NCBI RefSeq assembly: GCF_009469605.1
Contig: NZ_SSXU01000003.1
Span: forward strand, 186,001 to 250,000
Reading direction: 5' to 3'
Length of the DNA: 64,000 nt
Source of the DNA: Zoogloea sp. 1C4
Lineage (GTDB): Bacteria; Pseudomonadota; Gammaproteobacteria; Burkholderiales; Rhodocyclaceae
Positions within the stretch are counted from its first letter, which is position 1. Every line of letters starts with the position of its first letter. Both the position numbers and the translations under genes were made by a program. Below are positions 1 through 64,000 of the stretch, one piece after another. The notes under the pieces were generated by a model that did no database searches, was not told where the DNA came from, and worked only from the letters and a program-made list of their open reading frames with translations.

Positions 1-1079
1 TTTTGGCGTGGCGCAGGCGACATCGGCGTTCTGGGCCCGATGACGCAGGGCGTGATCCATCAGCACCAGCGCCAGCATGGCTTCGGCGATGGGTGTGGCA
101 CGGATGCCGACGCACGGATCATGGCGGCCGTGGGTGTTCACGACCACCGCCTCGCCAGCCTTGTTGATGGAGCGTCGGTCCAGGCGGGTGCTGGCCGTGG
201 GCTTGATGGCGATGCTGACGAGCACGTCCTGGCCCGACGAAATCCCACCGACCACGCCACCGGCGTTGTTGGACAGAAAACCCTCCGGGGTCATCTCGTC
301 GTTGTGCTCTGTACCGAGCTGCGCCACGCTGGCAAAGCCGGCGCCGATCTCGACGCCCTTCACCGCGTTGATGCCCATCATCGCGTAGGCGATGTCGGCG
401 TCGAGGCGGTCATAGACCGGCTCGCCCCAGCCGACCGGCACGCCGGTGGCCACCACGTTGATGCGCGCGCCCACCGAATCGCCGGACTTGCGCAGCTCGT
501 CCATGTAGGCCTCGAGCTGCGGGACGATGGCCTGATTGGGCGCGAAGAAGGCGTTACCGTCGATCTCGTCCCATGACACAAAGGGGATCTCGACCGGACC
601 CAGCTGCGCCATGTAGCCGCTGATCACGATGCCGAAGCGCTGCTCGAGCCACTTGCGGGCAATCGCCCCGGCCGCCACGCGAACGGCGGTTTCCCGCGCC
701 GACGAGCGGCCGCCACCACGGTAGTCGCGGATGCCGTATTTCTGCCAGTAGGCGTAATCGGCATGGCCCGGACGGAATTGCTCGGCGATGTTGCCGTAGT
801 CCTTCGAACGCTGATCCTGGTTGCGGATCAGGAGCGCGATCGGCGTGCCGGTGGTGACACCCTCGAAGACGCCCGAGAGGATCTCGACCGTATCGGGCTC
901 GCGCCGCTGGGTGACGTGGCGTGAGGTGCCGGGCTTGCGCCGGTCGAGTTCGATCTGGATGTCGGCCTCGCTGATCGCCAGCCCCGGCGGACAGCCATCG
1001 ACCACGCAGCCGATGCCAGGCCCGTGGGATTCGCCGAAGGAAGTGACGGTAAACAGCGTGCCGAAGGTATTACCAGACA
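1..1079 (-). CDS. aroC: Chorismate synthase (3' end outside window)
   Basis: AroC converts 5-enolpyruvylshikimate-3-phosphate to chorismate with reduced FMN, the last common step of aromatic amino acid synthesis in the cytoplasm. Translation from the ATG at 1077-1079 begins [10 protein letters not shown] and continues with the family motif [14 protein letters not shown], then [14 protein letters not shown] and [12 protein letters not shown]. These are the flavin and substrate loops of the family. About 359 codons are present and the family is usually 350-370 residues long, so only a few C-terminal residues are missing beyond base 1. The gene follows ilvN on the same strand after an 82-bp gap and may be read through from it. 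Confidence 0.97.
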
Positions 1080-1161
1080 TGAAGCACTCTCGAAGGGAAC
1101 GAAAAACCGCCGGAGTCTAGCACGCTGCCGGCACCGGGCCAGCAGCGCGAAGACCGCAGAC

Positions 1162-1497
1162 TTACTGGAAGAACTCGTCGAGGCGCCCGAAGACCGGGTG
1201 CTCGCCGTCATGCTTGTTGACGTACAGCACGTCCTCAAGTTTCTCGACCTGCCTGATCATCTTTTCGAGGCGCTCGTCCTCGAAGATCAACAGCCAGATG
1301 CGGCTGGTCTCGCCACCACCGACCGGCATGCACAGGATGCCTTCAACGTTGAACGCGCGACGGGCAAACAGGCCGCAGATGTGGCTCATCACGCCCGGGT
1401 GGTTGGCAACGCCCAGCTCCAGCACAACCTTGTGGAAGCCGTTGTGCTCGGGAACGTCGGGGATGTACTCGGAAAGGTTGGTGTTCTGTTCGGACAT
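1162..1497 (-). CDS. ilvN: Acetolactate synthase regulatory (small) subunit, short IlvN type
   Basis: This is the ACT-domain subunit that activates acetohydroxyacid synthase and makes it sensitive to valine. The 111-residue product has one ACT domain at roughly residues 20-100, with the segment NHPGVMSHICGLFARRAFNVEGI near its start. It is close in size to E. coli IlvN (96 residues) and much shorter than IlvH (about 163), so it belongs to the IlvBN isozyme type. It begins 18 bp after the ilvB stop codon and is clearly in the same operon. No ilvC follows; the next gene is aroC. Confidence 0.93.
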   Translation of the reverse strand: MSEQNTNLSEYIPDVPEHNGFHKVVLELGVANHPGVMSHICGLFARRAFNVEGILCMPVGGGETSRIWLLIFEDERLEKMIRQVEKLEDVLYVNKHDGEHPVFGRLDEFFQ

Positions 1498-1515
1498 CGT
1501 ATTCTCTCCTCGGGC

Positions 1516-3180
1516 TCAGCCGATCATCTCGGAGTTGGCGGCACCCGGCGGCACCATCGGGTAGACGAATTCGTTCGGATCGATCGTCGCGTGGATCAGG
1601 CAGGGGCCCGGCGTCTGCAGGGCTTCGGCCAAGGTGGCGCGGGGGTTCGGCGACGGATCGAGATTGACCGCGCGCATGCCGAAGCCTTCGGCGATCTTCA
1701 GGAAGTCGGTCGGGCGCTCGTAGCGGGACGCCATGATGCGCTTGCCGTAGAACAGGTTCTGCTGCTGATGCACCAGGCCGAGGGACTGGTTGTTGAACAG
1801 CACGATCTTGACGTTGACGTTCTCCTGGGCGGCGGTGGCCATTTCCTGGATGTTCATCTTCAGGCTGCCGTCACCGGAGAAACACACCACGGTGCGATCC
1901 GGCTCGGCCAGCGCGGCGCCGATGGCGGCCGGGAAGCCGAAGCCCATGGTGCCGAGACCGCCCGAATTGAGCCACTGGCGCGCACGGCGGAACGGGTAGG
2001 CTTGGGCCACCCACATCTGGTGCTGGCCCACGTCGCTGGTGATGATTGCGTTGTCGTCGAGACAGTTGGCCACCGCGTGGATCAGGCCGTAGGGCGAGCG
2101 CGGGTTGTCGATGCCCGGCATGGCCAGCGGGAAGCGGCCCTTGAGGCTTTCCACGTGGGACAGCCAGCGCTTGCGCAGCTGCGGCTTGACGCGCGGCAGC
2201 AGCTCGGTGAGCACCTGACCCACGTCGCCGGCGATGGCCACATGGGCGTTCTTGACCTTGTGCAGCTCGGAGCGGTCGATGTCGATGTGGATGATCTTGG
2301 CGTTCGGACAGAACTCGGCGGTCTTGCCGATGGCGCGATCGTCGAACCGTGCGCCGACGCAGATCAGCAGATCGGCTTCTTCGAGCACGTAGTTGGTGTA
2401 ACGCGCGCCGTGCATGCCCAGCATGCCGATGGACAGCGGGTGGTCCATCGGCATCGCGCCGAGGGCCATCAGGGTCATCGTGGTCGGCAGCGAGGCCTGC
2501 TCGGCCAGGGTCACGGCCATCTGGGATGCGCCGGAGTGGATCACGCCACCACCCAGGTAGAGCACCGGACGCTCGGCGGATTCGATCATCTTCGCGGCTT
2601 CTTCGATGGCGGCGATGTCGAAGCTCGGCGCCGCATCGGGCACGACCACGTCGGGGAACGCGTCGAAGCTGACCATCTGGTTCTGGACGTCCTTCGGCAC
2701 GTCGATCAGCACCGGACCAGGGCGATCGGACATGGCGATGCGGAAGGCGGCCGGCACCACGTTGAGCAGATCCTTGGCCGAACGGACCAGGAAGTTGTGC
2801 TTGGTGATGGGGATCGTCAGGCCGTAGGTATCGACTTCCTGGAAGGCGTCGGTGCCAATCATCGACAGGGGCACCTGGCCGGTCAGCGCGATCATCGGGA
2901 TCGAGTCGAGCTTGGCGTCGGCGATGGCGGTGATCAGGTTGGTCGCACCCGGGCCGCTGGAGGCCAGGCAGACTTCCGGCCGGCCGGACACCCGAGCCAT
3001 GCCCTGGGCGATGAAGCCGGCACCCTGCTCGTGACGACACAGGACGTGGTGAATCTGCTCGCTCTTGGAAAGCGCGTCGTACATCGGCAGCGCCGCACCG
3101 CCGGGCACACCGGCGATCGTGCGGATTCCTTGCCGTTCGAGCAGCTTCACAATCAGGTCTGCTCCAGTCATTTGCATCAT
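1516..3180 (-). CDS. ilvB: Acetolactate synthase catalytic (large) subunit
   Basis: This thiamine-diphosphate enzyme condenses pyruvate with pyruvate or 2-oxobutyrate, the first common step of valine, leucine and isoleucine synthesis. The product is 554 residues, with an N-terminal TPP-binding domain (GVPGGAALPMYDAL, and the activating Glu in CRHEQGAGFIAQG), a central domain, and the C-terminal TPP/Mg motif GDGSLKMN ending in LFNNQSLG. I chose the ATG at 3180 because TAGGAGAA lies about 7 bases upstream; an earlier in-frame start would extend into the leader region. The gene heads the ilvB-ilvN operon and is preceded by a valine-rich leader peptide and an attenuator hairpin. Confidence 0.96.
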   Translation of the reverse strand: MMQMTGADLIVKLLERQGIRTIAGVPGGAALPMYDALSKSEQIHHVLCRHEQGAGFIAQGMARVSGRPEVCLASSGPGATNLITAIADAKLDSIPMIALTGQVPLSMIGTDAFQEVDTYGLTIPITKHNFLVRSAKDLLNVVPAAFRIAMSDRPGPVLIDVPKDVQNQMVSFDAFPDVVVPDAAPSFDIAAIEEAAKMIESAERPVLYLGGGVIHSGASQMAVTLAEQASLPTTMTLMALGAMPMDHPLSIGMLGMHGARYTNYVLEEADLLICVGARFDDRAIGKTAEFCPNAKIIHIDIDRSELHKVKNAHVAIAGDVGQVLTELLPRVKPQLRKRWLSHVESLKGRFPLAMPGIDNPRSPYGLIHAVANCLDDNAIITSDVGQHQMWVAQAYPFRRARQWLNSGGLGTMGFGFPAAIGAALAEPDRTVVCFSGDGSLKMNIQEMATAAQENVNVKIVLFNNQSLGLVHQQQNLFYGKRIMASRYERPTDFLKIAEGFGMRAVNLDPSPNPRATLAEALQTPGPCLIHATIDPNEFVYPMVPPGAANSEMIG

Positions 3181-3243
3181 CGAAATTCTCCTAGTGGCTT
3201 GGGAGCCGAACCGCAATCCAGGCCGGGGGCGCAACAAAAGACA

Positions 3244-3276
3244 AGACCCCCGCCGGTTGCGCGCCGGCGGGGGTCT
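3244..3276 (-). terminator. Attenuator terminator in the ilvB leader
   Basis: A perfect 13-bp stem, AGACCCCCGCCGG with CCGGCGGGGGTCT, closes a 7-base loop. On the minus strand it is followed by TGTCTTTTGTTG. It lies between the leader peptide stop (3304) and the ilvB start (3180), where an amino-acid attenuator would sit. The hairpin is directly visible; its role as attenuator is inferred from the valine-rich leader just upstream. Confidence 0.85.
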
Positions 3277-3303
3277 GAAATTTCCTTGGACTGCCTTGGA
3301 CCC

Positions 3304-3384
3304 TTACGACGCGCGAACACCTACGCTTACTACGCGTACTACGGCTACGACGTCGACAGGCAGGAAAGTGGCGAAGAGGGTCAC
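3304..3384 (-). CDS. ilvB leader peptide, valine-rich (26 residues)
   Basis: A GTG-initiated frame of 26 codons contains nine valines, eight of them in the second half in the run VDVVAVVRVVSVGV, and ends at TAA 27 bases before the attenuator stem. There are two leucines and no isoleucine. A stop codon lies six codons upstream of the GTG, so this is the only usable start in the frame. It has no strong Shine-Dalgarno sequence. The dense valine run followed by a terminator hairpin is the classic layout of ribosome-mediated attenuation, as known for E. coli ilvBN. Leader function is inferred. Confidence 0.75.
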   Translation of the reverse strand: MTLFATFLPVDVVAVVRVVSVGVRAS

Positions 3385-3421
3385 GGCAAAGTCACGAAGT
3401 CATATACAAGACTGACTCTGA

Positions 3422-3450
3422 ATTATTCTCACAAAGCCCCGAAAACACAA
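3422..3450 (-). promoter_or_regulatory. Candidate sigma-70 promoter of ilvBN
   Basis: On the minus strand a TTGTGT (3445-3450) and an AATAAT (3422-3427) are separated by 17 bases. The -10 box matches five of six consensus positions. A transcript starting near 3415 would reach the leader GTG after about 30 bases. The -35 box is weak. Confidence 0.45.
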
Positions 3451-3500
3451 GTGATTTTTTGCGACGCTTCCATCAAGGGAAGACGCATGTCACACCCGGA

Positions 3501-5165
3501 CTAGGAATCACGCAACACCCGACGGAGGATCTTGCCGACATTGCTCTTGGGCAGCTCATCCCGGAACTCGACAAACCTGGGTACCTTGTAACCTGTCAGC
3601 CCGGCCCGGCAGTGGGCGATCAGCGCCTCGGCGTTCAGGCTGGCATCCTTGCGGACGACGAAGATCTTCACCGCCTCGCCCGAATGCTCATCCGGCACGC
3701 CCAGCGCGGCCACCTCCATCACCCCGGGATGCGAGGCAACCACATCCTCGACCTCGTTGGGATAGACGTTGAAGCCGGACACCAGGATCATGTCCTTCTT
3801 GCGATCGACGATGCGGACAAAACCCTGCTTGTCGATGGTCGCCACATCGCCGGTGCGCAGGTAACCATCATGGGTGAAGGTCCGCGCGGTTTCCTCGGGG
3901 CGGTTGTAATAACCCTTCATGACCTGCGGCCCCTTCACGCACAGCTCGCCTGGCATGCCGAGGGAAACCTCGTAGCCGTCATCGTCGCGCAGGCTCACAT
4001 CGGTGGATGAGATCGGCAGACCGATGGAGTGGTTGAACTCCGGCAGATCCAGCGGATTGATGCACACCGCCGGCGAGGTCTCGGTGAGGCCATAGGCTTC
4101 GGCCAGCGTCTTGCCGGTGACCTTCTTCCAGCGCTCTGCCACCGCCTGCTGAACCGCCATGCCACCACCCAGCGCCACCTTGAGCGAGGAAAAGTTGAGC
4201 TTCTCGAACTCGGGATTGTTGAGCAGCGCGTTGAACAGGGTATTCACGCCGGTGATCACGGTAAACGGATACTTGCCCAGCTCAGCCACGAAGCCCGGGA
4301 TGTCCCGCGGATTGGTGATCAGGATGTTCGTCGCGCCGATCTTGAAGAAAGTCAGGCAGTTCGCGGTAAGCGAGAAGATGTGATACAGCGGCAAGGCGGT
4401 GATGATGATCTCCTCGCCTTCCTTCACGTATGGGCTGATCCAGGCGTGGGCCTGCTGCAGATTGGCCACGATGTTGCCATGGGTCAGCATCGCCCCCTTG
4501 GCAACGCCGGTGGTGCCACCCGTGTATTGCAGATAGGCGAGATCATCATGGCCGATCTGTACCGGCTGGAACGGATGGGCAGCCCCCTGACCCAGCGCAT
4601 CCCGAAATGCGACACACCCCGGCAGGCTCCACGGCGGCACCATCTTCTTTACATGGCGGACCACGAAGTTGACCAGCAGCGACTTCGGAAAACCCAGCAT
4701 GTCGCCAAGGCCGGTGACCACAACGTGCCGCAGGGCCTTGGTGTTGCCGATGACCTCCTGCAGCGTGTGGGCGAAGTTCTCGACGATGACAATCGCCTCG
4801 CACCCGGCGTCATTGAGCTGATGCTCAAGCTCGCGCGCGGTATACAGCGGATTGACGTTCACGACGGTGAAGCCCGCCCGCAGAATGCCAAACATCGCCA
4901 CGGGATATTGCAGGCAGTTGGGCATCATCAGCGCGACCCGGGCACCCTTGGCAAGCTTCAACTCGCCCTGAAGGTAGCCGGCAAACTGCCGCGACAGCAA
5001 TTCGAGATCACTGTAGCTGATGGACTTGCCCATGCAGACATAGGCGGTCCGATCGGCAAACTTCCGGACGCCCTTGTCAAAAAGATCGGCCAGCGAAGAA
5101 AACTCGCCAACATTGATTTCGGCGGGCACGCCAGGGGGATAGCTTTGCAGCCAGATCTTGTTCAT
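3501..5165 (-). CDS. fadD: Long-chain acyl-CoA synthetase (AMP-forming)
   Basis: A 554-residue member of the adenylate-forming superfamily that activates fatty acids to acyl-CoA with ATP. The P-loop motif [13 protein letters not shown] lies near residue 205, the adenylate motif [10 protein letters not shown] near 355, and the C-terminal [11 protein letters not shown] and VDRKKDMI motifs are intact, followed by the catalytic-lysine region [12 protein letters not shown]. Length and motifs fit E. coli FadD. The ATG at 5165 is preceded by AAAGGAGACAAA. It stands as a single gene upstream of the ilv leader on the same strand. Substrate chain length cannot be read from the sequence. Confidence 0.88.
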
Positions 5166-5385
5166 TTTGTCTCCTTTGTAGTTGGTGATCGAGCCCGAGC
5201 GGAGCCATGCGCCAAAGCGCAACCCCATCGGAATCCCGCCCTCCCCAGGCGGCCCTGGCGCCCCGTGGCGCCAGCTTCCAACATACCTTTCGACAGGCGT
5301 TCAAACGCCTTGTTTTGTGGGCTGCCCACCCCCTGTGCGAGCAGCCCTGTTTCGTGCAGAACCTAGTTCAAAAAGCAGGTGCCGA

Positions 5386-5835
5386 TCAGGCCTGATCTTC
5401 CTCGGCCGGCCAGTTCCGGATGTAGTTCTTGAGCATCCGGTTTTCGAAACTCTGCTCTTCGAGCACAGCCTTGGCCACATCGTGAAAGGACACTACGCCC
5501 ATGAGCGTCGTCTCGTCCATCACCGGCAGGTAGCGCTGATGGTGTTCGACCATCTGACGACGGAGCTCGTCCATTTCCATGTTAACCGAAGCAGCGACAG
5601 GATTCTTGAGCATTGCCTGCTCGACAGGCAGAGTCTGCCACTCGGCGCCCGCCTTCTGGGTAGCGACAAGCACCTCCCGGAAGGTCAGCAAACCGACCAT
5701 CGCGCCCTTGTCAAAAACGACGAGAGAACCGACATCCTGCTCAGTCATGATCGCAACAGCCTCGGAGAGGGGCTTGGCAGGCGAGACCGTAAAAAGAACC
5801 TTGCCCTTGATCGCCAGAATTTCGCTAACCAGCAT
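5386..5835 (-). CDS. CBS-domain pair protein
   Basis: The 149-residue protein consists almost entirely of two CBS motifs (about residues 10-65 and 75-135), which usually form one Bateman module that binds adenosyl ligands. Typical CBS phrases are visible: SEAVAIMTEQDVGSLVVFDKG and LPVMDETTLMGVVSFHDV. There is no attached catalytic domain, so it probably acts as a regulator or sensor of an unidentified partner. The ATG at 5835 has AGAGGAAAG upstream and is preferred to an in-frame start 66 bases earlier. Ligand and partner are unknown. Confidence 0.85.
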   Translation of the reverse strand: MLVSEILAIKGKVLFTVSPAKPLSEAVAIMTEQDVGSLVVFDKGAMVGLLTFREVLVATQKAGAEWQTLPVEQAMLKNPVAASVNMEMDELRRQMVEHHQRYLPVMDETTLMGVVSFHDVAKAVLEEQSFENRMLKNYIRNWPAEEDQA

Positions 5836-6015
5836 TTTCTTTCCTCTGAACGGCGCGCTTACGCCTAAAACCATACTGATCCGCATGGTATTCGATTGCA
5901 TGATCCTGGAAAAGCTTTCCCGGATCAGGGCTTACCCTGAGCCCGCGCTCATATTTCACGCCACGCGGAACTCAGGCAGCGCCACCCTTTCGCAGGCCGA
6001 GCCCCTGAGAAGCAA

Positions 6016-6339
6016 TCAGCGCTCCAGGAACTTCAGCTTATCCTTCACGCCACGCCATTCATCGGCATCTGCAGGCGGCTCCTTGCGCTCGACGATAGGC
6101 GTCCAGGTCTTGGCGAGTTCGGCGTTGAGCGCGATGTAGCCCTGCTGATCCGCAGGCACATCATCCTCTGCAAAAATCGCCTCGGCCGGACATTCGGCAA
6201 CGCACAGGGTGCAATCGATGCACTCATCGGGATCGATCACCAGGAAGTTGGGCCCCTCCCGGAAACAATCCACCGGACACACATCGACGCAGTCGGTGTA
6301 TTTGCAGCGAATGCAATTTTCAGTAACGACATAGGTCAT
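6016..6339 (-). CDS. fdxA: 7Fe ferredoxin ([3Fe-4S][4Fe-4S])
   Basis: A 107-residue FdxA-type electron carrier. The N-terminal motif [18 protein letters not shown] and the second motif [12 protein letters not shown] together supply the cysteines for one 3Fe-4S and one 4Fe-4S cluster. The C-terminal extension after the second motif is typical of this type. The start at 6339 gives the canonical N-terminus MTYVVTENC with GGAG upstream (AGGAGTTCCCC); a longer frame to 6429 lacks support. It is transcribed away from trxA and its redox partner is unknown. Confidence 0.95.
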
Positions 6340-6702
6340 GGGGAACTCCTGATCTGATGGCGGTGCCAGAGATCGGCACCGACAAAAACTTGCGAAACAA
6401 GCGGTGAAAGGGTGAGGAATATACCCCATTACCTCCGCTGGTGAGACCCGCCCTCCCTCACCTCAGGCATGGCAACCGGCGGCCTGTGCTTAAATGAGAC
6501 AGTGCGCACTGGCGATTGTTCGCCGGCACTGGCGGACTAACACAGAATCCCGCTGGCGGCGAGAAAAGCGCTTTTCTTGGCGAAGAATATTCGCTAGCAT
6601 CCCCCTGTCCACGTGTGTTGCTAGGGCGAACCGGTCGGATTTCATCCCGGGGCGCCCCTTCCCCCCTTGCAACATCAACAACTCCCCCTATCGAGAGGAA
6701 TC
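6340..6702. other. Divergent intergenic region between fdxA and trxA
   Basis: This 363-bp stretch separates two divergently transcribed genes and must carry both promoters. I see no convincing -35/-10 pair, no hairpin with a T-run and no credible small gene; short open frames here have no ribosome site or recognisable sequence. Confidence 0.5.
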
Positions 6703-7029
6703 ATGAGCGAACATATTCATTACGTCACCGATGCAAACTTCGAAGCAGAAGTTCTGCAGTCCTCCACCCCGGTGCTGGTTGACTACTGGGCCGAGTGGTG
6801 TGGCCCGTGCAAGATGATCGCGCCGATCCTGGATGACGTGGCGAAGGAATATAACGGCAAGCTCAAGGTTGCCAAGCTGAACATCGACGAAAACCAGGAA
6901 ACCCCGGCCAAGTACGGTATTCGCGGCATCCCGACCCTGATGCTGTTCAAGGGCGGCAACATCGAAGCCACCAAGGTCGGCGCGCTGTCCAAGTCGCAGC
7001 TCGCGGCTTTCATTGACAGCCACCTCTAA
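6703..7029 (+). CDS. trxA: Thioredoxin 1
   Basis: A 108-residue cytoplasmic dithiol reductase, exactly the usual TrxA length. The active site WCGPC gives the redox cysteines C33 and C36, and the cis-proline motif [11 protein letters not shown] follows near residue 75. The ATG at 6703 is preceded by GAGAGGAAT. rho begins 168 bp downstream on the same strand; the trxA-rho pairing is common in betaproteobacteria and enterobacteria. Confidence 0.98.
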
Positions 7030-7197
7030 GCAGGTTAGATTCTCTAAGTAGTCATTGACGGCACCGTCGGGGTTATTCACAGATAACCCCGGTGCCTCGT
7101 ACAGTCCGAGCACTTCTGCTGCTGTACGCGTCGCGGCCACCTCGCCGCCGCCTTCTTACATCTCTTCCTTTCCCCCTCTCCCCCACCGCTGCCAGCC

Positions 7198-8457
7198 ATG
7201 CAACTCTCGGAGCTCAAGTCTCTCCACGTCGGCCAATTGCTCGAAATGGCCATCGCCAACGAAATCGAAGGTGCCAATCGCCTGCGCAAGCAGGAGCTCG
7301 TCTTTGCGCTGCTCAAGAACCGCGCCAAGAAGGGTGAGCCGATCTACGGCGATGGGGTCATGGAGATTCTGCCGGACGGCTTTGGCTTCCTGCGATCGCC
7401 GGATACTTCGTATCTCGCGGGCACGGATGACATCTATGTCTCGCCGAGCCAGATCCGCCGGTTCAACCTGCATACCGGCGACACGGTCGAAGGGGAGATC
7501 CGCACCCCGAAAGAAGGCGAGCGCTACTTTGCGCTGGTAAAGGTCGACAAGGTCAACTTCGAGCCGCCCGAGGCTGCCAAGCACAAGATCCTGTTCGAGA
7601 ACCTGACGCCACTGCATCCGAACCAGTGCCTCAAGCTCGAACGAGACATCCGGGGCGAAGAAAACATCACGTCCCGCGTGATCGACATGATCTCGCCGAT
7701 CGGCAAGGGTCAACGTGGCCTTCTGGTCGCACCGCCCAAGAGCGGCAAGACCGTGATGCTGCAGCACATCGCCCATTCGATCACCTCCAACCACCCGGAT
7801 GTCGTCGTAATCGTCCTGCTGATCGACGAACGCCCCGAAGAAGTGACCGAAATGCAACGCTCGGTCAAAGGTGAGGTCGTCGCCTCGACTTTCGATGAGC
7901 CCGCCATCCGGCACGTCCAGGTTGCCGAGATGGTCATCGAAAAAGCCAAGCGGCTGGTCGAGCACAAGAAGGATGTGGTCATCCTTCTCGACTCCCTCAC
8001 CCGCCTGGCCCGCGCATACAACACGGTCGTGCCTGCATCCGGCAAAGTTCTGACGGGCGGCGTGGACGCAAACGCACTGCAAAAACCGAAGCGTTTCTTC
8101 GGTGCCGCACGGAACATCGAAGAAGGTGGCTCGCTCACCATCATCGCGACCGCCCTCATCGACACCGGCAGCCGCATGGATGACGTGATCTATGAGGAGT
8201 TCAAGGGCACCGGCAACATGGAAATCCACCTTGACCGCCGCATGGCCGAAAAGCGCGTCTATCCGGCAATCAACGTGAACCGCTCCGGCACTCGTCGTGA
8301 AGAGCTGCTGCTCAAGTCCGACATCCTTCAGAAGGTCTGGGTGCTGCGCAAACTTCTTTACGGCATGGACGACATCGATGCGATGGAGTTCCTCCTTGAC
8401 AAGATCAAGGCGACCAAGAACAACGGCGAGTTTTTCGACGCCATGCGCCGGGGCTGA
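7198..8457 (+). CDS. rho: Transcription termination factor Rho
   Basis: A hexameric RNA-dependent ATPase that terminates transcription. The product is 419 residues, the same length as E. coli Rho. It has the N-terminal Rho_N helical domain ([14 protein letters not shown]), a cold-shock-like RNA-binding domain with [13 protein letters not shown], and the ATPase core with the P-loop APPKSGKT near residue 180 and the Walker B-type segment [16 protein letters not shown]. It is followed by a strong intrinsic terminator, and trxA lies upstream. Confidence 0.98.
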
Positions 8458-8480
8458 TCAAGCTCTCGACCGGTCGCCCC

Positions 8481-8520
8481 AAACGACAAGGCCTCGCAAA
8501 TCGCGAGGCCTTGTCGTTTT
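8481..8520 (+). terminator. Intrinsic terminator of rho
   Basis: A perfect 17-bp stem (8481-8497 with 8503-8519) encloses the 5-base loop aaatc. The right arm ends in a short T-run. It begins 24 bases after the rho stop codon. The A-rich opposite arm means it could also stop transcripts from the minus strand. Confidence 0.9.
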
Positions 8521-8551
8521 ATCTTCTGCAAATCAGTTCAGCACCAGTTAG

Positions 8552-8791
8552 TCAGGCTTCCATCCTGTTGATTTCATCCGACGTACGCTGAAAGAACAGC
8601 GTAGACAGACTCGATGCGGCACAGACCAGCCAGAACCCGAAGAAGCCGATGGAGTAGGTCGCCACCCCCGAAAAATGTACTGGCGCACCAAACAGGTATA
8701 GCTCCTGCGGATTGATTACCGTGAAGAAAATGACCTCGGCGACACCTGCAACGAGGAACGACGGCCACAAGACCTGAATCACTTTCAACAT
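8552..8791 (-). CDS. Small two-helix membrane protein downstream of fixH
   Basis: I do not recognise the family. The 79-residue protein has two hydrophobic segments (about residues 6-24, around PSFLVAGVAEVIFFTV, and 39-62, around SIGFFGFWLVCAASSL) and a charged C-terminus. A strong AGGAGGTTTGT lies directly upstream of the ATG at 8791, so it is very likely translated. It lies about 105 bp after fixH on the same strand, next to the cytochrome cbb3 genes, so a role in oxidase assembly or respiration is possible but only inferred from position. Confidence 0.7.
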   Translation of the reverse strand: MLKVIQVLWPSFLVAGVAEVIFFTVINPQELYLFGAPVHFSGVATYSIGFFGFWLVCAASSLSTLFFQRTSDEINRMEA

Positions 8792-8897
8792 ACAAACCTC
8801 CTGACGGCAGACCTGCACTGACACCACAACATCACGAAGACGATGCGGCCTGAAAGACCGAAGTAAAAAAATCCTTCAAACCGCAGTACCGCAAAAA

Positions 8898-9425
8898 TCA
8901 GTCAACCGGCTTGAGATCAGCAGAATCCAGCCGAACTTCGGTCTCCGTCGGCAAAAATGCGGAGCCGGACAAACGCCAAGTGCGGGACTCATCCTCAAGC
9001 AGCACCTTCCAGTGAGCGCTGGTGATGGCGGTATCGACAACGCCACTGTATCTCCCATCGCGACGCTCAAGAACGAATTTCTGATCCATCCCGCTCTTGG
9101 TAGGGTGAGCCAATGTCAAGAAAAGCCTCTCGGGCAACGCAACACCGGCCTTCGACTCAAGCACGACACCAACTTCTTCCGAGCTGAACTTGACCGTACC
9201 GACGAGCCCGCTATCGCGCGCGGCCACAACCTTGGCCAAGGTCTGGTTGATGGCCAGACCTTGCTTGTAATAGTCGTCTGCCACCAGGCCATCAAACGAC
9301 GTAATGGCCAGCCAGAGCGTGATGAACCCTGCGACAACGGCCGTGGCCGGCATCAACATCAGTAACCACGTCCAACGTTCCTTGTACCAGGGCTTTGATT
9401 GCTGCGCTGCTTGCATAGTACTCAC
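8898..9425 (-). CDS. ccoH: FixH/CcoH-like cytochrome cbb3 assembly protein
   Basis: The 175-residue protein has one N-terminal transmembrane helix (about residues 20-44) and a periplasmic domain containing DDYYKQGLAINQTLAK, the FixH hallmark. CcoH/FixH is needed for stable assembly of the cbb3 oxidase. The GTG at 9425 is the longest start and an ATG three codons later (9416) is equally possible; neither has a strong ribosome site. It lies downstream of ccoP but is separated by a terminator and about 440 bp, so it probably has its own promoter. ccoG and ccoI are not beside it. Confidence 0.85.
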   Translation of the reverse strand: MSTMQAAQQSKPWYKERWTWLLMLMPATAVVAGFITLWLAITSFDGLVADDYYKQGLAINQTLAKVVAARDSGLVGTVKFSSEEVGVVLESKAGVALPERLFLTLAHPTKSGMDQKFVLERRDGRYSGVVDTAITSAHWKVLLEDESRTWRLSGSAFLPTETEVRLDSADLKPVD

Positions 9426-9808
9426 ATTCAGATAGTTCTAAAGGTTCTTGCCCCACAGGGACGAAAGCGGGCTCATGAACGCCAGCACTCAGATCCGACG
9501 CTTCAATATAACCGGAATTCGAATCTCGGGAGCGCTGAAACGAAAACAGCAACGATCAACCGAGTCGAGAAAAATTGAACCGAGATCTCCGACGCGGTTC
9601 GGGCCACCCGCGCAGTTACGACGGAGATGACTCCGCACGACACATTCAAAATCGAGGTCAGCCCCACCAAGTCACCAAGCGTGGCTGTCAGGATAGAGCA
9701 GCTCCATTATCGACGTCTGAACACCTCTGCCTGTTGAGATGATGAAACCAACCTGGGGCCTTTACGCAACCAAACCCAAGGCGCCACATTTTGGTCTGGT
9801 CCAAATTG
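9426..9808. other. Non-coding gap between ccoH and the ccoP terminator
   Basis: No gene was found in this stretch. It should contain the promoter of ccoH on the minus strand, but I cannot point to a convincing box. It is less GC-rich than the flanking genes. Confidence 0.45.
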
Positions 9809-9841
9809 AAAAAGCCCCCCGGGAGAACCCGGGGAGCTTTT
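9809..9841 (-). terminator. Intrinsic terminator of ccoNOQP
   Basis: Downstream of ccoP on the minus strand, AAAAGCTCCCCGGG pairs with CCCGGGGGGCTTTT with one mismatch around a 4-base loop, followed by a run of five T. It separates the oxidase structural genes from ccoH. Confidence 0.85.
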
Positions 9842-9867
9842 GATCAGCATACCGTCTGCAGATGTGA

Positions 9868-10782
9868 TTACTTCGCTTCTGCCGGCGCAGCCTTCGAGAG
9901 ACTCATCACGTAAGCGGCAAGCAGATGCACTTTGTCTTCACCCAAGAAGTCCTTGAATGCAGGCATCTGATTGGAACGACCATTAGTGACGGTCTCGATG
10001 ATCGTTGCTTCAGCAGAACCGTACAGCCAGGTCTTGTCGGTCAGGTTCGGTGCGCCAAGAGCAGGCGTACCCTTGGCGTCAGCACCGTGACAGGCGGCGC
10101 AGTTCTGAGCAAAAAGCTCCTTGCCCTGCTGAGCGCGCAGCGAGTCGTGGGCCAGACCAGACAGCGAACGGACGTAGTTGGCGACGTTCTTGACACCATC
10201 AGCACCGAGCGCCGGACCAAACGGGGGCATCATGCCCTGACGGCCGCCGAGGATCGTGGTGCGGATGGTTTCCGGCTCACCACCATACAGCCAGTCGCTG
10301 TCAGTGAGGTTCGGGAAGCCCTTGGCACCCTTGGCATCAGCACCGTGACACTGAGCGCAATAGGTCAGGAACAGACGCTGCCCCATCGCATTGGCTTCCT
10401 TGTCACCAGCAACCGCGTTCAGATCCATGCTGCGGAACTTCGCAAAGATCGGCCCGTACTTTTCGGCAGCAGCTTTTTGCTCATCAGCCCACTGCTTGCC
10501 GGAAGACCAGCCGAACTTGCCCTGATTGTTGCCAAAACCCGGGTACATGGCCAGATAGACGATCGCGAAAACGATCGTGATCCAGAACATGTACATCCAC
10601 CAACGCGGCAGCGGGTTGTTGTACTCCTGAAGGGTTTCATCCCAAATGTGGTCGTGCAGCCCCACGGGGCCGGACGTACGCTTGGTGGTGTTCGAAAGCA
10701 GCACGAACACACAGAACCCGATGCTCAGGAACACCAACACCATAACGTAGGCGTTCCAGAAACCGCTAACAAAGTCAGCCAT
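9868..10782 (-). CDS. ccoP: Cytochrome cbb3 oxidase subunit III (dihaem cytochrome c)
   Basis: CcoP passes electrons to CcoO in the high-affinity proton-pumping cbb3 oxidase of the inner membrane. The 304-residue product has N-terminal transmembrane segments (about residues 8-30 and 60-80) and two cytochrome c domains with the haem motifs CAQCH and CAACH. The axial methionines are likely those in MMPPFG and QMPAF. The ATG at 10782 has AAGGAAGGAAA upstream and overlaps the end of ccoQ by 8 bases, implying coupled translation. A terminator follows. Confidence 0.97.
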   Translation of the reverse strand: MADFVSGFWNAYVMVLVFLSIGFCVFVLLSNTTKRTSGPVGLHDHIWDETLQEYNNPLPRWWMYMFWITIVFAIVYLAMYPGFGNNQGKFGWSSGKQWADEQKAAAEKYGPIFAKFRSMDLNAVAGDKEANAMGQRLFLTYCAQCHGADAKGAKGFPNLTDSDWLYGGEPETIRTTILGGRQGMMPPFGPALGADGVKNVANYVRSLSGLAHDSLRAQQGKELFAQNCAACHGADAKGTPALGAPNLTDKTWLYGSAEATIIETVTNGRSNQMPAFKDFLGEDKVHLLAAYVMSLSKAAPAEAK

Positions 10783-10966
10783 TTTTATTTCCTTCCTTGG
10801 TTTGCCGTGCCCCTTCGGGAGCAGGCAAGTCGTCCTCGCTGAACGGCAGGAGTGCCGCCTCGTCAAACCCCTTGCGCGCACGACTGCTATATGCCCAAAG
10901 CGTGATCCCGATGAAGCAAACCAACGCCAGAACCGTTACAACTGCACGTGCGTCATTGATATCCAA
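10775..10966 (-). CDS. ccoQ: Cytochrome cbb3 oxidase subunit CcoQ
   Basis: A 63-residue single-helix subunit (helix about residues 8-26) that helps to stabilise the cbb3 complex. It begins with TTG at 10966, with AGGAG 8 bases upstream; no ATG or GTG fits. Its tail ends inside the start of ccoP. Sequence conservation of CcoQ is low, and the call rests mainly on size, topology and its place between ccoO and ccoP. Confidence 0.9.
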   Translation of the reverse strand: MDINDARAVVTVLALVCFIGITLWAYSSRARKGFDEAALLPFSEDDLPAPEGARQTKEGNKNG

Positions 10967-11005
10967 GGTCAGACTCCTGCGTTCTCAGAATGGTTACCTG
11001 GCGGT

Positions 11006-11725
11006 TCAGCTACCCGCCTTGCCGGACGCCTCAGCCGCACCTTGAGCCGGAGCAGCCGGCTCAGCAGCAGGTGCAGGCTCGGCCGCAGCAGCCGGCGCAG
11101 GCGCCGGTGCAGCCTTCCCAGCGCTCAGCGCGGTGCCGAGACCCTGAAGGTAAGCGATGACGGCCTCCAGTTCGGTCTTGCCTTCGAGGGCCTTGCGGGC
11201 ACCCTGGATGTCCTCGTCGCTGTAGGGCACACCCAGCTTGCGCAACGTCGCCATCTTGTCTTCGATGTCGTCGATCTTGGCCGGGCGGTCAAGCCACGGG
11301 AAAGCCGGCATGTTGGACTCGGGCACCACGTCGCGCGGGTTCAGCAGGTGGATACGATGCCACTGGTCCGAGTAACGGCCGCCGACCCGGTGCAGATCCG
11401 GGCCGGTACGCTTGGAGCCCCACTGGAACGGCCGGTCGTAAACATATTCGCCTGCGACGGAGTAGTGGCCATAACGCTCGGTCTCGGCGCGGAAGGGGCG
11501 GATCATCTGCGAATGGCAGTTGTAGCAGCCTTCACGAACGTAAATATCGCGCCCCACCAGGCGGACGGGGTCATAGGGCTTGAGCCCTTCGACCGGGGTG
11601 GTGGTCGAGTGCTGGAAGAACAGCGGAACGATCTCCACCAGGCCACCCACGCTCACGGTGAGCAGCGTGAGGACCATGAGCAGGCCGACCTTGCGTTCGA
11701 TGATGTCGTGATTCGATTGAGCCAT
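11006..11725 (-). CDS. ccoO: Cytochrome cbb3 oxidase subunit II (monohaem cytochrome c)
   Basis: CcoO is the membrane-anchored monohaem subunit that delivers electrons to CcoN. The 239-residue protein has an N-terminal helix (about residues 12-37), the haem motif CYNCH preceded by YVREG, and the conserved stretch [15 protein letters not shown]. The last 40 residues are almost only Ala, Pro, Glu and Gly, a low-complexity tail that is unusually long for this subunit. It lies 18 bp after ccoN. Confidence 0.97.
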
Positions 11726-11743
11726 GATTATTTTTCCTCCCGA

Positions 11744-13171
11744 TCAGGCGTGCGCGCCGGCAGGTGCCAGCACCGGAGCGTTGTAGGCCTTCTGACCGGC
11801 GATCGTCTTCACCATGTTGTAGAACATGATCAGCATGCCGGTCAGGAACAGCACGCCGCCCACGACACGGATGGTCCAGAACGGGTAGCTGGCCTTGACG
11901 GACTCGACGAAGGAGTAGGTCAGGGTGCCGTCCGGGTTGGTGGCACGCCACATCAGGCCCTGCATCACGCCGGAGATCCACATGGAAGCGATGTAGAGCA
12001 CGACACCGATGGTCGCGACCCAGAAGTGGGTGGTCACCAGCTTCATGGAGTACATCTCGGTCTTGCCGTACATGCGCGGGATCAGGTAGTACATGGAGCC
12101 GATGGACACCATCGCAACCCAGCCCAGCGCACCGGAGTGCACGTGGCCGACGGTCCAGTCAGTGTAGTGGGACAGGGCGTTGACCGTCTTGATGGACATC
12201 ATCGGACCTTCGAAGGTCGACATGCCGTAGAAGGACAGCGAGGTGATCAGGAACTTCAGGATCGGGTCGGTGCGCAGCTTATGCCAGGCGCCGGACAGGG
12301 TCATGATGCCGTTGATCATGCCGCCCCAGGACGGTGCAAGCAGGATCAGGGAGAAGACCATGCCCACGGACTGGGTCCAGTCGGGCAGCGCGGTGTAGTG
12401 GAGGTGGTGCGGGCCCGCCCACATGTAGGTGAAGATCAGCGCCCAGAAGTGCACCACCGACAGACGGTAGGAGTACACCGGACGACCCGCCTGCTTCGGC
12501 ACGAAGTAGTACATCATACCGAGGAAGCCGGCGGTCAGGAAGAAGCCCACGGCGTTGTGGCCGTACCACCACTGGACCATCGCATCCTGCACGCCCGCGT
12601 AGGCGGAGTAGGACTTCATGCTGGACAAAGAGATCGGCAGTGCTGCGCTATTAACCAGGTGCAGCAGGGCGACGGTGATGATGAAGGCGCCGTAGAACCA
12701 GTTCGCCACGTAGATGTGGGTGGTCTTGCGGATGCCGATGGTGCCGAAGAACACGATGGCGTAGGAGACCCACACCACGGTGATCAGGATGTCGATCGGC
12801 CACTCGAGCTCGGCATACTCCTTGGATGAGGTGTAACCGAGCGGCAGGGTAATCGCCGCAAGCAGGATGACCAGCTGCCAGCCCCAGAAGGTGAAGGCAG
12901 CAAGGCCCGGGGCGAACAGCGTGGTGTGGCAGGTGCGCTGGACGCAGTAGTACGACGTTGCAAAGAGAGCACAGCCACCGAACGCAAAGATCACCGCGTT
13001 GGTGTGGAGCGGGCGGAGCCGTCCGAAGTGCAGCCATTCGGCAACGTTCAATTCGGGCCACACGAGCTGTGCTGCGGCGATGACGCCGACCAGCATGCCC
13101 ACGATACCCCATACCACCGTCATGATGGCGAACTGCCGCACGACTTTATAGTTGTAAGTCTGCGATTGCAT
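11744..13171 (-). CDS. ccoN: Cytochrome cbb3 oxidase catalytic subunit I
   Basis: CcoN holds haem b and the haem b3-CuB site where oxygen is reduced. The 475-residue, 12-helix protein shows the haem-copper oxidase histidines in [26 protein letters not shown] and [10 protein letters not shown]. Upstream in-frame codons to 13426 are non-coding leader: the ATG at 13171 has GAGGTGA 7 bases upstream and gives a typical N-terminus ([11 protein letters not shown]). It heads the ccoNOQP operon. An FNR/ANR-type box lies 103 bp upstream. Confidence 0.97.
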
Positions 13172-13273
13172 GTGAGTCACCTCAAGAAAAGAAAACAAAA
13201 CCCCCCATCCCCACCGGAAAGACGGAGCACCGGCAGGCTTCGCGGAAGGATACCCCGCGATTAGGGCGACATT

Positions 13274-13287
13274 TTGACACAGATCAA
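13274..13287 (-). promoter_or_regulatory. FNR/ANR-type box upstream of ccoN
   Basis: TTGAC-ACAG-ATCAA matches the FNR/ANR consensus TTGAT-N4-ATCAA at nine of ten positions. It lies in the divergent region between ccoN and the Tim44-like gene, about 103 bp before the ccoN start. Oxygen-dependent induction of cbb3 oxidase through such a box is well established in proteobacteria. Confidence 0.75.
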
Positions 13288-13531
13288 CTTCATTGCAGCG
13301 CGGCACGGCGAATCTCTTTGTGGCGTGAGGCTTTCCGCCTGATTTCAGCGCTCTGAAAAATGGTGTTTCGGGGAAAATCTGGATGCACGTCATTGACGGA
13401 TCCCGATGCGCCGTGCTGCCACCCATAACCGACCATCAGTTTTTTACGAACAATATTTGCTGACAATGTTGATTTTATTTATCCAGCGATCGCGCTAAGC
13501 TTCAACGGAGTCACCCACAACAGGAGCTTCC

Positions 13532-14440
13532 ATGAAATCCCTCGCCCTTCTGACTGCCACGCTGGCCCTCGGTCTCACCCTGATCTCCGGCGATGCAGAC
13601 GCAGCCAAACGTTTTGGCGGCGGAAAATCTTCTGGTATGCAGCGCCAGGAAATGAACCAACCCCACGCGACCAACGCGACGCCCGCCACGCCGGCCCAGG
13701 CCCCGGGCGCAGCTGCTGCCCCGGCCCGCACCCAGCAGGCTGGCGCACCTGCCGCCCCCCAGGCCCAGCCCAAGCGCTCCTGGATGGGCCCGCTAGCCGG
13801 GCTCGCCGCAGGCATCGGTCTCGCGGCCCTTGCCTCGCACTTCGGCTTTGGTGAAGAACTCGCGTCCATGATGACGATGGCCCTGATCGCGTTTGCGGTC
13901 ATCGCGCTCATCGGGTTCTTCATGCGCAAGCGTGCCCAGCCTCAGCAGCCGGCACTGGCAGGTGCAGGCGGGATGCAATACACCGGCCACAACGCCGAGC
14001 AGCCTGCGATTCAGCCGGCGCCTGTTGCCGGTGGTAGCGCCGCGGCGGCTGCCGTTGCCAGCACCCTGCCGGCCGACTTCGACGCCGAAGGCTTCGCCCG
14101 CAACGCCAAGGTCAACTTCATCCGGCTGCAGGCTGCCAACGATTCACGCAATCTCGAGGACATCCGCGAGTACACCACGCCGGAACTGTTCGCCGAGATC
14201 AAGATGAACTGGATGGAGCAAGGCAGTGCGCCGCAGAAGACCGATGTGGTCTCGCTGAACGCCGAGGTGATCGACGTCACCGAGGAAGCCGGCCGCTACA
14301 TCGTCAGCGTGCGCTTCACTGGCCTGCTGCGCGAAGAAGCGAACGCAGCGCCGGAACCCATCGACGAGATCTGGCACCTCACCAAGCCCCTTACCGGCGA
14401 CGCTGGCTGGGTTGTTGCCGGCATCCAGCAAGCCCACTAA
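13532..14440 (+). CDS. Tim44-like domain protein, secreted or membrane-anchored
   Basis: The 302-residue protein has a signal peptide (MKSLALLTATLALGLTL..GDADA), a Pro/Ala-rich linker, one or two transmembrane segments (about 85-130, with GLAAGIGLAAL and MTMALIAFAVIALIGFF), and a C-terminal Tim44-like domain (about 185-300) containing FARNAKVNFIRLQAAND and DEIWHLTKP. The Tim44-like fold is related to the mitochondrial import motor protein, but the bacterial role is unknown. The ATG at 13532 follows CAGGAGCTTCC. It is transcribed away from ccoN. Confidence 0.85.
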   Translation: MKSLALLTATLALGLTLISGDADAAKRFGGGKSSGMQRQEMNQPHATNATPATPAQAPGAAAAPARTQQAGAPAAPQAQPKRSWMGPLAGLAAGIGLAALASHFGFGEELASMMTMALIAFAVIALIGFFMRKRAQPQQPALAGAGGMQYTGHNAEQPAIQPAPVAGGSAAAAAVASTLPADFDAEGFARNAKVNFIRLQAANDSRNLEDIREYTTPELFAEIKMNWMEQGSAPQKTDVVSLNAEVIDVTEEAGRYIVSVRFTGLLREEANAAPEPIDEIWHLTKPLTGDAGWVVAGIQQAH

Positions 14441-14608
14441 GAGCCACGCCCCCGCCGACGTCAAAAGCGCCGCGCGGGGGCGCATCCGGCCTCGTTAAAG
14501 CTCGCTACAAATTCAGAAGTTGCGGCGCGGCCCTGGTGGATCGCCGTACGCACCGCCCTCTCCCAAGAGCCCGCCCCACCTGACCGACCTCCCGACGCGG
14601 GGCCCTCT

Positions 14609-14624
14609 TACATATATATATGTA
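14609..14624. repeat. AT-rich 16-bp perfect palindrome
   Basis: TACATATATATATGTA stands out in GC-rich sequence between the 3' ends of the convergent Tim44-like and NhaR-like genes. It may mark a protein-binding site or be chance; no T-run supports a terminator role. Confidence 0.4.
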
Positions 14625-14643
14625 GAGAGACGATCGCCCCGCC

Positions 14644-15561
14644 CTACTCCGGATCCATGATCCCGGTTTCCAGCGATTCAAAACCCGTCTTCGCAGCCTC
14701 CGAGATGGCCAGCACGCAGGGATGCGTGAGGCGTCGCTCGACCGAAATCGCGTAGTACTCCACCCTAACCTCTGACGCCCGGCCTAGCAGCACAAGATCG
14801 CCGTCGGCAAGCGTCTCCTGTTCGATCGCCGTTGGCACCGCGAACGCGCCCACCCCGGCGCGCCCGAAGGCTGTCATCAACGCGGTGTCGTCAAATTCGC
14901 CAACGATGCGCGGACGAAGGCGCTTGCGATCGAGCCATTCGAGCAGCTTCCGCCGGATGGCCGAATCGTCGCCGGGCAGCAGGGCCGGCAGATCAGCGAT
15001 GCATTCGGGAAAGGTCCACGACGCATCGCCCACCAGCGCGCGCGCAGCAAAAAAGCTCAGGCCGGAATCGCCAAGCCGGTGGTTGTAGGCCCGCACATCG
15101 ACGGAAGGCGGGATCGGCGAGTCGGCGATCACCAGATCCAGGCGGTGAATGGCGAGCTCCGCCAGCAGGCGGTCGAGACGCCACTCGCGGCAGATGATGC
15201 GCACCGGATCAGCGGGATTCACCGCCGGGCGCAACAGCCGGTACGCCAGTGACTTGGGCACCGCGTCGGACACCCCGACACGGAACTCCGCCGGCCGACC
15301 CTTGGGGTAGTGGCGCAGTGCCTGCTCGAGCTCTGCGCCCAAAGTGAATATCTCGTCGGCGTACTCCATCGCCAGCCGCCCGGCCGGGGTGAGTTCCAGC
15401 GAGCGGCCATCGCGGGAGAACAGCTGGGTGTCGAGGCTTTCCTCCAGCAGCCGGATCTGCCCGCTGATGGTCTGCGGGGTGATGTGCAGGGCCTCGCCCG
15501 CCTTGACGACGCCGCCACTGCGGGCGGTCTTCCAGAAGTAGAACAAGTGTTTCAGATTCAT
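14644..15561 (-). CDS. NhaR-like LysR-family transcriptional regulator
   Basis: A 305-residue LysR regulator. The N-terminal winged helix (MNLKHLFYFWKTARSGG .. ITPQTISGQIRLLEE) closely resembles NhaR, the sodium/pH-responsive activator of nhaA, including the FYFW and TPQTI phrases. The remainder is an effector-binding domain. The ATG at 15561 has GGAG upstream; an earlier start at 15606 has no support. No nhaA lies nearby, so the target is unknown. It diverges from the HPF-like gene, and a palindrome that may be its operator lies between them. Confidence 0.88.
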   Translation of the reverse strand: MNLKHLFYFWKTARSGGVVKAGEALHITPQTISGQIRLLEESLDTQLFSRDGRSLELTPAGRLAMEYADEIFTLGAELEQALRHYPKGRPAEFRVGVSDAVPKSLAYRLLRPAVNPADPVRIICREWRLDRLLAELAIHRLDLVIADSPIPPSVDVRAYNHRLGDSGLSFFAARALVGDASWTFPECIADLPALLPGDDSAIRRKLLEWLDRKRLRPRIVGEFDDTALMTAFGRAGVGAFAVPTAIEQETLADGDLVLLGRASEVRVEYYAISVERRLTHPCVLAISEAAKTGFESLETGIMDPE

Positions 15562-15585
15562 GCCGGGCTCCGTGCTGGCGCAAAC

Positions 15586-15604
15586 GATTCGGGATTCTCG
15601 AATC
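15586..15604. promoter_or_regulatory. Candidate LysR-type operator
   Basis: GATTCG and CGAATC form an inverted repeat with a 7-base spacer and contain the T-N11-A core typical of LysR binding sites. It lies 25 bp upstream of the NhaR-like start and 82 bp upstream of the HPF-like start, so it could serve autoregulation or divergent control. Confidence 0.45.
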
Positions 15605-15685
15605 ATTCCTTCTCATATTGCGACTTTATTTTACGCCTTGACGAACCTAGAGTTAAATCCTGATCCAGATCACCGGAGCCATCCC

Positions 15686-16009
15686 ATGGAAATCCATATC
15701 AAGACTATCGGCCTGCCCGGCGCCAAGAAGCTCCGGAGCATCGCCACCGCGCGCATCGGCGCGGCCCTCGGCCGCGTCGGCCATGCCGTCCAGTCCGTCA
15801 CCATCCGCCTGAGCGGCATGCACAAGCCACTGGGCGTCGCCGACAAGCTGTGCCGGGTCGTCATCCAGATGAAAGGACGCTTCGTCGTGTTCGAAGAACT
15901 GGGTCCGGACGCGGGGCGTGTCATCGAGCGGGCTGCGGCCCGAGTCCAGTCGGCCATCGCCAGCCAGGCAGGCGCCCACGAAGCAGGCCGTACCGCACTG
16001 CCCGCCTGA
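15686..16009 (+). CDS. HPF/RaiA-like ribosome-associated protein
   Basis: A 107-residue protein of the HPF/RaiA (S30AE) fold, beginning MEIHIKTIGLPGAKKLRS. Family members bind the ribosome and promote hibernation or modulate translation, but short divergent members like this one are poorly characterised. It is not linked to rpoN, where the canonical hpf gene normally sits, so it is probably a paralogue. CGGAG lies before the ATG at 15686. Confidence 0.7.
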   Translation: MEIHIKTIGLPGAKKLRSIATARIGAALGRVGHAVQSVTIRLSGMHKPLGVADKLCRVVIQMKGRFVVFEELGPDAGRVIERAAARVQSAIASQAGAHEAGRTALPA

Positions 16010-16084
16010 CGCCAGACGCCGGCATTTCCGGATAAAATCGCGGGCCGAACGCCATCTGCGGGACACGACGCCCGCCATGCCTCC

Positions 16085-17689
16085 ATGCTCAGAATCTCCG
16101 AACTCCGGCTCCCCCTCGATCATGCGGCCGAGGCCCTGCCCGCCGCCATCGTCCAGCGCCTTGGCATCAAGCCCGCCGACCTCCTCGACTTCAAGGTGTT
16201 CAAGCGCAGCTACGATGCGCGCAAGAACCAGTCGCTGTCCTTCATCTACATCATCGACGCCGAAGTGCAGAACGAAGCGGCGCTGCTGAAGAAGTTCGCT
16301 GGCGACCTCCATGTCAAGCCGTCGCCCGACACCGAGTACCACTTCGTCGGCCATGCCCCGGCCAACTTTACCAACCGCCCGGTGGTGATCGGGTTTGGCC
16401 CGTGCGGGATCTTCGCCGCGCTGGTGCTGGCCCAGATGGGTTTCCGGCCGATCGTGCTGGAGCGCGGCAAGGCCGTGCGTGAGCGCACCCAGGACACCTG
16501 GGGCCTGTGGCGCAAGAACAACCTCAACCCCGAATCCAACGTGCAGTTTGGTGAGGGCGGCGCTGGCACCTTCTCGGACGGAAAGCTCTACAGCCAGATC
16601 AAGGACCCGCGCCACCTGGGCCGCAAGGTGCTCACCGAATTCGTGAAGGCCGGCGCGCCCCCCGAGATCCTCTACGTGGCGAAGCCCCACATCGGCACAT
16701 TCCGGCTGGTGGGCATGGTCGAGACCATGCGTGCCGAGATCATCGCCCTGGGCGGCGAGATCCGCTTCCAGCAGCGCGTGACCGACATCGTCATCGAAGA
16801 CGGTCAGGTGCGAGGCGTGAAGACAGCCGCCGGCGACGAGATCCTGGCCGACCACGTGGTGCTGGCCCTCGGCCACTCGGCGCGGGACACCTTCGAGATG
16901 CTCCACGACAAGGGCGTGTTCATGGAAGCCAAGCCCTTCTCGGTGGGCTTCCGGATCGAGCACCCCCAGTCGCTCATCGACAAGGCCCGCCTCGGCCCCC
17001 ACGCCGGCCATCCGCTGCTCGGCGCAGCCGACTACAAACTGGTGCACCACGCCTCCAACGGCCGGGCGGTGTACAGCTTCTGCATGTGCCCGGGCGGCAC
17101 GGTGGTGGCCGCCACGTCGGAGCCCAACCGGGTCGTCACCAACGGGATGAGCCAGTATTCCCGCAACGAGCGCAACGCCAACGCGGGCATCGTCGTCGGG
17201 ATCACGCCCGAGGATTACCCGGGCGGCCCGCTGGCCGGCATCGAATTCCAGCGCAAGCTGGAGAGCCGCGCCTTCGAACTGGGCGGCGGCACCTACGAGG
17301 CGCCGGCCCAGCTTGTCGGCGATTTCCTGCAGGGCAAGCCATCCACCAAGCTGGGCAGCGTCGAGCCCTCGTACAAGCCGGGCGTGCATCTTGGCGACCT
17401 CGCCAGCGCCCTGCCCGACTACGCGATCCAGGCGATCCGCGAGGCCATCCCGGCCTTCGACCGCCAGATCCGCGGCTTCGACCTCTACGACGCGGTGCTC
17501 ACCGGCGTCGAGACGCGCACCTCGTCGCCGCTGCGCATCACCCGCGGCGAAAACCTGCAGAGCCTGAACGTGAAAGGTCTTTACCCGGCCGGCGAAGGCG
17601 CGGGCTACGCGGGGGGGATTCTGTCGGCGGGGGTGGACGGCATACGGGTTGCCGAAGCCGTGGCCGAGGATCTGCTCAAGCCGGCCTGA
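16085..17689 (+). CDS. FAD-dependent oxidoreductase (COG2509-like)
   Basis: The 534-residue flavoprotein has an N-terminal alpha/beta domain of about 90 residues with the phrase FKVFKRSYDARK, then an FAD-binding dinucleotide fold starting VIGFGPCGIFAAL near residue 101. Further family features are FGEGGAGTFSDGKLY and the C-terminal flavin motif YPAGEGAGYAGGI. Homologues are widespread and conserved as uncharacterised FAD dehydrogenases. The substrate is unknown. It ends 15 bp before the convergent gene at 17705. Confidence 0.85.
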   Translation: MLRISELRLPLDHAAEALPAAIVQRLGIKPADLLDFKVFKRSYDARKNQSLSFIYIIDAEVQNEAALLKKFAGDLHVKPSPDTEYHFVGHAPANFTNRPVVIGFGPCGIFAALVLAQMGFRPIVLERGKAVRERTQDTWGLWRKNNLNPESNVQFGEGGAGTFSDGKLYSQIKDPRHLGRKVLTEFVKAGAPPEILYVAKPHIGTFRLVGMVETMRAEIIALGGEIRFQQRVTDIVIEDGQVRGVKTAAGDEILADHVVLALGHSARDTFEMLHDKGVFMEAKPFSVGFRIEHPQSLIDKARLGPHAGHPLLGAADYKLVHHASNGRAVYSFCMCPGGTVVAATSEPNRVVTNGMSQYSRNERNANAGIVVGITPEDYPGGPLAGIEFQRKLESRAFELGGGTYEAPAQLVGDFLQGKPSTKLGSVEPSYKPGVHLGDLASALPDYAIQAIREAIPAFDRQIRGFDLYDAVLTGVETRTSSPLRITRGENLQSLNVKGLYPAGEGAGYAGGILSAGVDGIRVAEAVAEDLLKPA

Positions 17690-17704
17690 GCGGCCAGCCG
17701 CGGA

Positions 17705-18691
17705 TCAGCGGTTGACGAAACTACGGAAGGTGTTCGGGCGACCGAGCACCAGCCGGCCGAATTCGTCGAGCATCGCCGGGCCGATGGATTCGGGCAGCAG
17801 GGCACAGGTGGCAAAACCGAGGCGCTCGAGGTTGCGCGACTCCATGACCACCTGCTGACGCTCGAAATCGGCCCGCCACACCACCCGCACCGTGATCTCG
17901 TCCGGGATGCGGAAGCTGGCGTACTCGAGTTCGCGCTGACTATTGCGGCGCTCGGTGCATTCAAAACGCAGCCCCAGATCGAAGAGCACCTGCCGGAGCC
18001 GCTCGATGCCGCTGCCGGAGCGATCCAGCGTCCGCTCGCCGGGGCCTTTCAGGGTGAAGCCCAGGGTGACCCGCTCGATGCGGCCGCCATCGCTTTCGGA
18101 CTGGGTGCGGAAATCGGCGAAGCCTTCGAGCCAGGTGAGATCGCGGAAGGCGTCGTCGGCACCCAGGAAGTAATAGTCGCGCCCGATGCGGGGCTTGAGG
18201 TAATTCAGCTGCGTTGTCAGATCGTGGAAGTAGTCGAACATCGAGCGCAGACGGCGATCCAGGCTGTCCCGCGCGGCGTCGACGCGACGAGTCAGGTCAT
18301 CGGCCCGGCGCTGGCTGATGACCACTTCATCCTTGATCTGTTCGAGAAGCCCGCCGCCCAGGGGGCGATGCGCCGGGGGCGGCGCCTCGACGGGTGCAGC
18401 CGGCAACGGCTGGCTGCAGGACGACGCCTCGACGGAAACCCGCGGCGCAGGCGTGGATTCGGCCTCGAAACACACCTGCGGCAGCGCCTCCGGAAACTGG
18501 GTGGTGGACACCCGCAACCCGTTGGCCCTGGCGTCGATTTCCTGCACCCGCTGGCGTGCCGCTTCTATGTCGAACGAAGCGATATCGGCCAGCAGCGCCT
18601 CAGCCTCGGCGTCCAGCTGATCGGCATTGCCATGAACCACGCGGAGATTCGATTGCTTTCGGCGCACAGGCGACGATCCGACATGTAACAA
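17705..18691 (-). CDS. Hypothetical protein with central coiled coil
   Basis: I do not recognise the family. The 328-residue product is soluble. It has an acidic N-terminal helix (about 22-55), a Pro/Ala-rich linker (85-110), a predicted coiled coil (about 112-165, rich in Arg, Asp and Leu) and a globular C-terminal domain with FEGFADFRTQ-like and VVWRADFERQQVVMESRNLERLGFATCAL segments. The longest frame starts with TTG at 18691, and two in-frame GTG codons lie further in, so the N-terminus is uncertain. No operon partner suggests a role. Confidence 0.65.
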   Translation of the reverse strand: MLHVGSSPVRRKQSNLRVVHGNADQLDAEAEALLADIASFDIEAARQRVQEIDARANGLRVSTTQFPEALPQVCFEAESTPAPRVSVEASSCSQPLPAAPVEAPPPAHRPLGGGLLEQIKDEVVISQRRADDLTRRVDAARDSLDRRLRSMFDYFHDLTTQLNYLKPRIGRDYYFLGADDAFRDLTWLEGFADFRTQSESDGGRIERVTLGFTLKGPGERTLDRSGSGIERLRQVLFDLGLRFECTERRNSQRELEYASFRIPDEITVRVVWRADFERQQVVMESRNLERLGFATCALLPESIGPAMLDEFGRLVLGRPNTFRSFVNR

Positions 18692-18877
18692 AGGATGACA
18701 TTATCCTTCGCCACCTTCCCGGCCGGCAAGTACCCCGATCAACAACTCGCAAAATATGACGCAAGCCCGGTGACAACCGCTGGCTGACGCCCGATTCCTC
18801 CACCGCAACCACCACATCGCGACCAGGCCGGCAAGCCGCATGGCGACTCGCCGGCCGTCACGTTCAGGCCTTCATCA

Positions 18878-20431
18878 TCAGGCCGGCACGGAGCTCCGGA
18901 TGAGGTGATCGAAGGCACCCAGCGACGCCTTCGCGCCCTCGCCCATGGCGATGATGATCTGCTTGTAGGGCACGGTGGTGCAGTCGCCCGCCGCGAAGAC
19001 GCCCGGCACCGAGGTCTGGCCCTTGGCATCGACGATGATCTCGCCGCGGTCCGACAGCTCGACCACGCCCTTCAGCCAGTCGGTGTTGGGCAGGAGGCCG
19101 ATCTGCACGAAGATGCCTTCGAGCTCGACGAGGTGCTCGCTGCCGCTCACCCGGTCCTTGTAGCGGATGCCGTTCACCTTCTGACCGTCTCCGGTCACTT
19201 CGGTGGTCTGGGCGGACTTGATCACCGTGACGTTGGGAAGGCTGTAGAGCTTGGTCTGGAGCACCGCGTCGGCGCGCAGGGTGTCGGCAAACTCGAGCAG
19301 CGTCACATGGGAGACGATGCCGGCCAGGTCGATGGCCGCCTCGACACCCGAGTTGCCGCCGCCGATCACTGCCACGCGCTTGCCCTTGAAGAGCGGGCCG
19401 TCACAGTGGGGGCAGAAGCACACGCCCTTGGCCTTGTACTCCTTCTCGCCCGGCACGTTCATCTCGCGCCAGCGGGCGCCGGTGGAGAGGATCACCGACT
19501 TGCTCCTGAGGGTCGCGCCGTTTTCCAGTTCAATCTCGATGAGCGAGCCCGGAACGAGCTTCTTCGCCTTCTGCAGATTCATCAGATCCACGTCGTACTG
19601 TTTGACGTGCTGCTCCAGCGCCGCCGCGAGCTTGGGCCCTTCGGTTTCCTTCACGGAGATGAAGTTCTCGATGCCGAGGGTGTCCATCACCTGACCGCCG
19701 AAGCGCTCGGCCACCACGCCGGTGCGGATGCCCTTGCGGGCCGCGTAGATGGCCGCAGCCGCGCCGGCCGGGCCGCCGCCGATCACCAGCACGTCGTACG
19801 CTGCCTTGGCGGAGAGCTCTTCGGCGGCGCGGGCGGACGCGCCGGTATCCACCTTGGCGAGGATTTCCTCGACGGTCATGCGGCCCTGACCGAAGTTCTG
19901 GCCGTTGAGGAACACCGTGGGCACCGCCATGATCTGGCGCTCATTGACGAGATCCTGGAACAGCGCGCCGTCGATCATCGTGCTGGTGACGCCGGGGTTG
20001 AGCACGGCCATCAGGTTGAGGGCCTGCACCACGTCCGGGCAGTTGTGGCACGACAGGGAGATGAAGGTCTCGAACTCGAACTTGCCGGGCAGCGCCTTGA
20101 TCTGGTCGATCACCGCCTGCTCCACCTTGGGCGGATGGCCGCCAGTCTGCAGCAGCGCGAGGATCAGCGAGGTGAACTCGTGGCCCATCGGGATGCCGGC
20201 GAAGTGGATGCGCGGCGCCTGGCCGGGTTCGGCCACGCCGAAGGACGGGCGCAGGGCGTGCTGGCCGTCCTCACGCAGCGTGACCCGGTTGGAGAGCTCG
20301 GCGATATCGACGAGCAGGCCGCGCAGCTCCTGGGCCTTGGCGCTGTCGTCGAGCGAGGCGACCAGCTCGATCGGGCGCTGCAGTTTTTCGAGGTAGGCCT
20401 TGAGTTGGGTCTTGATGTTGGCGTCGAGCAT
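18878..20431 (-). CDS. ahpF: Alkyl hydroperoxide reductase, flavoprotein subunit
   Basis: AhpF transfers electrons from NADH through FAD and two disulphide centres to AhpC. The 517-residue product has two thioredoxin-like folds at the N-terminus with the redox pair CHNC near residue 130, an FAD domain ([18 protein letters not shown]) and the thioredoxin-reductase-type active site CPHC near 342. The C-terminal FAD motif is [15 protein letters not shown]. The ATG at 20431 has AAAGGA upstream. It lies 149 bp after ahpC on the same strand. Confidence 0.96.
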
Positions 20432-20580
20432 GATGCGTCCTTTCGTGCGTTGCTTTCGGTGTGTTCGTTGATTCCAGGGAATCCCATCGCCAAACACTAC
20501 CCCGGCGGGGCAATGCTTGACGCTGGAATCCGCACCGGGGCGGGCTTCCGCCCGGCGGGAGGGGTTTCAGCGATGATCGA

Positions 20581-21144
20581 TCAGATCTTGCCGACCAGAT
20601 CGAGGGACGGCGCCAGGGTGGCTTCGCCCTCCTTCCACTTGGCGGGGCAGACTTCGCCCGGATGGGTCGCCACGTACTGGGCGGCCTTCACCTTGCGGAG
20701 CAGCTCGGAAGCGTCGCGGCCGATGCCCAGGTCGTGGATCTCGGCGACCTTGATCTCACCTTCCGGATTGACCACGAAGGTGCCGCGGAGCGCCAGGCCG
20801 GCGTCGGCGATCAGCACATCGAAGTTCCTGGCGATGGCGTGGGTCGGGTCGCCGATCATCGGGTAGTTGATCTTCTTGATCGTCTCCGACGCGTCGTGCC
20901 AGGCCTTGTGGGTGAAGTGGGTGTCGGTGGAAACCGAGTACACCTCGACGCCGAGCTTCTGGAATTCCGGGTACAGATCGGCCACGTCGCCGAGCTCGGT
21001 CGGGCAGACAAAGGTGAAGTCGGCGGGGTAGAAGAAGAAGATCGACCACTTGCCCTTCACCGTCTCGTCGGTGACGGTGACGAACTTGCCATTGTGGTAG
21101 GCCTCGGCCTTGAAGGGTTTGATCTGGGTGTTGATGATTGCCAT
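20581..21144 (-). CDS. ahpC: Alkyl hydroperoxide reductase, peroxiredoxin subunit
   Basis: A typical 2-Cys peroxiredoxin of 187 residues, the same size as E. coli AhpC. It reduces hydrogen peroxide and organic hydroperoxides. The peroxidatic cysteine is C47 in [10 protein letters not shown] and the resolving cysteine is C166 in GEVCPAKW. The gene is first in the ahpC-ahpF unit. A TATAAT box lies about 75 bp upstream of the ATG. Confidence 0.97.
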
Positions 21145-21201
21145 TTCGTTAGCTCCTGTGCGTTCAAAAAGAGGACAGGACGAATGGTAGAGATACGCGA
21201 A

Positions 21202-21240
21202 CGATTGTTCTAATTGATTATAGAAATCAAGTCGATTGTT
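21202..21240 (-). promoter_or_regulatory. Promoter and candidate regulator site of ahpC
   Basis: On the minus strand a perfect TATAAT (21217-21222) is flanked by two copies of AACAATCG (21202-21209 and 21233-21240) whose starts are 31 bp apart. There is no good -35 box. A consensus -10 with a poor -35 and repeated flanks fits an activated promoter, and OxyR is the usual activator of ahpC. The repeats do not match the OxyR consensus well, so the regulator is not assigned. Confidence 0.5.
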
Positions 21241-21277
21241 ACTATCTATCCATCAACACCAACGGAGCCGCAGCACC

Positions 21278-22528
21278 TCAGCCCCCCGTCGGGCCGTCGA
21301 TGGGCAGCCGCACGTTGAAGGTGGTGCCCTTGCCTGGCTCGCTGAGCACCTTGATCGAGCCCCCATGCCGCTGGACGATTCCCCACGACAGCGACAGGCC
21401 GAGGCCCGTGCCCTTGCCCACCGGCTTGGTGGTGTAGAAGGGCTCGAAGATCTGCGACAGCTTGTCGGGCTCGATGCCCGAGCCGGTGTCCGTCACGCTG
21501 ATCTGCACGCCATTGTCGCTGGTGCACTCGGTGCGCACGGTGATCTGCCCCTCGCCCTCGATGGCCTGGGCGGCGTTGACCACCAGGTTCATGAACACCT
21601 GGTTGAGCTGGGACGGGATGCAGCGGATGTGGGGCAGCTCGCCGTATTCCTTGACCAGCTTGCAGTGATACTTGAACTCGTTGCGGGCGATGTTGAGGGT
21701 CGAGTCCAGCCCCGCATGCACGTCGGCCCACACCCATTCTGAATCGCCGGAGTGGGAGAAGCCCTTCAGGTCGGCCACGATCTGGCGCACCCGATCCACC
21801 CCGTCCCGGGTCTCGGCGACGAGGCCGGAGACATCCTCCCGCAGAAAGTCGAAATCGATGCGCCGCAGGTGGGCCCGCACATCGGCCAGAATGGCCTCGG
21901 CGTCGCGCCCGCCCGGGTTTTCGGCGCACAGGGTCGCAACGGCCAGCAGATCCTGCAGATAGCGCGCCAGGGCGCTGAGGTTGGACGCCACAAAGCCGAT
22001 CGGGTTGTTGATCTCGTGGGCGATGCCCGCCGAGAGCTGGCCGATAGAGGCCATCTTCTCGGACTGCAGCAGCTGCATCTGGGCCACCTCCAGCTGTCGG
22101 GCGCCCTCCTCCATCTGGCTGACCATCGTGCGGTTGGTGACGCGCAGGCTGTCGCGCACCTCCTTGGCGTCGAGCTGGGCGCGGATGCGCGACAGGGCGA
22201 TCGCCGAGCGCACCGGCTTGTGCAGGAAATCCGCCGCGCCCAGCTCGAAGCCGCGCAGCTCGCTGTCCTCGTCGTGGAGCGCGGTGACGAAGATCACCGG
22301 GATGTAGCGCGTCGCCTCGTCGGCCTGGAGCTGGCGCAGCACCTCGTAGCCATCCATGCCGGGCATCATCACGTCTAGCAGGATCAGATCGGGCTGAGGC
22401 CGGCTGCCGGCAATCCGCAGCGCCTCCGCGCCGCTGTCCGCCAGACGGATCCGGTAGAAAGGCCGCAGCATTTCACCCAGCGTGCGCAGGTTGGTCGAGT
22501 TGTCATCGACGATCAGAATGACTTTCAT
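21278..22528 (-). CDS. Receiver-histidine kinase (REC-HisKA-HATPase)
   Basis: The 416-residue cytoplasmic protein starts with a receiver domain (acidic pair DD at 8-9, phosphoacceptor D52, Lys in HKPV near 104). A coiled linker leads to a histidine kinase with H171 in GIAHEINNP, and an HATPase domain with DTGSGI and GTGLGLSLSWGIV. The kinase class resembles the NtrY/HydH-like group. It lies 70 bp after the larger hybrid kinase on the same strand, so it could receive phosphate from it. Output and stimulus are unknown. Confidence 0.9.
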   Translation of the reverse strand: MKVILIVDDNSTNLRTLGEMLRPFYRIRLADSGAEALRIAGSRPQPDLILLDVMMPGMDGYEVLRQLQADEATRYIPVIFVTALHDEDSELRGFELGAADFLHKPVRSAIALSRIRAQLDAKEVRDSLRVTNRTMVSQMEEGARQLEVAQMQLLQSEKMASIGQLSAGIAHEINNPIGFVASNLSALARYLQDLLAVATLCAENPGGRDAEAILADVRAHLRRIDFDFLREDVSGLVAETRDGVDRVRQIVADLKGFSHSGDSEWVWADVHAGLDSTLNIARNEFKYHCKLVKEYGELPHIRCIPSQLNQVFMNLVVNAAQAIEGEGQITVRTECTSDNGVQISVTDTGSGIEPDKLSQIFEPFYTTKPVGKGTGLGLSLSWGIVQRHGGSIKVLSEPGKGTTFNVRLPIDGPTGG

Positions 22529-22598
22529 GGTCCGGATCAGGCCTGTTTCGGTACGTCAAGAAGCGCGGGCAGTACGTTGATTTTCACTCGGTCACTCC

Positions 22599-25500
22599 CT
22601 AGATTTGGGCGAACACCTGTCGCAGGCACTCGCGAGCTGCCGAGAACCGAAGCTCACCGACCAGCCGGCCCACCTCGTCGAAATCTGACTCCATAACGGT
22701 TCCGGCGACCAAAGTCTTCAGTTCACGAAACCGTTCGATGGCATCGAAATCGCTCGACTGGAGCAGATGGTCGAGTTCGTCCACCACCACGCCCAGCCGG
22801 TCGCCGTCCAGGGTGCGCAGCGTTTCGTCGGGTTCGGCGGGCCCGGACTCGACCGGGGCGGGCGGCAGCCAGCGCTGCAGCACGCCCACCAGCGCCTCCA
22901 GCATCACCGGCTTGGTGACGAAATCGTCCATCCCGGCGGCCATGCAGGCTGCCCGGCTCTCGGCAAATGCGTCGGCGGTGAGCGCCACAATCGGCAGGCG
23001 GCGGCCGGTTCCGGCCTCGCGGCGGCGGATCTCGGCGGTCGTCGCCAGGCCATCCATCACCGGCATCTGCACGTCCATCAGCACCAGATCGGGGGATGCA
23101 CCCTGGGCGAGCAGATCGAGGCACTCCTGGCCGTTGGCCGCCGTAACCACCCCGACGCCGCGGGAGGCGAGCTGCGAGCGGACCACCCGGCGGTTGGTGG
23201 CGTTGTCTTCCACCAGCAGCACCTGCCCCCCCATGCTGACCGGCGCCCGCTGCACCGGTGCATGCTGGACGACCGGCGCCGCAGGCGCGTCGCCCACCGC
23301 CGCGCGGATGCGGAACCAGAAGCGCGCGCCTTCACCGGCGCGGCTGGACAGGCCCACCGAACCGCCCATCAGTTCGGCAAGGCTGCTGACGATGGACAGC
23401 CCCAGCCCGGTGCCGCCGTGCTGGCGGGTCGCCGAGCTGTCGGCCTGGGAGAAGGGGTGGAACATCAGGTGCTGCTTGTCCTCCGGCACCCCGATGCCGG
23501 TGTCGGTCACCGCGAACTCGAGGGTCGCCTCGTCGCCGAGCGCCTCCACCTGAAACGCTTCGACACGCACGCTGCCGGCATCGGTGAACTTGACGGCGTT
23601 GCCCACCAGATTGGCCAGCATCTGCACCAGCCGCTGGCGATCGGCCACGTAGGCGCCGGCCTCAGGCCCGCCCCACTGCACGCTGAGCACAAGCCCCTTG
23701 CGCCGGGCAGGCTCGGCGAACAGGCTCATCACCTCCTGGAGCACGCCGGCCACTTCGAGCCGTGCCGGGTTGAGCCTGAGCTTGCCCGCCTCGATCTTCG
23801 AGAAATCCAGGATGTCGTTGAGCAGGCCGAGCAGCACATGCCCGGAGCTCATGATGACCTGGGCGTAATCCTGCCTTTCCGGCTCGCTCACCCCCTGACG
23901 CATCAAGAGCTGCGCCATGCCGAGAATGCCGTTCATGGGGGTGCGCAGTTCATGGCTCACGGTGGCCAGGAAGCGGCTCTTGGTCATGCTCGACTGCTCG
24001 GCCGTCTCCCGCGCCGCAATCAGCTGGATCTGCTGGGTGATGTCCTGGATCACCTGCACATAGGCGTCCTCGTCGCCCCACGACACCATCGAGGCCGAGA
24101 CGATGACCTCGATCTCCGAACCATCCCTGCGGCGATGACGGCAACGGGGCAGGTCGTCGCCCGCTCCGTGCCCGGCCTTTGGCTCGCGGCACGAAACGGC
24201 GTCGCCATCGGCCAGGATGTCGTCCAGGGTCATCGCGAGGAAAGCCTCCCTCGACCAGCCGTAGTGCTCCACCGCCTTGTCGTTCACCATCAGGAAGCGC
24301 CGGCTGCCCGCGGCGATCTGCCACATGGGCAGCGGACTGTCATTGAACAGCCGCTGGTAGCGGTCCTCGCTGGCCTGGAGCGCCGCGTTCTTGCGCTGGA
24401 TGAGCGCCGAGCGGCCCGTCATGCCCAGCATGAGCACCTGCATCAGGAAGGCAAAGGTGAGCCCCACCACCCCCATCGCCCACACCATGAGCGGCCGGTT
24501 GTGCTGGAAGTAACCCCGGCCCGGATACACCGACAGCTGCCACTTGCGATCGCCCACAGGCAGCATTGCCGACCAGCGGCTCGCCCGCTCGGGCACCACC
24601 TCGTCGTCGACGATCTGGTCGGAACTGAACAGCACTCCCTGTCCGGCCGGCATGCCCGCATCCGTGAGCTGCAGTGCGATTCCGTCGGGGATGTGGTCGC
24701 GGGTCGCAATGTCCACCATCTCGTCGGCCTTGATCACCGCCACCGCAAACCCGCTCGGCCGGGCAACACCGCCGACCGCCAGCGGATTCTCCATGTTGCG
24801 CACTGGCAGCAGTTCGAGCACGCTGGCGCGACGCTGCTGTTCCTGGACGAGCTTGAGCGGCTTCGTCACCGCCATCCCGCCAAGCGCCAGCGCCCGGTTG
24901 ATCGCCTCCCGACGGGTCGGCTCCGAATAGATGTCGAAACCCAGCGCGGGCCGATTGGTGGCCAGGGGCACGATGTAGCGCACGGCCACGTAGTCGGGCC
25001 GCTCCCCGGCACGGCGCAGCGCGCCTGCCCCATCCTTCTCGGTGATCTGGAACGCGTTGTTCATCGACAGCGCGGCCACCGCCTTCTCGTAGGCCACGCG
25101 ATGCTCATGGGGGACAAAATCGTTGAAGCTCAGGGCGTGGATGTCCTGGTGGCCCTCCAGGGTGATCCGGGTGAACTGCTCGAACTGCCGAAACGTGAAG
25201 GCCGGCGTCGCCTCGATGAAATTGCGCAGCGAGGCCAGCACCTCCCGGTGGGCCACCACCCGGTCGGCGATGCGCTTGGCAATCGCCTGGCCGTCGGCCT
25301 GAAGCTGGTTCTGCTGGGCCTGCCGCTCCCACTGGGCAACGCCGTAGAAAGCCAGCGCCACCAGGCCGCCGGTGAGCAGGGTCGGCCCGATGATCCGGCG
25401 ACGCCGATCCCGCCACGGCCCTTCGTGCCTGTTGAAGTAGCACAGGAACAGCGGCGCAAAGACGATCACGCCAACCGAATCGCCCACGTACCAGTTCCAC

Positions 25501-25973
25501 CACGCAAACAGGTAATCGGAGTAGTTGATCACCCCCAGCCCGTAAAGCCCTGTCACGCACAGGGACGAGGAGATCAGGGTGCTGATCACTCCCCCGAGGA
25601 GGAGGAAACGCACCACATCCCGTTCCGACTCCAGCTCCCGCCAGTGCTCGCCCATCACGCGGGAGATCAGCCATGCACCGGCGCCAGCCTGCATCGCCGC
25701 GCCGGTACCGATCAGCGCGGCGATGGACAGGGACAACGAATCCGGCTTGCCGCTCAGCCAGGCATTGATCAGGTTGAGCAGCGCCGAACCGAACCACACC
25801 GCCACCAGCGCCGGCCGGCCCAGGTGGAGCATTCCCGCCAGCGCCAGCCCAGCCGACGGAAACATCGGGCTGGCGTACCCGGGCGCGACCGCAAGCAGCA
25901 GGCTGAAGCCTCCGAGCCCCACATAGGCCAGGGCCATCAGGGCAGTACGGCGCAAGACATCGGCAACGCGCAT
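22599..25973 (-). CDS. MASE1-CHASE-PAS hybrid sensor histidine kinase
   Basis: The 1124-residue inner-membrane protein has an N-terminal MASE1-type membrane domain (about 5-300, several helices, with SPMFPSAGLALAGML), a CHASE-type extracytoplasmic sensor (about 250-430), a further helix near 500, a PAS domain (about 535-645), HisKA with H674 in SHELRTPMNG, HATPase, and one receiver domain with D967 in LMDVQMPVMDG. The last 110 residues are helical but lack an HPt-type phosphoacceptor histidine. It is followed closely by the REC-kinase gene. The signal is unknown. The ATG at 25973 follows an AT-rich upstream region. Confidence 0.92.
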   Translation of the reverse strand: MRVADVLRRTALMALAYVGLGGFSLLLAVAPGYASPMFPSAGLALAGMLHLGRPALVAVWFGSALLNLINAWLSGKPDSLSLSIAALIGTGAAMQAGAGAWLISRVMGEHWRELESERDVVRFLLLGGVISTLISSSLCVTGLYGLGVINYSDYLFAWWNWYVGDSVGVIVFAPLFLCYFNRHEGPWRDRRRRIIGPTLLTGGLVALAFYGVAQWERQAQQNQLQADGQAIAKRIADRVVAHREVLASLRNFIEATPAFTFRQFEQFTRITLEGHQDIHALSFNDFVPHEHRVAYEKAVAALSMNNAFQITEKDGAGALRRAGERPDYVAVRYIVPLATNRPALGFDIYSEPTRREAINRALALGGMAVTKPLKLVQEQQRRASVLELLPVRNMENPLAVGGVARPSGFAVAVIKADEMVDIATRDHIPDGIALQLTDAGMPAGQGVLFSSDQIVDDEVVPERASRWSAMLPVGDRKWQLSVYPGRGYFQHNRPLMVWAMGVVGLTFAFLMQVLMLGMTGRSALIQRKNAALQASEDRYQRLFNDSPLPMWQIAAGSRRFLMVNDKAVEHYGWSREAFLAMTLDDILADGDAVSCREPKAGHGAGDDLPRCRHRRRDGSEIEVIVSASMVSWGDEDAYVQVIQDITQQIQLIAARETAEQSSMTKSRFLATVSHELRTPMNGILGMAQLLMRQGVSEPERQDYAQVIMSSGHVLLGLLNDILDFSKIEAGKLRLNPARLEVAGVLQEVMSLFAEPARRKGLVLSVQWGGPEAGAYVADRQRLVQMLANLVGNAVKFTDAGSVRVEAFQVEALGDEATLEFAVTDTGIGVPEDKQHLMFHPFSQADSSATRQHGGTGLGLSIVSSLAELMGGSVGLSSRAGEGARFWFRIRAAVGDAPAAPVVQHAPVQRAPVSMGGQVLLVEDNATNRRVVRSQLASRGVGVVTAANGQECLDLLAQGASPDLVLMDVQMPVMDGLATTAEIRRREAGTGRRLPIVALTADAFAESRAACMAAGMDDFVTKPVMLEALVGVLQRWLPPAPVESGPAEPDETLRTLDGDRLGVVVDELDHLLQSSDFDAIERFRELKTLVAGTVMESDFDEVGRLVGELRFSAARECLRQVFAQI

Positions 25974-26244
25974 GGGGCGAACGCTCTCGATTTTATTGAT
26001 TTTGTTATTTTATAATAATTTTTAACAAAATAGATGATTTGTTTCGCATGACCTTTACGGCAGCCCTGTGGAATAAGTCACACAAACGGCCGCCCCGCCC
26101 CGGCGTTTCATCACCGAAGGCAGGACGGCGCATGCAGGAGCCAGCCCTGTTCAACGGCACACCAGCCGTAAATCCTGAGTCCACCATCGACCAGCCCCGC
26201 GCCGATGGGGATTTCGAGGACGCGCGGATGAATCCCGACGGCTG
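25974..26244. other. Intergenic region between thiC and the hybrid kinase
   Basis: No gene is seen. The part nearest the kinase start (about 25988-26040) is strikingly AT-rich for this genome and contains TATAAA- and TTATTAT-like boxes on the minus strand, so the kinase promoter is probably here. I could not fix a -35 box. Confidence 0.5.
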
Positions 26245-28244
<2,000 letters not shown>

Positions 28245-28296
28245 CGCCAATCCACCGCCCAAAACCGCAATTGGCTGGGGCATCTGTCTCATTTGC

Positions 28297-28342
28297 CGAA
28301 CAGGCGTCTCCATTTGACGAAGAGAATTGAGACAGGTGTCTC
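28297..28342. promoter_or_regulatory. Upstream activator sites of the porin/thiC region (probable AcoR sites)
   Basis: A perfect inverted repeat GAGACA-GG-TGTCTC lies at 28329-28342. A degenerate copy (ACAGG-CGTCTC) lies 32 bp upstream at 28297-28310, about three helical turns away, and TGAGACAGATG occurs on the minus strand at 28281-28291. The perfect site is about 88 bp before the expected porin transcription start, a normal distance for a sigma-54 activator. The same palindrome occurs before acoX (34384-34397). Confidence 0.75.
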
Positions 28343-28396
28343 CTTATTCGCCCGTGAATTGACCCCAATTCACCATCCGGCGCGAATTTCATTTGC

Positions 28397-28412
28397 TGGC
28401 AAAGAAATTGCA
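28397..28412 (+). promoter_or_regulatory. Sigma-54 promoter of the porin-PQQ dehydrogenase operon
   Basis: TGGCAAAGAAATTGCA has GG and GC separated by exactly 10 bases, a TGGCA -24 element and a consensus TTGCA -12 element. Transcription would start near 28423, about 80 bp before the porin ATG at 28505. Confidence 0.82.
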
Positions 28413-28504
28413 ATGAGTCTCCCGTGCCCGGCCCGCCCAGGGAAAAAGGCATCCGTTGCTTCGGCGAGGTATTCCGGAGCCACCAATTAAAAGAGGAGAC
28501 AACC

Positions 28505-29641
28505 ATGAAACCGATTTCTTCCACCCGCCGTGGTCGAATCGACGGCCGACTTGCTGCCGCCGTCGTTCTGCCCGTTCTTGCATTTCCGGCGTTTGCCGAA
28601 ACCAATGTCGAGATCTACGGGATCATCGACGCAGGCCTGCTGTACCAGAGTCGCACCGACCCGGACGGCAAGAGCAAGACGTCCATGGAAACCAGCGGCC
28701 TGCGCCAGTCGATCCTGGGCTTCAAGGGCGACCGCGACCTGGGGCGCGGCCTCGAAGGCTTCTTCAATCTGGAGATCCACTACGACACCAACAACGGCCG
28801 CTTTCATGGCACGGGCGACGCGGAAGGCACCGGCACCCCGTTCTTCCGGCGTCAGGCCAACCTCGGCCTGAAGGGCGACTGGGGCAGCGTGACCCTGGGC
28901 CGCCAATATGGCCCGGCGCTGCTCGCCCATATCGGCACCGAGCCCCGCGCCTTCAAGGAGCAATTCTCCAACCTTTATGCCTGGGCCTATAACCAATACC
29001 AGGCCACTGCCGGCGCGCCGGGCACCGACCGCAATACCAATAACGACGTGGGGATCTTCTTCAGCAACGCGATCCAGTACCGCAATACCGTCGGGCCCTT
29101 CAGCTTCGGCGTGCTGTGGTCGGCCGGCGGGCAGTCGGGCAGCACCCAGAAGAACAGCGCCTGGGCCCTGGGCGGCACCTATACCGGCCCGGTGATCCTG
29201 TCGGCCTCGTATCAGGTCATCAAGGACGAGCAGACCGCCAACGACAACGTGCGCCACGGCGGCCTGGGCATTGCGGTGCCCTTTGGCGATTTCACTTTCA
29301 AGGCCAATTACCTCAACGCCCGCAACAACCACTCGAACGGCCTCAACGTGTCGAACGTGAACGCCATCGGCGTGGGCGTCGACTGGAAATGGCGCGCCGA
29401 CAACACCGCGACCCTCGCCTACTACGACAACAAGGACCGCCTCAATTCGGGCGATCACACCCGCAACGTCGTGATCTCCAACGATTTCGCGCTGCGCAAG
29501 GACACGACGCTCTACGTCCAGACGGCCTTCGTCGATGCGGATTCGGCGGCGACGATCAAGACCAGCATCGTCGCGGCGGGCATTCCCAGCGTGGGCCATC
29601 GCTCGACGCTGCTGAACGCCGGCATCAACTTCACTTTCTGA
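28505..29641 (+). CDS. Outer-membrane porin (Gram-negative porin family 4)
   Basis: The 378-residue protein has a signal peptide cleaved after LAFPAFA and then the typical betaproteobacterial porin start ETNVEIYGIIDAGLLYQS. The strand pattern, the LGFKGDRDLGRGLEGFFNLE and NLGLKGDWGSVTLGRQYGP segments and the C-terminal GINFTF ending in Phe are hallmarks of trimeric 16-strand porins. GAGGAG precedes the ATG at 28505; an earlier in-frame ATG has no support. It is the first gene after a sigma-54 promoter and probably admits the substrate of the following dehydrogenase. Confidence 0.93.
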   Translation: MKPISSTRRGRIDGRLAAAVVLPVLAFPAFAETNVEIYGIIDAGLLYQSRTDPDGKSKTSMETSGLRQSILGFKGDRDLGRGLEGFFNLEIHYDTNNGRFHGTGDAEGTGTPFFRRQANLGLKGDWGSVTLGRQYGPALLAHIGTEPRAFKEQFSNLYAWAYNQYQATAGAPGTDRNTNNDVGIFFSNAIQYRNTVGPFSFGVLWSAGGQSGSTQKNSAWALGGTYTGPVILSASYQVIKDEQTANDNVRHGGLGIAVPFGDFTFKANYLNARNNHSNGLNVSNVNAIGVGVDWKWRADNTATLAYYDNKDRLNSGDHTRNVVISNDFALRKDTTLYVQTAFVDADSAATIKTSIVAAGIPSVGHRSTLLNAGINFTF

Positions 29642-29739
29642 GACCGCCCGCGCCCGGACACCGGAGGCGGGCCTCCCCCGCCCTCCCCGCCCCGCTGCCG
29701 GACCGCCGATCCGCACCCTATTCCACGAGGAACCCCATC

Positions 29740-31404
29740 ATGAAACGTGTCCTGTCCCCCGTCTTTGCCGCCGCCTCGCTGCTCGTCGCCGGCGCCTGTG
29801 TGGCTGCCGATGCGCGCCCCGGCTACGCCGACCCCGACAACTGGCCGCAGTACCACCGCAGCTCCAACGCCTGGCGCTTCAGCCCGCTCACCCAGATCAA
29901 CAAGCAGAACGTGAAGAAGCTGAAGGTGGCCTGGGTGCACCAGCCGGGCAACATCGCCCACGGCCTGCAAGCCACCCCCATCGTGCTGGACGGCGTGCTG
30001 TATTACATCTCGGCCGACAACAACGTGTGGGCCGTGGATGCCGCCACCGGCAAGACGATCTGGCACTACACCACCAAGCTCAACCCCATCGCCAAGCAGG
30101 CCTTCTACGCCTCGGCCAGCCGCGGCGTGACGGTCGGCCGCGGCAAGGTCTTCGTTGGCACTCTCGACGGGCGCTTCCTGGCCCTCGACCAGAAGACCGG
30201 CAAGGAGCTGTGGTCCACTCAGCTCACCGATCCCAAGACCCAGTACGGCGCGCTGTTCTCGTCGCCGCCCCAGCTGGCTGGCGACGTGCTCTTCGGCGGC
30301 ACCACCGGCGGCGACCAGCCCATCGCCGGCAAGATCTACGCAGTGAATGCCGACACCGGCAAGCCGGCCTGGAACTTCGAGATCATCAAGGATGACCCGG
30401 CAAGCTGGCCGGGCGAGAGCGGCAAGGTGGGCGGCGGCTCGGCGTGGATGCCGGGCACCTACGACGAAGCCTCCGACACCATCTATATCGGCACCTCCAA
30501 CGCCGCGCCGGATTACTACACCCTGGGCCGCGAGGGCGACAACAAGTACACCTCGACCCTGCTCGCCATCGACCCCAAGACCGGCAAGCTCAAGTGGCAC
30601 CGCCAGGAGATCCCCCACGACAGCTGGGATTTCGACGCGGCCTACGAGGCGCTGGTGGTCAAGAAGGGTGGCAAGGACGTGATCGTCCACCTCAACAAGA
30701 GCGGTTTCGTGTTCGTGATGGACAAGCAGGACGGCAGCCTGGAAAACGTCTGGCAGTTTGCCGAGAACATGAACTGGGCCAAGGGCATCGACCCGAAGAC
30801 GGGCGCCCTGATCGAGCCGCGCCGCCCCCAGCCGGGCAAGCGTGAACTGCTGTGCCCCAACCTGCTCGGCGCCCGCAGCTGGAACCACGGCGCCTACAAC
30901 CCGGGCACCGGGCTCTGGTACACCCACGCGATGGAAGTGTGCAACGAGGTCGTCGCCGGCAAGGACGACCCGGCCAACCTCACCGCCATCTCGGCCCTGT
31001 CGCTGGGCATCGACGAGATCAAGCTGGTGCCGCCGCCTTCCGGCAAGAAGCCCGATGGCCGGCTGGATGCCCGCGACCCGCTCACCGGCAAGATCAAGTG
31101 GAGCATCCGCTACCCGCTGCCCCCGCTCGCCAGCGTGCTCACCACCGGCGGCGGGCTGGTGTTCACCGGCGACATGGAAGGCCACCTGTTTGCCTACGAC
31201 GCCGACAACGGCAAGGAGCTGTGGCGCTTCAACGCCGGCTCCGGCGTGCGCGGCGGCCCGGTGAGCTACTCCGTCAAGGGCAAGCAGTACATCGTGATCC
31301 CCACCGGCCTCGGCTCCCACGCGCCGGGCTTCCTGGCCGGCGCCTTCCCGCAGATCAAGGATCTGCCCGGTGGCGCGGCCCTGATGGCCTTCACCCTCGA
31401 GTAA
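29740..31404 (+). CDS. PQQ-dependent alcohol dehydrogenase, atypical, with DxD metal motif
   Basis: A periplasmic quinoprotein of the methanol/ethanol dehydrogenase superfamily, 554 residues with a signal peptide (MKRVLSPVFAAASLLVAGACVAAD) and eight-bladed propeller W-motifs such as VFVGTLDGRFLALDQKTGKE. The likely catalytic Asp is D297 in HDSWDFDA, and D299 two residues later is the extra Asp typical of lanthanide-dependent enzymes (XoxF, ExaF/PedH). N254 in GTSNAAP fits a metal ligand. The ligand that is usually Glu appears as D192 (TTGGDQP). The vicinal cysteine pair of the family is absent; the matching stretch reads FYASASRGV. Substrate is inferred from context: possibly 2,3-butanediol, yielding acetoin. 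Confidence 0.9.
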   Translation: MKRVLSPVFAAASLLVAGACVAADARPGYADPDNWPQYHRSSNAWRFSPLTQINKQNVKKLKVAWVHQPGNIAHGLQATPIVLDGVLYYISADNNVWAVDAATGKTIWHYTTKLNPIAKQAFYASASRGVTVGRGKVFVGTLDGRFLALDQKTGKELWSTQLTDPKTQYGALFSSPPQLAGDVLFGGTTGGDQPIAGKIYAVNADTGKPAWNFEIIKDDPASWPGESGKVGGGSAWMPGTYDEASDTIYIGTSNAAPDYYTLGREGDNKYTSTLLAIDPKTGKLKWHRQEIPHDSWDFDAAYEALVVKKGGKDVIVHLNKSGFVFVMDKQDGSLENVWQFAENMNWAKGIDPKTGALIEPRRPQPGKRELLCPNLLGARSWNHGAYNPGTGLWYTHAMEVCNEVVAGKDDPANLTAISALSLGIDEIKLVPPPSGKKPDGRLDARDPLTGKIKWSIRYPLPPLASVLTTGGGLVFTGDMEGHLFAYDADNGKELWRFNAGSGVRGGPVSYSVKGKQYIVIPTGLGSHAPGFLAGAFPQIKDLPGGAALMAFTLE

Positions 31405-31509
31405 GCGGCTCCGCAGCACGGCCACGCCGGACGCGGCTGCCGTGCTGTTCCGGGGTGCGGCGTCGAGACCTCCCCTCGCCGCACCCCATTTTTTTGGATG
31501 AGCACAACA

Positions 31510-32187
31510 ATGAAAACTTCGATCCGTCTCCGCCCGACGCTGCTGCGCGGGCTTGCCCTCCTGTCGATCGCCACCGCCGCCGTCGCGGTCGCGCCACCAG
31601 CCGACGACGCCAAGGCCCGCGTAGCCGCCGGCAAGAATCGTTTCGACGCCCTGTGCGTGAGCTGCCACGGCGCAGCCGGCACCGGCGTCGCCCCTGGCAG
31701 CAGCGCCGCCAGCTATGGCCCGCGCCTCGCCGGACGTACCGATCTCGACCCTACGCTGATCCACGAACGCATCGTGCGCGGCAAGCATGGCGACAAGGCC
31801 ATGCCGCCCTGGGGCACGGTGCTCGACGAGGAGGCCATCGAGCAGCTGACCGCCTACGTCAAACTGATCGCCGCCACCCAGCCAAAGGCCGCCACCCACC
31901 TGACGCTGGCGCCCTTCGATCTGGATGACCCGGCCCGCGTGGAGGCCGGTCGCCGTCGCTTTGCCAAGACCTGCGCCGGCTACTGCCACGGCCACGAGGG
32001 CACCGGCGGACGGGCGCCGGACTTCAAGGGCCGCGGCGACGACCTTCCGCCCGAGCTGGCCTTCGAAACCATCAGCAAGGGCCGCCAGGGCGCCGAGGTG
32101 ATGCCTCCCTGGGGCGCCGCCTTCACGCCAGACCAGATCTGGGAGCTGGTGGCCTATCTCAAGCATCTGGGGCGCCAGCAGCCGTAG
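31510..32187 (+). CDS. Dihaem cytochrome c, likely electron acceptor of the PQQ dehydrogenase
   Basis: The 225-residue exported protein has a signal peptide (MKTSIRLRPTLLRGLALLSIATAAVA) and two cytochrome c domains. The first haem site is CVSCH (C49-H53). The second is CAGYCH (C155-H160), with three residues between the cysteines, a rare CX3CH form. Likely axial methionines are in AMPPWG and VMPPWG. I chose the ATG at 31510, which has GGATGAG upstream; another lies at 31498. It is the last gene of the porin-dehydrogenase operon and ends before a bidirectional terminator. Confidence 0.88.
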   Translation: MKTSIRLRPTLLRGLALLSIATAAVAVAPPADDAKARVAAGKNRFDALCVSCHGAAGTGVAPGSSAASYGPRLAGRTDLDPTLIHERIVRGKHGDKAMPPWGTVLDEEAIEQLTAYVKLIAATQPKAATHLTLAPFDLDDPARVEAGRRRFAKTCAGYCHGHEGTGGRAPDFKGRGDDLPPELAFETISKGRQGAEVMPPWGAAFTPDQIWELVAYLKHLGRQQP

Positions 32188-32208
32188 CGCCCGCAGCGTC
32201 AGCCACAA

Positions 32209-32236
32209 GAAAAAGGGGCCACGAGGCCCCTTTTTC
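32209..32236. terminator. Bidirectional terminator between the cytochrome gene and acoR
   Basis: GAAAAAGGGGCC pairs perfectly with GGCCCCTTTTTC around the loop acga. A-run and T-run on the two arms allow it to stop transcripts from both convergent genes. Confidence 0.93.
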
Positions 32237-32253
32237 GTTAGCGCTGGAAGTCG

Positions 32254-34266
32254 TCACCACGCCTGACGATTGGGCGCGACGATCTGCAGCTTGGCGAGTT
32301 TGCGGTAGAAGGTGGCCCGCGACAGCCCCAGCTCCCTGGCCGACACCGTCACCTGCCACTGGTTACGGCGCAGGGTTTCGAGCATGCGTTCGCGCAGCGC
32401 CAGATCCTTGGGCTTGAGGGCAGGCGCCGGGGCTTCCGTCTCCGCAACCAGCGGCGGCAGTGCCGGCTGGGCCGCCGCCCGCATCAAGGTCGACGGCGCG
32501 GCGTTGAAGAGATCCGGCGGGAACGACTGGGGCATCAGCAGCGGCCCGTCGCTGATCGCGCAGGCGTAGCGCATCGCATGGCGCAGCTGGCGGATGTTGC
32601 CCGGCCACGGGTGGCGCAGCAGGGCGTCGCGGGTTTCGTCGGCAAGGCGCAGCTCGCGGCTCATGGCCTGGGCTTCCTCGTGCAGCACCCGGTCGATCAC
32701 CGTGCCGATGTCCTCCCGCTCCCGCAGCGGCGGCAGCAGGAAGACCGCGCCGTTGAGCCGGTAGTACAGATCCTCCCGGAAACGCCCTTCGGCCACCAGC
32801 CGCGGCAGATCCTGGTGGGTGGCGCAGACGATGTGCAGGCGCACCGGAATCGGCTGCTCGGCGCCCAGCGGCAGCACCTCGCCCTCGGCCAGCACCCGCA
32901 GCAGACGGCTCTGCAGCACCAGCGGCATGTCACCGATCTCGTCGAGGAACAGCGTGCCGCCGTCGGACTGGATGATCTTGCCCCGCGCGCCCTTGCTGCG
33001 GGCGCCGGTGAAGGCGCCGTCCCGGTAACCGAAGAGCTCGCTCTCGATCAGGCTTTCCGGGATCGCCGCACAGTTGAGGGCCACGAAGGGCTGTTTGTGG
33101 CGGTCGCTAGCGTCGTGGATGGCCTTGGCGAAGGCCTCCTTGCCGGTGCCCGTCTCGCCCAGCAGCATCACCGGGATGTCGCGATTGACCACCTTGAGGG
33201 CGCGCTGCACGTTGTTGCGCACCCGTGGGTCGTCGGTGGCCAGGTGGCCGAAGCCCCGCGCCTCGGCAGTGCTGACGGCCTCGCCGCCGGATGCCACCGG
33301 ATGCGCCGGCGCGGAGCGGGGTCGGGCGTCGGGGGCGCGGAGCAGCCCGAAGATGCGCGCGCCACTACCCTGGATGCGCAGCGGGATCGCCTGCCCCGGG
33401 CGGGCGTGGGACGCAGAGAGCAGATCTGCCGCCGAACACTCGAAGAGATCGCCGATGTATTCCGGCGCCGGCCCGCGGCGCTGCAGCAGCTCCTGCCGGG
33501 CGCGCCGGTTGCCACCCACGATGCGGCCGCCGTCATCGAAGGCAACCAGGTAATCGGTATGCACGTGCATCAGCTCGGGGCTGCGGCCCAGCTGGAGGAT
33601 CCAGTAGCTGCGCAGGCTGTGGAAGGCGAAGGCGTCCTCGATCAGGCGCGCCTTCTCCACCACCATCTGGAAGACCAGCACCTGGCTCTCGCGGTGCTCG
33701 GGCGAATTGAGGGCCGAGGCATCGAGGACCGCCAGCGGCTCGTCGTCGATGCCGAAGATCGGCGCCGAGCTGCAGGTGAAGGCGATGTTATGGGAGCGGA
33801 AGTGCTCGTCCCGATGCACGAGGATCGGCTGGCGATCGACAAGGCTGGTGCCGACGCCGCAGGTGCCCTCTTCCATCTCGGACCAGCGGGTGCCATCGCG
33901 AAAGCCTTCGGCGCGGAATTCGCGCTCCAGCTCGGGCACGGTGCGCAGGTCGACGGTGACGCCGGCTGCGTCGGTGAGCAGCACGCAGTATTTGGCCGGC
34001 CGCAGCGAATCGTAAAGGCGGTCGACGCCCTCCCGCGCGATGCGCATGAAGGTATCGAGCCGCTCCCGGTGCTCGCGCAGCTCGCGGGCCGTGACCACCT
34101 GCGGCAGGCTGGCCTGCCCCGGGTCGACACGATAGTTGCTGAGGGAGCGCTCCCACGACCGTGCCAGCCTGTCGTGCACCGGCTGGCGGCTTGCGATGCT
34201 GCCGCGCTCCACCACATCGACCACCCGCGCCACATGGCGGGCGATCTCTCCATGACCCCGAATCAT
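32254..34266 (-). CDS. acoR: Sigma-54-dependent activator, AcoR family
   Basis: The 670-residue regulator has an N-terminal GAF-type sensor (about 60-215), a sigma-54 interaction AAA+ domain with the Walker A motif GETGTGKE near 375 and the sigma-54 contact loop GAFTGA at 417-422, and a C-terminal Fis-type helix-turn-helix (VTVSARELGLSRATFYRKL). This is the architecture of AcoR, the acetoin-responsive activator of aco operons. The ATG at 34266 has AAGGGG upstream. It lies between the PQQ dehydrogenase operon and acoXABC, both of which have sigma-54 promoters and the same palindrome. Confidence 0.93.
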   Translation of the reverse strand: MIRGHGEIARHVARVVDVVERGSIASRQPVHDRLARSWERSLSNYRVDPGQASLPQVVTARELREHRERLDTFMRIAREGVDRLYDSLRPAKYCVLLTDAAGVTVDLRTVPELEREFRAEGFRDGTRWSEMEEGTCGVGTSLVDRQPILVHRDEHFRSHNIAFTCSSAPIFGIDDEPLAVLDASALNSPEHRESQVLVFQMVVEKARLIEDAFAFHSLRSYWILQLGRSPELMHVHTDYLVAFDDGGRIVGGNRRARQELLQRRGPAPEYIGDLFECSAADLLSASHARPGQAIPLRIQGSGARIFGLLRAPDARPRSAPAHPVASGGEAVSTAEARGFGHLATDDPRVRNNVQRALKVVNRDIPVMLLGETGTGKEAFAKAIHDASDRHKQPFVALNCAAIPESLIESELFGYRDGAFTGARSKGARGKIIQSDGGTLFLDEIGDMPLVLQSRLLRVLAEGEVLPLGAEQPIPVRLHIVCATHQDLPRLVAEGRFREDLYYRLNGAVFLLPPLREREDIGTVIDRVLHEEAQAMSRELRLADETRDALLRHPWPGNIRQLRHAMRYACAISDGPLLMPQSFPPDLFNAAPSTLMRAAAQPALPPLVAETEAPAPALKPKDLALRERMLETLRRNQWQVTVSARELGLSRATFYRKLAKLQIVAPNRQAW

Positions 34267-34383
34267 TGTTTTTTCCCCTTTGTTTATTAATAGGTAGGGA
34301 TTTTTATGTATTGCTTCCTTTGGTAGCGCGAAGCGTATTCCGTTACGTCAATTAAATCAATGCCGCGACACCACCGAGAAAAT

Positions 34384-34397
34384 GAGACAGGTGTCTA
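34384..34397. promoter_or_regulatory. Upstream activator site of the aco operon (probable AcoR site)
   Basis: GAGACA-GG-TGTCTA matches the perfect palindrome found before the porin operon at 13 of 14 positions. It lies about 190 bp before the expected aco transcription start and about 120 bp before the acoR start codon on the other strand, so it could serve both. Confidence 0.75.
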
Positions 34398-34549
34398 ATT
34401 TTCCTGGTTATTTTCGGTCGCCTGTATCAACTTATGGCTCACGTCATTTTATTGCGCCGCCGCAATAGCCAGCCCAATAACGCCAATCACACTGATTGCC
34501 CTGGCTATTTCCACTAATGCGCCGCAATATGAAAAATACGGGCAATTGC

Positions 34550-34565
34550 TGGCACGCGAACTGCT
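34550..34565 (+). promoter_or_regulatory. Sigma-54 promoter of the aco operon
   Basis: TGGCACGCGAACTGCT has a perfect TGGCACG -24 element and GG and GC pairs 10 bases apart; the -12 element is CTGCT instead of TTGCT. Transcription would begin near 34577, shortly before the acoX GTG at 34603. Confidence 0.85.
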
Positions 34566-34602
34566 AAATGGATTGGACCTGAATCCAAATAGCGGAGCCA
34601 TC

Positions 34603-35700
34603 GTGAGACAAATATCGGAAGCCCCTCCTGTGATTGGCATCGTGGCCAATCCTGCGTCCGGGCACGATATCCGGCGATTGACCAGCGGGGCCTCGGTTTA
34701 TTCCGCCGCCGACAAGGTCAATTGTGTCGAACGGTTGCTCGGCGCCCTCGGCGCGACGGGGGTGACCCGCGTACTGATGATGCCCGACCGGGCCGGCATC
34801 GCCGTCCGCCTCCGCAAGGCGGTCGAGCTCAATCGCCGTCGCGGCAACGCCCGCTGGCCGCGGGTGGATTTCATCGACATGCCGGTGCTGGAGGACGACC
34901 GCGACACCGTCCGGGCCGTGCGCGAGATGCGCGCAGCCGGGGTGGCGATGATCGTCGTGCTCGGCGGTGATGGCACCCACCGGGCGGTGGCGCTGGCGTC
35001 GGGCGACATTCCGCTGGCGACGCTCTCCACCGGCACCAACAACGCCTTTCCGGCCCTGGGCGAAGCGACCGTCGTCGGGCTGGCGGCTGGGCTCGCAGCC
35101 ACCGGGCGCGTGATGCCCGCCTGCATCCACAACAAGTGCCTGCGCATCACGCACCCCGGCGGCGAATCCATGGCCCTGGTGGATGTGGGCGTGATGCCGG
35201 CCGAGCACATCGGCGCCCGGGCGGTGTATGCCGCCGATGCCGTCGAGGCCGTGTTTGCGGCCTTCGCCGAGCCCGACGCGATCGGACTTTCCGCCATCGC
35301 CGCCGCCTGCGGCCCGATCGCCCGCACCGCGCCGTTCGGACGCTGGGTGCGCCAGGGCGCCGGCACGGCCCGCCTCGCGGCGATTTCGCCCGGGCTCGTG
35401 CAGGCGGTGGAGATTGCCGCCAGCGGCCTGATGCAGCCCAGCATCGCCTTCGAGCTCGGCACCCAGCCCGCCATCCTGGCCCTCGACGGCGAGCCCGAGA
35501 TCGTGCTCGACGGCCGTGGCCCGGCGAGCGTGCGGCTCGCCCTCGATGGCCCGATCACCCTCGACGTGGCGGCCACGCTGGCCGCCGCCCATGCGGCAGA
35601 CGCCCTCGTGGTGACTGCCAGACAAGAACCCGCCCTGCGCGACGGCCCGCCCGCCGCGCCGGGGCAAACGGGCGCCGATCACACGATCGCCCCGGCCTGA
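34603..35700 (+). CDS. acoX: AcoX, ATP-NAD-kinase-like acetoin catabolism protein
   Basis: The 365-residue protein resembles the ATP-NAD/AcoX kinase family, with the N-terminal phrase IGIVANPASGHDIRRLTSGAS and the GGDGTHR motif near residue 125. AcoX is a conserved first gene of aco operons, but its function is not known. I place the start at the GTG at 34603, with GGAG 7 bases upstream; the longer frame from 34546 overlaps the sigma-54 promoter and cannot be fully translated from that transcript. It is followed by acoA after 68 bp. Confidence 0.88.
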   Translation: MRQISEAPPVIGIVANPASGHDIRRLTSGASVYSAADKVNCVERLLGALGATGVTRVLMMPDRAGIAVRLRKAVELNRRRGNARWPRVDFIDMPVLEDDRDTVRAVREMRAAGVAMIVVLGGDGTHRAVALASGDIPLATLSTGTNNAFPALGEATVVGLAAGLAATGRVMPACIHNKCLRITHPGGESMALVDVGVMPAEHIGARAVYAADAVEAVFAAFAEPDAIGLSAIAAACGPIARTAPFGRWVRQGAGTARLAAISPGLVQAVEIAASGLMQPSIAFELGTQPAILALDGEPEIVLDGRGPASVRLALDGPITLDVAATLAAAHAADALVVTARQEPALRDGPPAAPGQTGADHTIAPA

Positions 35701-35768
35701 ATCCGGGCGGCGGACTCACCGGGCCGCCGCTGGATGCCCTCAACACTTCCAACAAACTGGAGACAACC

Positions 35769-36743
35769 GTGACCAAGAAACTCGAACGCGAAGACCTGCT
35801 GAAGGCCTATCGCACCATGCGCACCATCCGTGAGTTCGAAGAACGCCTGCACACCGATTTCGCCACCGGCGAGATCCCGGGCTTCGTGCATCTTTACGCC
35901 GGCGAGGAGGCGTCGGCCACCGGCGTGTGCATGAACCTCACCGCCGAAGACCACATCGCCAGCACCCACCGGGGCCACGGCCACTGCATCGCCAAGGGCG
36001 TCGACCCGGTGGGGATGATGGCGGAGATCTGGGGCCGCACCACCGGCACCTGCAAGGGCAAGGGCGGCTCGATGCACATCGCCGACCTGTCGGTGGGCAT
36101 GCTGGGCGCCAACGGCATCGTCGGCGGCGGCGGCCCGCTGGTGTGCGGCACCGCGCTCGCCGCCAAGCTGCGCGGCCAGCCCTTCGTGAGCGTGTGCTTC
36201 TTCGGCGACGGCGCGTCCAACCAGGGCACGATCTTCGAGGCGATGAACCTGGCCTCGGTGTGGAACCTGCCGGTGATCTTCCTGGCCGAGAACAACGGCT
36301 ACGCCGAAGCCACCTCGTCCAAGTTCTCGGTGGCCTGCGAAAACATCGCCGACCGCGCCTCGGCCTTCGGCATGCCCGGCGTGACCGTGGATGGCTTCGA
36401 CTTCTTCGCGGTATACGAGGCCGCCGGCGAGGCCATCGAGCGCGCCAGGAACGGCGGCGGCCCGTCGCTGGTGGAGGTGAAGCTGTCCCGCTACTACGGG
36501 CACTTCGAGGGCGATCAGCAGACCTACCGCGCCCCGGGCGAAGTGCAGGCCCTGCGCGACAACAAGGACTGCCTGATGCAGTTCGCCCGCCGCGTCACCC
36601 AGAGCGGCGCCCTCACCCAGGCCGACCTCGACACCATCGACGCCGAGGTGAAGGCCCTCATCGACGGTTCGGTCGTCAAGGCCAAATCCGATCCCAAGCC
36701 GAGCGAAGCCGACCTGCTCACCGACGTGTACGTGAGCTACTGA
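35769..36743 (+). CDS. acoA: Acetoin dehydrogenase E1 component, alpha subunit
   Basis: AcoA with AcoB forms the thiamine-diphosphate E1 that cleaves acetoin into acetaldehyde and an acetyl group. The 324-residue product has AYRTMRTIREFEERL at the N-terminus, STHRGHGHCIAKG, the KGKGGSMHIAD loop, and the TPP motif GDGASNQGTIFEAMNLA ending in AENN. It begins with GTG at 35769, after TGGAGACAACC. The length equals known AcoA proteins. Confidence 0.96.
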   Translation: MTKKLEREDLLKAYRTMRTIREFEERLHTDFATGEIPGFVHLYAGEEASATGVCMNLTAEDHIASTHRGHGHCIAKGVDPVGMMAEIWGRTTGTCKGKGGSMHIADLSVGMLGANGIVGGGGPLVCGTALAAKLRGQPFVSVCFFGDGASNQGTIFEAMNLASVWNLPVIFLAENNGYAEATSSKFSVACENIADRASAFGMPGVTVDGFDFFAVYEAAGEAIERARNGGGPSLVEVKLSRYYGHFEGDQQTYRAPGEVQALRDNKDCLMQFARRVTQSGALTQADLDTIDAEVKALIDGSVVKAKSDPKPSEADLLTDVYVSY

Positions 36744-36781
36744 GCCGCCACCCCAAGGAATTCAAAGGAGACAAACCCATC

Positions 36782-37792
36782 ATGGCAAGAAAAATCACCT
36801 ACCAGCAGGCCATCAACGAGGCCCTCGACCAGGAAATGTCCCGCGACCAGAACGTCATCGTCATGGGCGAGGACGTGGCCGGTGGCGAGGGCTCGCCCGG
36901 CGAGCAGGACGCCTGGGGCGGCGTGCTGGGCGTCACCCGCGGCCTCTACCACAAGCACCCGGGCCGCGTGATCGACACCCCGATCTCCGAATCCGGCTAC
37001 GTGGGCGCGGCGGTCGGCGCGGCCTGCTGCGGCATGCGCCCGGTGGCCGAACTGATGTTCGTGGATTTCCTCGGCGTGTGCTTCGACCAGATCTTCAACC
37101 AGGCCGCCAAGTTCCGCTACATGTTCGGCGGCAAGGCCGAGACACCGGTGGTCATCCGCGCCATGTACGGCGCCGGCTTCCGCGCCGCGGCCCAGCACTC
37201 CCAGTGCCTCTACAACATCTTCACCCACATCCCGGGCCTGAAGGTGGTGGTGCCGTCCAACCCCTACGACGCCAAGGGCCTGCTGATCCAGTCGATCCGC
37301 GACAACGACCCGGTGATCTTCCTGGAGCACAAGGCGCTCTACACCATGGAAGGCGAGGTGCCGGAAGAGCTCTACACCGTGCCCTTCGGCGAAGCCGCCG
37401 TGGTGCGCGAAGGCAACGACGTGACCATCGTCGCCATCGGCCGCATGGTCCAGAAGGCCCAGGAGGCCGCCGCCGAGCTGCAGAAGGCCGGCGTGCAGTG
37501 CGAGATCATCGACCCGCGCACCACCTCGCCCCTCGACACCGACACCATCCTCGAAAGCGTCGAGAAGACCGGCCGCCTGATCGTGGTGGATGAATCCCAT
37601 CCCCGCTGCTCCATGGCCTCCGACATCGCCGGCCTCGTCGCCGAAAACGCCTTCGCCAGCCTCAAGGCGCCGATCCGCCAGATCACCGGCCCCCACTCTC
37701 CCGTGCCCTTCAGCGATTCGCTCGAAGAGCTCTACATCCCCAGCGCCGCCAAGATCGTCGCTGCCGCCAAGTCCCTCAAGGAGTACCGCTGA
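36782..37792 (+). CDS. acoB: Acetoin dehydrogenase E1 component, beta subunit
   Basis: The 336-residue partner of AcoA in the E1 heterotetramer. It opens with ARKITYQQAINEALDQEMSRD, carries VIVMGEDVAGGEG and DTPISESGYVGAAVGAA, and ends in a transketolase C-domain with VDESHPRCSMASDIA. CAAAGGAGACAAACC precedes the ATG. The stop codon overlaps the acoC start by one base (TGATG), so translation is coupled. Confidence 0.96.
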   Translation: MARKITYQQAINEALDQEMSRDQNVIVMGEDVAGGEGSPGEQDAWGGVLGVTRGLYHKHPGRVIDTPISESGYVGAAVGAACCGMRPVAELMFVDFLGVCFDQIFNQAAKFRYMFGGKAETPVVIRAMYGAGFRAAAQHSQCLYNIFTHIPGLKVVVPSNPYDAKGLLIQSIRDNDPVIFLEHKALYTMEGEVPEELYTVPFGEAAVVREGNDVTIVAIGRMVQKAQEAAAELQKAGVQCEIIDPRTTSPLDTDTILESVEKTGRLIVVDESHPRCSMASDIAGLVAENAFASLKAPIRQITGPHSPVPFSDSLEELYIPSAAKIVAAAKSLKEYR

Positions 37793-38904
37793 TGTCCGCC
37801 ATCCATCCCGTCACCATGCCCAAGTGGGGCCTTTCCATGCAGGAGGGGAAGGTCAACGGCTGGCTCAAGCAGGTGGGTGATGCCATCGAGAAGGGCCAGG
37901 AGATCGTCGAGGTCGAGAGCGAGAAGATCGCCGGCGCCATCGAGGCGGCCGAGAGTGGCCTGCTGCGCCGCACCCTCGCCAACGAGGAAGACGTGCTGCC
38001 GGTGGGCGGCCTGCTGGGCGTGATCGCCGACGCGGGCGTGTCGGATGCCGACATCGACGCCTTCGTGGCCGACTACCTGTCCAACTTCAAACCCGCCGAC
38101 GGCGAAGCCGAGGACCAGGGCCCCACGCCCCAGAAGATCGACGTGAATGGCCACCGCCTGCGCTACCTCAAGCGCGGCGAAGGCGGCGAGCCGATGCTGC
38201 TGATCCACGGCTTCGGCGGCGACCTCAACAACTGGCTGTTCAACCATGAGGCCCTCGCCGCCGACCGGGAGGTGTACGCCCTCGACCTGCCCGGCCACGG
38301 CGAATCCACCAAGGACGTGGGCGAAGGCACCCTGGAGAGCCTCGCCGACACCGTGGCGGCCTTCATGGAGGTGGTGGGTGTCGATGCCGCCCACCTGGTC
38401 GGGCATTCGATGGGCGGCGCGGTGTCGCTGATGGTCGCCAAGCGCCACCCGGCGCGGGTGCGTTCCCTGTCGCTGGTGTGCTCGGCGGGCCTCGGCAGCG
38501 AGATCAACAGCGGCTACATCGACGGCTTCGTCGCCGCCGGCAGCCGCAACGCCCTCAAGCCTGTGCTGGCCGATCTCTTCGCCGACAGCGGGCTGGTCAC
38601 CCGCCAGCTGGTGGACGACCTGCTCAAGTACAAGCGCCTCGAAGGCGTCGGCAGCGCGCTCACCACCCTCTCCGGCAAGCTCTTCGCCGGTGGCCAGCAG
38701 GCCGTGGTGCTGGCCGACGCGCTGCCGGAGATCGCCAAGCCGGTGCTGCTGGTGTGGGGCGAGGAAGACCGCATCATCCCGGTCGCCCACGCCAACGCGC
38801 TGTCCGGCCGCTACCAGGTGGAAGTGCTGCCCAACCGCGGCCACATGGTGCAGATGGAGGCCGCCAACGAGGTGAACCGGGCCATCGCCCGCTTCGTCGG
38901 CTGA
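37792..38904 (+). CDS. acoC: Acetoin dehydrogenase E2 (dihydrolipoyl acetyltransferase, alpha/beta-hydrolase type)
   Basis: AcoC carries the acetyl group on a lipoyl arm and transfers it to CoA. The 370-residue product has an N-terminal lipoyl domain with the lipoylated lysine at about K45 ([10 protein letters not shown]), a linker, and an alpha/beta-hydrolase domain with nucleophile motif GHSMGG and oxyanion motif HGFGGD. The absence of a classical acyltransferase domain is characteristic of AcoC. A separate E3 gene is not present, so a general lipoamide dehydrogenase is probably used. Confidence 0.95.
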
Positions 38905-38956
38905 TCGTCCCAACCCGCGCGGGGCCCTCCGGCCCCGCGCCCATCGGAGAGACTCC

Positions 38957-39910
38957 ATGACCCAAGCCATCGACGGGCACGTCGGCCTGCGCGGCGCCGA
39001 CAAGCTCGCCCGCATCCCGGTCAAGGTCGACAGCGCCCGCGCCTCGCCCCCCAAGCCGCCCTGGCTGCGCGCCCGCGACCCGGGCACCGCGGTGGTCAGC
39101 GCCCTGCGCGAGCGCCTGCGCAGCCACACCCTGCACACCGTCTGCGAAGAGGCCGACTGCCCCAACATCGGCGAATGCTTCACCCGCGGCACCGCCACCT
39201 TCATGATCATGGGCGGCATCTGCACCCGGCGCTGCCCCTATTGCGACGTGGCCCACGGCCGCCCGGCCGCGCTGGATGCGGACGAGCCACGCCGCCTCGC
39301 CGACGCCGTGCGCGAGATGCGACTGCGTTACGTGGTCATCACCTCGGTGGATCGCGACGACCTGCGCGACGGCGGTGGCGCCCACTTCGCCGCCTGCATC
39401 GACGCGGTGCGCGGCGCCGTGCCGGGCATCCGCATCGAGGTGCTGACGCCGGACTTCCGCGGCCGCGAGGCGCTGGCGCTCGACCGTCTGGCCGCCACGC
39501 CGCCCGACGTCTTCAACCACAACATCGAGACCGTCGAGCGCCTGTACCGGGCCGTGCGCCCCGGCGCCGATTACCACGGCTCGCTCGCCCTCATCGCGCG
39601 GGTCAAGCGCCTGCTGCCGACGGTGCCCACCAAGTCCGGCCTGATGCTGGGCCTGGGCGAGACGGACGAGGAAATCCTCGCCACCCTGCGCGACCTGCGC
39701 GCCCACGGATGCGACATCCTCACCCTCGGCCAGTACCTGCGTCCGTCGCCATCCCACCTGCCGGTGGATCGCTACGTGACGCCGGAGTCCTTCGACGCGT
39801 GGCGGCACGTCGCCCTTGGGATGGGCTTTTCCGAAGTGGCCGCCGGGCCGCTGGTGCGCTCGTCCTATCGCGCGGATGAGCTCGCCCCCGGCGTGCAGGA
39901 GGCGCGATGA
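38957..39910 (+). CDS. lipA: Lipoyl synthase
   Basis: LipA inserts two sulphur atoms into octanoyl-protein to make lipoate. The 317-residue radical SAM enzyme has the auxiliary cluster motif [12 protein letters not shown], the SAM cluster motif CTRRCPYC and the conserved C-terminal RSSYRADE with the cluster-ligand serine. CGGAGAGACTCC precedes the ATG. It lies 52 bp after acoC and its last four bases overlap the thiS start (ATGA). A copy inside the aco operon would provide the lipoate that AcoC needs; whether lipB/lipA exist elsewhere cannot be seen. Confidence 0.95.
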
Positions 39911-40113
39911 ACACGGTCATCTGCGTAAACGGGCGAGCGGCCGACGTGCCATCCGGCTGGAAAGTGACCGATCTGGTGGATTCGCTCGGCTACACCGGCA
40001 AGCGGATCGCGGTGGAAGTGAACGGGCAGATCGTCCCCAAGGGGCGCTACGCCGAGACCGGGCTCTCAGGCCAGGACCGGGTCGAGATCGTCGTGGCCGT
40101 GGGAGGAGGCTAG
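39907..40113 (+). CDS. thiS: Thiamine biosynthesis sulphur carrier ThiS
   Basis: A 68-residue ubiquitin-like protein whose C-terminal Gly-Gly is made into a thiocarboxylate to donate sulphur to the thiazole ring. The tail reads VVAVGGG, with a run of three glycines. The ATG overlaps the lipA stop by four bases (ATGA), so the two are translationally coupled. thiG begins 2 bp after it. Confidence 0.93.
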
Positions 40114-40115
40114 TC

Positions 40116-40964
40116 ATGGGCAACATGGAACCAAACTTCAGCACCACCGCCGGGCCGCTGGATACGCCCTTCGTGCTGGGCGGCCAGGTCTTCGGCTCGC
40201 GCCTGCTGGTGGGCACTGGCAAGTACCGGGATTTCGCCCAGACTCGCGACGCCATCGACGCCAGCGGGGCGGAGATCGTCACCGTGGCGATCCGCCGGGT
40301 GAACATCGGCCAGGACCCGTCCGCCCCGAGCCTGCTCGACGCCCTCGACCCCAAGCGTCACACCCTGCTCCCCAACAGCGCCGGCTGCTACACCGCAGAC
40401 GACGCCGTGCGCACCCTGCGCCTCGCCCGCGAGCTGCTGGACGGCCACGATCTCGTCAAGCTCGAGGTGCTGGGCAGCCCCGAGACGCTCTTCCCAAACA
40501 TGCCCGAAACCCTGCGTGCCGCCGAGACGCTGGTGCGCGACGGCTTCCGGGTGATGGTGTATTGCTCCGACGATCCGGTTCAGGCGCGCATGCTCGAAGC
40601 CATCGGCTGCGTGGCGATCATGCCGCTGGCGAGCCTCATCGGCTCGGGCATGGGCATCCTCAACCCGTGGAACCTGCGCATCATCATCGACGAATCCCGC
40701 GTGCCGGTGATCGTGGATGCTGGCGTCGGCACCGCGTCGGACGCCGCCATCGCGATGGAGCTGGGCTGCGACGGCGTGCTGATGAACACCGCCATCGCCG
40801 CCGCCGGCGACCCGGTGCGCATGGCGCTGGCGATGCGGCAAGGGGTCAGCGCCGGCCGCCACGCTTTTCTTGCCGGCCGCATGCCCCGGCGCGAATACCA
40901 GGGCAGCCCGAGCTCGCCGGTGGAAGGCGTGATCGGCCAGCGCCCGGGAAGGCGAGTGGCCTGA
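40116..40964 (+). CDS. thiG: Thiazole synthase ThiG
   Basis: ThiG forms the thiazole phosphate of thiamine from deoxyxylulose phosphate, dehydroglycine and ThiS thiocarboxylate. The 282-residue TIM-barrel protein begins MGNMEPNF, with [11 protein letters not shown], the Schiff-base lysine region DLVKLEVLG, and the phosphate loop [28 protein letters not shown] precedes the ATG at 40116; an ATG three codons later is an alternative. It closes the acoXABC-lipA-thiSG operon. The usual thiE and thiO are not here. Confidence 0.95.
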
Positions 40965-40987
40965 CAGGCCGAAACTGCAAACGCGAC

Positions 40988-41035
40988 TTCGGGCGTAATG
41001 CCGTTCAGCGCTACATGAACGGCATTACGCCCGAA
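40988..41035. repeat. Perfect 20-bp inverted repeat between thiG and hom
   Basis: The arms 40988-41007 and 41016-41035 are perfectly complementary around the 8-base loop gcgctaca. The element lies between the 3' ends of convergent thiG and hom. Neither side has a T-run, so it is not a standard intrinsic terminator. It may act as a bidirectional transcript-end stabiliser or a terminator used by both genes. Confidence 0.9.
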
Positions 41036-41070
41036 GGCGTCTTCTTGCTGGAACCGGGAATCCGGACGGA

Positions 41071-42378
41071 TTACAGGTTCTCGAGGCGCAGGCGGGTCAC
41101 CTTGCCGGTCACCGAATCCAGGCCCTCAATCTTGGCGATCGCCGCGACCATGTTCTTCTCGATGGTCAGGTGGGTCAGGATGATGATGTCGGTCTGGGAT
41201 TCACCCTCTTCCGGCTCGCGCTGGAGCATGGCGTCGATGGAGATCGACTGGTCGGCCAGAATGCGGGTGATGTCGGCCAGCACGCCCGGCTTGTCGAGCA
41301 CGCGCAGGCGCAGGTAGTAGCTGGTTTCCACCTCGTCGATGGGCAGCACCGGCAGCTCGGTGATCTGATCGGGCTGGAAGGCCAGGTGCGGCACGCGGTG
41401 CTCGGGGTCGGCGGTGTGCAGGCGGGTGACATCCACCAGATCGGCGATCACGGCGGAGGCGGTCGGCTCGGCGCCGGCGCCCTTGCCGTAGTACAGCGTG
41501 GCGCCCACGGCGTCGCCCTGCACCAGCACGGCGTTCATCGCGCCTTCAACGTTGGCGATCAGGCGCTTTTCGGGGATGAGCGTGGGATGCACGCGCAGCT
41601 CGATGCCGGAATCGCGACGGCGCGCGATGCCCAGCAGCTTGATGCGGTAGCCCAGCTGCTCGGCGTACTTGATGTCCACGCCGTCGAGCTTGCTGATGCC
41701 TTCCACGTAGGCCTTGTCGAACTGCACCGGCACGCCGAAGGCGATGGAGGCCATCAGCGTGGCCTTGTGGGCGGCATCGACGCCTTCGATGTCGAAGGTC
41801 GGGTCGGCTTCGGCGTAACCCAGGCGCTGGGCTTCGGCCAGCACTTCGGCGAAGGACAGGCCCTTGTCGCGCATCTCGGACAGGATGAAGTTGGTGGTGC
41901 CGTTGATGATGCCGGCGAGCCACTGGATGCGGTTGGCGGAGAGGCCTTCGCGCAGCGCCTTGATGATGGGGATGCCACCGGCGACGGCGGCTTCAAACGC
42001 CACCATCACGCCCTTTTTCTGGGCGGCGGCGAAGATCTCGTTGCCATGCACGGCGAGCAGCGCCTTGTTGGCGGTGACCACGTGCTTGCCGTTCTCGATG
42101 GCCTTCAGCACGAGTTCCTTGGCGATGCCGTAGCCGCCGATGAGCTCGACGACGATGTCGATCTCGGGATCGGTGACGACCGAGAAGGCGTCGTCGGTCA
42201 GCTTGACACCGTCACCGGCAACCTTCTTCGCCAGCTCCAGGTTCTTGTCGGCCACGGTGGTGATGCGGATCGGCCGGCCGGCGCGGCGGGTGATTTCTTC
42301 TTCGTTGCGCTTGAGGACGGTGAAGGTGCCACCGCCGACGGTGCCGATGCCCAGGAGGCCAACATTGATGGGTTTCAT
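41071..42378 (-). CDS. hom: Homoserine dehydrogenase
   Basis: Hom reduces aspartate semialdehyde to homoserine for threonine and methionine synthesis. The 435-residue product has an N-terminal NAD(P) fold (GLLGIGTVGGGTF), the catalytic domain with GTTNFILSEM and ADPTFDIEGVDAAHK, and a C-terminal ACT domain for threonine control (LRVLDKPGVLADITRIL). It lies 72 bp after alaA on the same strand. The common downstream neighbour thrC is absent; the convergent thiG occupies that side. Confidence 0.97.
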   Translation of the reverse strand: MKPINVGLLGIGTVGGGTFTVLKRNEEEITRRAGRPIRITTVADKNLELAKKVAGDGVKLTDDAFSVVTDPEIDIVVELIGGYGIAKELVLKAIENGKHVVTANKALLAVHGNEIFAAAQKKGVMVAFEAAVAGGIPIIKALREGLSANRIQWLAGIINGTTNFILSEMRDKGLSFAEVLAEAQRLGYAEADPTFDIEGVDAAHKATLMASIAFGVPVQFDKAYVEGISKLDGVDIKYAEQLGYRIKLLGIARRRDSGIELRVHPTLIPEKRLIANVEGAMNAVLVQGDAVGATLYYGKGAGAEPTASAVIADLVDVTRLHTADPEHRVPHLAFQPDQITELPVLPIDEVETSYYLRLRVLDKPGVLADITRILADQSISIDAMLQREPEEGESQTDIIILTHLTIEKNMVAAIAKIEGLDSVTGKVTRLRLENL

Positions 42379-42450
42379 GGTTCTGGTGGAGTGAAGAGTT
42401 AGGGTGAAGGATGAAAAAACGGCCGGCGCAGACTGCTGCCGGCCGGGATG

Positions 42451-43746
42451 TCAGGTGCCGTGCCGCTTGCGGTAGCTCGCCAGGAAGCGGGCGATACGGC
42501 CGATGGCGTCACGCAGGTCGTCCTCGTGAGGAAGGAAGACCAGCCGGAAGTGGTCGGGGCTCGGCCAGTTGAAGCCGGTGCCCTGCACCAGCAGCACGCG
42601 CTCGGCCTCGAGCAGCTCGGCGATGAACTGCTGGTCGTCCTCGATGGGATACATCTTGGGGTCGAGCTTCGGGAACATGTACAGCGTGGCCTTGGGCTTG
42701 ACGCAGGTGACGCCGGGGATCGCGGTGATCAGCTCGTGGGCCAGATCGCGCTGGCGACGCATGCGGCCGCCGGGAGCGACGAGGTCGTCGATGCTCTGGT
42801 AACCGCCGAGGGCCGTCTGGATCGCGTACTGGCCGGGCACGTTGGCGCACAGGCGCATCGAGGCCAGCATGTTGAGGCCTTCGATGTAGTCGGCCGCCGG
42901 ACGCTTGTCGCCGGACACCACCATCCAGCCGGCGCGGTAGCCACAGGAACGGTAGTTCTTGGACAGGCCGTTGAAGGTGACGGTGAGGACATCTTCGGAC
43001 AGCGAGGCGATGGAGGTGTGCGAGATGCCCTCGTACAGCACCTTGTCGTAGACCTCGTCGGCGTAGATGATCAGGCCGTGCTCACGGGCGATCGAGACGA
43101 TGGCCTTGAGGGTTTCGTCGGGATAGACGGCGCCGGTCGGGTTGTTCGGGTTGATGATGACGATGGCGCGGGTGTGCGGGGTGATCTTGGCGCGGATGTC
43201 GTCCAGATCAGGCTGCCAGTCGTTGGCCTCGTCGCAGATGTAATGGCGCGGGGTGCCGCCGGAGAGACTCACGGCGGCGGTCCACAGGGGGTAGTCGGGC
43301 GCCGGCACCAGCACTTCGTCGCCGGTGTTGAGCAGCGCGTTCATCGCCATCACGATGAGTTCGGACACGCCGTTGCCCACGTAGATGTCTTCCAGCGTCA
43401 CACCCTTGATGTGCTTCTGCTGGGTGTAATGCATGATCGCCTTGCGGGCCGCGAAGATCCCCTTCGAATCCGAGTAGCCAGCCGCGTTGGGCAGGTTGCG
43501 GATCATGTCGAGCTGGATTTCTTCCGGCGAATCGAAGCCGAAGGCGGCCAGATTGCCGATGTTCAGCTTGATGATCTTGTGACCCTCGTCCTCCATCTTC
43601 TTCGCCTTCTGCAGCACGGGGCCGCGGATGTCGTAGCAGACGTTGGCGAGTTTGTCGGACTTGCGGATTGGTTGCACGGCGGTTTCCGTTTCCTGGAGAG
43701 TGGGCGCGGGCTCGGTGGCGACACGCAATTTGGCTTGGCGACTCAT
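42451..43746 (-). CDS. alaA: Alanine aminotransferase AlaA-type (PLP)
   Basis: A 431-residue class I/II aminotransferase like E. coli AlaA (YfbQ), which makes alanine from pyruvate and glutamate. Key segments are NIGNLAAFGFDSPEEI, YVGNGVSELIVMAMNAL, INPNNPTGAVYP and the PLP-lysine region FNGLSKNYRSCGYRAGW. I chose the ATG at 43746 (GTGGAAC upstream); a GTG 21 bases earlier is possible. It precedes hom on the same strand, an arrangement widespread in betaproteobacteria. Confidence 0.93.
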   Translation of the reverse strand: MSRQAKLRVATEPAPTLQETETAVQPIRKSDKLANVCYDIRGPVLQKAKKMEDEGHKIIKLNIGNLAAFGFDSPEEIQLDMIRNLPNAAGYSDSKGIFAARKAIMHYTQQKHIKGVTLEDIYVGNGVSELIVMAMNALLNTGDEVLVPAPDYPLWTAAVSLSGGTPRHYICDEANDWQPDLDDIRAKITPHTRAIVIINPNNPTGAVYPDETLKAIVSIAREHGLIIYADEVYDKVLYEGISHTSIASLSEDVLTVTFNGLSKNYRSCGYRAGWMVVSGDKRPAADYIEGLNMLASMRLCANVPGQYAIQTALGGYQSIDDLVAPGGRMRRQRDLAHELITAIPGVTCVKPKATLYMFPKLDPKMYPIEDDQQFIAELLEAERVLLVQGTGFNWPSPDHFRLVFLPHEDDLRDAIGRIARFLASYRKRHGT

Positions 43747-43854
43747 TGTTCCACGCGTGGTCGGCACATGAGTGCGGAACGACGCAAAGCTATAATGTTA
43801 CCCAAGCCACCCTGACCGGGCAAATCAGCCCCCGTCCCTGGACCCATAAAAATC

Positions 43855-44232
43855 ATGAAACTCCACCTCGACAAGAGCGACCAGTACTACACCATCGCCC
43901 GTTACGACGCGCGCCACGTGATGATCGGGCCCGAGCGCCACGAATCGAACCTCATCGTCATGCCCGAACGCCTCGACACCAACTGGCACCCCGGCAGCTT
44001 CGAGACCCTCGACGAAGCCGCCTTCGCCCACCTGGCCGGGCTGGGCTGCGAGATCGTGATCCTCGGCACCGGCATGCGCCAGCGCTTTCCGGCCCCCAAG
44101 CTGATGAAGGCCCTCATCGATGCCCGCATCGGGCTGGAGGTGATGGACCTGGGCTCCGCCTGCCGGACCTACAACATCCTGGTGGCCGAGCACCGCAACG
44201 TGGCCGCGGCGCTGCTCTTCGACCCGGCCTGA
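43855..44232 (+). CDS. Mth938-like domain protein (DUF498)
   Basis: A 125-residue protein of the Mth938-like fold, with WHPGSFETLDEAAFAHLAG and the conserved VILGTGMRQRFP segment. Members are related to the NDUFAF3 complex I assembly factor family, but bacterial function is unclear. It diverges from alaA and lies 85 bp before the peroxiredoxin gene on the same strand. Confidence 0.88.
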   Translation: MKLHLDKSDQYYTIARYDARHVMIGPERHESNLIVMPERLDTNWHPGSFETLDEAAFAHLAGLGCEIVILGTGMRQRFPAPKLMKALIDARIGLEVMDLGSACRTYNILVAEHRNVAAALLFDPA

Positions 44233-44317
44233 CGGGCAATCTTCACGCCGGGCCGATTGTCAGCCCGGCGCGTTTCGGATTAGGCTGGCGGCGCACCCAA
44301 CCGAATCCGGAGACATC

Positions 44318-44773
44318 ATGCTCGACCAGGCAGCGCCCGACTTCAGCCTTCCCGCCACCGGCAACCCCGACTTCAGCCTGTCGTCCCTCAAGGGCAGCAA
44401 AGTGGTGCTCTACTTCTACCCGAAGGACAGCACCCCCGGCTGCACCACCGAAAGCCAGAACTTTCGCGACCTGCACGACGAGTTCGTCGCTGCTGGCGCG
44501 GTCGTGCTGGGCATCTCCCGCGACAGCATCAAATCCCACGACAACTTCCGCGCCAAGCAGGCGCTGCCCTTCGCGCTGGTCTCCGACCCGGACGAGACCG
44601 CCTGCACGCTGTATGGCGTGATGAAGATGAAGAACATGTACGGCAAGCAGGTGCGCGGCATCGAGCGCAGCACCTTCGTGATCGACGCCGATGGCGTGCT
44701 GCGGCGTGAATGGCGCGGCGTGAAGGTGCCCGGTCACGCCCAGGAAGTGCTGGATTACATCAAGACCCTGTAA
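44318..44773 (+). CDS. bcp: Thiol peroxidase/peroxiredoxin, Bcp (PrxQ) family
   Basis: A 151-residue cytoplasmic peroxiredoxin that reduces hydroperoxides with thioredoxin. The peroxidatic cysteine is C42 in YPKDSTPGCTTES. The second cysteine of the classical CxxxxC pair is missing at position 47; another cysteine occurs later, in DETACTLYG. It is therefore a 1-Cys or atypical member. CCGGAGACATC precedes the ATG. phoH follows 42 bp downstream. Confidence 0.93.
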   Translation: MLDQAAPDFSLPATGNPDFSLSSLKGSKVVLYFYPKDSTPGCTTESQNFRDLHDEFVAAGAVVLGISRDSIKSHDNFRAKQALPFALVSDPDETACTLYGVMKMKNMYGKQVRGIERSTFVIDADGVLRREWRGVKVPGHAQEVLDYIKTL

Positions 44774-44815
44774 ACCCCCGCCCCCCGACAGACAGCCCCG
44801 GAAGACGAGACCACC

Positions 44816-46234
44816 ATGGCCACCCGACGCCCCGCGAAGTCCAAAGCCCCCGCCACCAAGCTGTTCGTCCTCGACACCAACGTGCTGATGCACGACCCCA
44901 CCAGCCTCTACCGCTTCGAAGAGCACGACATCTTCGTGCCGATGATGACGCTGGAAGAACTCGACTCCAACAAGAAGGGCATGTCGGAAGTCGCCCGCAA
45001 CGCCCGCCAGGCAAGCCGCTCCCTCGACGAGATCGTCGGCTCCTGCCCGGACGGCATCGAGGCCGGGATCAGCCTCGCCGGCCCGTCCTCCGAACTCGCC
45101 AGCGGCCGGCTGTTCCTCCAGACCGAGGCGATCGACGTCAAGCTGCCAGCCGCGTTGCCCACCGCCAAGGGCGACAACCAGATCCTCGCGGTGGTGATGT
45201 ACCTCTACGAGAAGTTCGACAAGAAGCGCCCGGTGATCCTGGTGTCGAAGGACATCAACATGCGCATCAAGGCCCGCGCGCTGGGGCTCGCCGCGCAGGA
45301 TTACTTCAACGACAAGGTCCTCGAAGACACCGACCTGCTCTACACCGGCACCAAGGAGATCGACGCCGCCTTCTGGGAGGCCAACGGCAAGGACATCGAA
45401 TCCTGGAAGCAGGATTCCCACACCTACTACAAACTCAAGGGCCCGGACACCGCCGACCTGCTCATCAACGAGTTCGTCTACCAGGAGGGCGAGCAGCCGC
45501 TGCAGGCCTGGGTGTGCGAGAAGAACGGGCGCAGCGTCACCCTCGAGACCTTGGTGGATTACTCCCACCAGAAGAACAACGTGTGGGGCATCACCGCCCG
45601 CAACCGCGAGCAGAACTTCGCCCTCAACCTTCTGATGAACCCGGAGATCGACTTCGTCACCCTCCTCGGCCAGGCCGGCACCGGCAAGACGCTGCTCACG
45701 CTGGCCGCCAGCCTCACCCAGGTGCTCGAGACCAAGCGCTACTCCGAGATCATCATGACCCGCGTCACCGTGCCGGTGGGCGAGGACATCGGCTTCCTGC
45801 CCGGCACCGAGGAAGAAAAGATGGCCCCGTGGATGGGCGCGCTCGAAGACAACCTCGACGTGCTCAACGGCACCACCGGCGAGGGCGGCGAATGGGGCCG
45901 CGCCGCCACGCGGGATTTGATCCGCAGCCGCATCAAGATCAAGTCGCTCAACTTCATGCGCGGGCGCACCTTCATCAACAAGTTCCTCATCATCGACGAA
46001 GCCCAGAACCTCACCCCCAAGCAGATGAAGACCCTCATCACCCGCGCCGGCCCCGGCACCAAGGTGGTGTGCCTGGGCAACATCGCGCAGATCGACACGC
46101 CCTACCTCACCGAAGGCTCGTCCGGCCTCACCTACGTGGTGGACCGCTTCAAGGGCTGGCCCCACTCCGGCCACATCACCCTGCAGCGGGGCGAGCGCTC
46201 GCGGCTGGCCGACCACGCCGCAGAGGTGCTGTAA
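44816..46234 (+). CDS. PIN-PhoH family protein (PhoH2-type ATPase/ribonuclease)
   Basis: The 472-residue protein joins an N-terminal PIN ribonuclease domain (about 18-165, with FVLDTNVLMHDP, LEELDSNKKG and VSKDINMRIKA carrying the acidic residues) to a C-terminal PhoH ATPase domain (about 250-460) with the P-loop GQAGTGKT and the Walker B-type LIIDEAQNLTPKQMKT. PhoH2 proteins unwind and cleave RNA in vitro. It is not toxin-antitoxin linked here. A hairpin with a T-run follows at 46295. Confidence 0.92.
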   Translation: MATRRPAKSKAPATKLFVLDTNVLMHDPTSLYRFEEHDIFVPMMTLEELDSNKKGMSEVARNARQASRSLDEIVGSCPDGIEAGISLAGPSSELASGRLFLQTEAIDVKLPAALPTAKGDNQILAVVMYLYEKFDKKRPVILVSKDINMRIKARALGLAAQDYFNDKVLEDTDLLYTGTKEIDAAFWEANGKDIESWKQDSHTYYKLKGPDTADLLINEFVYQEGEQPLQAWVCEKNGRSVTLETLVDYSHQKNNVWGITARNREQNFALNLLMNPEIDFVTLLGQAGTGKTLLTLAASLTQVLETKRYSEIIMTRVTVPVGEDIGFLPGTEEEKMAPWMGALEDNLDVLNGTTGEGGEWGRAATRDLIRSRIKIKSLNFMRGRTFINKFLIIDEAQNLTPKQMKTLITRAGPGTKVVCLGNIAQIDTPYLTEGSSGLTYVVDRFKGWPHSGHITLQRGERSRLADHAAEVL

Positions 46235-46294
46235 ACCCTCCAGGCACCGGGGCGTCAAGCTTTCGCCCTGGCCGCCGATAAGCGATACAGGGCA

Positions 46295-46326
46295 GCTGGC
46301 GGGGAGCAATCCCCGCCAGCACGTTT
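46295..46326 (+). terminator. Intrinsic terminator after the PIN-PhoH gene
   Basis: GCTGGCGGGGA pairs perfectly with TCCCCGCCAGC around a GCAA tetraloop (46295-46320) and is followed by acgTTTTT. Confidence 0.85.
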
Positions 46327-46373
46327 TTGTGCAGATTCCGTGATCCACCGGAAACCCGGATGGAAGAGAGGGC

Positions 46374-50528
<4,155 letters not shown>

Positions 50529-50534
50529 GGGCGC

Positions 50535-51590
50535 TCAGCGCCCGGCGAGCCCCCGGGCCACCTCGGCCAGCGTGGCGGCATCCAGGCTCGGCACGGCCAG
50601 CGTCTGCCCCTCGGCCAGGCGCCGGTACAGCCCCTCGCCGCCGCGGCGATAGGCCGGGTCGTAATGCCGGGTGACCAGCTCGGCGGCCAGCTGCGGCCAG
50701 GCCTTCGCCTCGACCAGCGCCTTCCAGGCCGCCACCTGCTCGTGGCCGTGCTGGGGCACCAGCCGGTCGAGCTTGCTGCAGAAATCCGCCGGATCGGCGA
50801 TGAGATCGGTGTAACGCGCCAGCAGATGCTCCACCCGGGCCGCCAGCGGCGCGTCGATGCGTACGCAGTCGGCGCTGCGCAGGCATTCGAAGAGCGCACC
50901 GGGCACGTGCAGGCGGCCGATGCGCCGGCTCTCGGATTCGGTCCACACCGGCCGCGCCGGATCGACCCCGCGCAGCACCGACCACAGGCGCGTCTCGAAG
51001 GCCTTCTGCCCCGGCTGGGGCGTGCTCGCCTCGCCGCCGAGCACCGACCCCCGGTGGCTGGCCAGGCCTTCCAGATCCAGCACCTGCTCGCCCGCTTCGG
51101 CCAGTGCCCCCAGCAGCGCCGTCTTGGCGCTGCCGGTGGGCCCGCACAGCACCCGGAAAGCCAGGCCTGCCGGCAGGGTTTCGAGGTCGTCGAGCACCCG
51201 CTGGCGGAAAACCTTGTAGCCGCCTTCGAGCCGCTGGGCCGCCCAGCCCACCTGACGCAGCACGATGGTCATCGCCCCGCTGCGCTGGCCGCCGCGCCAG
51301 CAGTAGATCAGCGGTTTCCAGCCCTTCGGCTTGCTGAGAAAATGCGTCTCGATGGCGCGGGCGATGTTGCGCGACACCAGCGCCGCCCCCAGCTTGCGGG
51401 CCTCGAAGGGCGACACCTGCTTGTACAGCGTGCCCACCCGCGCCCGCTCCTCATCGTCGAGCACCGGACAGTTGATGGCGCCGGGGATATGATCCTCGGC
51501 GAACTCGGCGGGCGAGCGTACATCGACGATCGAATCGAAGCTGTCGAGCCGGTCGAGGCTCGCGGAAAGATAATCTGGCTGGGAAGACAC
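50535..51590 (-). CDS. mnmH: tRNA 2-selenouridine synthase
   Basis: MnmH (SelU/YbbB) replaces sulphur by selenium at the wobble uridine of Lys, Glu and Gln tRNAs using selenophosphate. The 351-residue product has a rhodanese domain with active-site cysteine C97 in IYCWRGGQRSG and a P-loop domain with GPTGSAKT. It begins with GTG at 51590. It is divergent from selD, which makes its selenium donor, although the two genes are more often co-directional. Its 3' end lies 6 bp from the kinase stop. Confidence 0.93.
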   Translation of the reverse strand: MSSQPDYLSASLDRLDSFDSIVDVRSPAEFAEDHIPGAINCPVLDDEERARVGTLYKQVSPFEARKLGAALVSRNIARAIETHFLSKPKGWKPLIYCWRGGQRSGAMTIVLRQVGWAAQRLEGGYKVFRQRVLDDLETLPAGLAFRVLCGPTGSAKTALLGALAEAGEQVLDLEGLASHRGSVLGGEASTPQPGQKAFETRLWSVLRGVDPARPVWTESESRRIGRLHVPGALFECLRSADCVRIDAPLAARVEHLLARYTDLIADPADFCSKLDRLVPQHGHEQVAAWKALVEAKAWPQLAAELVTRHYDPAYRRGGEGLYRRLAEGQTLAVPSLDAATLAEVARGLAGR

Positions 51591-51633
51591 GAGAAGAATG
51601 AACCTGATGAATCAACTGGAACCAAAAAACGCC

Positions 51634-52683
51634 ATGACTGAAGCGCCCCTGCGACTGACCGAATTGTCTCACGGTGGCGGATGCGGCTGTAAGATCGCCC
51701 CCGCCGTGCTCTCCGAGATGCTCGCCCACATGCCGGCGGCCCAGCCCTTCGCCAACCTGATGGTGGGCACCGAGACCGCCGACGACGCTGCGGTGTGGCG
51801 CCTCAACGACGAGCAGGCGCTGATCGCCACCACCGACTTCTTCATGCCGATCGTCGACGACCCCTTCGACTTCGGCCGCATCGCCGCCACCAACGCCCTC
51901 TCCGACGTCTACGCCATGGGCGGCACACCGATCATGGCGCTGGCCATCGTCGGCATGCCGGTGAACAAACTGCCGCTGGACGCCATCGGCCGCATCCTTG
52001 AAGGCGGCGCCAGCGTGTGCGCCCAGGCCGGCATCCCGGTTGCCGGCGGCCACAGCATCGATTCGCCCGAGCCCATCTACGGCCTCGTGGCCCTGGGCAT
52101 CGCCCACCCGGATGTGATCAAGCGCAATCGCGATGCGAAGGACGGCGACGTGCTGATCCTCGGCAAGCCCCTGGGCGTGGGCATCCTCGGCTCGGCCATG
52201 AAGAAGGGCGTGCTGGATGCCGACGGCTACGCCCAGATGATCGCCACCACCACCAAGCTCAACACCGTGGGCCCGGCGCTTGCCAAGCTGCCCGGCGTGC
52301 ATGCGCTCACCGACGTCACCGGCTTTGGCCTGCTGGGCCATCTGCTGGAGGTGTGCCGCGGCGCCAGCCTGGGGGCCACGGTGCAGGTGGCCGACGTGCC
52401 GATGATGCCGGCCGCCGTGCCTTTTGCGAAACAGGGCATCGGCCCCGGCGCCATCGCCCGCAACCTGGCCAGCTGCGGCGACGCGGTGCGCTTTGACGAG
52501 GGCGTGGCCGAATGGCAGCGCAGCGTGCTGGCCGACGCCCAGACCAGCGGCGGCCTGCTGGTGGCCTGCGACGCCGCCAGCGCCGACACCGTGCTGGAGA
52601 CCTTCCGCGCCGGCGGCTTTGGCGATGCGGCAGTGATCGGCCGCATCCACAGCGGCCCCGCCGAGGTGCGCATCACCGGCTGA
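51634..52683 (+). CDS. selD: Selenide, water dikinase (selenophosphate synthetase)
   Basis: SelD makes selenophosphate from selenide and ATP. The 349-residue product has the active-site segment SHGGGCGCK with C17 and K20, as in E. coli SelD (347 residues). It uses cysteine, not selenocysteine, at the active site. The start at 51634 matches the E. coli N-terminus; in-frame ATGs at 51598 and 51607 give a longer protein and cannot be excluded. No selA/selB is in the window, so the clear client here is mnmH. Confidence 0.95.
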   Translation: MTEAPLRLTELSHGGGCGCKIAPAVLSEMLAHMPAAQPFANLMVGTETADDAAVWRLNDEQALIATTDFFMPIVDDPFDFGRIAATNALSDVYAMGGTPIMALAIVGMPVNKLPLDAIGRILEGGASVCAQAGIPVAGGHSIDSPEPIYGLVALGIAHPDVIKRNRDAKDGDVLILGKPLGVGILGSAMKKGVLDADGYAQMIATTTKLNTVGPALAKLPGVHALTDVTGFGLLGHLLEVCRGASLGATVQVADVPMMPAAVPFAKQGIGPGAIARNLASCGDAVRFDEGVAEWQRSVLADAQTSGGLLVACDAASADTVLETFRAGGFGDAAVIGRIHSGPAEVRITG

Positions 52684-52739
52684 GCAGCCGGCCGCGGGGT
52701 GATCGGCGGGGCTTCGCCCTGCAAACCCGCAGTTTTCTT

Positions 52740-52762
52740 GTAGGTCGGACTTCAGTCCGACA
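52740..52762. repeat. REP-like palindrome, copy 1
   Basis: GTAGGTCGGACTTCAGTCCGAC contains the arms GTCGGACT and AGTCCGAC (core 52744-52761) around TC. The same core occurs three times in 59814-59950. Confidence 0.85.
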
Positions 52763-52773
52763 CTGCCGTCATT

Positions 52774-52803
52774 GCAAAAAGCCTTGCCCGCAAGGCTTTT
52801 TGC
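52774..52803 (+). terminator. Intrinsic terminator of selD
   Basis: GCAAAAAGCCTTGC pairs perfectly with GCAAGGCTTTTTGC; the right arm carries a five-T run. It is 90 bp downstream of selD. Its stem sequence GCCTTGC is also the core of the adjacent tandem repeat. Confidence 0.85.
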
Positions 52804-53009
52804 TTTGGGGGGCGAGCTTCAAAGCCTTGCGACCGAAGCAGAAAGCCTCGATCGCAACGCTGCGGGCCTTGGGCGTCGAGCAGAAAGCCTTACGGCCAAG
52901 GCAACAGGCTTTGCGCGCAAGGCAGATAACTTGAAGATGCAAAGCGCCAAGCCTTGCGGGCAACGCAATTTGCCTTGGGGTCGCGGCTCGAGGCCTTGCG
53001 GCACGAGCT
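52779..53009. repeat. Degenerate 21-bp tandem repeat array
   Basis: About eleven units of 21 bp can be aligned; clear unit starts are 52821, 52842, 52863, 52884, 52905 and, less well, 52926-52989. The consensus is near AAAGCCTTGCGnnCnAnGCAG. Units differ at several positions, so the array is old or under relaxed constraint. Confidence 0.8.
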
Positions 53010-53314
53010 TTGAAGTGGGCGCGCAGAGGGCCGAGCCCGGAACAACGAGCGGATCAGCTTGCGGCCAAAGCTCAGGCCTGCGTCCAGGGGGTCGGGATCA
53101 GATCAGGAGTGCTGCGGAAGGAAGAACGCAAACCAGCACCGCGTTCCGCCGGGAGGAGTAGCGGAACGCGGGTGGCTTTCAGGGAGACGCAGGCAGTAAG
53201 GCACGACTCCGCATCGAAGGGCACTTTCGAAGGGGAGCCGCCGGCGCGCGGCCTGCGCACGCACCGGCAGGTCTGGTTGGGGTTGAGGGTCGCCGGCTTG
53301 GCCGGTCTTCGGGC

Positions 53315-54835
53315 TTAGGCCGGTTCGCAGAGGGCTTCGGGTTTGCTTTCGAGCATCGAGCCATTCTCTTCGGCGCGCAGGTGCCAGGCAAAGGCCTCGC
53401 GCAGCAGCTGCGGAGTGTGGCCGCCCCGGCGGCAGGCGCGCTGGTAGTAATCCCGCAGCATGTCCCGGTAGAGCGGATCGGTGCAGTGGTCGATGATCTG
53501 GTGGGCGCGCTCGCGGGGGGCGAGGCCACGCAGGTCGGCCAGGCCGTGCTCGGTGACGATGATGTCGGTGTCGTGCTCGGTGTGATCCACGTGGGGCACC
53601 ATCGGCACGATGCTGGAGATCGCCCCGCCCTTGGCGATGGACTTGGTGACGAACACCGACAGGTGGGCATTGCGGGCGAAGTCGCCCGAACCGCCGATGC
53701 CGTTCATCATGTGGGTGCCGCCCACGTGGGTGGAGTTCACGTTGCCGTAGATGTCGCACTCCAGCGCGGTGTTGATGGTGATGAGGCCGAGCCGGCGGAT
53801 CACCTCCGGGTGGTTGCTGATCTCCTGCGGGCGCAGCACCAGGCGCGACTTGTAGTGCTCGATGTTGCCCAGCACGCGCTCGTAGGTGTGCTTCGACAGG
53901 GTGATCGACGAAGCCGACGCAAAACTCAGGCGGCCGTCGTCGAGCAGCTCGACGGTGGAATCCTGCAGCACCTCGGAATACATCTTCAGGTCGCGGAAGG
54001 GCGAATCCAGCATGCCGTGGAGCACCGCGTTGGCGATGGTGCCAATGCCGGCCTGCAGGGGCTGGAGGCTGGGCGACAGGCGGCCGGCCTTCACCTCGTG
54101 GGCCAGGAAGTCATTGAGATGGCCGGCGATGGCCTTGGTGTCGTCGTCCGGCGGCAGCACGTTGGACGGGCTGTCGGCCTTCTCGGTGATGACGATGGCG
54201 ACGATCTTCTCCGGGTCAACGGGGATGAACGGCAGGCCGATGCGCTGCTCCGGCGAGATCAGCGGAATCGGCAGGCGGTGCGGGCGGTAGGTGGGGATGT
54301 AGATGTCGTGCAGGCCTTCGAGGCCGTGGGGCATCGTCAGGTTGATCTCGACGATGATCTTCTTGGCAAGCACCGCAAAGCTCGCCGAGTTGCCCACCGA
54401 GGTGGTCGGCACGATGCCGCCGTTCTCGGTGATGGCAGTGGCCTCGACCACCGCGATGTCCACCGGCGCGATCTGGCCGGAGCGCAGCTGCTCGACGGTT
54501 TCAGACAAGTGCTGGTCGATGAACATCACCTCGCCGGCGTTGATCTTGCGGCGCAGGGTCGGGTCGGACTGGAAGGGGATGCGGCGGCTGATCACGTTGG
54601 CGTCGGTCAGCACCTTGTCGATGTCGTTGCCCAGGGACGCGCCGGTCATCAGGGTGATCTGCAGGTGCTCGTTCGCGGCCCGCTCGGCCAGCGCAAAGGG
54701 CACCGCCTTGCAGTCGCCGGCGCGGGTGAAGCCGCTCATCCCGACGGTCATCCCGTCGGCAAACAGCGCGGCGGCGGCCTCCGGCGACATGATGCGATCC
54801 CGCAGGCGGGCAAGGCGAATACGGTCCATGGGCAT
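53315..54835 (-). CDS. Acetyl-CoA hydrolase/succinate CoA-transferase family protein
   Basis: The 506-residue protein belongs to the Cat1/SucCoA-type family that moves CoA between acetate, propionate or succinate, or hydrolyses acetyl-CoA. Visible features include DGMTVGMSGFTRAGDCKAVP at the N-terminus, MTGASLGNDIDKVL, GIGTIANAVLHGM and GIGGSGDFARNAHLSVFVTKS with HGLADLRGLAPRERA at the C-terminus. I chose the ATG at 54835 (CGGAGAAAACAGCA upstream). It diverges from a LysR gene that may regulate it. Preferred acyl group cannot be read from sequence. Confidence 0.9.
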   Translation of the reverse strand: MPMDRIRLARLRDRIMSPEAAAALFADGMTVGMSGFTRAGDCKAVPFALAERAANEHLQITLMTGASLGNDIDKVLTDANVISRRIPFQSDPTLRRKINAGEVMFIDQHLSETVEQLRSGQIAPVDIAVVEATAITENGGIVPTTSVGNSASFAVLAKKIIVEINLTMPHGLEGLHDIYIPTYRPHRLPIPLISPEQRIGLPFIPVDPEKIVAIVITEKADSPSNVLPPDDDTKAIAGHLNDFLAHEVKAGRLSPSLQPLQAGIGTIANAVLHGMLDSPFRDLKMYSEVLQDSTVELLDDGRLSFASASSITLSKHTYERVLGNIEHYKSRLVLRPQEISNHPEVIRRLGLITINTALECDIYGNVNSTHVGGTHMMNGIGGSGDFARNAHLSVFVTKSIAKGGAISSIVPMVPHVDHTEHDTDIIVTEHGLADLRGLAPRERAHQIIDHCTDPLYRDMLRDYYQRACRRGGHTPQLLREAFAWHLRAEENGSMLESKPEALCEPA

Positions 54836-54961
54836 TGCTGTTTTCTCCGGTCCTCGATTTTCGGGGGGCCCCGCCTCGTTCGGACGGGATCGCGGCGGAG
54901 TATAGGGGCGCATCGCCAGTCACGCTATGACTTAAAATCCTGCTATCCAGTCGTTTTTTTC

Positions 54962-55864
54962 ATGACCAGAATGGACCTGCGCGCCCTCCGCTACTTCGTC
55001 GAGACCGTCCGCCAGCAGAGCTTCACCCTTGCCGCCGAGCGCCTCAACGTCACCCAATCCACGGTGAGCAAGATGATCCGCCAGCTGGAGGACGAGATCG
55101 GCCAGCCGCTGCTGATCCGCGACGGCCGCCAGCTCCACCTCACCGACGTGGGCCGGGTGGTGCTGGAGCGCGGGCAGGAAGCCCTGGGCGTGATGCACAA
55201 CCTCACCCGCGAGGTGGCCGATCTGGCCGACCTGACCCGCGGCGAGCTGACGGTGGGCATTCCGCCGATGGTGAACCTGCTCTTTGCCCCGGCGGTGAAG
55301 GCCTTCCGGGCCCGCTATCCCGCCCTCGCCCTGCACCTGCGGGAGCTGGGCGGGCAGCTGATCGAGCAGCAGGTGACGGCCGGCGAGCTGGAGGTGGGCG
55401 CCACCCTGCTGCCCACCGAGCCCGGCCTCGGGCTCGCGTCCCGCAGCGTCGGCCACTACCCGCTCCATGTGGTGGGACCGCTGCAGGCGAGCTGGACGCA
55501 TCACGCGCAGGTGCCCCTGGAGGCCCTGCGCGACACCCCGCTGCTCCTGCCCGGCGACGATTTCTCGCTCACCCGGCGGGTGCGAGAGGTCACCGCCGCG
55601 TCAGGCTTCGAGGCCCGCATTGCGGCCCAGAGCGGCCAGTGGGATTTCCTCATCGCGCTGGCCGCCGCCGGGCTTGGCACCACGCTCATCCCCGCCCCGC
55701 TGCTGGCCCGCCTCAACCTGGGCGCCGAACTGGCCGTCCGCCCCCTCGCCGAACCCCGGCTCGACTGGCACGTGGCGGTGATCTGGAAGCCCGGCGGCTA
55801 CATGTCCCGGGCCGCCCAGGCGTGGCTGGCAGTGTGCGAGGAGAACCTGCTGGCGACCGGCTGA
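54962..55864 (+). CDS. LysR-family transcriptional regulator
   Basis: A 300-residue LysR regulator with the N-terminal HTH MDLRALRYFVETVRQQSFTLAAERLNVTQSTVSKMIRQLE and a CynR/CidR-like effector domain. It is divergent from the CoA-transferase gene with 126 bp between start codons, which suggests control of that gene and an acetate- or acyl-related effector. The ATG at 54962 and one nine bases later are both possible. Confidence 0.88.
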   Translation: MTRMDLRALRYFVETVRQQSFTLAAERLNVTQSTVSKMIRQLEDEIGQPLLIRDGRQLHLTDVGRVVLERGQEALGVMHNLTREVADLADLTRGELTVGIPPMVNLLFAPAVKAFRARYPALALHLRELGGQLIEQQVTAGELEVGATLLPTEPGLGLASRSVGHYPLHVVGPLQASWTHHAQVPLEALRDTPLLLPGDDFSLTRRVREVTAASGFEARIAAQSGQWDFLIALAAAGLGTTLIPAPLLARLNLGAELAVRPLAEPRLDWHVAVIWKPGGYMSRAAQAWLAVCEENLLATG

Positions 55865-55918
55865 GGGGCGGTCGCGTTACCATCCGGCCTACAACGCCCA
55901 CACTACCGGAGACAGCCC

Positions 55919-56368
55919 ATGGACACCCGCTACCTCGACGACCTCACCCCCGGCGACCGCTTCGTGAGCGGCGGCTTCACCTTCACCGAAGCGGCCATCA
56001 TCGACTTCGCCTTCCAGTTCGACCCGCAGTCCTTCCATCTCGACGCCAACGCCGCGGCGGATTCGCCCTACGGCGGGCTGATCGCCAGCGGCTTCCACAC
56101 CATTGCGGTGTGCTTCCGGCTGTTCATCCAGAACGGCATCTTCGCCCAGTCGAGCATCGGCTCGCCGGGCCTCGACGAGCTGCGCTGGCTGGCGCCGGTG
56201 CGCCCGGGCGACACCCTGCACAGCGTGGTCGAGGTGCTCGAGGTGCGCCCGTCGTCGTCCAAGCCCGACCGGGGCATCGCCCGCATGCGCTACACGGCGG
56301 TCAACCAGCGCGGCGAGACGGTGCTCTCGTTCATCGGCAACAACCTGCTCAAGCGCCGCCCCGCATAA
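55919..56368 (+). CDS. MaoC-like hot-dog fold dehydratase
   Basis: The 149-residue hot-dog protein shows the hydratase-type signature FAFQFDPQSFHLDANAA with the Asp-x4-His pair and SPYGGLIASGFHT. Family members hydrate enoyl-CoA or enoyl-ACP. CGGAGACAGCCC precedes the ATG at 55919. It follows the LysR gene by 54 bp on the same strand. Substrate is unknown. Confidence 0.9.
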   Translation: MDTRYLDDLTPGDRFVSGGFTFTEAAIIDFAFQFDPQSFHLDANAAADSPYGGLIASGFHTIAVCFRLFIQNGIFAQSSIGSPGLDELRWLAPVRPGDTLHSVVEVLEVRPSSSKPDRGIARMRYTAVNQRGETVLSFIGNNLLKRRPA

Positions 56369-56371
56369 GCC

Positions 56372-57049
56372 TCAGGCCGCCAGCACGGTGGCCAGCCAGT
56401 CCTCGATGTCGCGCACTTCCTCCAAGCACAGGCTGTGCTCCATGCGATAGCTCTTCCAGGCCAACGGATAGCCGGCAGCGGTGAGCTGATCGGCCGAATG
56501 CCGGGCAAAGTCGTGGGGGATCACCGGATCGGCAACGCCGTGGGCCATGAAGATCGGCACATCGCGGTTGGCCTCGCTGGCCTCGCCCGCCAGGGTGTCG
56601 GCCAGCGGCAGATAGGTGGACAGCGCCAGCACGCCGGCCAGCCGGTTGGAGTGGCGCAGCGCCGTGTGCAGCGCGATCGCCCCGCCTTGCGAAAAACCCG
56701 CCAGCACGATGCGGCTGTCGGGAATGCCGCGGGCGTTCTCGCGGGCGATCAGCGCCTCGACCTGCGCGGCCGATTCGATCACACCGGCGGCATCCTCGCG
56801 CCGGCCGCTGAAATCCTGCGACAGGATGTCGTACCAGGCCCGCATGATGTAGCCGCCGTTGATCGTCACCGGCCGCTGGGGCGCGTGGGGAAACACGAAG
56901 CGCGTCGGCGGCAGGCGGTCGATGTCGAGTTCATCGACCACCGGCTCGAAATCGTGGCCGTCGGCCCCCAGCCCGTGCATCCAGATGACCGCATGGGTGG
57001 GCGTCGGGGCGGTGGTGATCTCGACGGCGGGCAGAAGATTGGCGCTCAT
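56372..57049 (-). CDS. Carboxylesterase/phospholipase-type alpha/beta hydrolase
   Basis: The 225-residue hydrolase has HAVIWMHGLGADGHDF, the nucleophile motif GFSQGGAIAL, an Asp in GVADPVIPHDFA and the catalytic His in YRMEHSLC. This is the small bacterial carboxylesterase II (EstB/YpfH-like, related to acyl-protein thioesterase) family. It is convergent with the MaoC gene, the stop codons being 3 bp apart. Confidence 0.9.
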   Translation of the reverse strand: MSANLLPAVEITTAPTPTHAVIWMHGLGADGHDFEPVVDELDIDRLPPTRFVFPHAPQRPVTINGGYIMRAWYDILSQDFSGRREDAAGVIESAAQVEALIARENARGIPDSRIVLAGFSQGGAIALHTALRHSNRLAGVLALSTYLPLADTLAGEASEANRDVPIFMAHGVADPVIPHDFARHSADQLTAAGYPLAWKSYRMEHSLCLEEVRDIEDWLATVLAA

Positions 57050-57208
57050 GGCGATTCCTGAAAAAGTGATTCCCCGATTCTAACTGCGGCAGATGTCACA
57101 CCGCCCCACGGCCCCCAGCGCGGAGGACGCATTTTTTTGCGCCAGATCATGACGCCCGGGCATTGGCGGAGTAAATTTGCAAGCTTTACCCGACGCCGCG
57201 CAGAGCCC

Positions 57209-59119
57209 ATGGAAAACACCGCCGCCGACACCCTGATCCGAACCAACCTGGAGTTCCTGCGCCGTCACGCGCCCTTCGACCGGATGGAGGCGGAAGCCCT
57301 GCGCTTTCTCGGTGAACGGCTGGCCACCGCCTTCTACCCGGCGGAATCCGAAATCCTGATGCCCGAAGACGGCCCGCCGCGCTTCTTCTACATCGTCTAT
57401 CGCGGCAAGGTGCAGGCGCGCCAGATGGGCGGCGTCGCCGTCACCGAATACGCCACCCTCACCCTGGGCCCCGGCGAAGGCTTCCCGATCGGGGCGATCT
57501 CGGCCGAGCGCCGCTCCACCAACAGCTACATCGCCGTCGAAGACAGCTACTGTTTCCAGCTCCCGGCCGCCGATTTCCTGCGCCTCCAGGAGCTCTCGCC
57601 CAGCTTCCAGATCTTCTGCACCCGCTACATCGCCAGCCTGATGAGCCAGTCGCGGGAGCAGCTCCAGGCCCAGTTCTCCCAGCGCGCCGCCGAACAGCAG
57701 ACGATGACCACGTCGCTCGCCAATCTGGTCAAGAAGGCGCCGATCTTCGTCAGCCCCGATGTGGCCACCCGTGGCGCGCTCGAGAAGATGGCCGAGGCCG
57801 GCGTCGGCTGCCTGGCCGTGGCCGGCGAAGACGAGAAGCCCGTCGGCGTGCTCACCCAGAGCGACATCCTCAAGCGCATCGTGCTCACCGGCTTCGATCT
57901 CACCCGGCCCATCGCCGACGTGATGACCACCCCGCCCCACACCCTCCACGCCAACGCCAGCGCCTACGACGCCGCCCTCGAGATGGCCACCCACGGCGTG
58001 CGCCACATCCTGGTGGTGGATGCCGAAGACAAGCTCAAGGGTGTGATCTCCGAGCGCGACCTCTTCGCCCTGCAGCGCATCGGCCTGCGCCAGATCCGCG
58101 CCGGCATCGAGAGCGCCGCCGACGTGCAGGCCCTGCAGCGCGCCAGCCGCGACATCCGCCAGCTGGCCCTCAACCTGCTCGCCCAGGGCATCGGCGCCGA
58201 GCAGCTCACCCAGTTCATCTCGGCCCTCAACGACGCCCTCACCCGCCGCATCCTCGAACTCAACCTCGACCGCCACGACCTGCACGGGGTCGAATACGCC
58301 TGGCTCGCCTTCGGCTCCGAAGGCCGCCATGAGCAGACCCTCTCCACCGACCAGGACAACGGGATCATCTACGTGCTGCCCGAATGGGCCGACAAGGAAC
58401 CCCTCAAGCTGCGCCTGCTCGAGTTTGCCAAGGATGTGAACAACGACCTTGCCACCTGCGGCTTCCCGCTGTGCGAGGGCAACATCATGGCCAGCAACCC
58501 CGAGCTGTGCCTCACCTTCGACGAATGGCGCGAGAAGTTCGGCCAGTGGATCCGCGAACCCCACCCCGAAGCCCTCCTCAACGCCACCATCTTCTTTGAT
58601 TTCCGGGTGCTCTACGGCGACGAGAAGGTCGCCCACAAGCTGCGCCACTGGCTGCTCTCCATGACCGGCGGCCACCCCGCCTTCCTCAAGGCGATGGCCA
58701 CCAACGCGCTGGATGTGTCGCCGCCGCTGGGCAAGATCCGCGATTTCGTCACCGACGACGACCCCAAGCACCCCGGCACCATCGACCTCAAGAAGTTTGG
58801 CGCCCGCCTCTTCGTGGATGCTGCCCGGGTGCTCGCGCTGCGCACCGGCGTCGAGGCCACCAGCACCGCCCAGCGCCTGCGCCAGGGCGGCAGCCGCATC
58901 GGCATGCCCGCCGAAGAGCTCTCAGCGATGGCCGACGGTTTCCACTTCATCCAGCTCCTGCGCCTGCGCCACCAGCACCTCGACACCGACCACGGCGCCC
59001 CGGGCGACAACCGCGTCAAGCCCGACGACCTCAACGAGCTCGACCGGCGCATCCTCAAGGAAGCCTTCCGCCAGGCCCGCAAGATCCAACTCCGACTCAA
59101 GCTGGACTACCAAATCTGA
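57209..59119 (+). CDS. cNMP-binding/CBS/DUF294 nucleotidyltransferase-like protein
   Basis: The 636-residue protein has a cyclic-nucleotide-binding domain (about 10-135), two CBS motifs (about 160-280), a DUF294 nucleotidyltransferase-like domain (about 310-455) with GSEGRHEQTLSTDQDN, and the DUF294 C-terminal domain. The GSxGRxE and DxD-like residues of the nucleotidyltransferase core are kept. Related proteins are often called signal-transduction proteins, but substrates are unknown. The start at 57209 is chosen by domain alignment; its ribosome site is weak. The next gene begins 2 bp downstream. Confidence 0.88.
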   Translation: MENTAADTLIRTNLEFLRRHAPFDRMEAEALRFLGERLATAFYPAESEILMPEDGPPRFFYIVYRGKVQARQMGGVAVTEYATLTLGPGEGFPIGAISAERRSTNSYIAVEDSYCFQLPAADFLRLQELSPSFQIFCTRYIASLMSQSREQLQAQFSQRAAEQQTMTTSLANLVKKAPIFVSPDVATRGALEKMAEAGVGCLAVAGEDEKPVGVLTQSDILKRIVLTGFDLTRPIADVMTTPPHTLHANASAYDAALEMATHGVRHILVVDAEDKLKGVISERDLFALQRIGLRQIRAGIESAADVQALQRASRDIRQLALNLLAQGIGAEQLTQFISALNDALTRRILELNLDRHDLHGVEYAWLAFGSEGRHEQTLSTDQDNGIIYVLPEWADKEPLKLRLLEFAKDVNNDLATCGFPLCEGNIMASNPELCLTFDEWREKFGQWIREPHPEALLNATIFFDFRVLYGDEKVAHKLRHWLLSMTGGHPAFLKAMATNALDVSPPLGKIRDFVTDDDPKHPGTIDLKKFGARLFVDAARVLALRTGVEATSTAQRLRQGGSRIGMPAEELSAMADGFHFIQLLRLRHQHLDTDHGAPGDNRVKPDDLNELDRRILKEAFRQARKIQLRLKLDYQI

Positions 59120-59121
59120 CC

Positions 59122-59757
59122 ATGAACTGGCTCTCCCGATTCCTGCCCGGCGGCGGCCCGGCCGTCAGCCCCGCCCTGCAGGGCGAGCTCGACGCCGTGG
59201 CGGCCCTGCCCGCCCCCGAGCTCACCCGCGCCCACTACGAAACCCGCTACGTCATCGTCAATGCCGAAGTCGCCGCCGACGGCAGCGGCGGGCAACGCCT
59301 CTCCGGCGTCGGCGCAGTGGCGATCAACCAGGGCCTGCTGCGCCCGGGCGACGCCTTCTACGCCCAGCTCGGCAGCAACCCGGCCGAAGCCCTCGTCGCC
59401 CTGCTCCGCTTCATCGCCCGCGCGCCGGTGGTGGTCTTCAACGCACCGTTCAACCAGGGCATCGTCGAACGGGCGCTCGAACAACACCTGGGCAGCGTGC
59501 CCGAGCTCGACTGGATCGACCTGATGGTGCTGATGCCCAGCCTCTACCCCGAGCGCAGCGCCGGCCTTGCCCGCATGGACGTGTGGCTGGCCGCCTTCGG
59601 CATCGAACGCCTCGACCAGCGCAGCGCCCTCCTCGAAGCCTGCGCCGTGGCCCAGCTGCATCAGGTCGCCCTGGCCGGCGCCGGCGTACAAGGCCTCGCC
59701 ACCCCGCGGGATCTGCTGGAAACCCAGAGCAGCCGCAAGTGGCTGCGGGGGAGCTGA
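59122..59757 (+). CDS. DnaQ-like 3'-5' exonuclease-fold protein, degenerate active site
   Basis: The 211-residue protein has the DnaQ-fold layout, but its motifs are altered: Exo I reads VIVNAEVAADG where VxxDxE is expected, and Exo II reads FNAPFNQGIVERAL where the second Asp is replaced by Asn. The Exo III H/Y-x-A-x-x-D motif is not evident in ALLEACAVAQL. It is probably inactive as a nuclease. It is coupled to the cNMP/CBS/DUF294 gene, a pairing known in other proteobacteria. A REP-like cluster follows. Confidence 0.75.
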   Translation: MNWLSRFLPGGGPAVSPALQGELDAVAALPAPELTRAHYETRYVIVNAEVAADGSGGQRLSGVGAVAINQGLLRPGDAFYAQLGSNPAEALVALLRFIARAPVVVFNAPFNQGIVERALEQHLGSVPELDWIDLMVLMPSLYPERSAGLARMDVWLAAFGIERLDQRSALLEACAVAQLHQVALAGAGVQGLATPRDLLETQSSRKWLRGS

Positions 59758-59801
59758 CCGCTTTTGTAGCCCCTGCCGCCACCCCAACGCAGCCGTCCGA
59801 A

Positions 59802-60000
59802 CCCAACCTGCAGGTCGGACTTCAGTCCGACACCACACGCTCCAAATGCGGCACCAGATGTCGGACTAAAGTCCGACCTACAACGGCATGCATCAATCCA
59901 CGGAGACGCGGCCATCCGGGCCCAACCTGTAGGTCGGACTTCAGTCCGACACCGCGCGCTCCAAATGCAACACCGGATGGCAGACCGAAGCCCGACCTAC
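59802..60000. repeat. REP-like palindrome cluster, two tandem units
   Basis: Two homologous units (59802-59881 and 59921-60000, period 119 bp) each carry GTCGGACT-N2-AGTCCGAC palindromes. Cores are at 59814-59831, 59860-59877 and 59933-59950; the fourth, near 59983-60000, is degenerate. Within a unit the two palindromes are in opposite orientation, as in BIME elements. The stop codon of the following LysR gene (59997-59999) lies in the last copy. Confidence 0.88.
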
Positions 60001-60923
60001 GGATTCCCCACATCGGGGGTGCGCGCCTCGCCGGCGGCCCACGTCGCCCGGCAGATCTCGGCAAACCGCGCCGCCAGCGGTGACGGCTGGCGCGGCAGCA
60101 GGATCGCCGCCGCCGCTGTCGCATCCTCGTCGGCCAGCGACACCAGCCGCACTCCGCCGCCCGCCAGCCCGGCCATCCCAGCCGGGATCACCGCCACCCC
60201 GAAGCCCGCCCCCACCAGGGTCAGCATCGACGTCTTGCGGGAGATCACCGGCGCCATCCGCGGCACAAAGCCCCGCGCGAGGCACAGATCCGTCACCCGC
60301 CGCGCCAACCCGCCCCGCTCCCGATGCACCGCCGACACGAAGGCCTCACAGGCCAGATCGGCCAGCTGCAGCGCCGGCCGACCTTCGAAGCGATGCCCGG
60401 CCGGCACCGCCACCAGCAGCCGCTCATCCGGCAGCGGCACGAACGCCACCTCCGGATCGCGCCGCAACACCGGCAGCCGCGCCACCCCCACGTCAGCCCG
60501 GCCCGCCGCCACCTCGGCCACCTGGGTTTCGGAGGCCACCCGATCCAGATCCACCCGCGCTGCGGGCACATCCCGATGGAAGCGCCCGAGGGCTGCCAGC
60601 AGCGGCCCCGCCAGCGGCACCGAGCTCGAATGGAGCAGGCGCAGCACGCCCGCCTCGCCCCGCGCCAGCGCCCGGGTGTCGTCCGCCGCGCTGGCCAGCT
60701 CCGCATCCATCCCCGCCACCCGCGCCCGGAACAGCTCGCCCCCCGGCGTGAGACGCACGCCCCGCGCCTCGCGCACGAAGAGCGTCACCCCCAGCTCCTC
60801 CTCCAGCGCGGCGATCTGCCGGCTCAGGGCCGGCTGCGCCACAAACAGCCCGGCCGCCGCCAGAGAGAAATTGCCGGCCTCCGCCACGGCCAGGAAATAA
60901 CGGATCTGCCTGAAGCTAATCAT
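59997..60923 (-). CDS. LysR-family transcriptional regulator
   Basis: A 308-residue LysR regulator with an N-terminal HTH (MISFRQIRYFLAVAEAGNFSLAAAGLFVAQPALSRQIAALEEELG) and a substrate-binding domain. Its C-terminus ends within a REP-like element, so the last few residues may be a recent change. It diverges from the TauE/SafE gene across a 94-bp AT-rich gap and probably regulates it. Confidence 0.9.
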   Translation of the reverse strand: MISFRQIRYFLAVAEAGNFSLAAAGLFVAQPALSRQIAALEEELGVTLFVREARGVRLTPGGELFRARVAGMDAELASAADDTRALARGEAGVLRLLHSSSVPLAGPLLAALGRFHRDVPAARVDLDRVASETQVAEVAAGRADVGVARLPVLRRDPEVAFVPLPDERLLVAVPAGHRFEGRPALQLADLACEAFVSAVHRERGGLARRVTDLCLARGFVPRMAPVISRKTSMLTLVGAGFGVAVIPAGMAGLAGGGVRLVSLADEDATAAAAILLPRQPSPLAARFAEICRATWAAGEARTPDVGNP

Positions 60924-61017
60924 TCTTTAATGTAATAGATAAGCGATTGATTCGATATTGGCGTTATAGCACGACCATCGCCACACTCGGGGTGTCGTTC
61001 AACACCGGATCGCCCCC
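60924..61017. promoter_or_regulatory. Divergent promoter region between LysR and TauE genes
   Basis: This 94-bp gap is much more AT-rich than its surroundings, with AATAGATAAGCGATTG and TTCGATATTGGCGTTATA. It should carry both promoters and the LysR operator. I could not fix a single palindrome. Confidence 0.45.
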
Positions 61018-61818
61018 ATGCCTGCCACGCCGCTGCTCACCCTCGACGCCCTGCTCAACACCAGCCCCCTCACGCTGCTCGGCGTGTTCGCTGTGCTCAC
61101 GGTGGCCTACGCCATCTTCTCGCTGGTCGGCTTCGGCACTGGCCTCATCGCCTCCACGCCCCTCGCCTGGGCCATGCCCGTGACGCGCATCGTGCCGCTG
61201 CTGGCCCTGCTGGACGCCACCAGCGCGATCCAGCGGGGCCACGCCCTGCGCCGTCAGGTGGACCGCCCCGCCCTGCTGCGCCTCGTGCCCGGCATGGCCG
61301 TCGGCCAGGCCATCGGGGTGGCGCTGCTCAGCGTGCTGCCGGTACCACTGATGGCCGCCCTGCTCGGCGGTTTCGTGATGGCCTACGGCGCCTGGAGCCT
61401 GCGCAGCAGCGCCCCCCGCACCCAGCCGCCAGCCGGCGCCGCCTGGGCCTGGGGCATCGGCGGTGGGGTGCTGGGCGGGCTGTTCGGCAGTGGCGGCTTC
61501 GTCTATGCCGCCTACCTCCAGCCCCGCCTGCCCGACCGCAACGCCTTTCGCACCACCCAGGCCGTGCTGGTGTCCATCTCCACCCTGTGGCGCGTCGCCC
61601 TGTGCGCCGCCACCGGCCTCATCGACGGCCCGCTGCTGCTCACCGCGCTCGTCCTGCTGCCCGCCACCCATCTGGGCAACCGGCTCGCCGGGCTGGTGGA
61701 CAAGCGCCTGTCGGTCGAGGGCTTCCGGCGGGTGCTCAACGGGCTGCTGATCGCCTCCGGGCTGGCGCTCGTGGCTCGGGCAAAAGGTGCGGCGCTGATC
61801 GAGCAGCTCCTAGGCTGA
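61018..61818 (+). CDS. TauE/SafE-family membrane permease
   Basis: The 266-residue protein has about eight hydrophobic segments and the conserved GTGLIASTPLAWAMP and GLFGSGGFVYAAYL repeats of the TauE/SafE family, which export sulphite, sulphonates or related organic anions. It is controlled presumably by the divergent LysR gene. The substrate is unknown. Confidence 0.88.
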   Translation: MPATPLLTLDALLNTSPLTLLGVFAVLTVAYAIFSLVGFGTGLIASTPLAWAMPVTRIVPLLALLDATSAIQRGHALRRQVDRPALLRLVPGMAVGQAIGVALLSVLPVPLMAALLGGFVMAYGAWSLRSSAPRTQPPAGAAWAWGIGGGVLGGLFGSGGFVYAAYLQPRLPDRNAFRTTQAVLVSISTLWRVALCAATGLIDGPLLLTALVLLPATHLGNRLAGLVDKRLSVEGFRRVLNGLLIASGLALVARAKGAALIEQLLG

Positions 61819-61909
61819 CGCGAGGAGCGACAGCGTGGGGCTACGGGCAGAAGGTGGGCCGCAAAAAGGCGGCCCATGGATGGGTCTGCGCTGGGCAGCT
61901 CAGCGGGCT

Positions 61910-62287
61910 TCAACCGGCCGGCGAGACGGCCAGGACGGTGAGGCGGATGGCGTGGCCTTCGGGGGTCTGCCAGTCGATCTGCTGGCCGATAGAGAGGCCG
62001 AGCAGCGCGCTGCCGGCGGGCGAGAAGATCGAGACCTTGCCTTCGGCGGCGCTGGCTTCGTGGGGCCAGGCGAGGGTGAGTTCGTATTCGCGGCCGGAGG
62101 TTTCCTCGCGGAAGCGGGCGCGGCGGCTGAGGGTGATGAGGTGGTCGGGGGCGGTGTCGACGACGGTGGCCCGGGCGAGCTCGTCGCGCAGGCCGTCCAG
62201 ATCGCTGCGGCCGCGGTTCGGCGGCATGGCGAGCAGCATTTCGAGGCGGTCCAGGTCGCAGGCGGTGATGGTGATCTCGGGTTTCAT
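61910..62287 (-). CDS. rnk: Rnk-type nucleoside diphosphate kinase regulator
   Basis: The 125-residue protein has an N-terminal helical hairpin and a C-terminal GreA/GreB-like domain (FSPAGSALLGLSIGQQIDWQTPEG), the Rnk architecture. Rnk binds RNA polymerase and competes with Gre factors; in Pseudomonas it influences nucleoside diphosphate kinase. AGAGGAAG precedes the ATG at 62287; an earlier in-frame start at 62338 lacks support. Confidence 0.9.
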   Translation of the reverse strand: MKPEITITACDLDRLEMLLAMPPNRGRSDLDGLRDELARATVVDTAPDHLITLSRRARFREETSGREYELTLAWPHEASAAEGKVSIFSPAGSALLGLSIGQQIDWQTPEGHAIRLTVLAVSPAG

Positions 62288-62458
62288 GAGGCTTCCTCTT
62301 ACGGATGGTGGCCGGCACGTCGTGGATAGACGCGCCAAAGAAAATGGCCGAATCGTCGCGGGGCGATTCGACCACCAGGAAACCAGCCGTCGGGGCGGGA
62401 TGTTCGCCCCTTCACGGTCAGTCCGATAAGACAGACCACGCCGGGCGCGGACGGTTCC

Positions 62459-62608
62459 TCAACCGTAGATCTTGCACATCAGGGGCGACACGGTGTTCTG
62501 GCTGAAACGCCCGAGCAGAAAGAAGAACGCGCAGACAAGCAGAAGGCCGATGACCCGGCGGCGGTTGCGCAGCCACCAGGCACGCAGGGCGTCCCGGTCC
62601 ACGCTCAC
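62459..62608 (-). CDS. Small single-helix membrane protein coupled to orn
   Basis: A 49-residue protein starts with GTG at 62608 inside the orn stop (GTGA, 4-base overlap), so it is likely translated by coupling. It has a basic N-terminal half (LRNRRR), one helix (about residues 19-33, [15 protein letters not shown]) and a polar tail with one cysteine. I do not recognise the family. Confidence 0.65.
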
Positions 62609-63150
62609 ACCTTCAGGAAGTGTTCGCGGTAGTAGCGCAGTTCGGCGATGGATTCGAGGATGTCGTCCAGGGCCTTGTGGGCACCCTTCTTCTCGAGGCC
62701 CTTGTAAACATCCGGGCGCCAGCGGCGGCAGAGCTCCTTGAGGGTGGAGACATCCAGGTTGCGGTAGTGGAAGTAGCCTTCCAGGGTGGGCATGTAGCGG
62801 GCCATGAAGCGGCGGTCCTGGCCGATGGAGTTGCCGCACATGGGGGTGGTGCGCGAGGGCACGTACTGCTTCATGAACTCAAGGTAGGTGGCTTCGGCCT
62901 CGGCTTCGCTGATGGTGGAGGCCTTGACCCGCTCGATGAGGCCGGAGCGGCCGTGGGTGTTCTTGTTCCACTCGTCCATGCCATCAAGCACCGCGTCGGA
63001 TTGATGCACGGCGATCACCGGGCCTTCGGCCACCACGTCGAGGTTGCTGTTGGTGACGACCATCGCCATTTCGATGATGCGGTCGCTGTCGGGTTCGAGG
63101 CCGGTCATTTCCATGTCCAGCCAGATGAGGTGATTCTGGTCCTGTGCCAT
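62605..63150 (-). CDS. orn: Oligoribonuclease
   Basis: Orn degrades 2- to 5-base RNAs and pGpG, and is essential in many proteobacteria. The 181-residue product has the DEDDh motifs [30 protein letters not shown] and [11 protein letters not shown]. The ATG at 63150 is chosen by alignment with the family (E. coli Orn is 181 residues). It diverges from the M48 protease gene. Confidence 0.97.
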
Positions 63151-63279
63151 AATCGGCTCGCTTTTTTGGTAAAGGCGCGATTCTACGCCCTGCCCGCCGA
63201 TTTCCACTGCCTTGCAGGCCCTCTGCCCTCCCCGCCGAGCCCGGCTTGCAACCCCACTTCCGACACCCGTTTTTGCCTG

Positions 63280-64000
63280 ATGAACGCCAGCAGCTTTTCC
63301 GCCCTGTTCCTTTTTGCCCTCGGCGCCGGCCTGCTCGTGCGCCTGTGGCTGGCCACGCGCCAGATGCGCCACGTGGCCGCCCACCGGGGCGCGGTGCCGG
63401 CGCCGTTCGCGGCCCGCATCACCCCGGATGCCCACACCAAGGCGGCCGATTACACCGTGGCGCGGGTGCGCCTGGGGGTGGTGGATCTGCTCATCTCGGC
63501 GGCGTTGATGGTGGTGCTCACGGTAGGGGGCGGGCTGCAGGCGCTGCATGATCTGGCCGGGCGCTTCTTCGAGGCCGGCGGGCTGGCCCACGGCGTGGCC
63601 TTCGTCGCGCTGGTGGCGGTGCTGTCGTGGCTGGTGGACCTGCCGCTGACCATCTACCGCAGCTTCGGGCTGGAGGCGCGCTTCGGTTTCAACCGGCTCA
63701 CGCCGGGGCTGTTCGTGGCCGACACGCTCAAGGGCGCGGCCCTGTCGGCCGTCATCGGCCTGCCGCTGATCGCCTTCGTGCTGTGGCTGATGACGGCCAT
63801 GGGCAGCCTGTGGTGGTTTTACGTGTGGGCGTTCTGGCTGGTGTTCAACCTGCTGGTGATGCTGATCTACCCGACCTTCATCGCGCCGCTGTTCAACAAG
63901 TTCAAGCCCCTGGACGACGGCGCCCTGAAAACCCGCATCGAGGCGCTCCTCACCCGCTGCGGCTTCCGCCTGTCGGGCCTGTTCGTGATGGACGGCTCCA
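63280..64000 (+). CDS. M48 family metalloprotease (CAAX protease/Ste24-like), 3' end outside window
   Basis: The first 240 residues are present. They form the multi-helix N-terminal membrane region of the Ste24-like M48 peptidases, with [27 protein letters not shown] and [18 protein letters not shown]. The HExxH zinc motif would lie beyond base 64000. The family acts in membrane protein quality control or prenyl-protein processing in eukaryotes. It diverges from orn. Confidence 0.9.

Follow-up and report, generated by a model that had tools for sequence, protein, structure and literature searches.

A predicted AcoR/sigma-54 regulon that may link a porin-quinoprotein-cytochrome operon to acetoin cleavage in Zoogloea sp. 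1C4

Acetoin is the known effector of the AcoR regulator of Cupriavidus necator, whose reporters answered L-lactate as well (PMC7057948). In Pseudomonas putida, the quinoproteins PedE and PedH convert (2S,3S)-2,3-butanediol to acetoin, and AcoR control has been suggested for the 2,3-butanediol operons of P. aeruginosa and P. putida (PMC8427195). The regulators given for PedE and PedH are AgmR (PedR1) and PedS2/PedR2 (PMC12997753, PMC13390443). Here, we analyzed a stretch of 64,000 nucleotides of the Zoogloea sp. 1C4 genome (the window), for which the original prediction had placed acoR between acoXABC and an operon for a porin, a PQQ dehydrogenase and a cytochrome. Domain and profile matches bear out both this order and the gene content (Table 1). 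The acetoin dehydrogenase operon is complete in the window, with acoX, the two E1 subunits and an AcoC-type E2; AcoC scores 511 bits against model NF011457 (cut-off 307), while NF006667 is above and TIGR03182 below its cut-off. AcoR, encoded divergently from acoX, possesses a sigma-54 interaction domain and a Fis-type HTH, and the genome contains rpoN and pqqC.

Table 1. Predicted genes and DNA sites of the two operons and of acoR (positions are those of the window)
Feature	Position	Strand	Remark
Further weak operator-like copy, GGGGCATCTGTCTC	28277..28290	none	2 mismatches
Degraded distal operator copy	28297..28310	none	right half-site mostly kept; read from sequence
Predicted AcoR operator, proximal copy, GAGACAGGTGTCTC	28329..28342	none	perfect palindrome, GAGACA-GG-TGTCTC
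Sigma-54 (-24/-12) promoter, porin-PQQ-cytochrome operon, TGGCAAAGAAATTGCA	28397..28412	+	one mismatch
Outer-membrane porin (Porin_4)	28505..29641	+	domain match
PQQ dehydrogenase, presumed periplasmic	29740..31404	+	divergent methanol/ethanol-type clade
Dihaem cytochrome c	31510..32187	+	likely electron acceptor of the PQQ dehydrogenase
AcoR-type sigma-54 activator	32254..34266	-	recognition helix ...LGLSRATFYRKL
Predicted AcoR operator of aco operon, GAGACAGGTGTCTA	34384..34397	none	13/14, one mismatch
Sigma-54 promoter, acoXABC, TGGCACGCGAACTGCT	34550..34565	+	one mismatch
acoX (NAD-kinase-like)	34603..35700	+	named by NAD_kinase domain and position
acoA, E1 alpha	35700..36743	+	ORF bounds; exact start not fixed
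acoB, E1 beta	36737..37792	+	ORF bounds; exact start not fixed
acoC, acetoin dehydrogenase E2	37792..38904	+	NF011457 above cut-off
lipA (lipoyl synthase), after acoC	38957..39910	+	probable cofactor supply

The palindrome that had been read as perfect before the porin operon and as 13/14 before acoXABC was found as claimed, and so was a good sigma-54 promoter at each operon (consensus TGGCACNNNNNTTGCW). The promoter of the porin operon lies 68 bp downstream of its proximal operator, that of the aco operon 166 bp downstream of the single site there; the degraded distal copy is situated 32 bp upstream of the proximal one, in the register at which many relatives carry a good second copy. The interval given in the original prediction, from 28281 on, covers weaker copies as well. 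At one mismatch or fewer, the two operators are the only matches in the whole 5.02 Mb genome, and a reversed-pattern control gave none. A chance resemblance would agree with the number of matches at up to three mismatches in the window, which is not above expectation (16, against a chance mean of 20.5), but it is contradicted by the two sites being unique in the genome and by their conservation in 33 of 35 loci, and we regard its probability as negligible. Of 399 genomes from the order, 258 contain a match with at most one mismatch somewhere; motif counting across the order is therefore uninformative, and position and conservation carry the weight. No Rfam family matched the window at gathering thresholds.

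Of 35 loci in relatives, 33 have the same operator class upstream of the PQQ operon, as compared to 0.6% of shuffles; with L024, a full match, the count becomes 34 of 36. The set of 35 excluded L024, two loci whose contig starts inside the operon (L007, L011), distant paralogues or fragments (L032/L033) and the plasmid loci L108/L109. Operon starts were set by hand, those of L016, L018, L019, L020 and L021 approximately, and duplicate loci from one genome (L188, L189) were excluded; because many of the loci are closely related, such counts do not represent independent events. Most PQQ promoters of Zoogloea, the Denitromonas-type group and Aromatoleum carry two operator copies, about 100 and about 68 bp before the -24 element. 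GAGACANNTGTCTC occurs exactly 20 times in the window's own genome together with eight relatives of the Zoogloea type; 8 of these occurrences precede aco/acoR, and the other 12 a PQQ dehydrogenase gene or operon. In three genomes (G402, G404, G406) that have aco and the PQQ operon on separate contigs, the site is kept at both. The wider pattern GMGACANNTGTCKC occurs exactly at 70 places in 24 genomes, 33 of them within the studied loci and 37 outside; 21 of these 37 are near neither aco nor PQQ genes.

The site is found, at one mismatch or fewer, before 31 of 47 aco promoters, or 33 of 57 when ten acoX starts initially left out, mostly with another gene arrangement (L204, L214-L221), are added; two of these ten (L204, L220) have it. 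In seven divergent Denitromonas-type loci both promoters share one intergenic region, so that one site may count for both. The link between aco and PQQ operators is not universal, since L027 has only a two-mismatch site before its PQQ operon, and in L207 the dehydrogenase adjoins aco but is preceded by neither the operator nor a sigma-54 site; the two L207 promoters have no 6-base inverted repeats in common. The 25.6 kb examined from a Skermanella relative (63% identity) contained no aco genes. A class-wide search for acoX returned the window's own genome alone among 369, a sampling too sparse for this purpose, and searches at the family level worked.

The operator base preceding GACA tracks the recognition helix of AcoR: SRATF occurs with A/T, CRAT with C/G, and RMT with T/A. 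Every helix class forms one clade on the AcoR tree, so that the association corresponds to three AcoR clades, that of CRAT having a support of just 93/97 and a long-branch warning. On the tree of the PQQ dehydrogenases, in contrast, the well-supported branches call for no fewer than two changes for the CRAT class, which indicates that the PQQ operators changed with the regulator. These operators are largely of the same class as the local aco operator and the local AcoR, although 6 of the 14 SRATF loci have a PQQ operator with one C/G-type arm. The tracking of operator by helix, together with the general agreement of PQQ operators with the aco operator of their locus, lends good support to a joint regulon, and AcoR is very probably the protein that binds both operators. 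It is very improbable that an AcoR paralogue acts at the PQQ operon through this palindrome, with the two operons having the motif but not the signal in common. The genome does encode three more AcoR-like proteins (35-40% identity, E<=1e-70), and GCGACA-type sites precede other PQQ genes where AcoR is of the GAGACA class; against this stand the agreement of most PQQ operators with the local AcoR class and the readable paralogue helices of the relatives (SRSTLYR, SRNTLYR, CRTTIYR), which differ from SRATFYRK. At the sequence level, the conserved operators, their geometry and their co-variation with the AcoR helix strongly support joint AcoR/sigma-54 control, the core of the original prediction; taken alone, we consider such control highly probable.

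By analogy with C. necator AcoR, acetoin is the presumptive effector of the window's AcoR (PMC7057948). The sensor region is 35-40% identical to those of the compared aco-locus AcoRs outside the SRATF class. It is rather improbable that the regulator instead perceives an alcohol or another hydroxyketone, and that the aco-type complex and the quinoprotein degrade a different diol. Such a possibility would draw on the identity of only 35-39% between the sensor region and those of L210 and L211, aco loci devoid of a PQQ operon, on the partner E1 subunits in the Denitromonas-type loci, which are only about 40-52% identical, and on the L018 operon, which also contains genes for a GMC oxidoreductase and for a protein like gluconate-2-dehydrogenase subunit 3; the complete acoXABC of the window and the score of its AcoC above the acetoin dehydrogenase E2 cut-off speak for acetoin.

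The PQQ dehydrogenase is related to the curated family of PQQ methanol/ethanol dehydrogenases but lies outside of it (TIGR03075, 438.6 bits; cut-off 480). Its predicted structure, a model of middling quality (pLDDT 75), has a propeller fold, with the lanthanide-dependent PedH as the best Foldseek match (TM 0.85). Vicinal cysteines and a metal-ligand Glu are hallmarks of PQQ methanol/ethanol dehydrogenases, and an additional Asp two residues past the catalytic one is the rule in lanthanide-dependent quinoproteins. This additional Asp is present in the window's enzyme (W296-D297-x-D299). The catalytic D297 is invariant in 18 aligned rows; D299 is invariant in A1 and, among orthologues of at least 63% identity, lost in L191 only. 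By alignment, Asp192 takes the position of the metal-ligand Glu of solved relatives (GGD for GGE), and no vicinal Cys-Cys is found (FYASASRG, compared to CCD..NRG). The metal is probably a lanthanide, which we state with less certainty than the regulation. The best solved relatives are about 31-32% identical, a match that does not fix the substrate. A PedE-type identity of the second PQQ dehydrogenase of L004 is not supported, since no solved chain matched at 1e-100 and its closest model, TIGR03074, was below cut-off.

Oxidation of 2,3-butanediol to acetoin by the PQQ enzyme is plausible but unproven. AcoR might control both operons while the quinoprotein, instead of producing acetoin, oxidizes ethanol, acetaldehyde or mixed short alcohols that accompany it in fermentation fluids. 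PedE and PedH accept numerous alcohols, both primary and secondary, and acetaldehyde is a product of AcoABC (PMC8427195); the presence of the operator at several different PQQ dehydrogenase paralogues in sister genomes fits broad alcohol use. We nevertheless regard this as unlikely: no aldehyde dehydrogenase was found among the ten cluster genes searched, and a feeder pathway would account at least equally well for the dedicated porin and for an operator that acetoin cleavage shares. A homologue of the aco-linked MDR dehydrogenase (query: the putative butanediol dehydrogenase adjoining acoC in L210, which has no curated model above cut-off) was detected at E<=1e-45 neither in the window's own genome nor in 24 others with an orthologue of the PQQ enzyme, and the SDR model 23BDH exceeded its cut-off in none of 23 genomes, all of which yielded sub-threshold SDR matches. 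We do not take this as proof that the quinoprotein replaces an NAD butanediol dehydrogenase, since 7 of the 8 further aco genomes that were searched lack the MDR homologue too, so that its absence is not specific, and since the SDR matches in all 23 genomes are sub-threshold.

Our preferred reading is a single regulon with two arms, in which acetoin-activated AcoR would bind the TGAGACANNTGTCTCA operators before acoXABC and before the porin/quinoprotein/dihaem cytochrome operon and drive both sigma-54 promoters, so that the two operons would be co-expressed. The porin would let a small alcohol in, and the periplasmic dehydrogenase, probably with a lanthanide, would convert a diol or secondary alcohol, with an isomer of 2,3-butanediol as the most likely substrate, to acetoin and pass the electrons to the cytochrome c. 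Acetoin would then enter the cell, where AcoABC would split it into acetyl-CoA and acetaldehyde, and in its role as inducer it would hold both arms on. For this regulon as a whole, including the alcohol-to-acetoin feed and the acetoin feedback, we estimate a probability of about 0.55; substrate, metal and feedback loop are the parts that we infer with less certainty.

More tentatively, and at somewhat below even odds, we propose a betaproteobacterial regulon that is distributed over relatives from Zoogloea, the Denitromonas-type group, Aromatoleum and Azohydromonas and couples periplasmic, probably lanthanide-using diol oxidation to acetoin cleavage inside the cell, with acetoin as both product and inducer. 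In this reading the quinoprotein would found a clade whose metal site has been rebuilt, and the AcoR operators would obey a readable three-letter helix code, which the quinoprotein operon followed upon changes of the regulator type. If true, acetoin regulation gains a second, respiratory arm, and possible butanediol use by bacteria without a recognized NAD butanediol dehydrogenase would be explained. An inducer and a substrate class would be predicted for an uncharacterized quinoprotein clade, and the three-class helix/operator code can be tested directly. Among the matches listed from searches of open-access full texts, we found neither a description of the joint arrangement, in keeping with the original prediction, nor an AcoR-controlled quinoprotein.

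The locus resembles the AcoR/sigma-54 aco operons of Cupriavidus necator, Pseudomonas and Bacillus in activator type, in the adjoining position of acoR and acoXABC and in the sigma-54 promoter, and it shares a palindromic upstream operator with the Bacillus aco operon (PMC10018347). With PedE and PedH of P. putida it has the PQQ type of enzyme in common, PedH being the best fold match and sharing the extra Asp; it differs from them in its predicted control by AcoR, in an identity of about 31-32%, in lacking the vicinal Cys pair and in having Asp for the metal-ligand Glu. As in the 2,3-butanediol operons of P. aeruginosa and P. putida, butanediol oxidation would be coupled to acetoin cleavage, yet there R,R-BDH or S,S-BDH is made from the same operon, whereas here a quinoprotein has its own porin. 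R,R-BDH and S,S-BDH are NAD-dependent, cytoplasmic enzymes. While aco operons with a butanediol dehydrogenase gene inside have been described (PMC8427195), the window has a second operon, for porin, quinoprotein and cytochrome, that bears the predicted operator.

The gene order of the cluster bears out the original prediction that acoR lies between a PQQ operon (porin, PQQ dehydrogenase, dihaem cytochrome c) and the acetoin dehydrogenase operon acoXABC, and a predicted sigma-54 promoter sits beside each palindrome, as had been proposed. The palindrome GAGACA-GG-TGTCTC, claimed to be perfect before the PQQ operon and 13/14 before acoXABC, was recovered at both places (see the table). No third copy at ≤1 mismatch was found in the whole 5.02-Mb host genome (G000; the window lies on contig C75), where the reversed-pattern control gave 0 matches at the same threshold. 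Within about 4 kb around each of this genome's other three PQQ dehydrogenase loci no operator-like site was present upstream; one 2-mismatch match occurs nearby, but within a coding region. Cofactor genes flank the cluster on both sides, and a lipoate ligase takes their place in the loci L018 (Denitromonas-type) and L026 (Azohydromonas); they probably supply the acetoin dehydrogenase with lipoate and thiamine.

Features of the Zoogloea sp. 1C4 cluster, from left to right
Feature	Position	Strand	Remark
thiC	26245-28161	minus	beside porin; leftmost of surroundings
First palindrome	28329-28342		exact; sigma-54 site follows
Porin			
PQQ dehydrogenase	29740-31404		
Dihaem cytochrome c			
acoR		minus	AcoR-type activator
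Second palindrome	34384-34397		one mismatch; sigma-54 site follows
acoX, acoA, acoB, acoC			
lipA, ThiG-like gene	38957-40964		3' of acoC

Searching genome contigs with the dehydrogenase yielded 31 loci, and in 29 the enzyme shows 71-95% identity; by this enzyme a Zoogloeaceae MAG stands nearest to the host genome (95%), followed by Zoogloea species (about 90%). The set of aco loci was enlarged from acoX-bearing genomes (12 of 150 of the same family, 23 of 299 of the Azohydromonas family). The pattern GMGACANNTGTCKC occurred at ≤1 mismatch and ≤500 bp from the PQQ operon in 33 of the 35 loci with enough upstream sequence (exactly in 26; Markov-shuffle background 0.6%), L027 having two mismatches and L207 no site; L024, outside this count, also carries an exact match. 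Upstream of acoX/acoA it was present at ≤1 mismatch in 31 of 47 cases (shuffles 0.7%), with the proviso that a site may count twice in seven divergent Denitromonas-type loci, because both 500-bp stretches span one intergenic region there. Twelve of the other 16 aco promoters have two mismatches, including four exact GTGACANNTGTCAC and four CGGACANNTGTCTC sites, and 2 of ten further acoX starts outside the 47 possess a site at ≤1 mismatch. Sigma-54 sites (≤2 mismatches, GG/GC intact) accompany 29/35 PQQ operons versus 6.9% of shuffles. The PQQ operators of most Zoogloea, Denitromonas-type and Aromatoleum loci stand about 100 and about 68 bp upstream of the -24 element, at a spacing of 32-34 bp; they are displaced by 10-20 bp in L006, L008, L193-L195, L028, L029 and L198, and some promoters have a single copy. 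We consider it highly probable (about 0.9) that AcoR controls both operons. L207 is a natural counter-example: its dehydrogenase and cytochrome genes (2866-4822) adjoin aco without an operator or sigma-54 site, and its AcoR is of the RMT class.

The sharing of operators is more than an effect of neighbourhood. In three draft assemblies (G402, G404, G406) the PQQ operon and aco lie on separate contigs with an operator at both, while G405 is uninformative since its contig breaks inside acoR. The PQQ operon of Zoogloea oleivorans (L010) is separated from the aco side by about 7 kb of unrelated genes, and the contig stops before acoX. Each of the 20 exact GAGACANNTGTCTC places in the host genome and eight Zoogloea-type relatives (G399-G406) stands in front of aco/acoR (8) or of a PQQ dehydrogenase (12), which belongs to the same operon as in the window in eight cases and is a paralogue (34-35% identical) in four. 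The wider pattern is more mixed: exact GMGACANNTGTCKC occurs at 70 places in 24 genomes, 33 within the analysed loci and 37 elsewhere. The latter comprise 5 aco promoters, 10 places before PQQ dehydrogenase paralogues (32-35% identity), one in a lipA/acoR-like/PQQ paralogue cluster but not directly before the paralogue, and 21 near neither aco nor PQQ genes, one of these in the host genome. Four sister genomes (L088, L092, L095, L097) have GAGACAGCTGTCTC in front of a PQQ dehydrogenase paralogue that is only distantly related (34-35% identity), and this suggests a larger AcoR regulon. GCGACANNTGTCGC stands before a further PQQ dehydrogenase (32% identical) in L090, L093, L099, L101 and L248; L090 has good sigma-54 sites on either side, and its neighbours encode a histidine kinase, a TonB protein and a metallo-beta-lactamase-fold protein.

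The recognition helix of AcoR was readable in 40 of 42 loci (exceptions L199, L200) and falls into three classes. With the helix SRATFYRK (18 loci, including the window), the aco operator has A before GACA and T on the other arm, on both arms in 12/18 and on at least one in 18/18; CRAT[VI]YR[QR] goes with C/G in 14/14, and [SA]RMT[LVI]YR (8 loci) with T/A on both arms in four, one arm in three and neither in one. PQQ operators largely follow the local class: in 11/11 CRAT loci at least one copy has C/G on both arms, and of 14 SRATF loci eight show A/T on both arms of a copy and six carry one C/G-type arm. Each class forms a single clade in the AcoR tree (CRAT support 93/97, with a long-branch warning), so the helix/operator code rests on three clades. 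In the dehydrogenase tree, well-supported branches imply that the CRAT label changed at least twice. C/G operators accompany the Denitromonas-type dehydrogenases, which share 84-88% identity with that of the window. The best AcoR of these genomes is distant (43-44% identical); its gene lies 8.5-9.3 kb from the operators in five genomes of the seven, while a sixth has it about 1 Mb away and the seventh on a different contig. Such a pattern is what would be expected if operator and regulator had co-evolved. AcoR-DNA contact is described as incompletely characterised in PMC10018347.

The layout of the loci varies. In L018 the PQQ operon and an acetoin-dehydrogenase-like operon (E1 alpha, E1 beta, free lipoyl domain, E2 core, lipoate ligase and two further genes) are divergently oriented, each side with its own operator and sigma-54 site; the latter operon contains a GMC oxidoreductase and a gluconate-2-dehydrogenase subunit 3-like gene (2054-4258), possibly a second alcohol dehydrogenase. 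Azohydromonas loci L026 and L029 have a PQQ gene and cytochrome near acoCBAX-acoR, operators before both, and no match to the window's porin. Another cluster in an Azohydromonas genome (L242:6000-11999) combines lipA, an acoR-like gene matched as three separate pieces, and a porin with a 33% PQQ paralogue, GAGACACCTGTCGC preceding the porin. Between the first such operon and acoR, L004 (5478-9323), L005 (4315-8130) and L011 (2772-6614) contain a second, tandem porin/PQQ dehydrogenase/cytochrome operon with a pair of the same palindromes and a sigma-54 site; the second PQQ protein of L004 comes nearest to TIGR03074, the membrane glucose/quinate type, but scores below its cut-off. On Skermanella plasmid pSR-3 (L108:11947-14939), a 63% identical dehydrogenase accompanies a small cytochrome and a substrate-binding-like protein, with no aco genes within the 25.6 kb taken; the same kinds of proteins adjoin a 45% identical relative on a Rhodococcus plasmid (L109).

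The host genome encodes PQQ synthesis (pqqC) and RpoN. The window's dehydrogenase scored 438.6 bits against the curated methanol/ethanol family model, below the 480-bit cut-off, and the best fold match of its predicted structure (pLDDT 74.8) is PedH of Pseudomonas putida (TM 0.85, 31% identity). D297, which we take to be catalytic, and D299 are invariant in an 18-row alignment, the latter position being Asp in PedH and Ser in 1FLG. The enzyme differs from solved relatives in having Asp192 in place of a Glu that is presumably a metal ligand, and in replacement of the vicinal Cys pair. The enzyme may serve ethanol/acetaldehyde or another diol rather than convert butanediol to acetoin; acetoin as its product is the simplest reading of the joint control, and AcoR joint control together with a butanediol-to-acetoin role is, as one statement, slightly favoured.

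AcoR of C. necator responds to acetoin and, in that host, to L-lactate as well (PMC7057948). Among the matches listed from open-access full text, we found no quinoprotein operon under AcoR; to that extent the earlier statement that the joint arrangement is undescribed stands, without amounting to proof of novelty. In P. putida KT2440, (2S,3S)-2,3-butanediol is oxidized to acetoin by PedE/PedH and acetoin is cleaved by AcoABC (PMC8427195). Whereas the P. putida quinoproteins answer to AgmR (PedR1) and PedS2/PedR2 (PMC12997753 and PMC13390443), the loci studied here place such a quinoprotein under the predicted control of AcoR.
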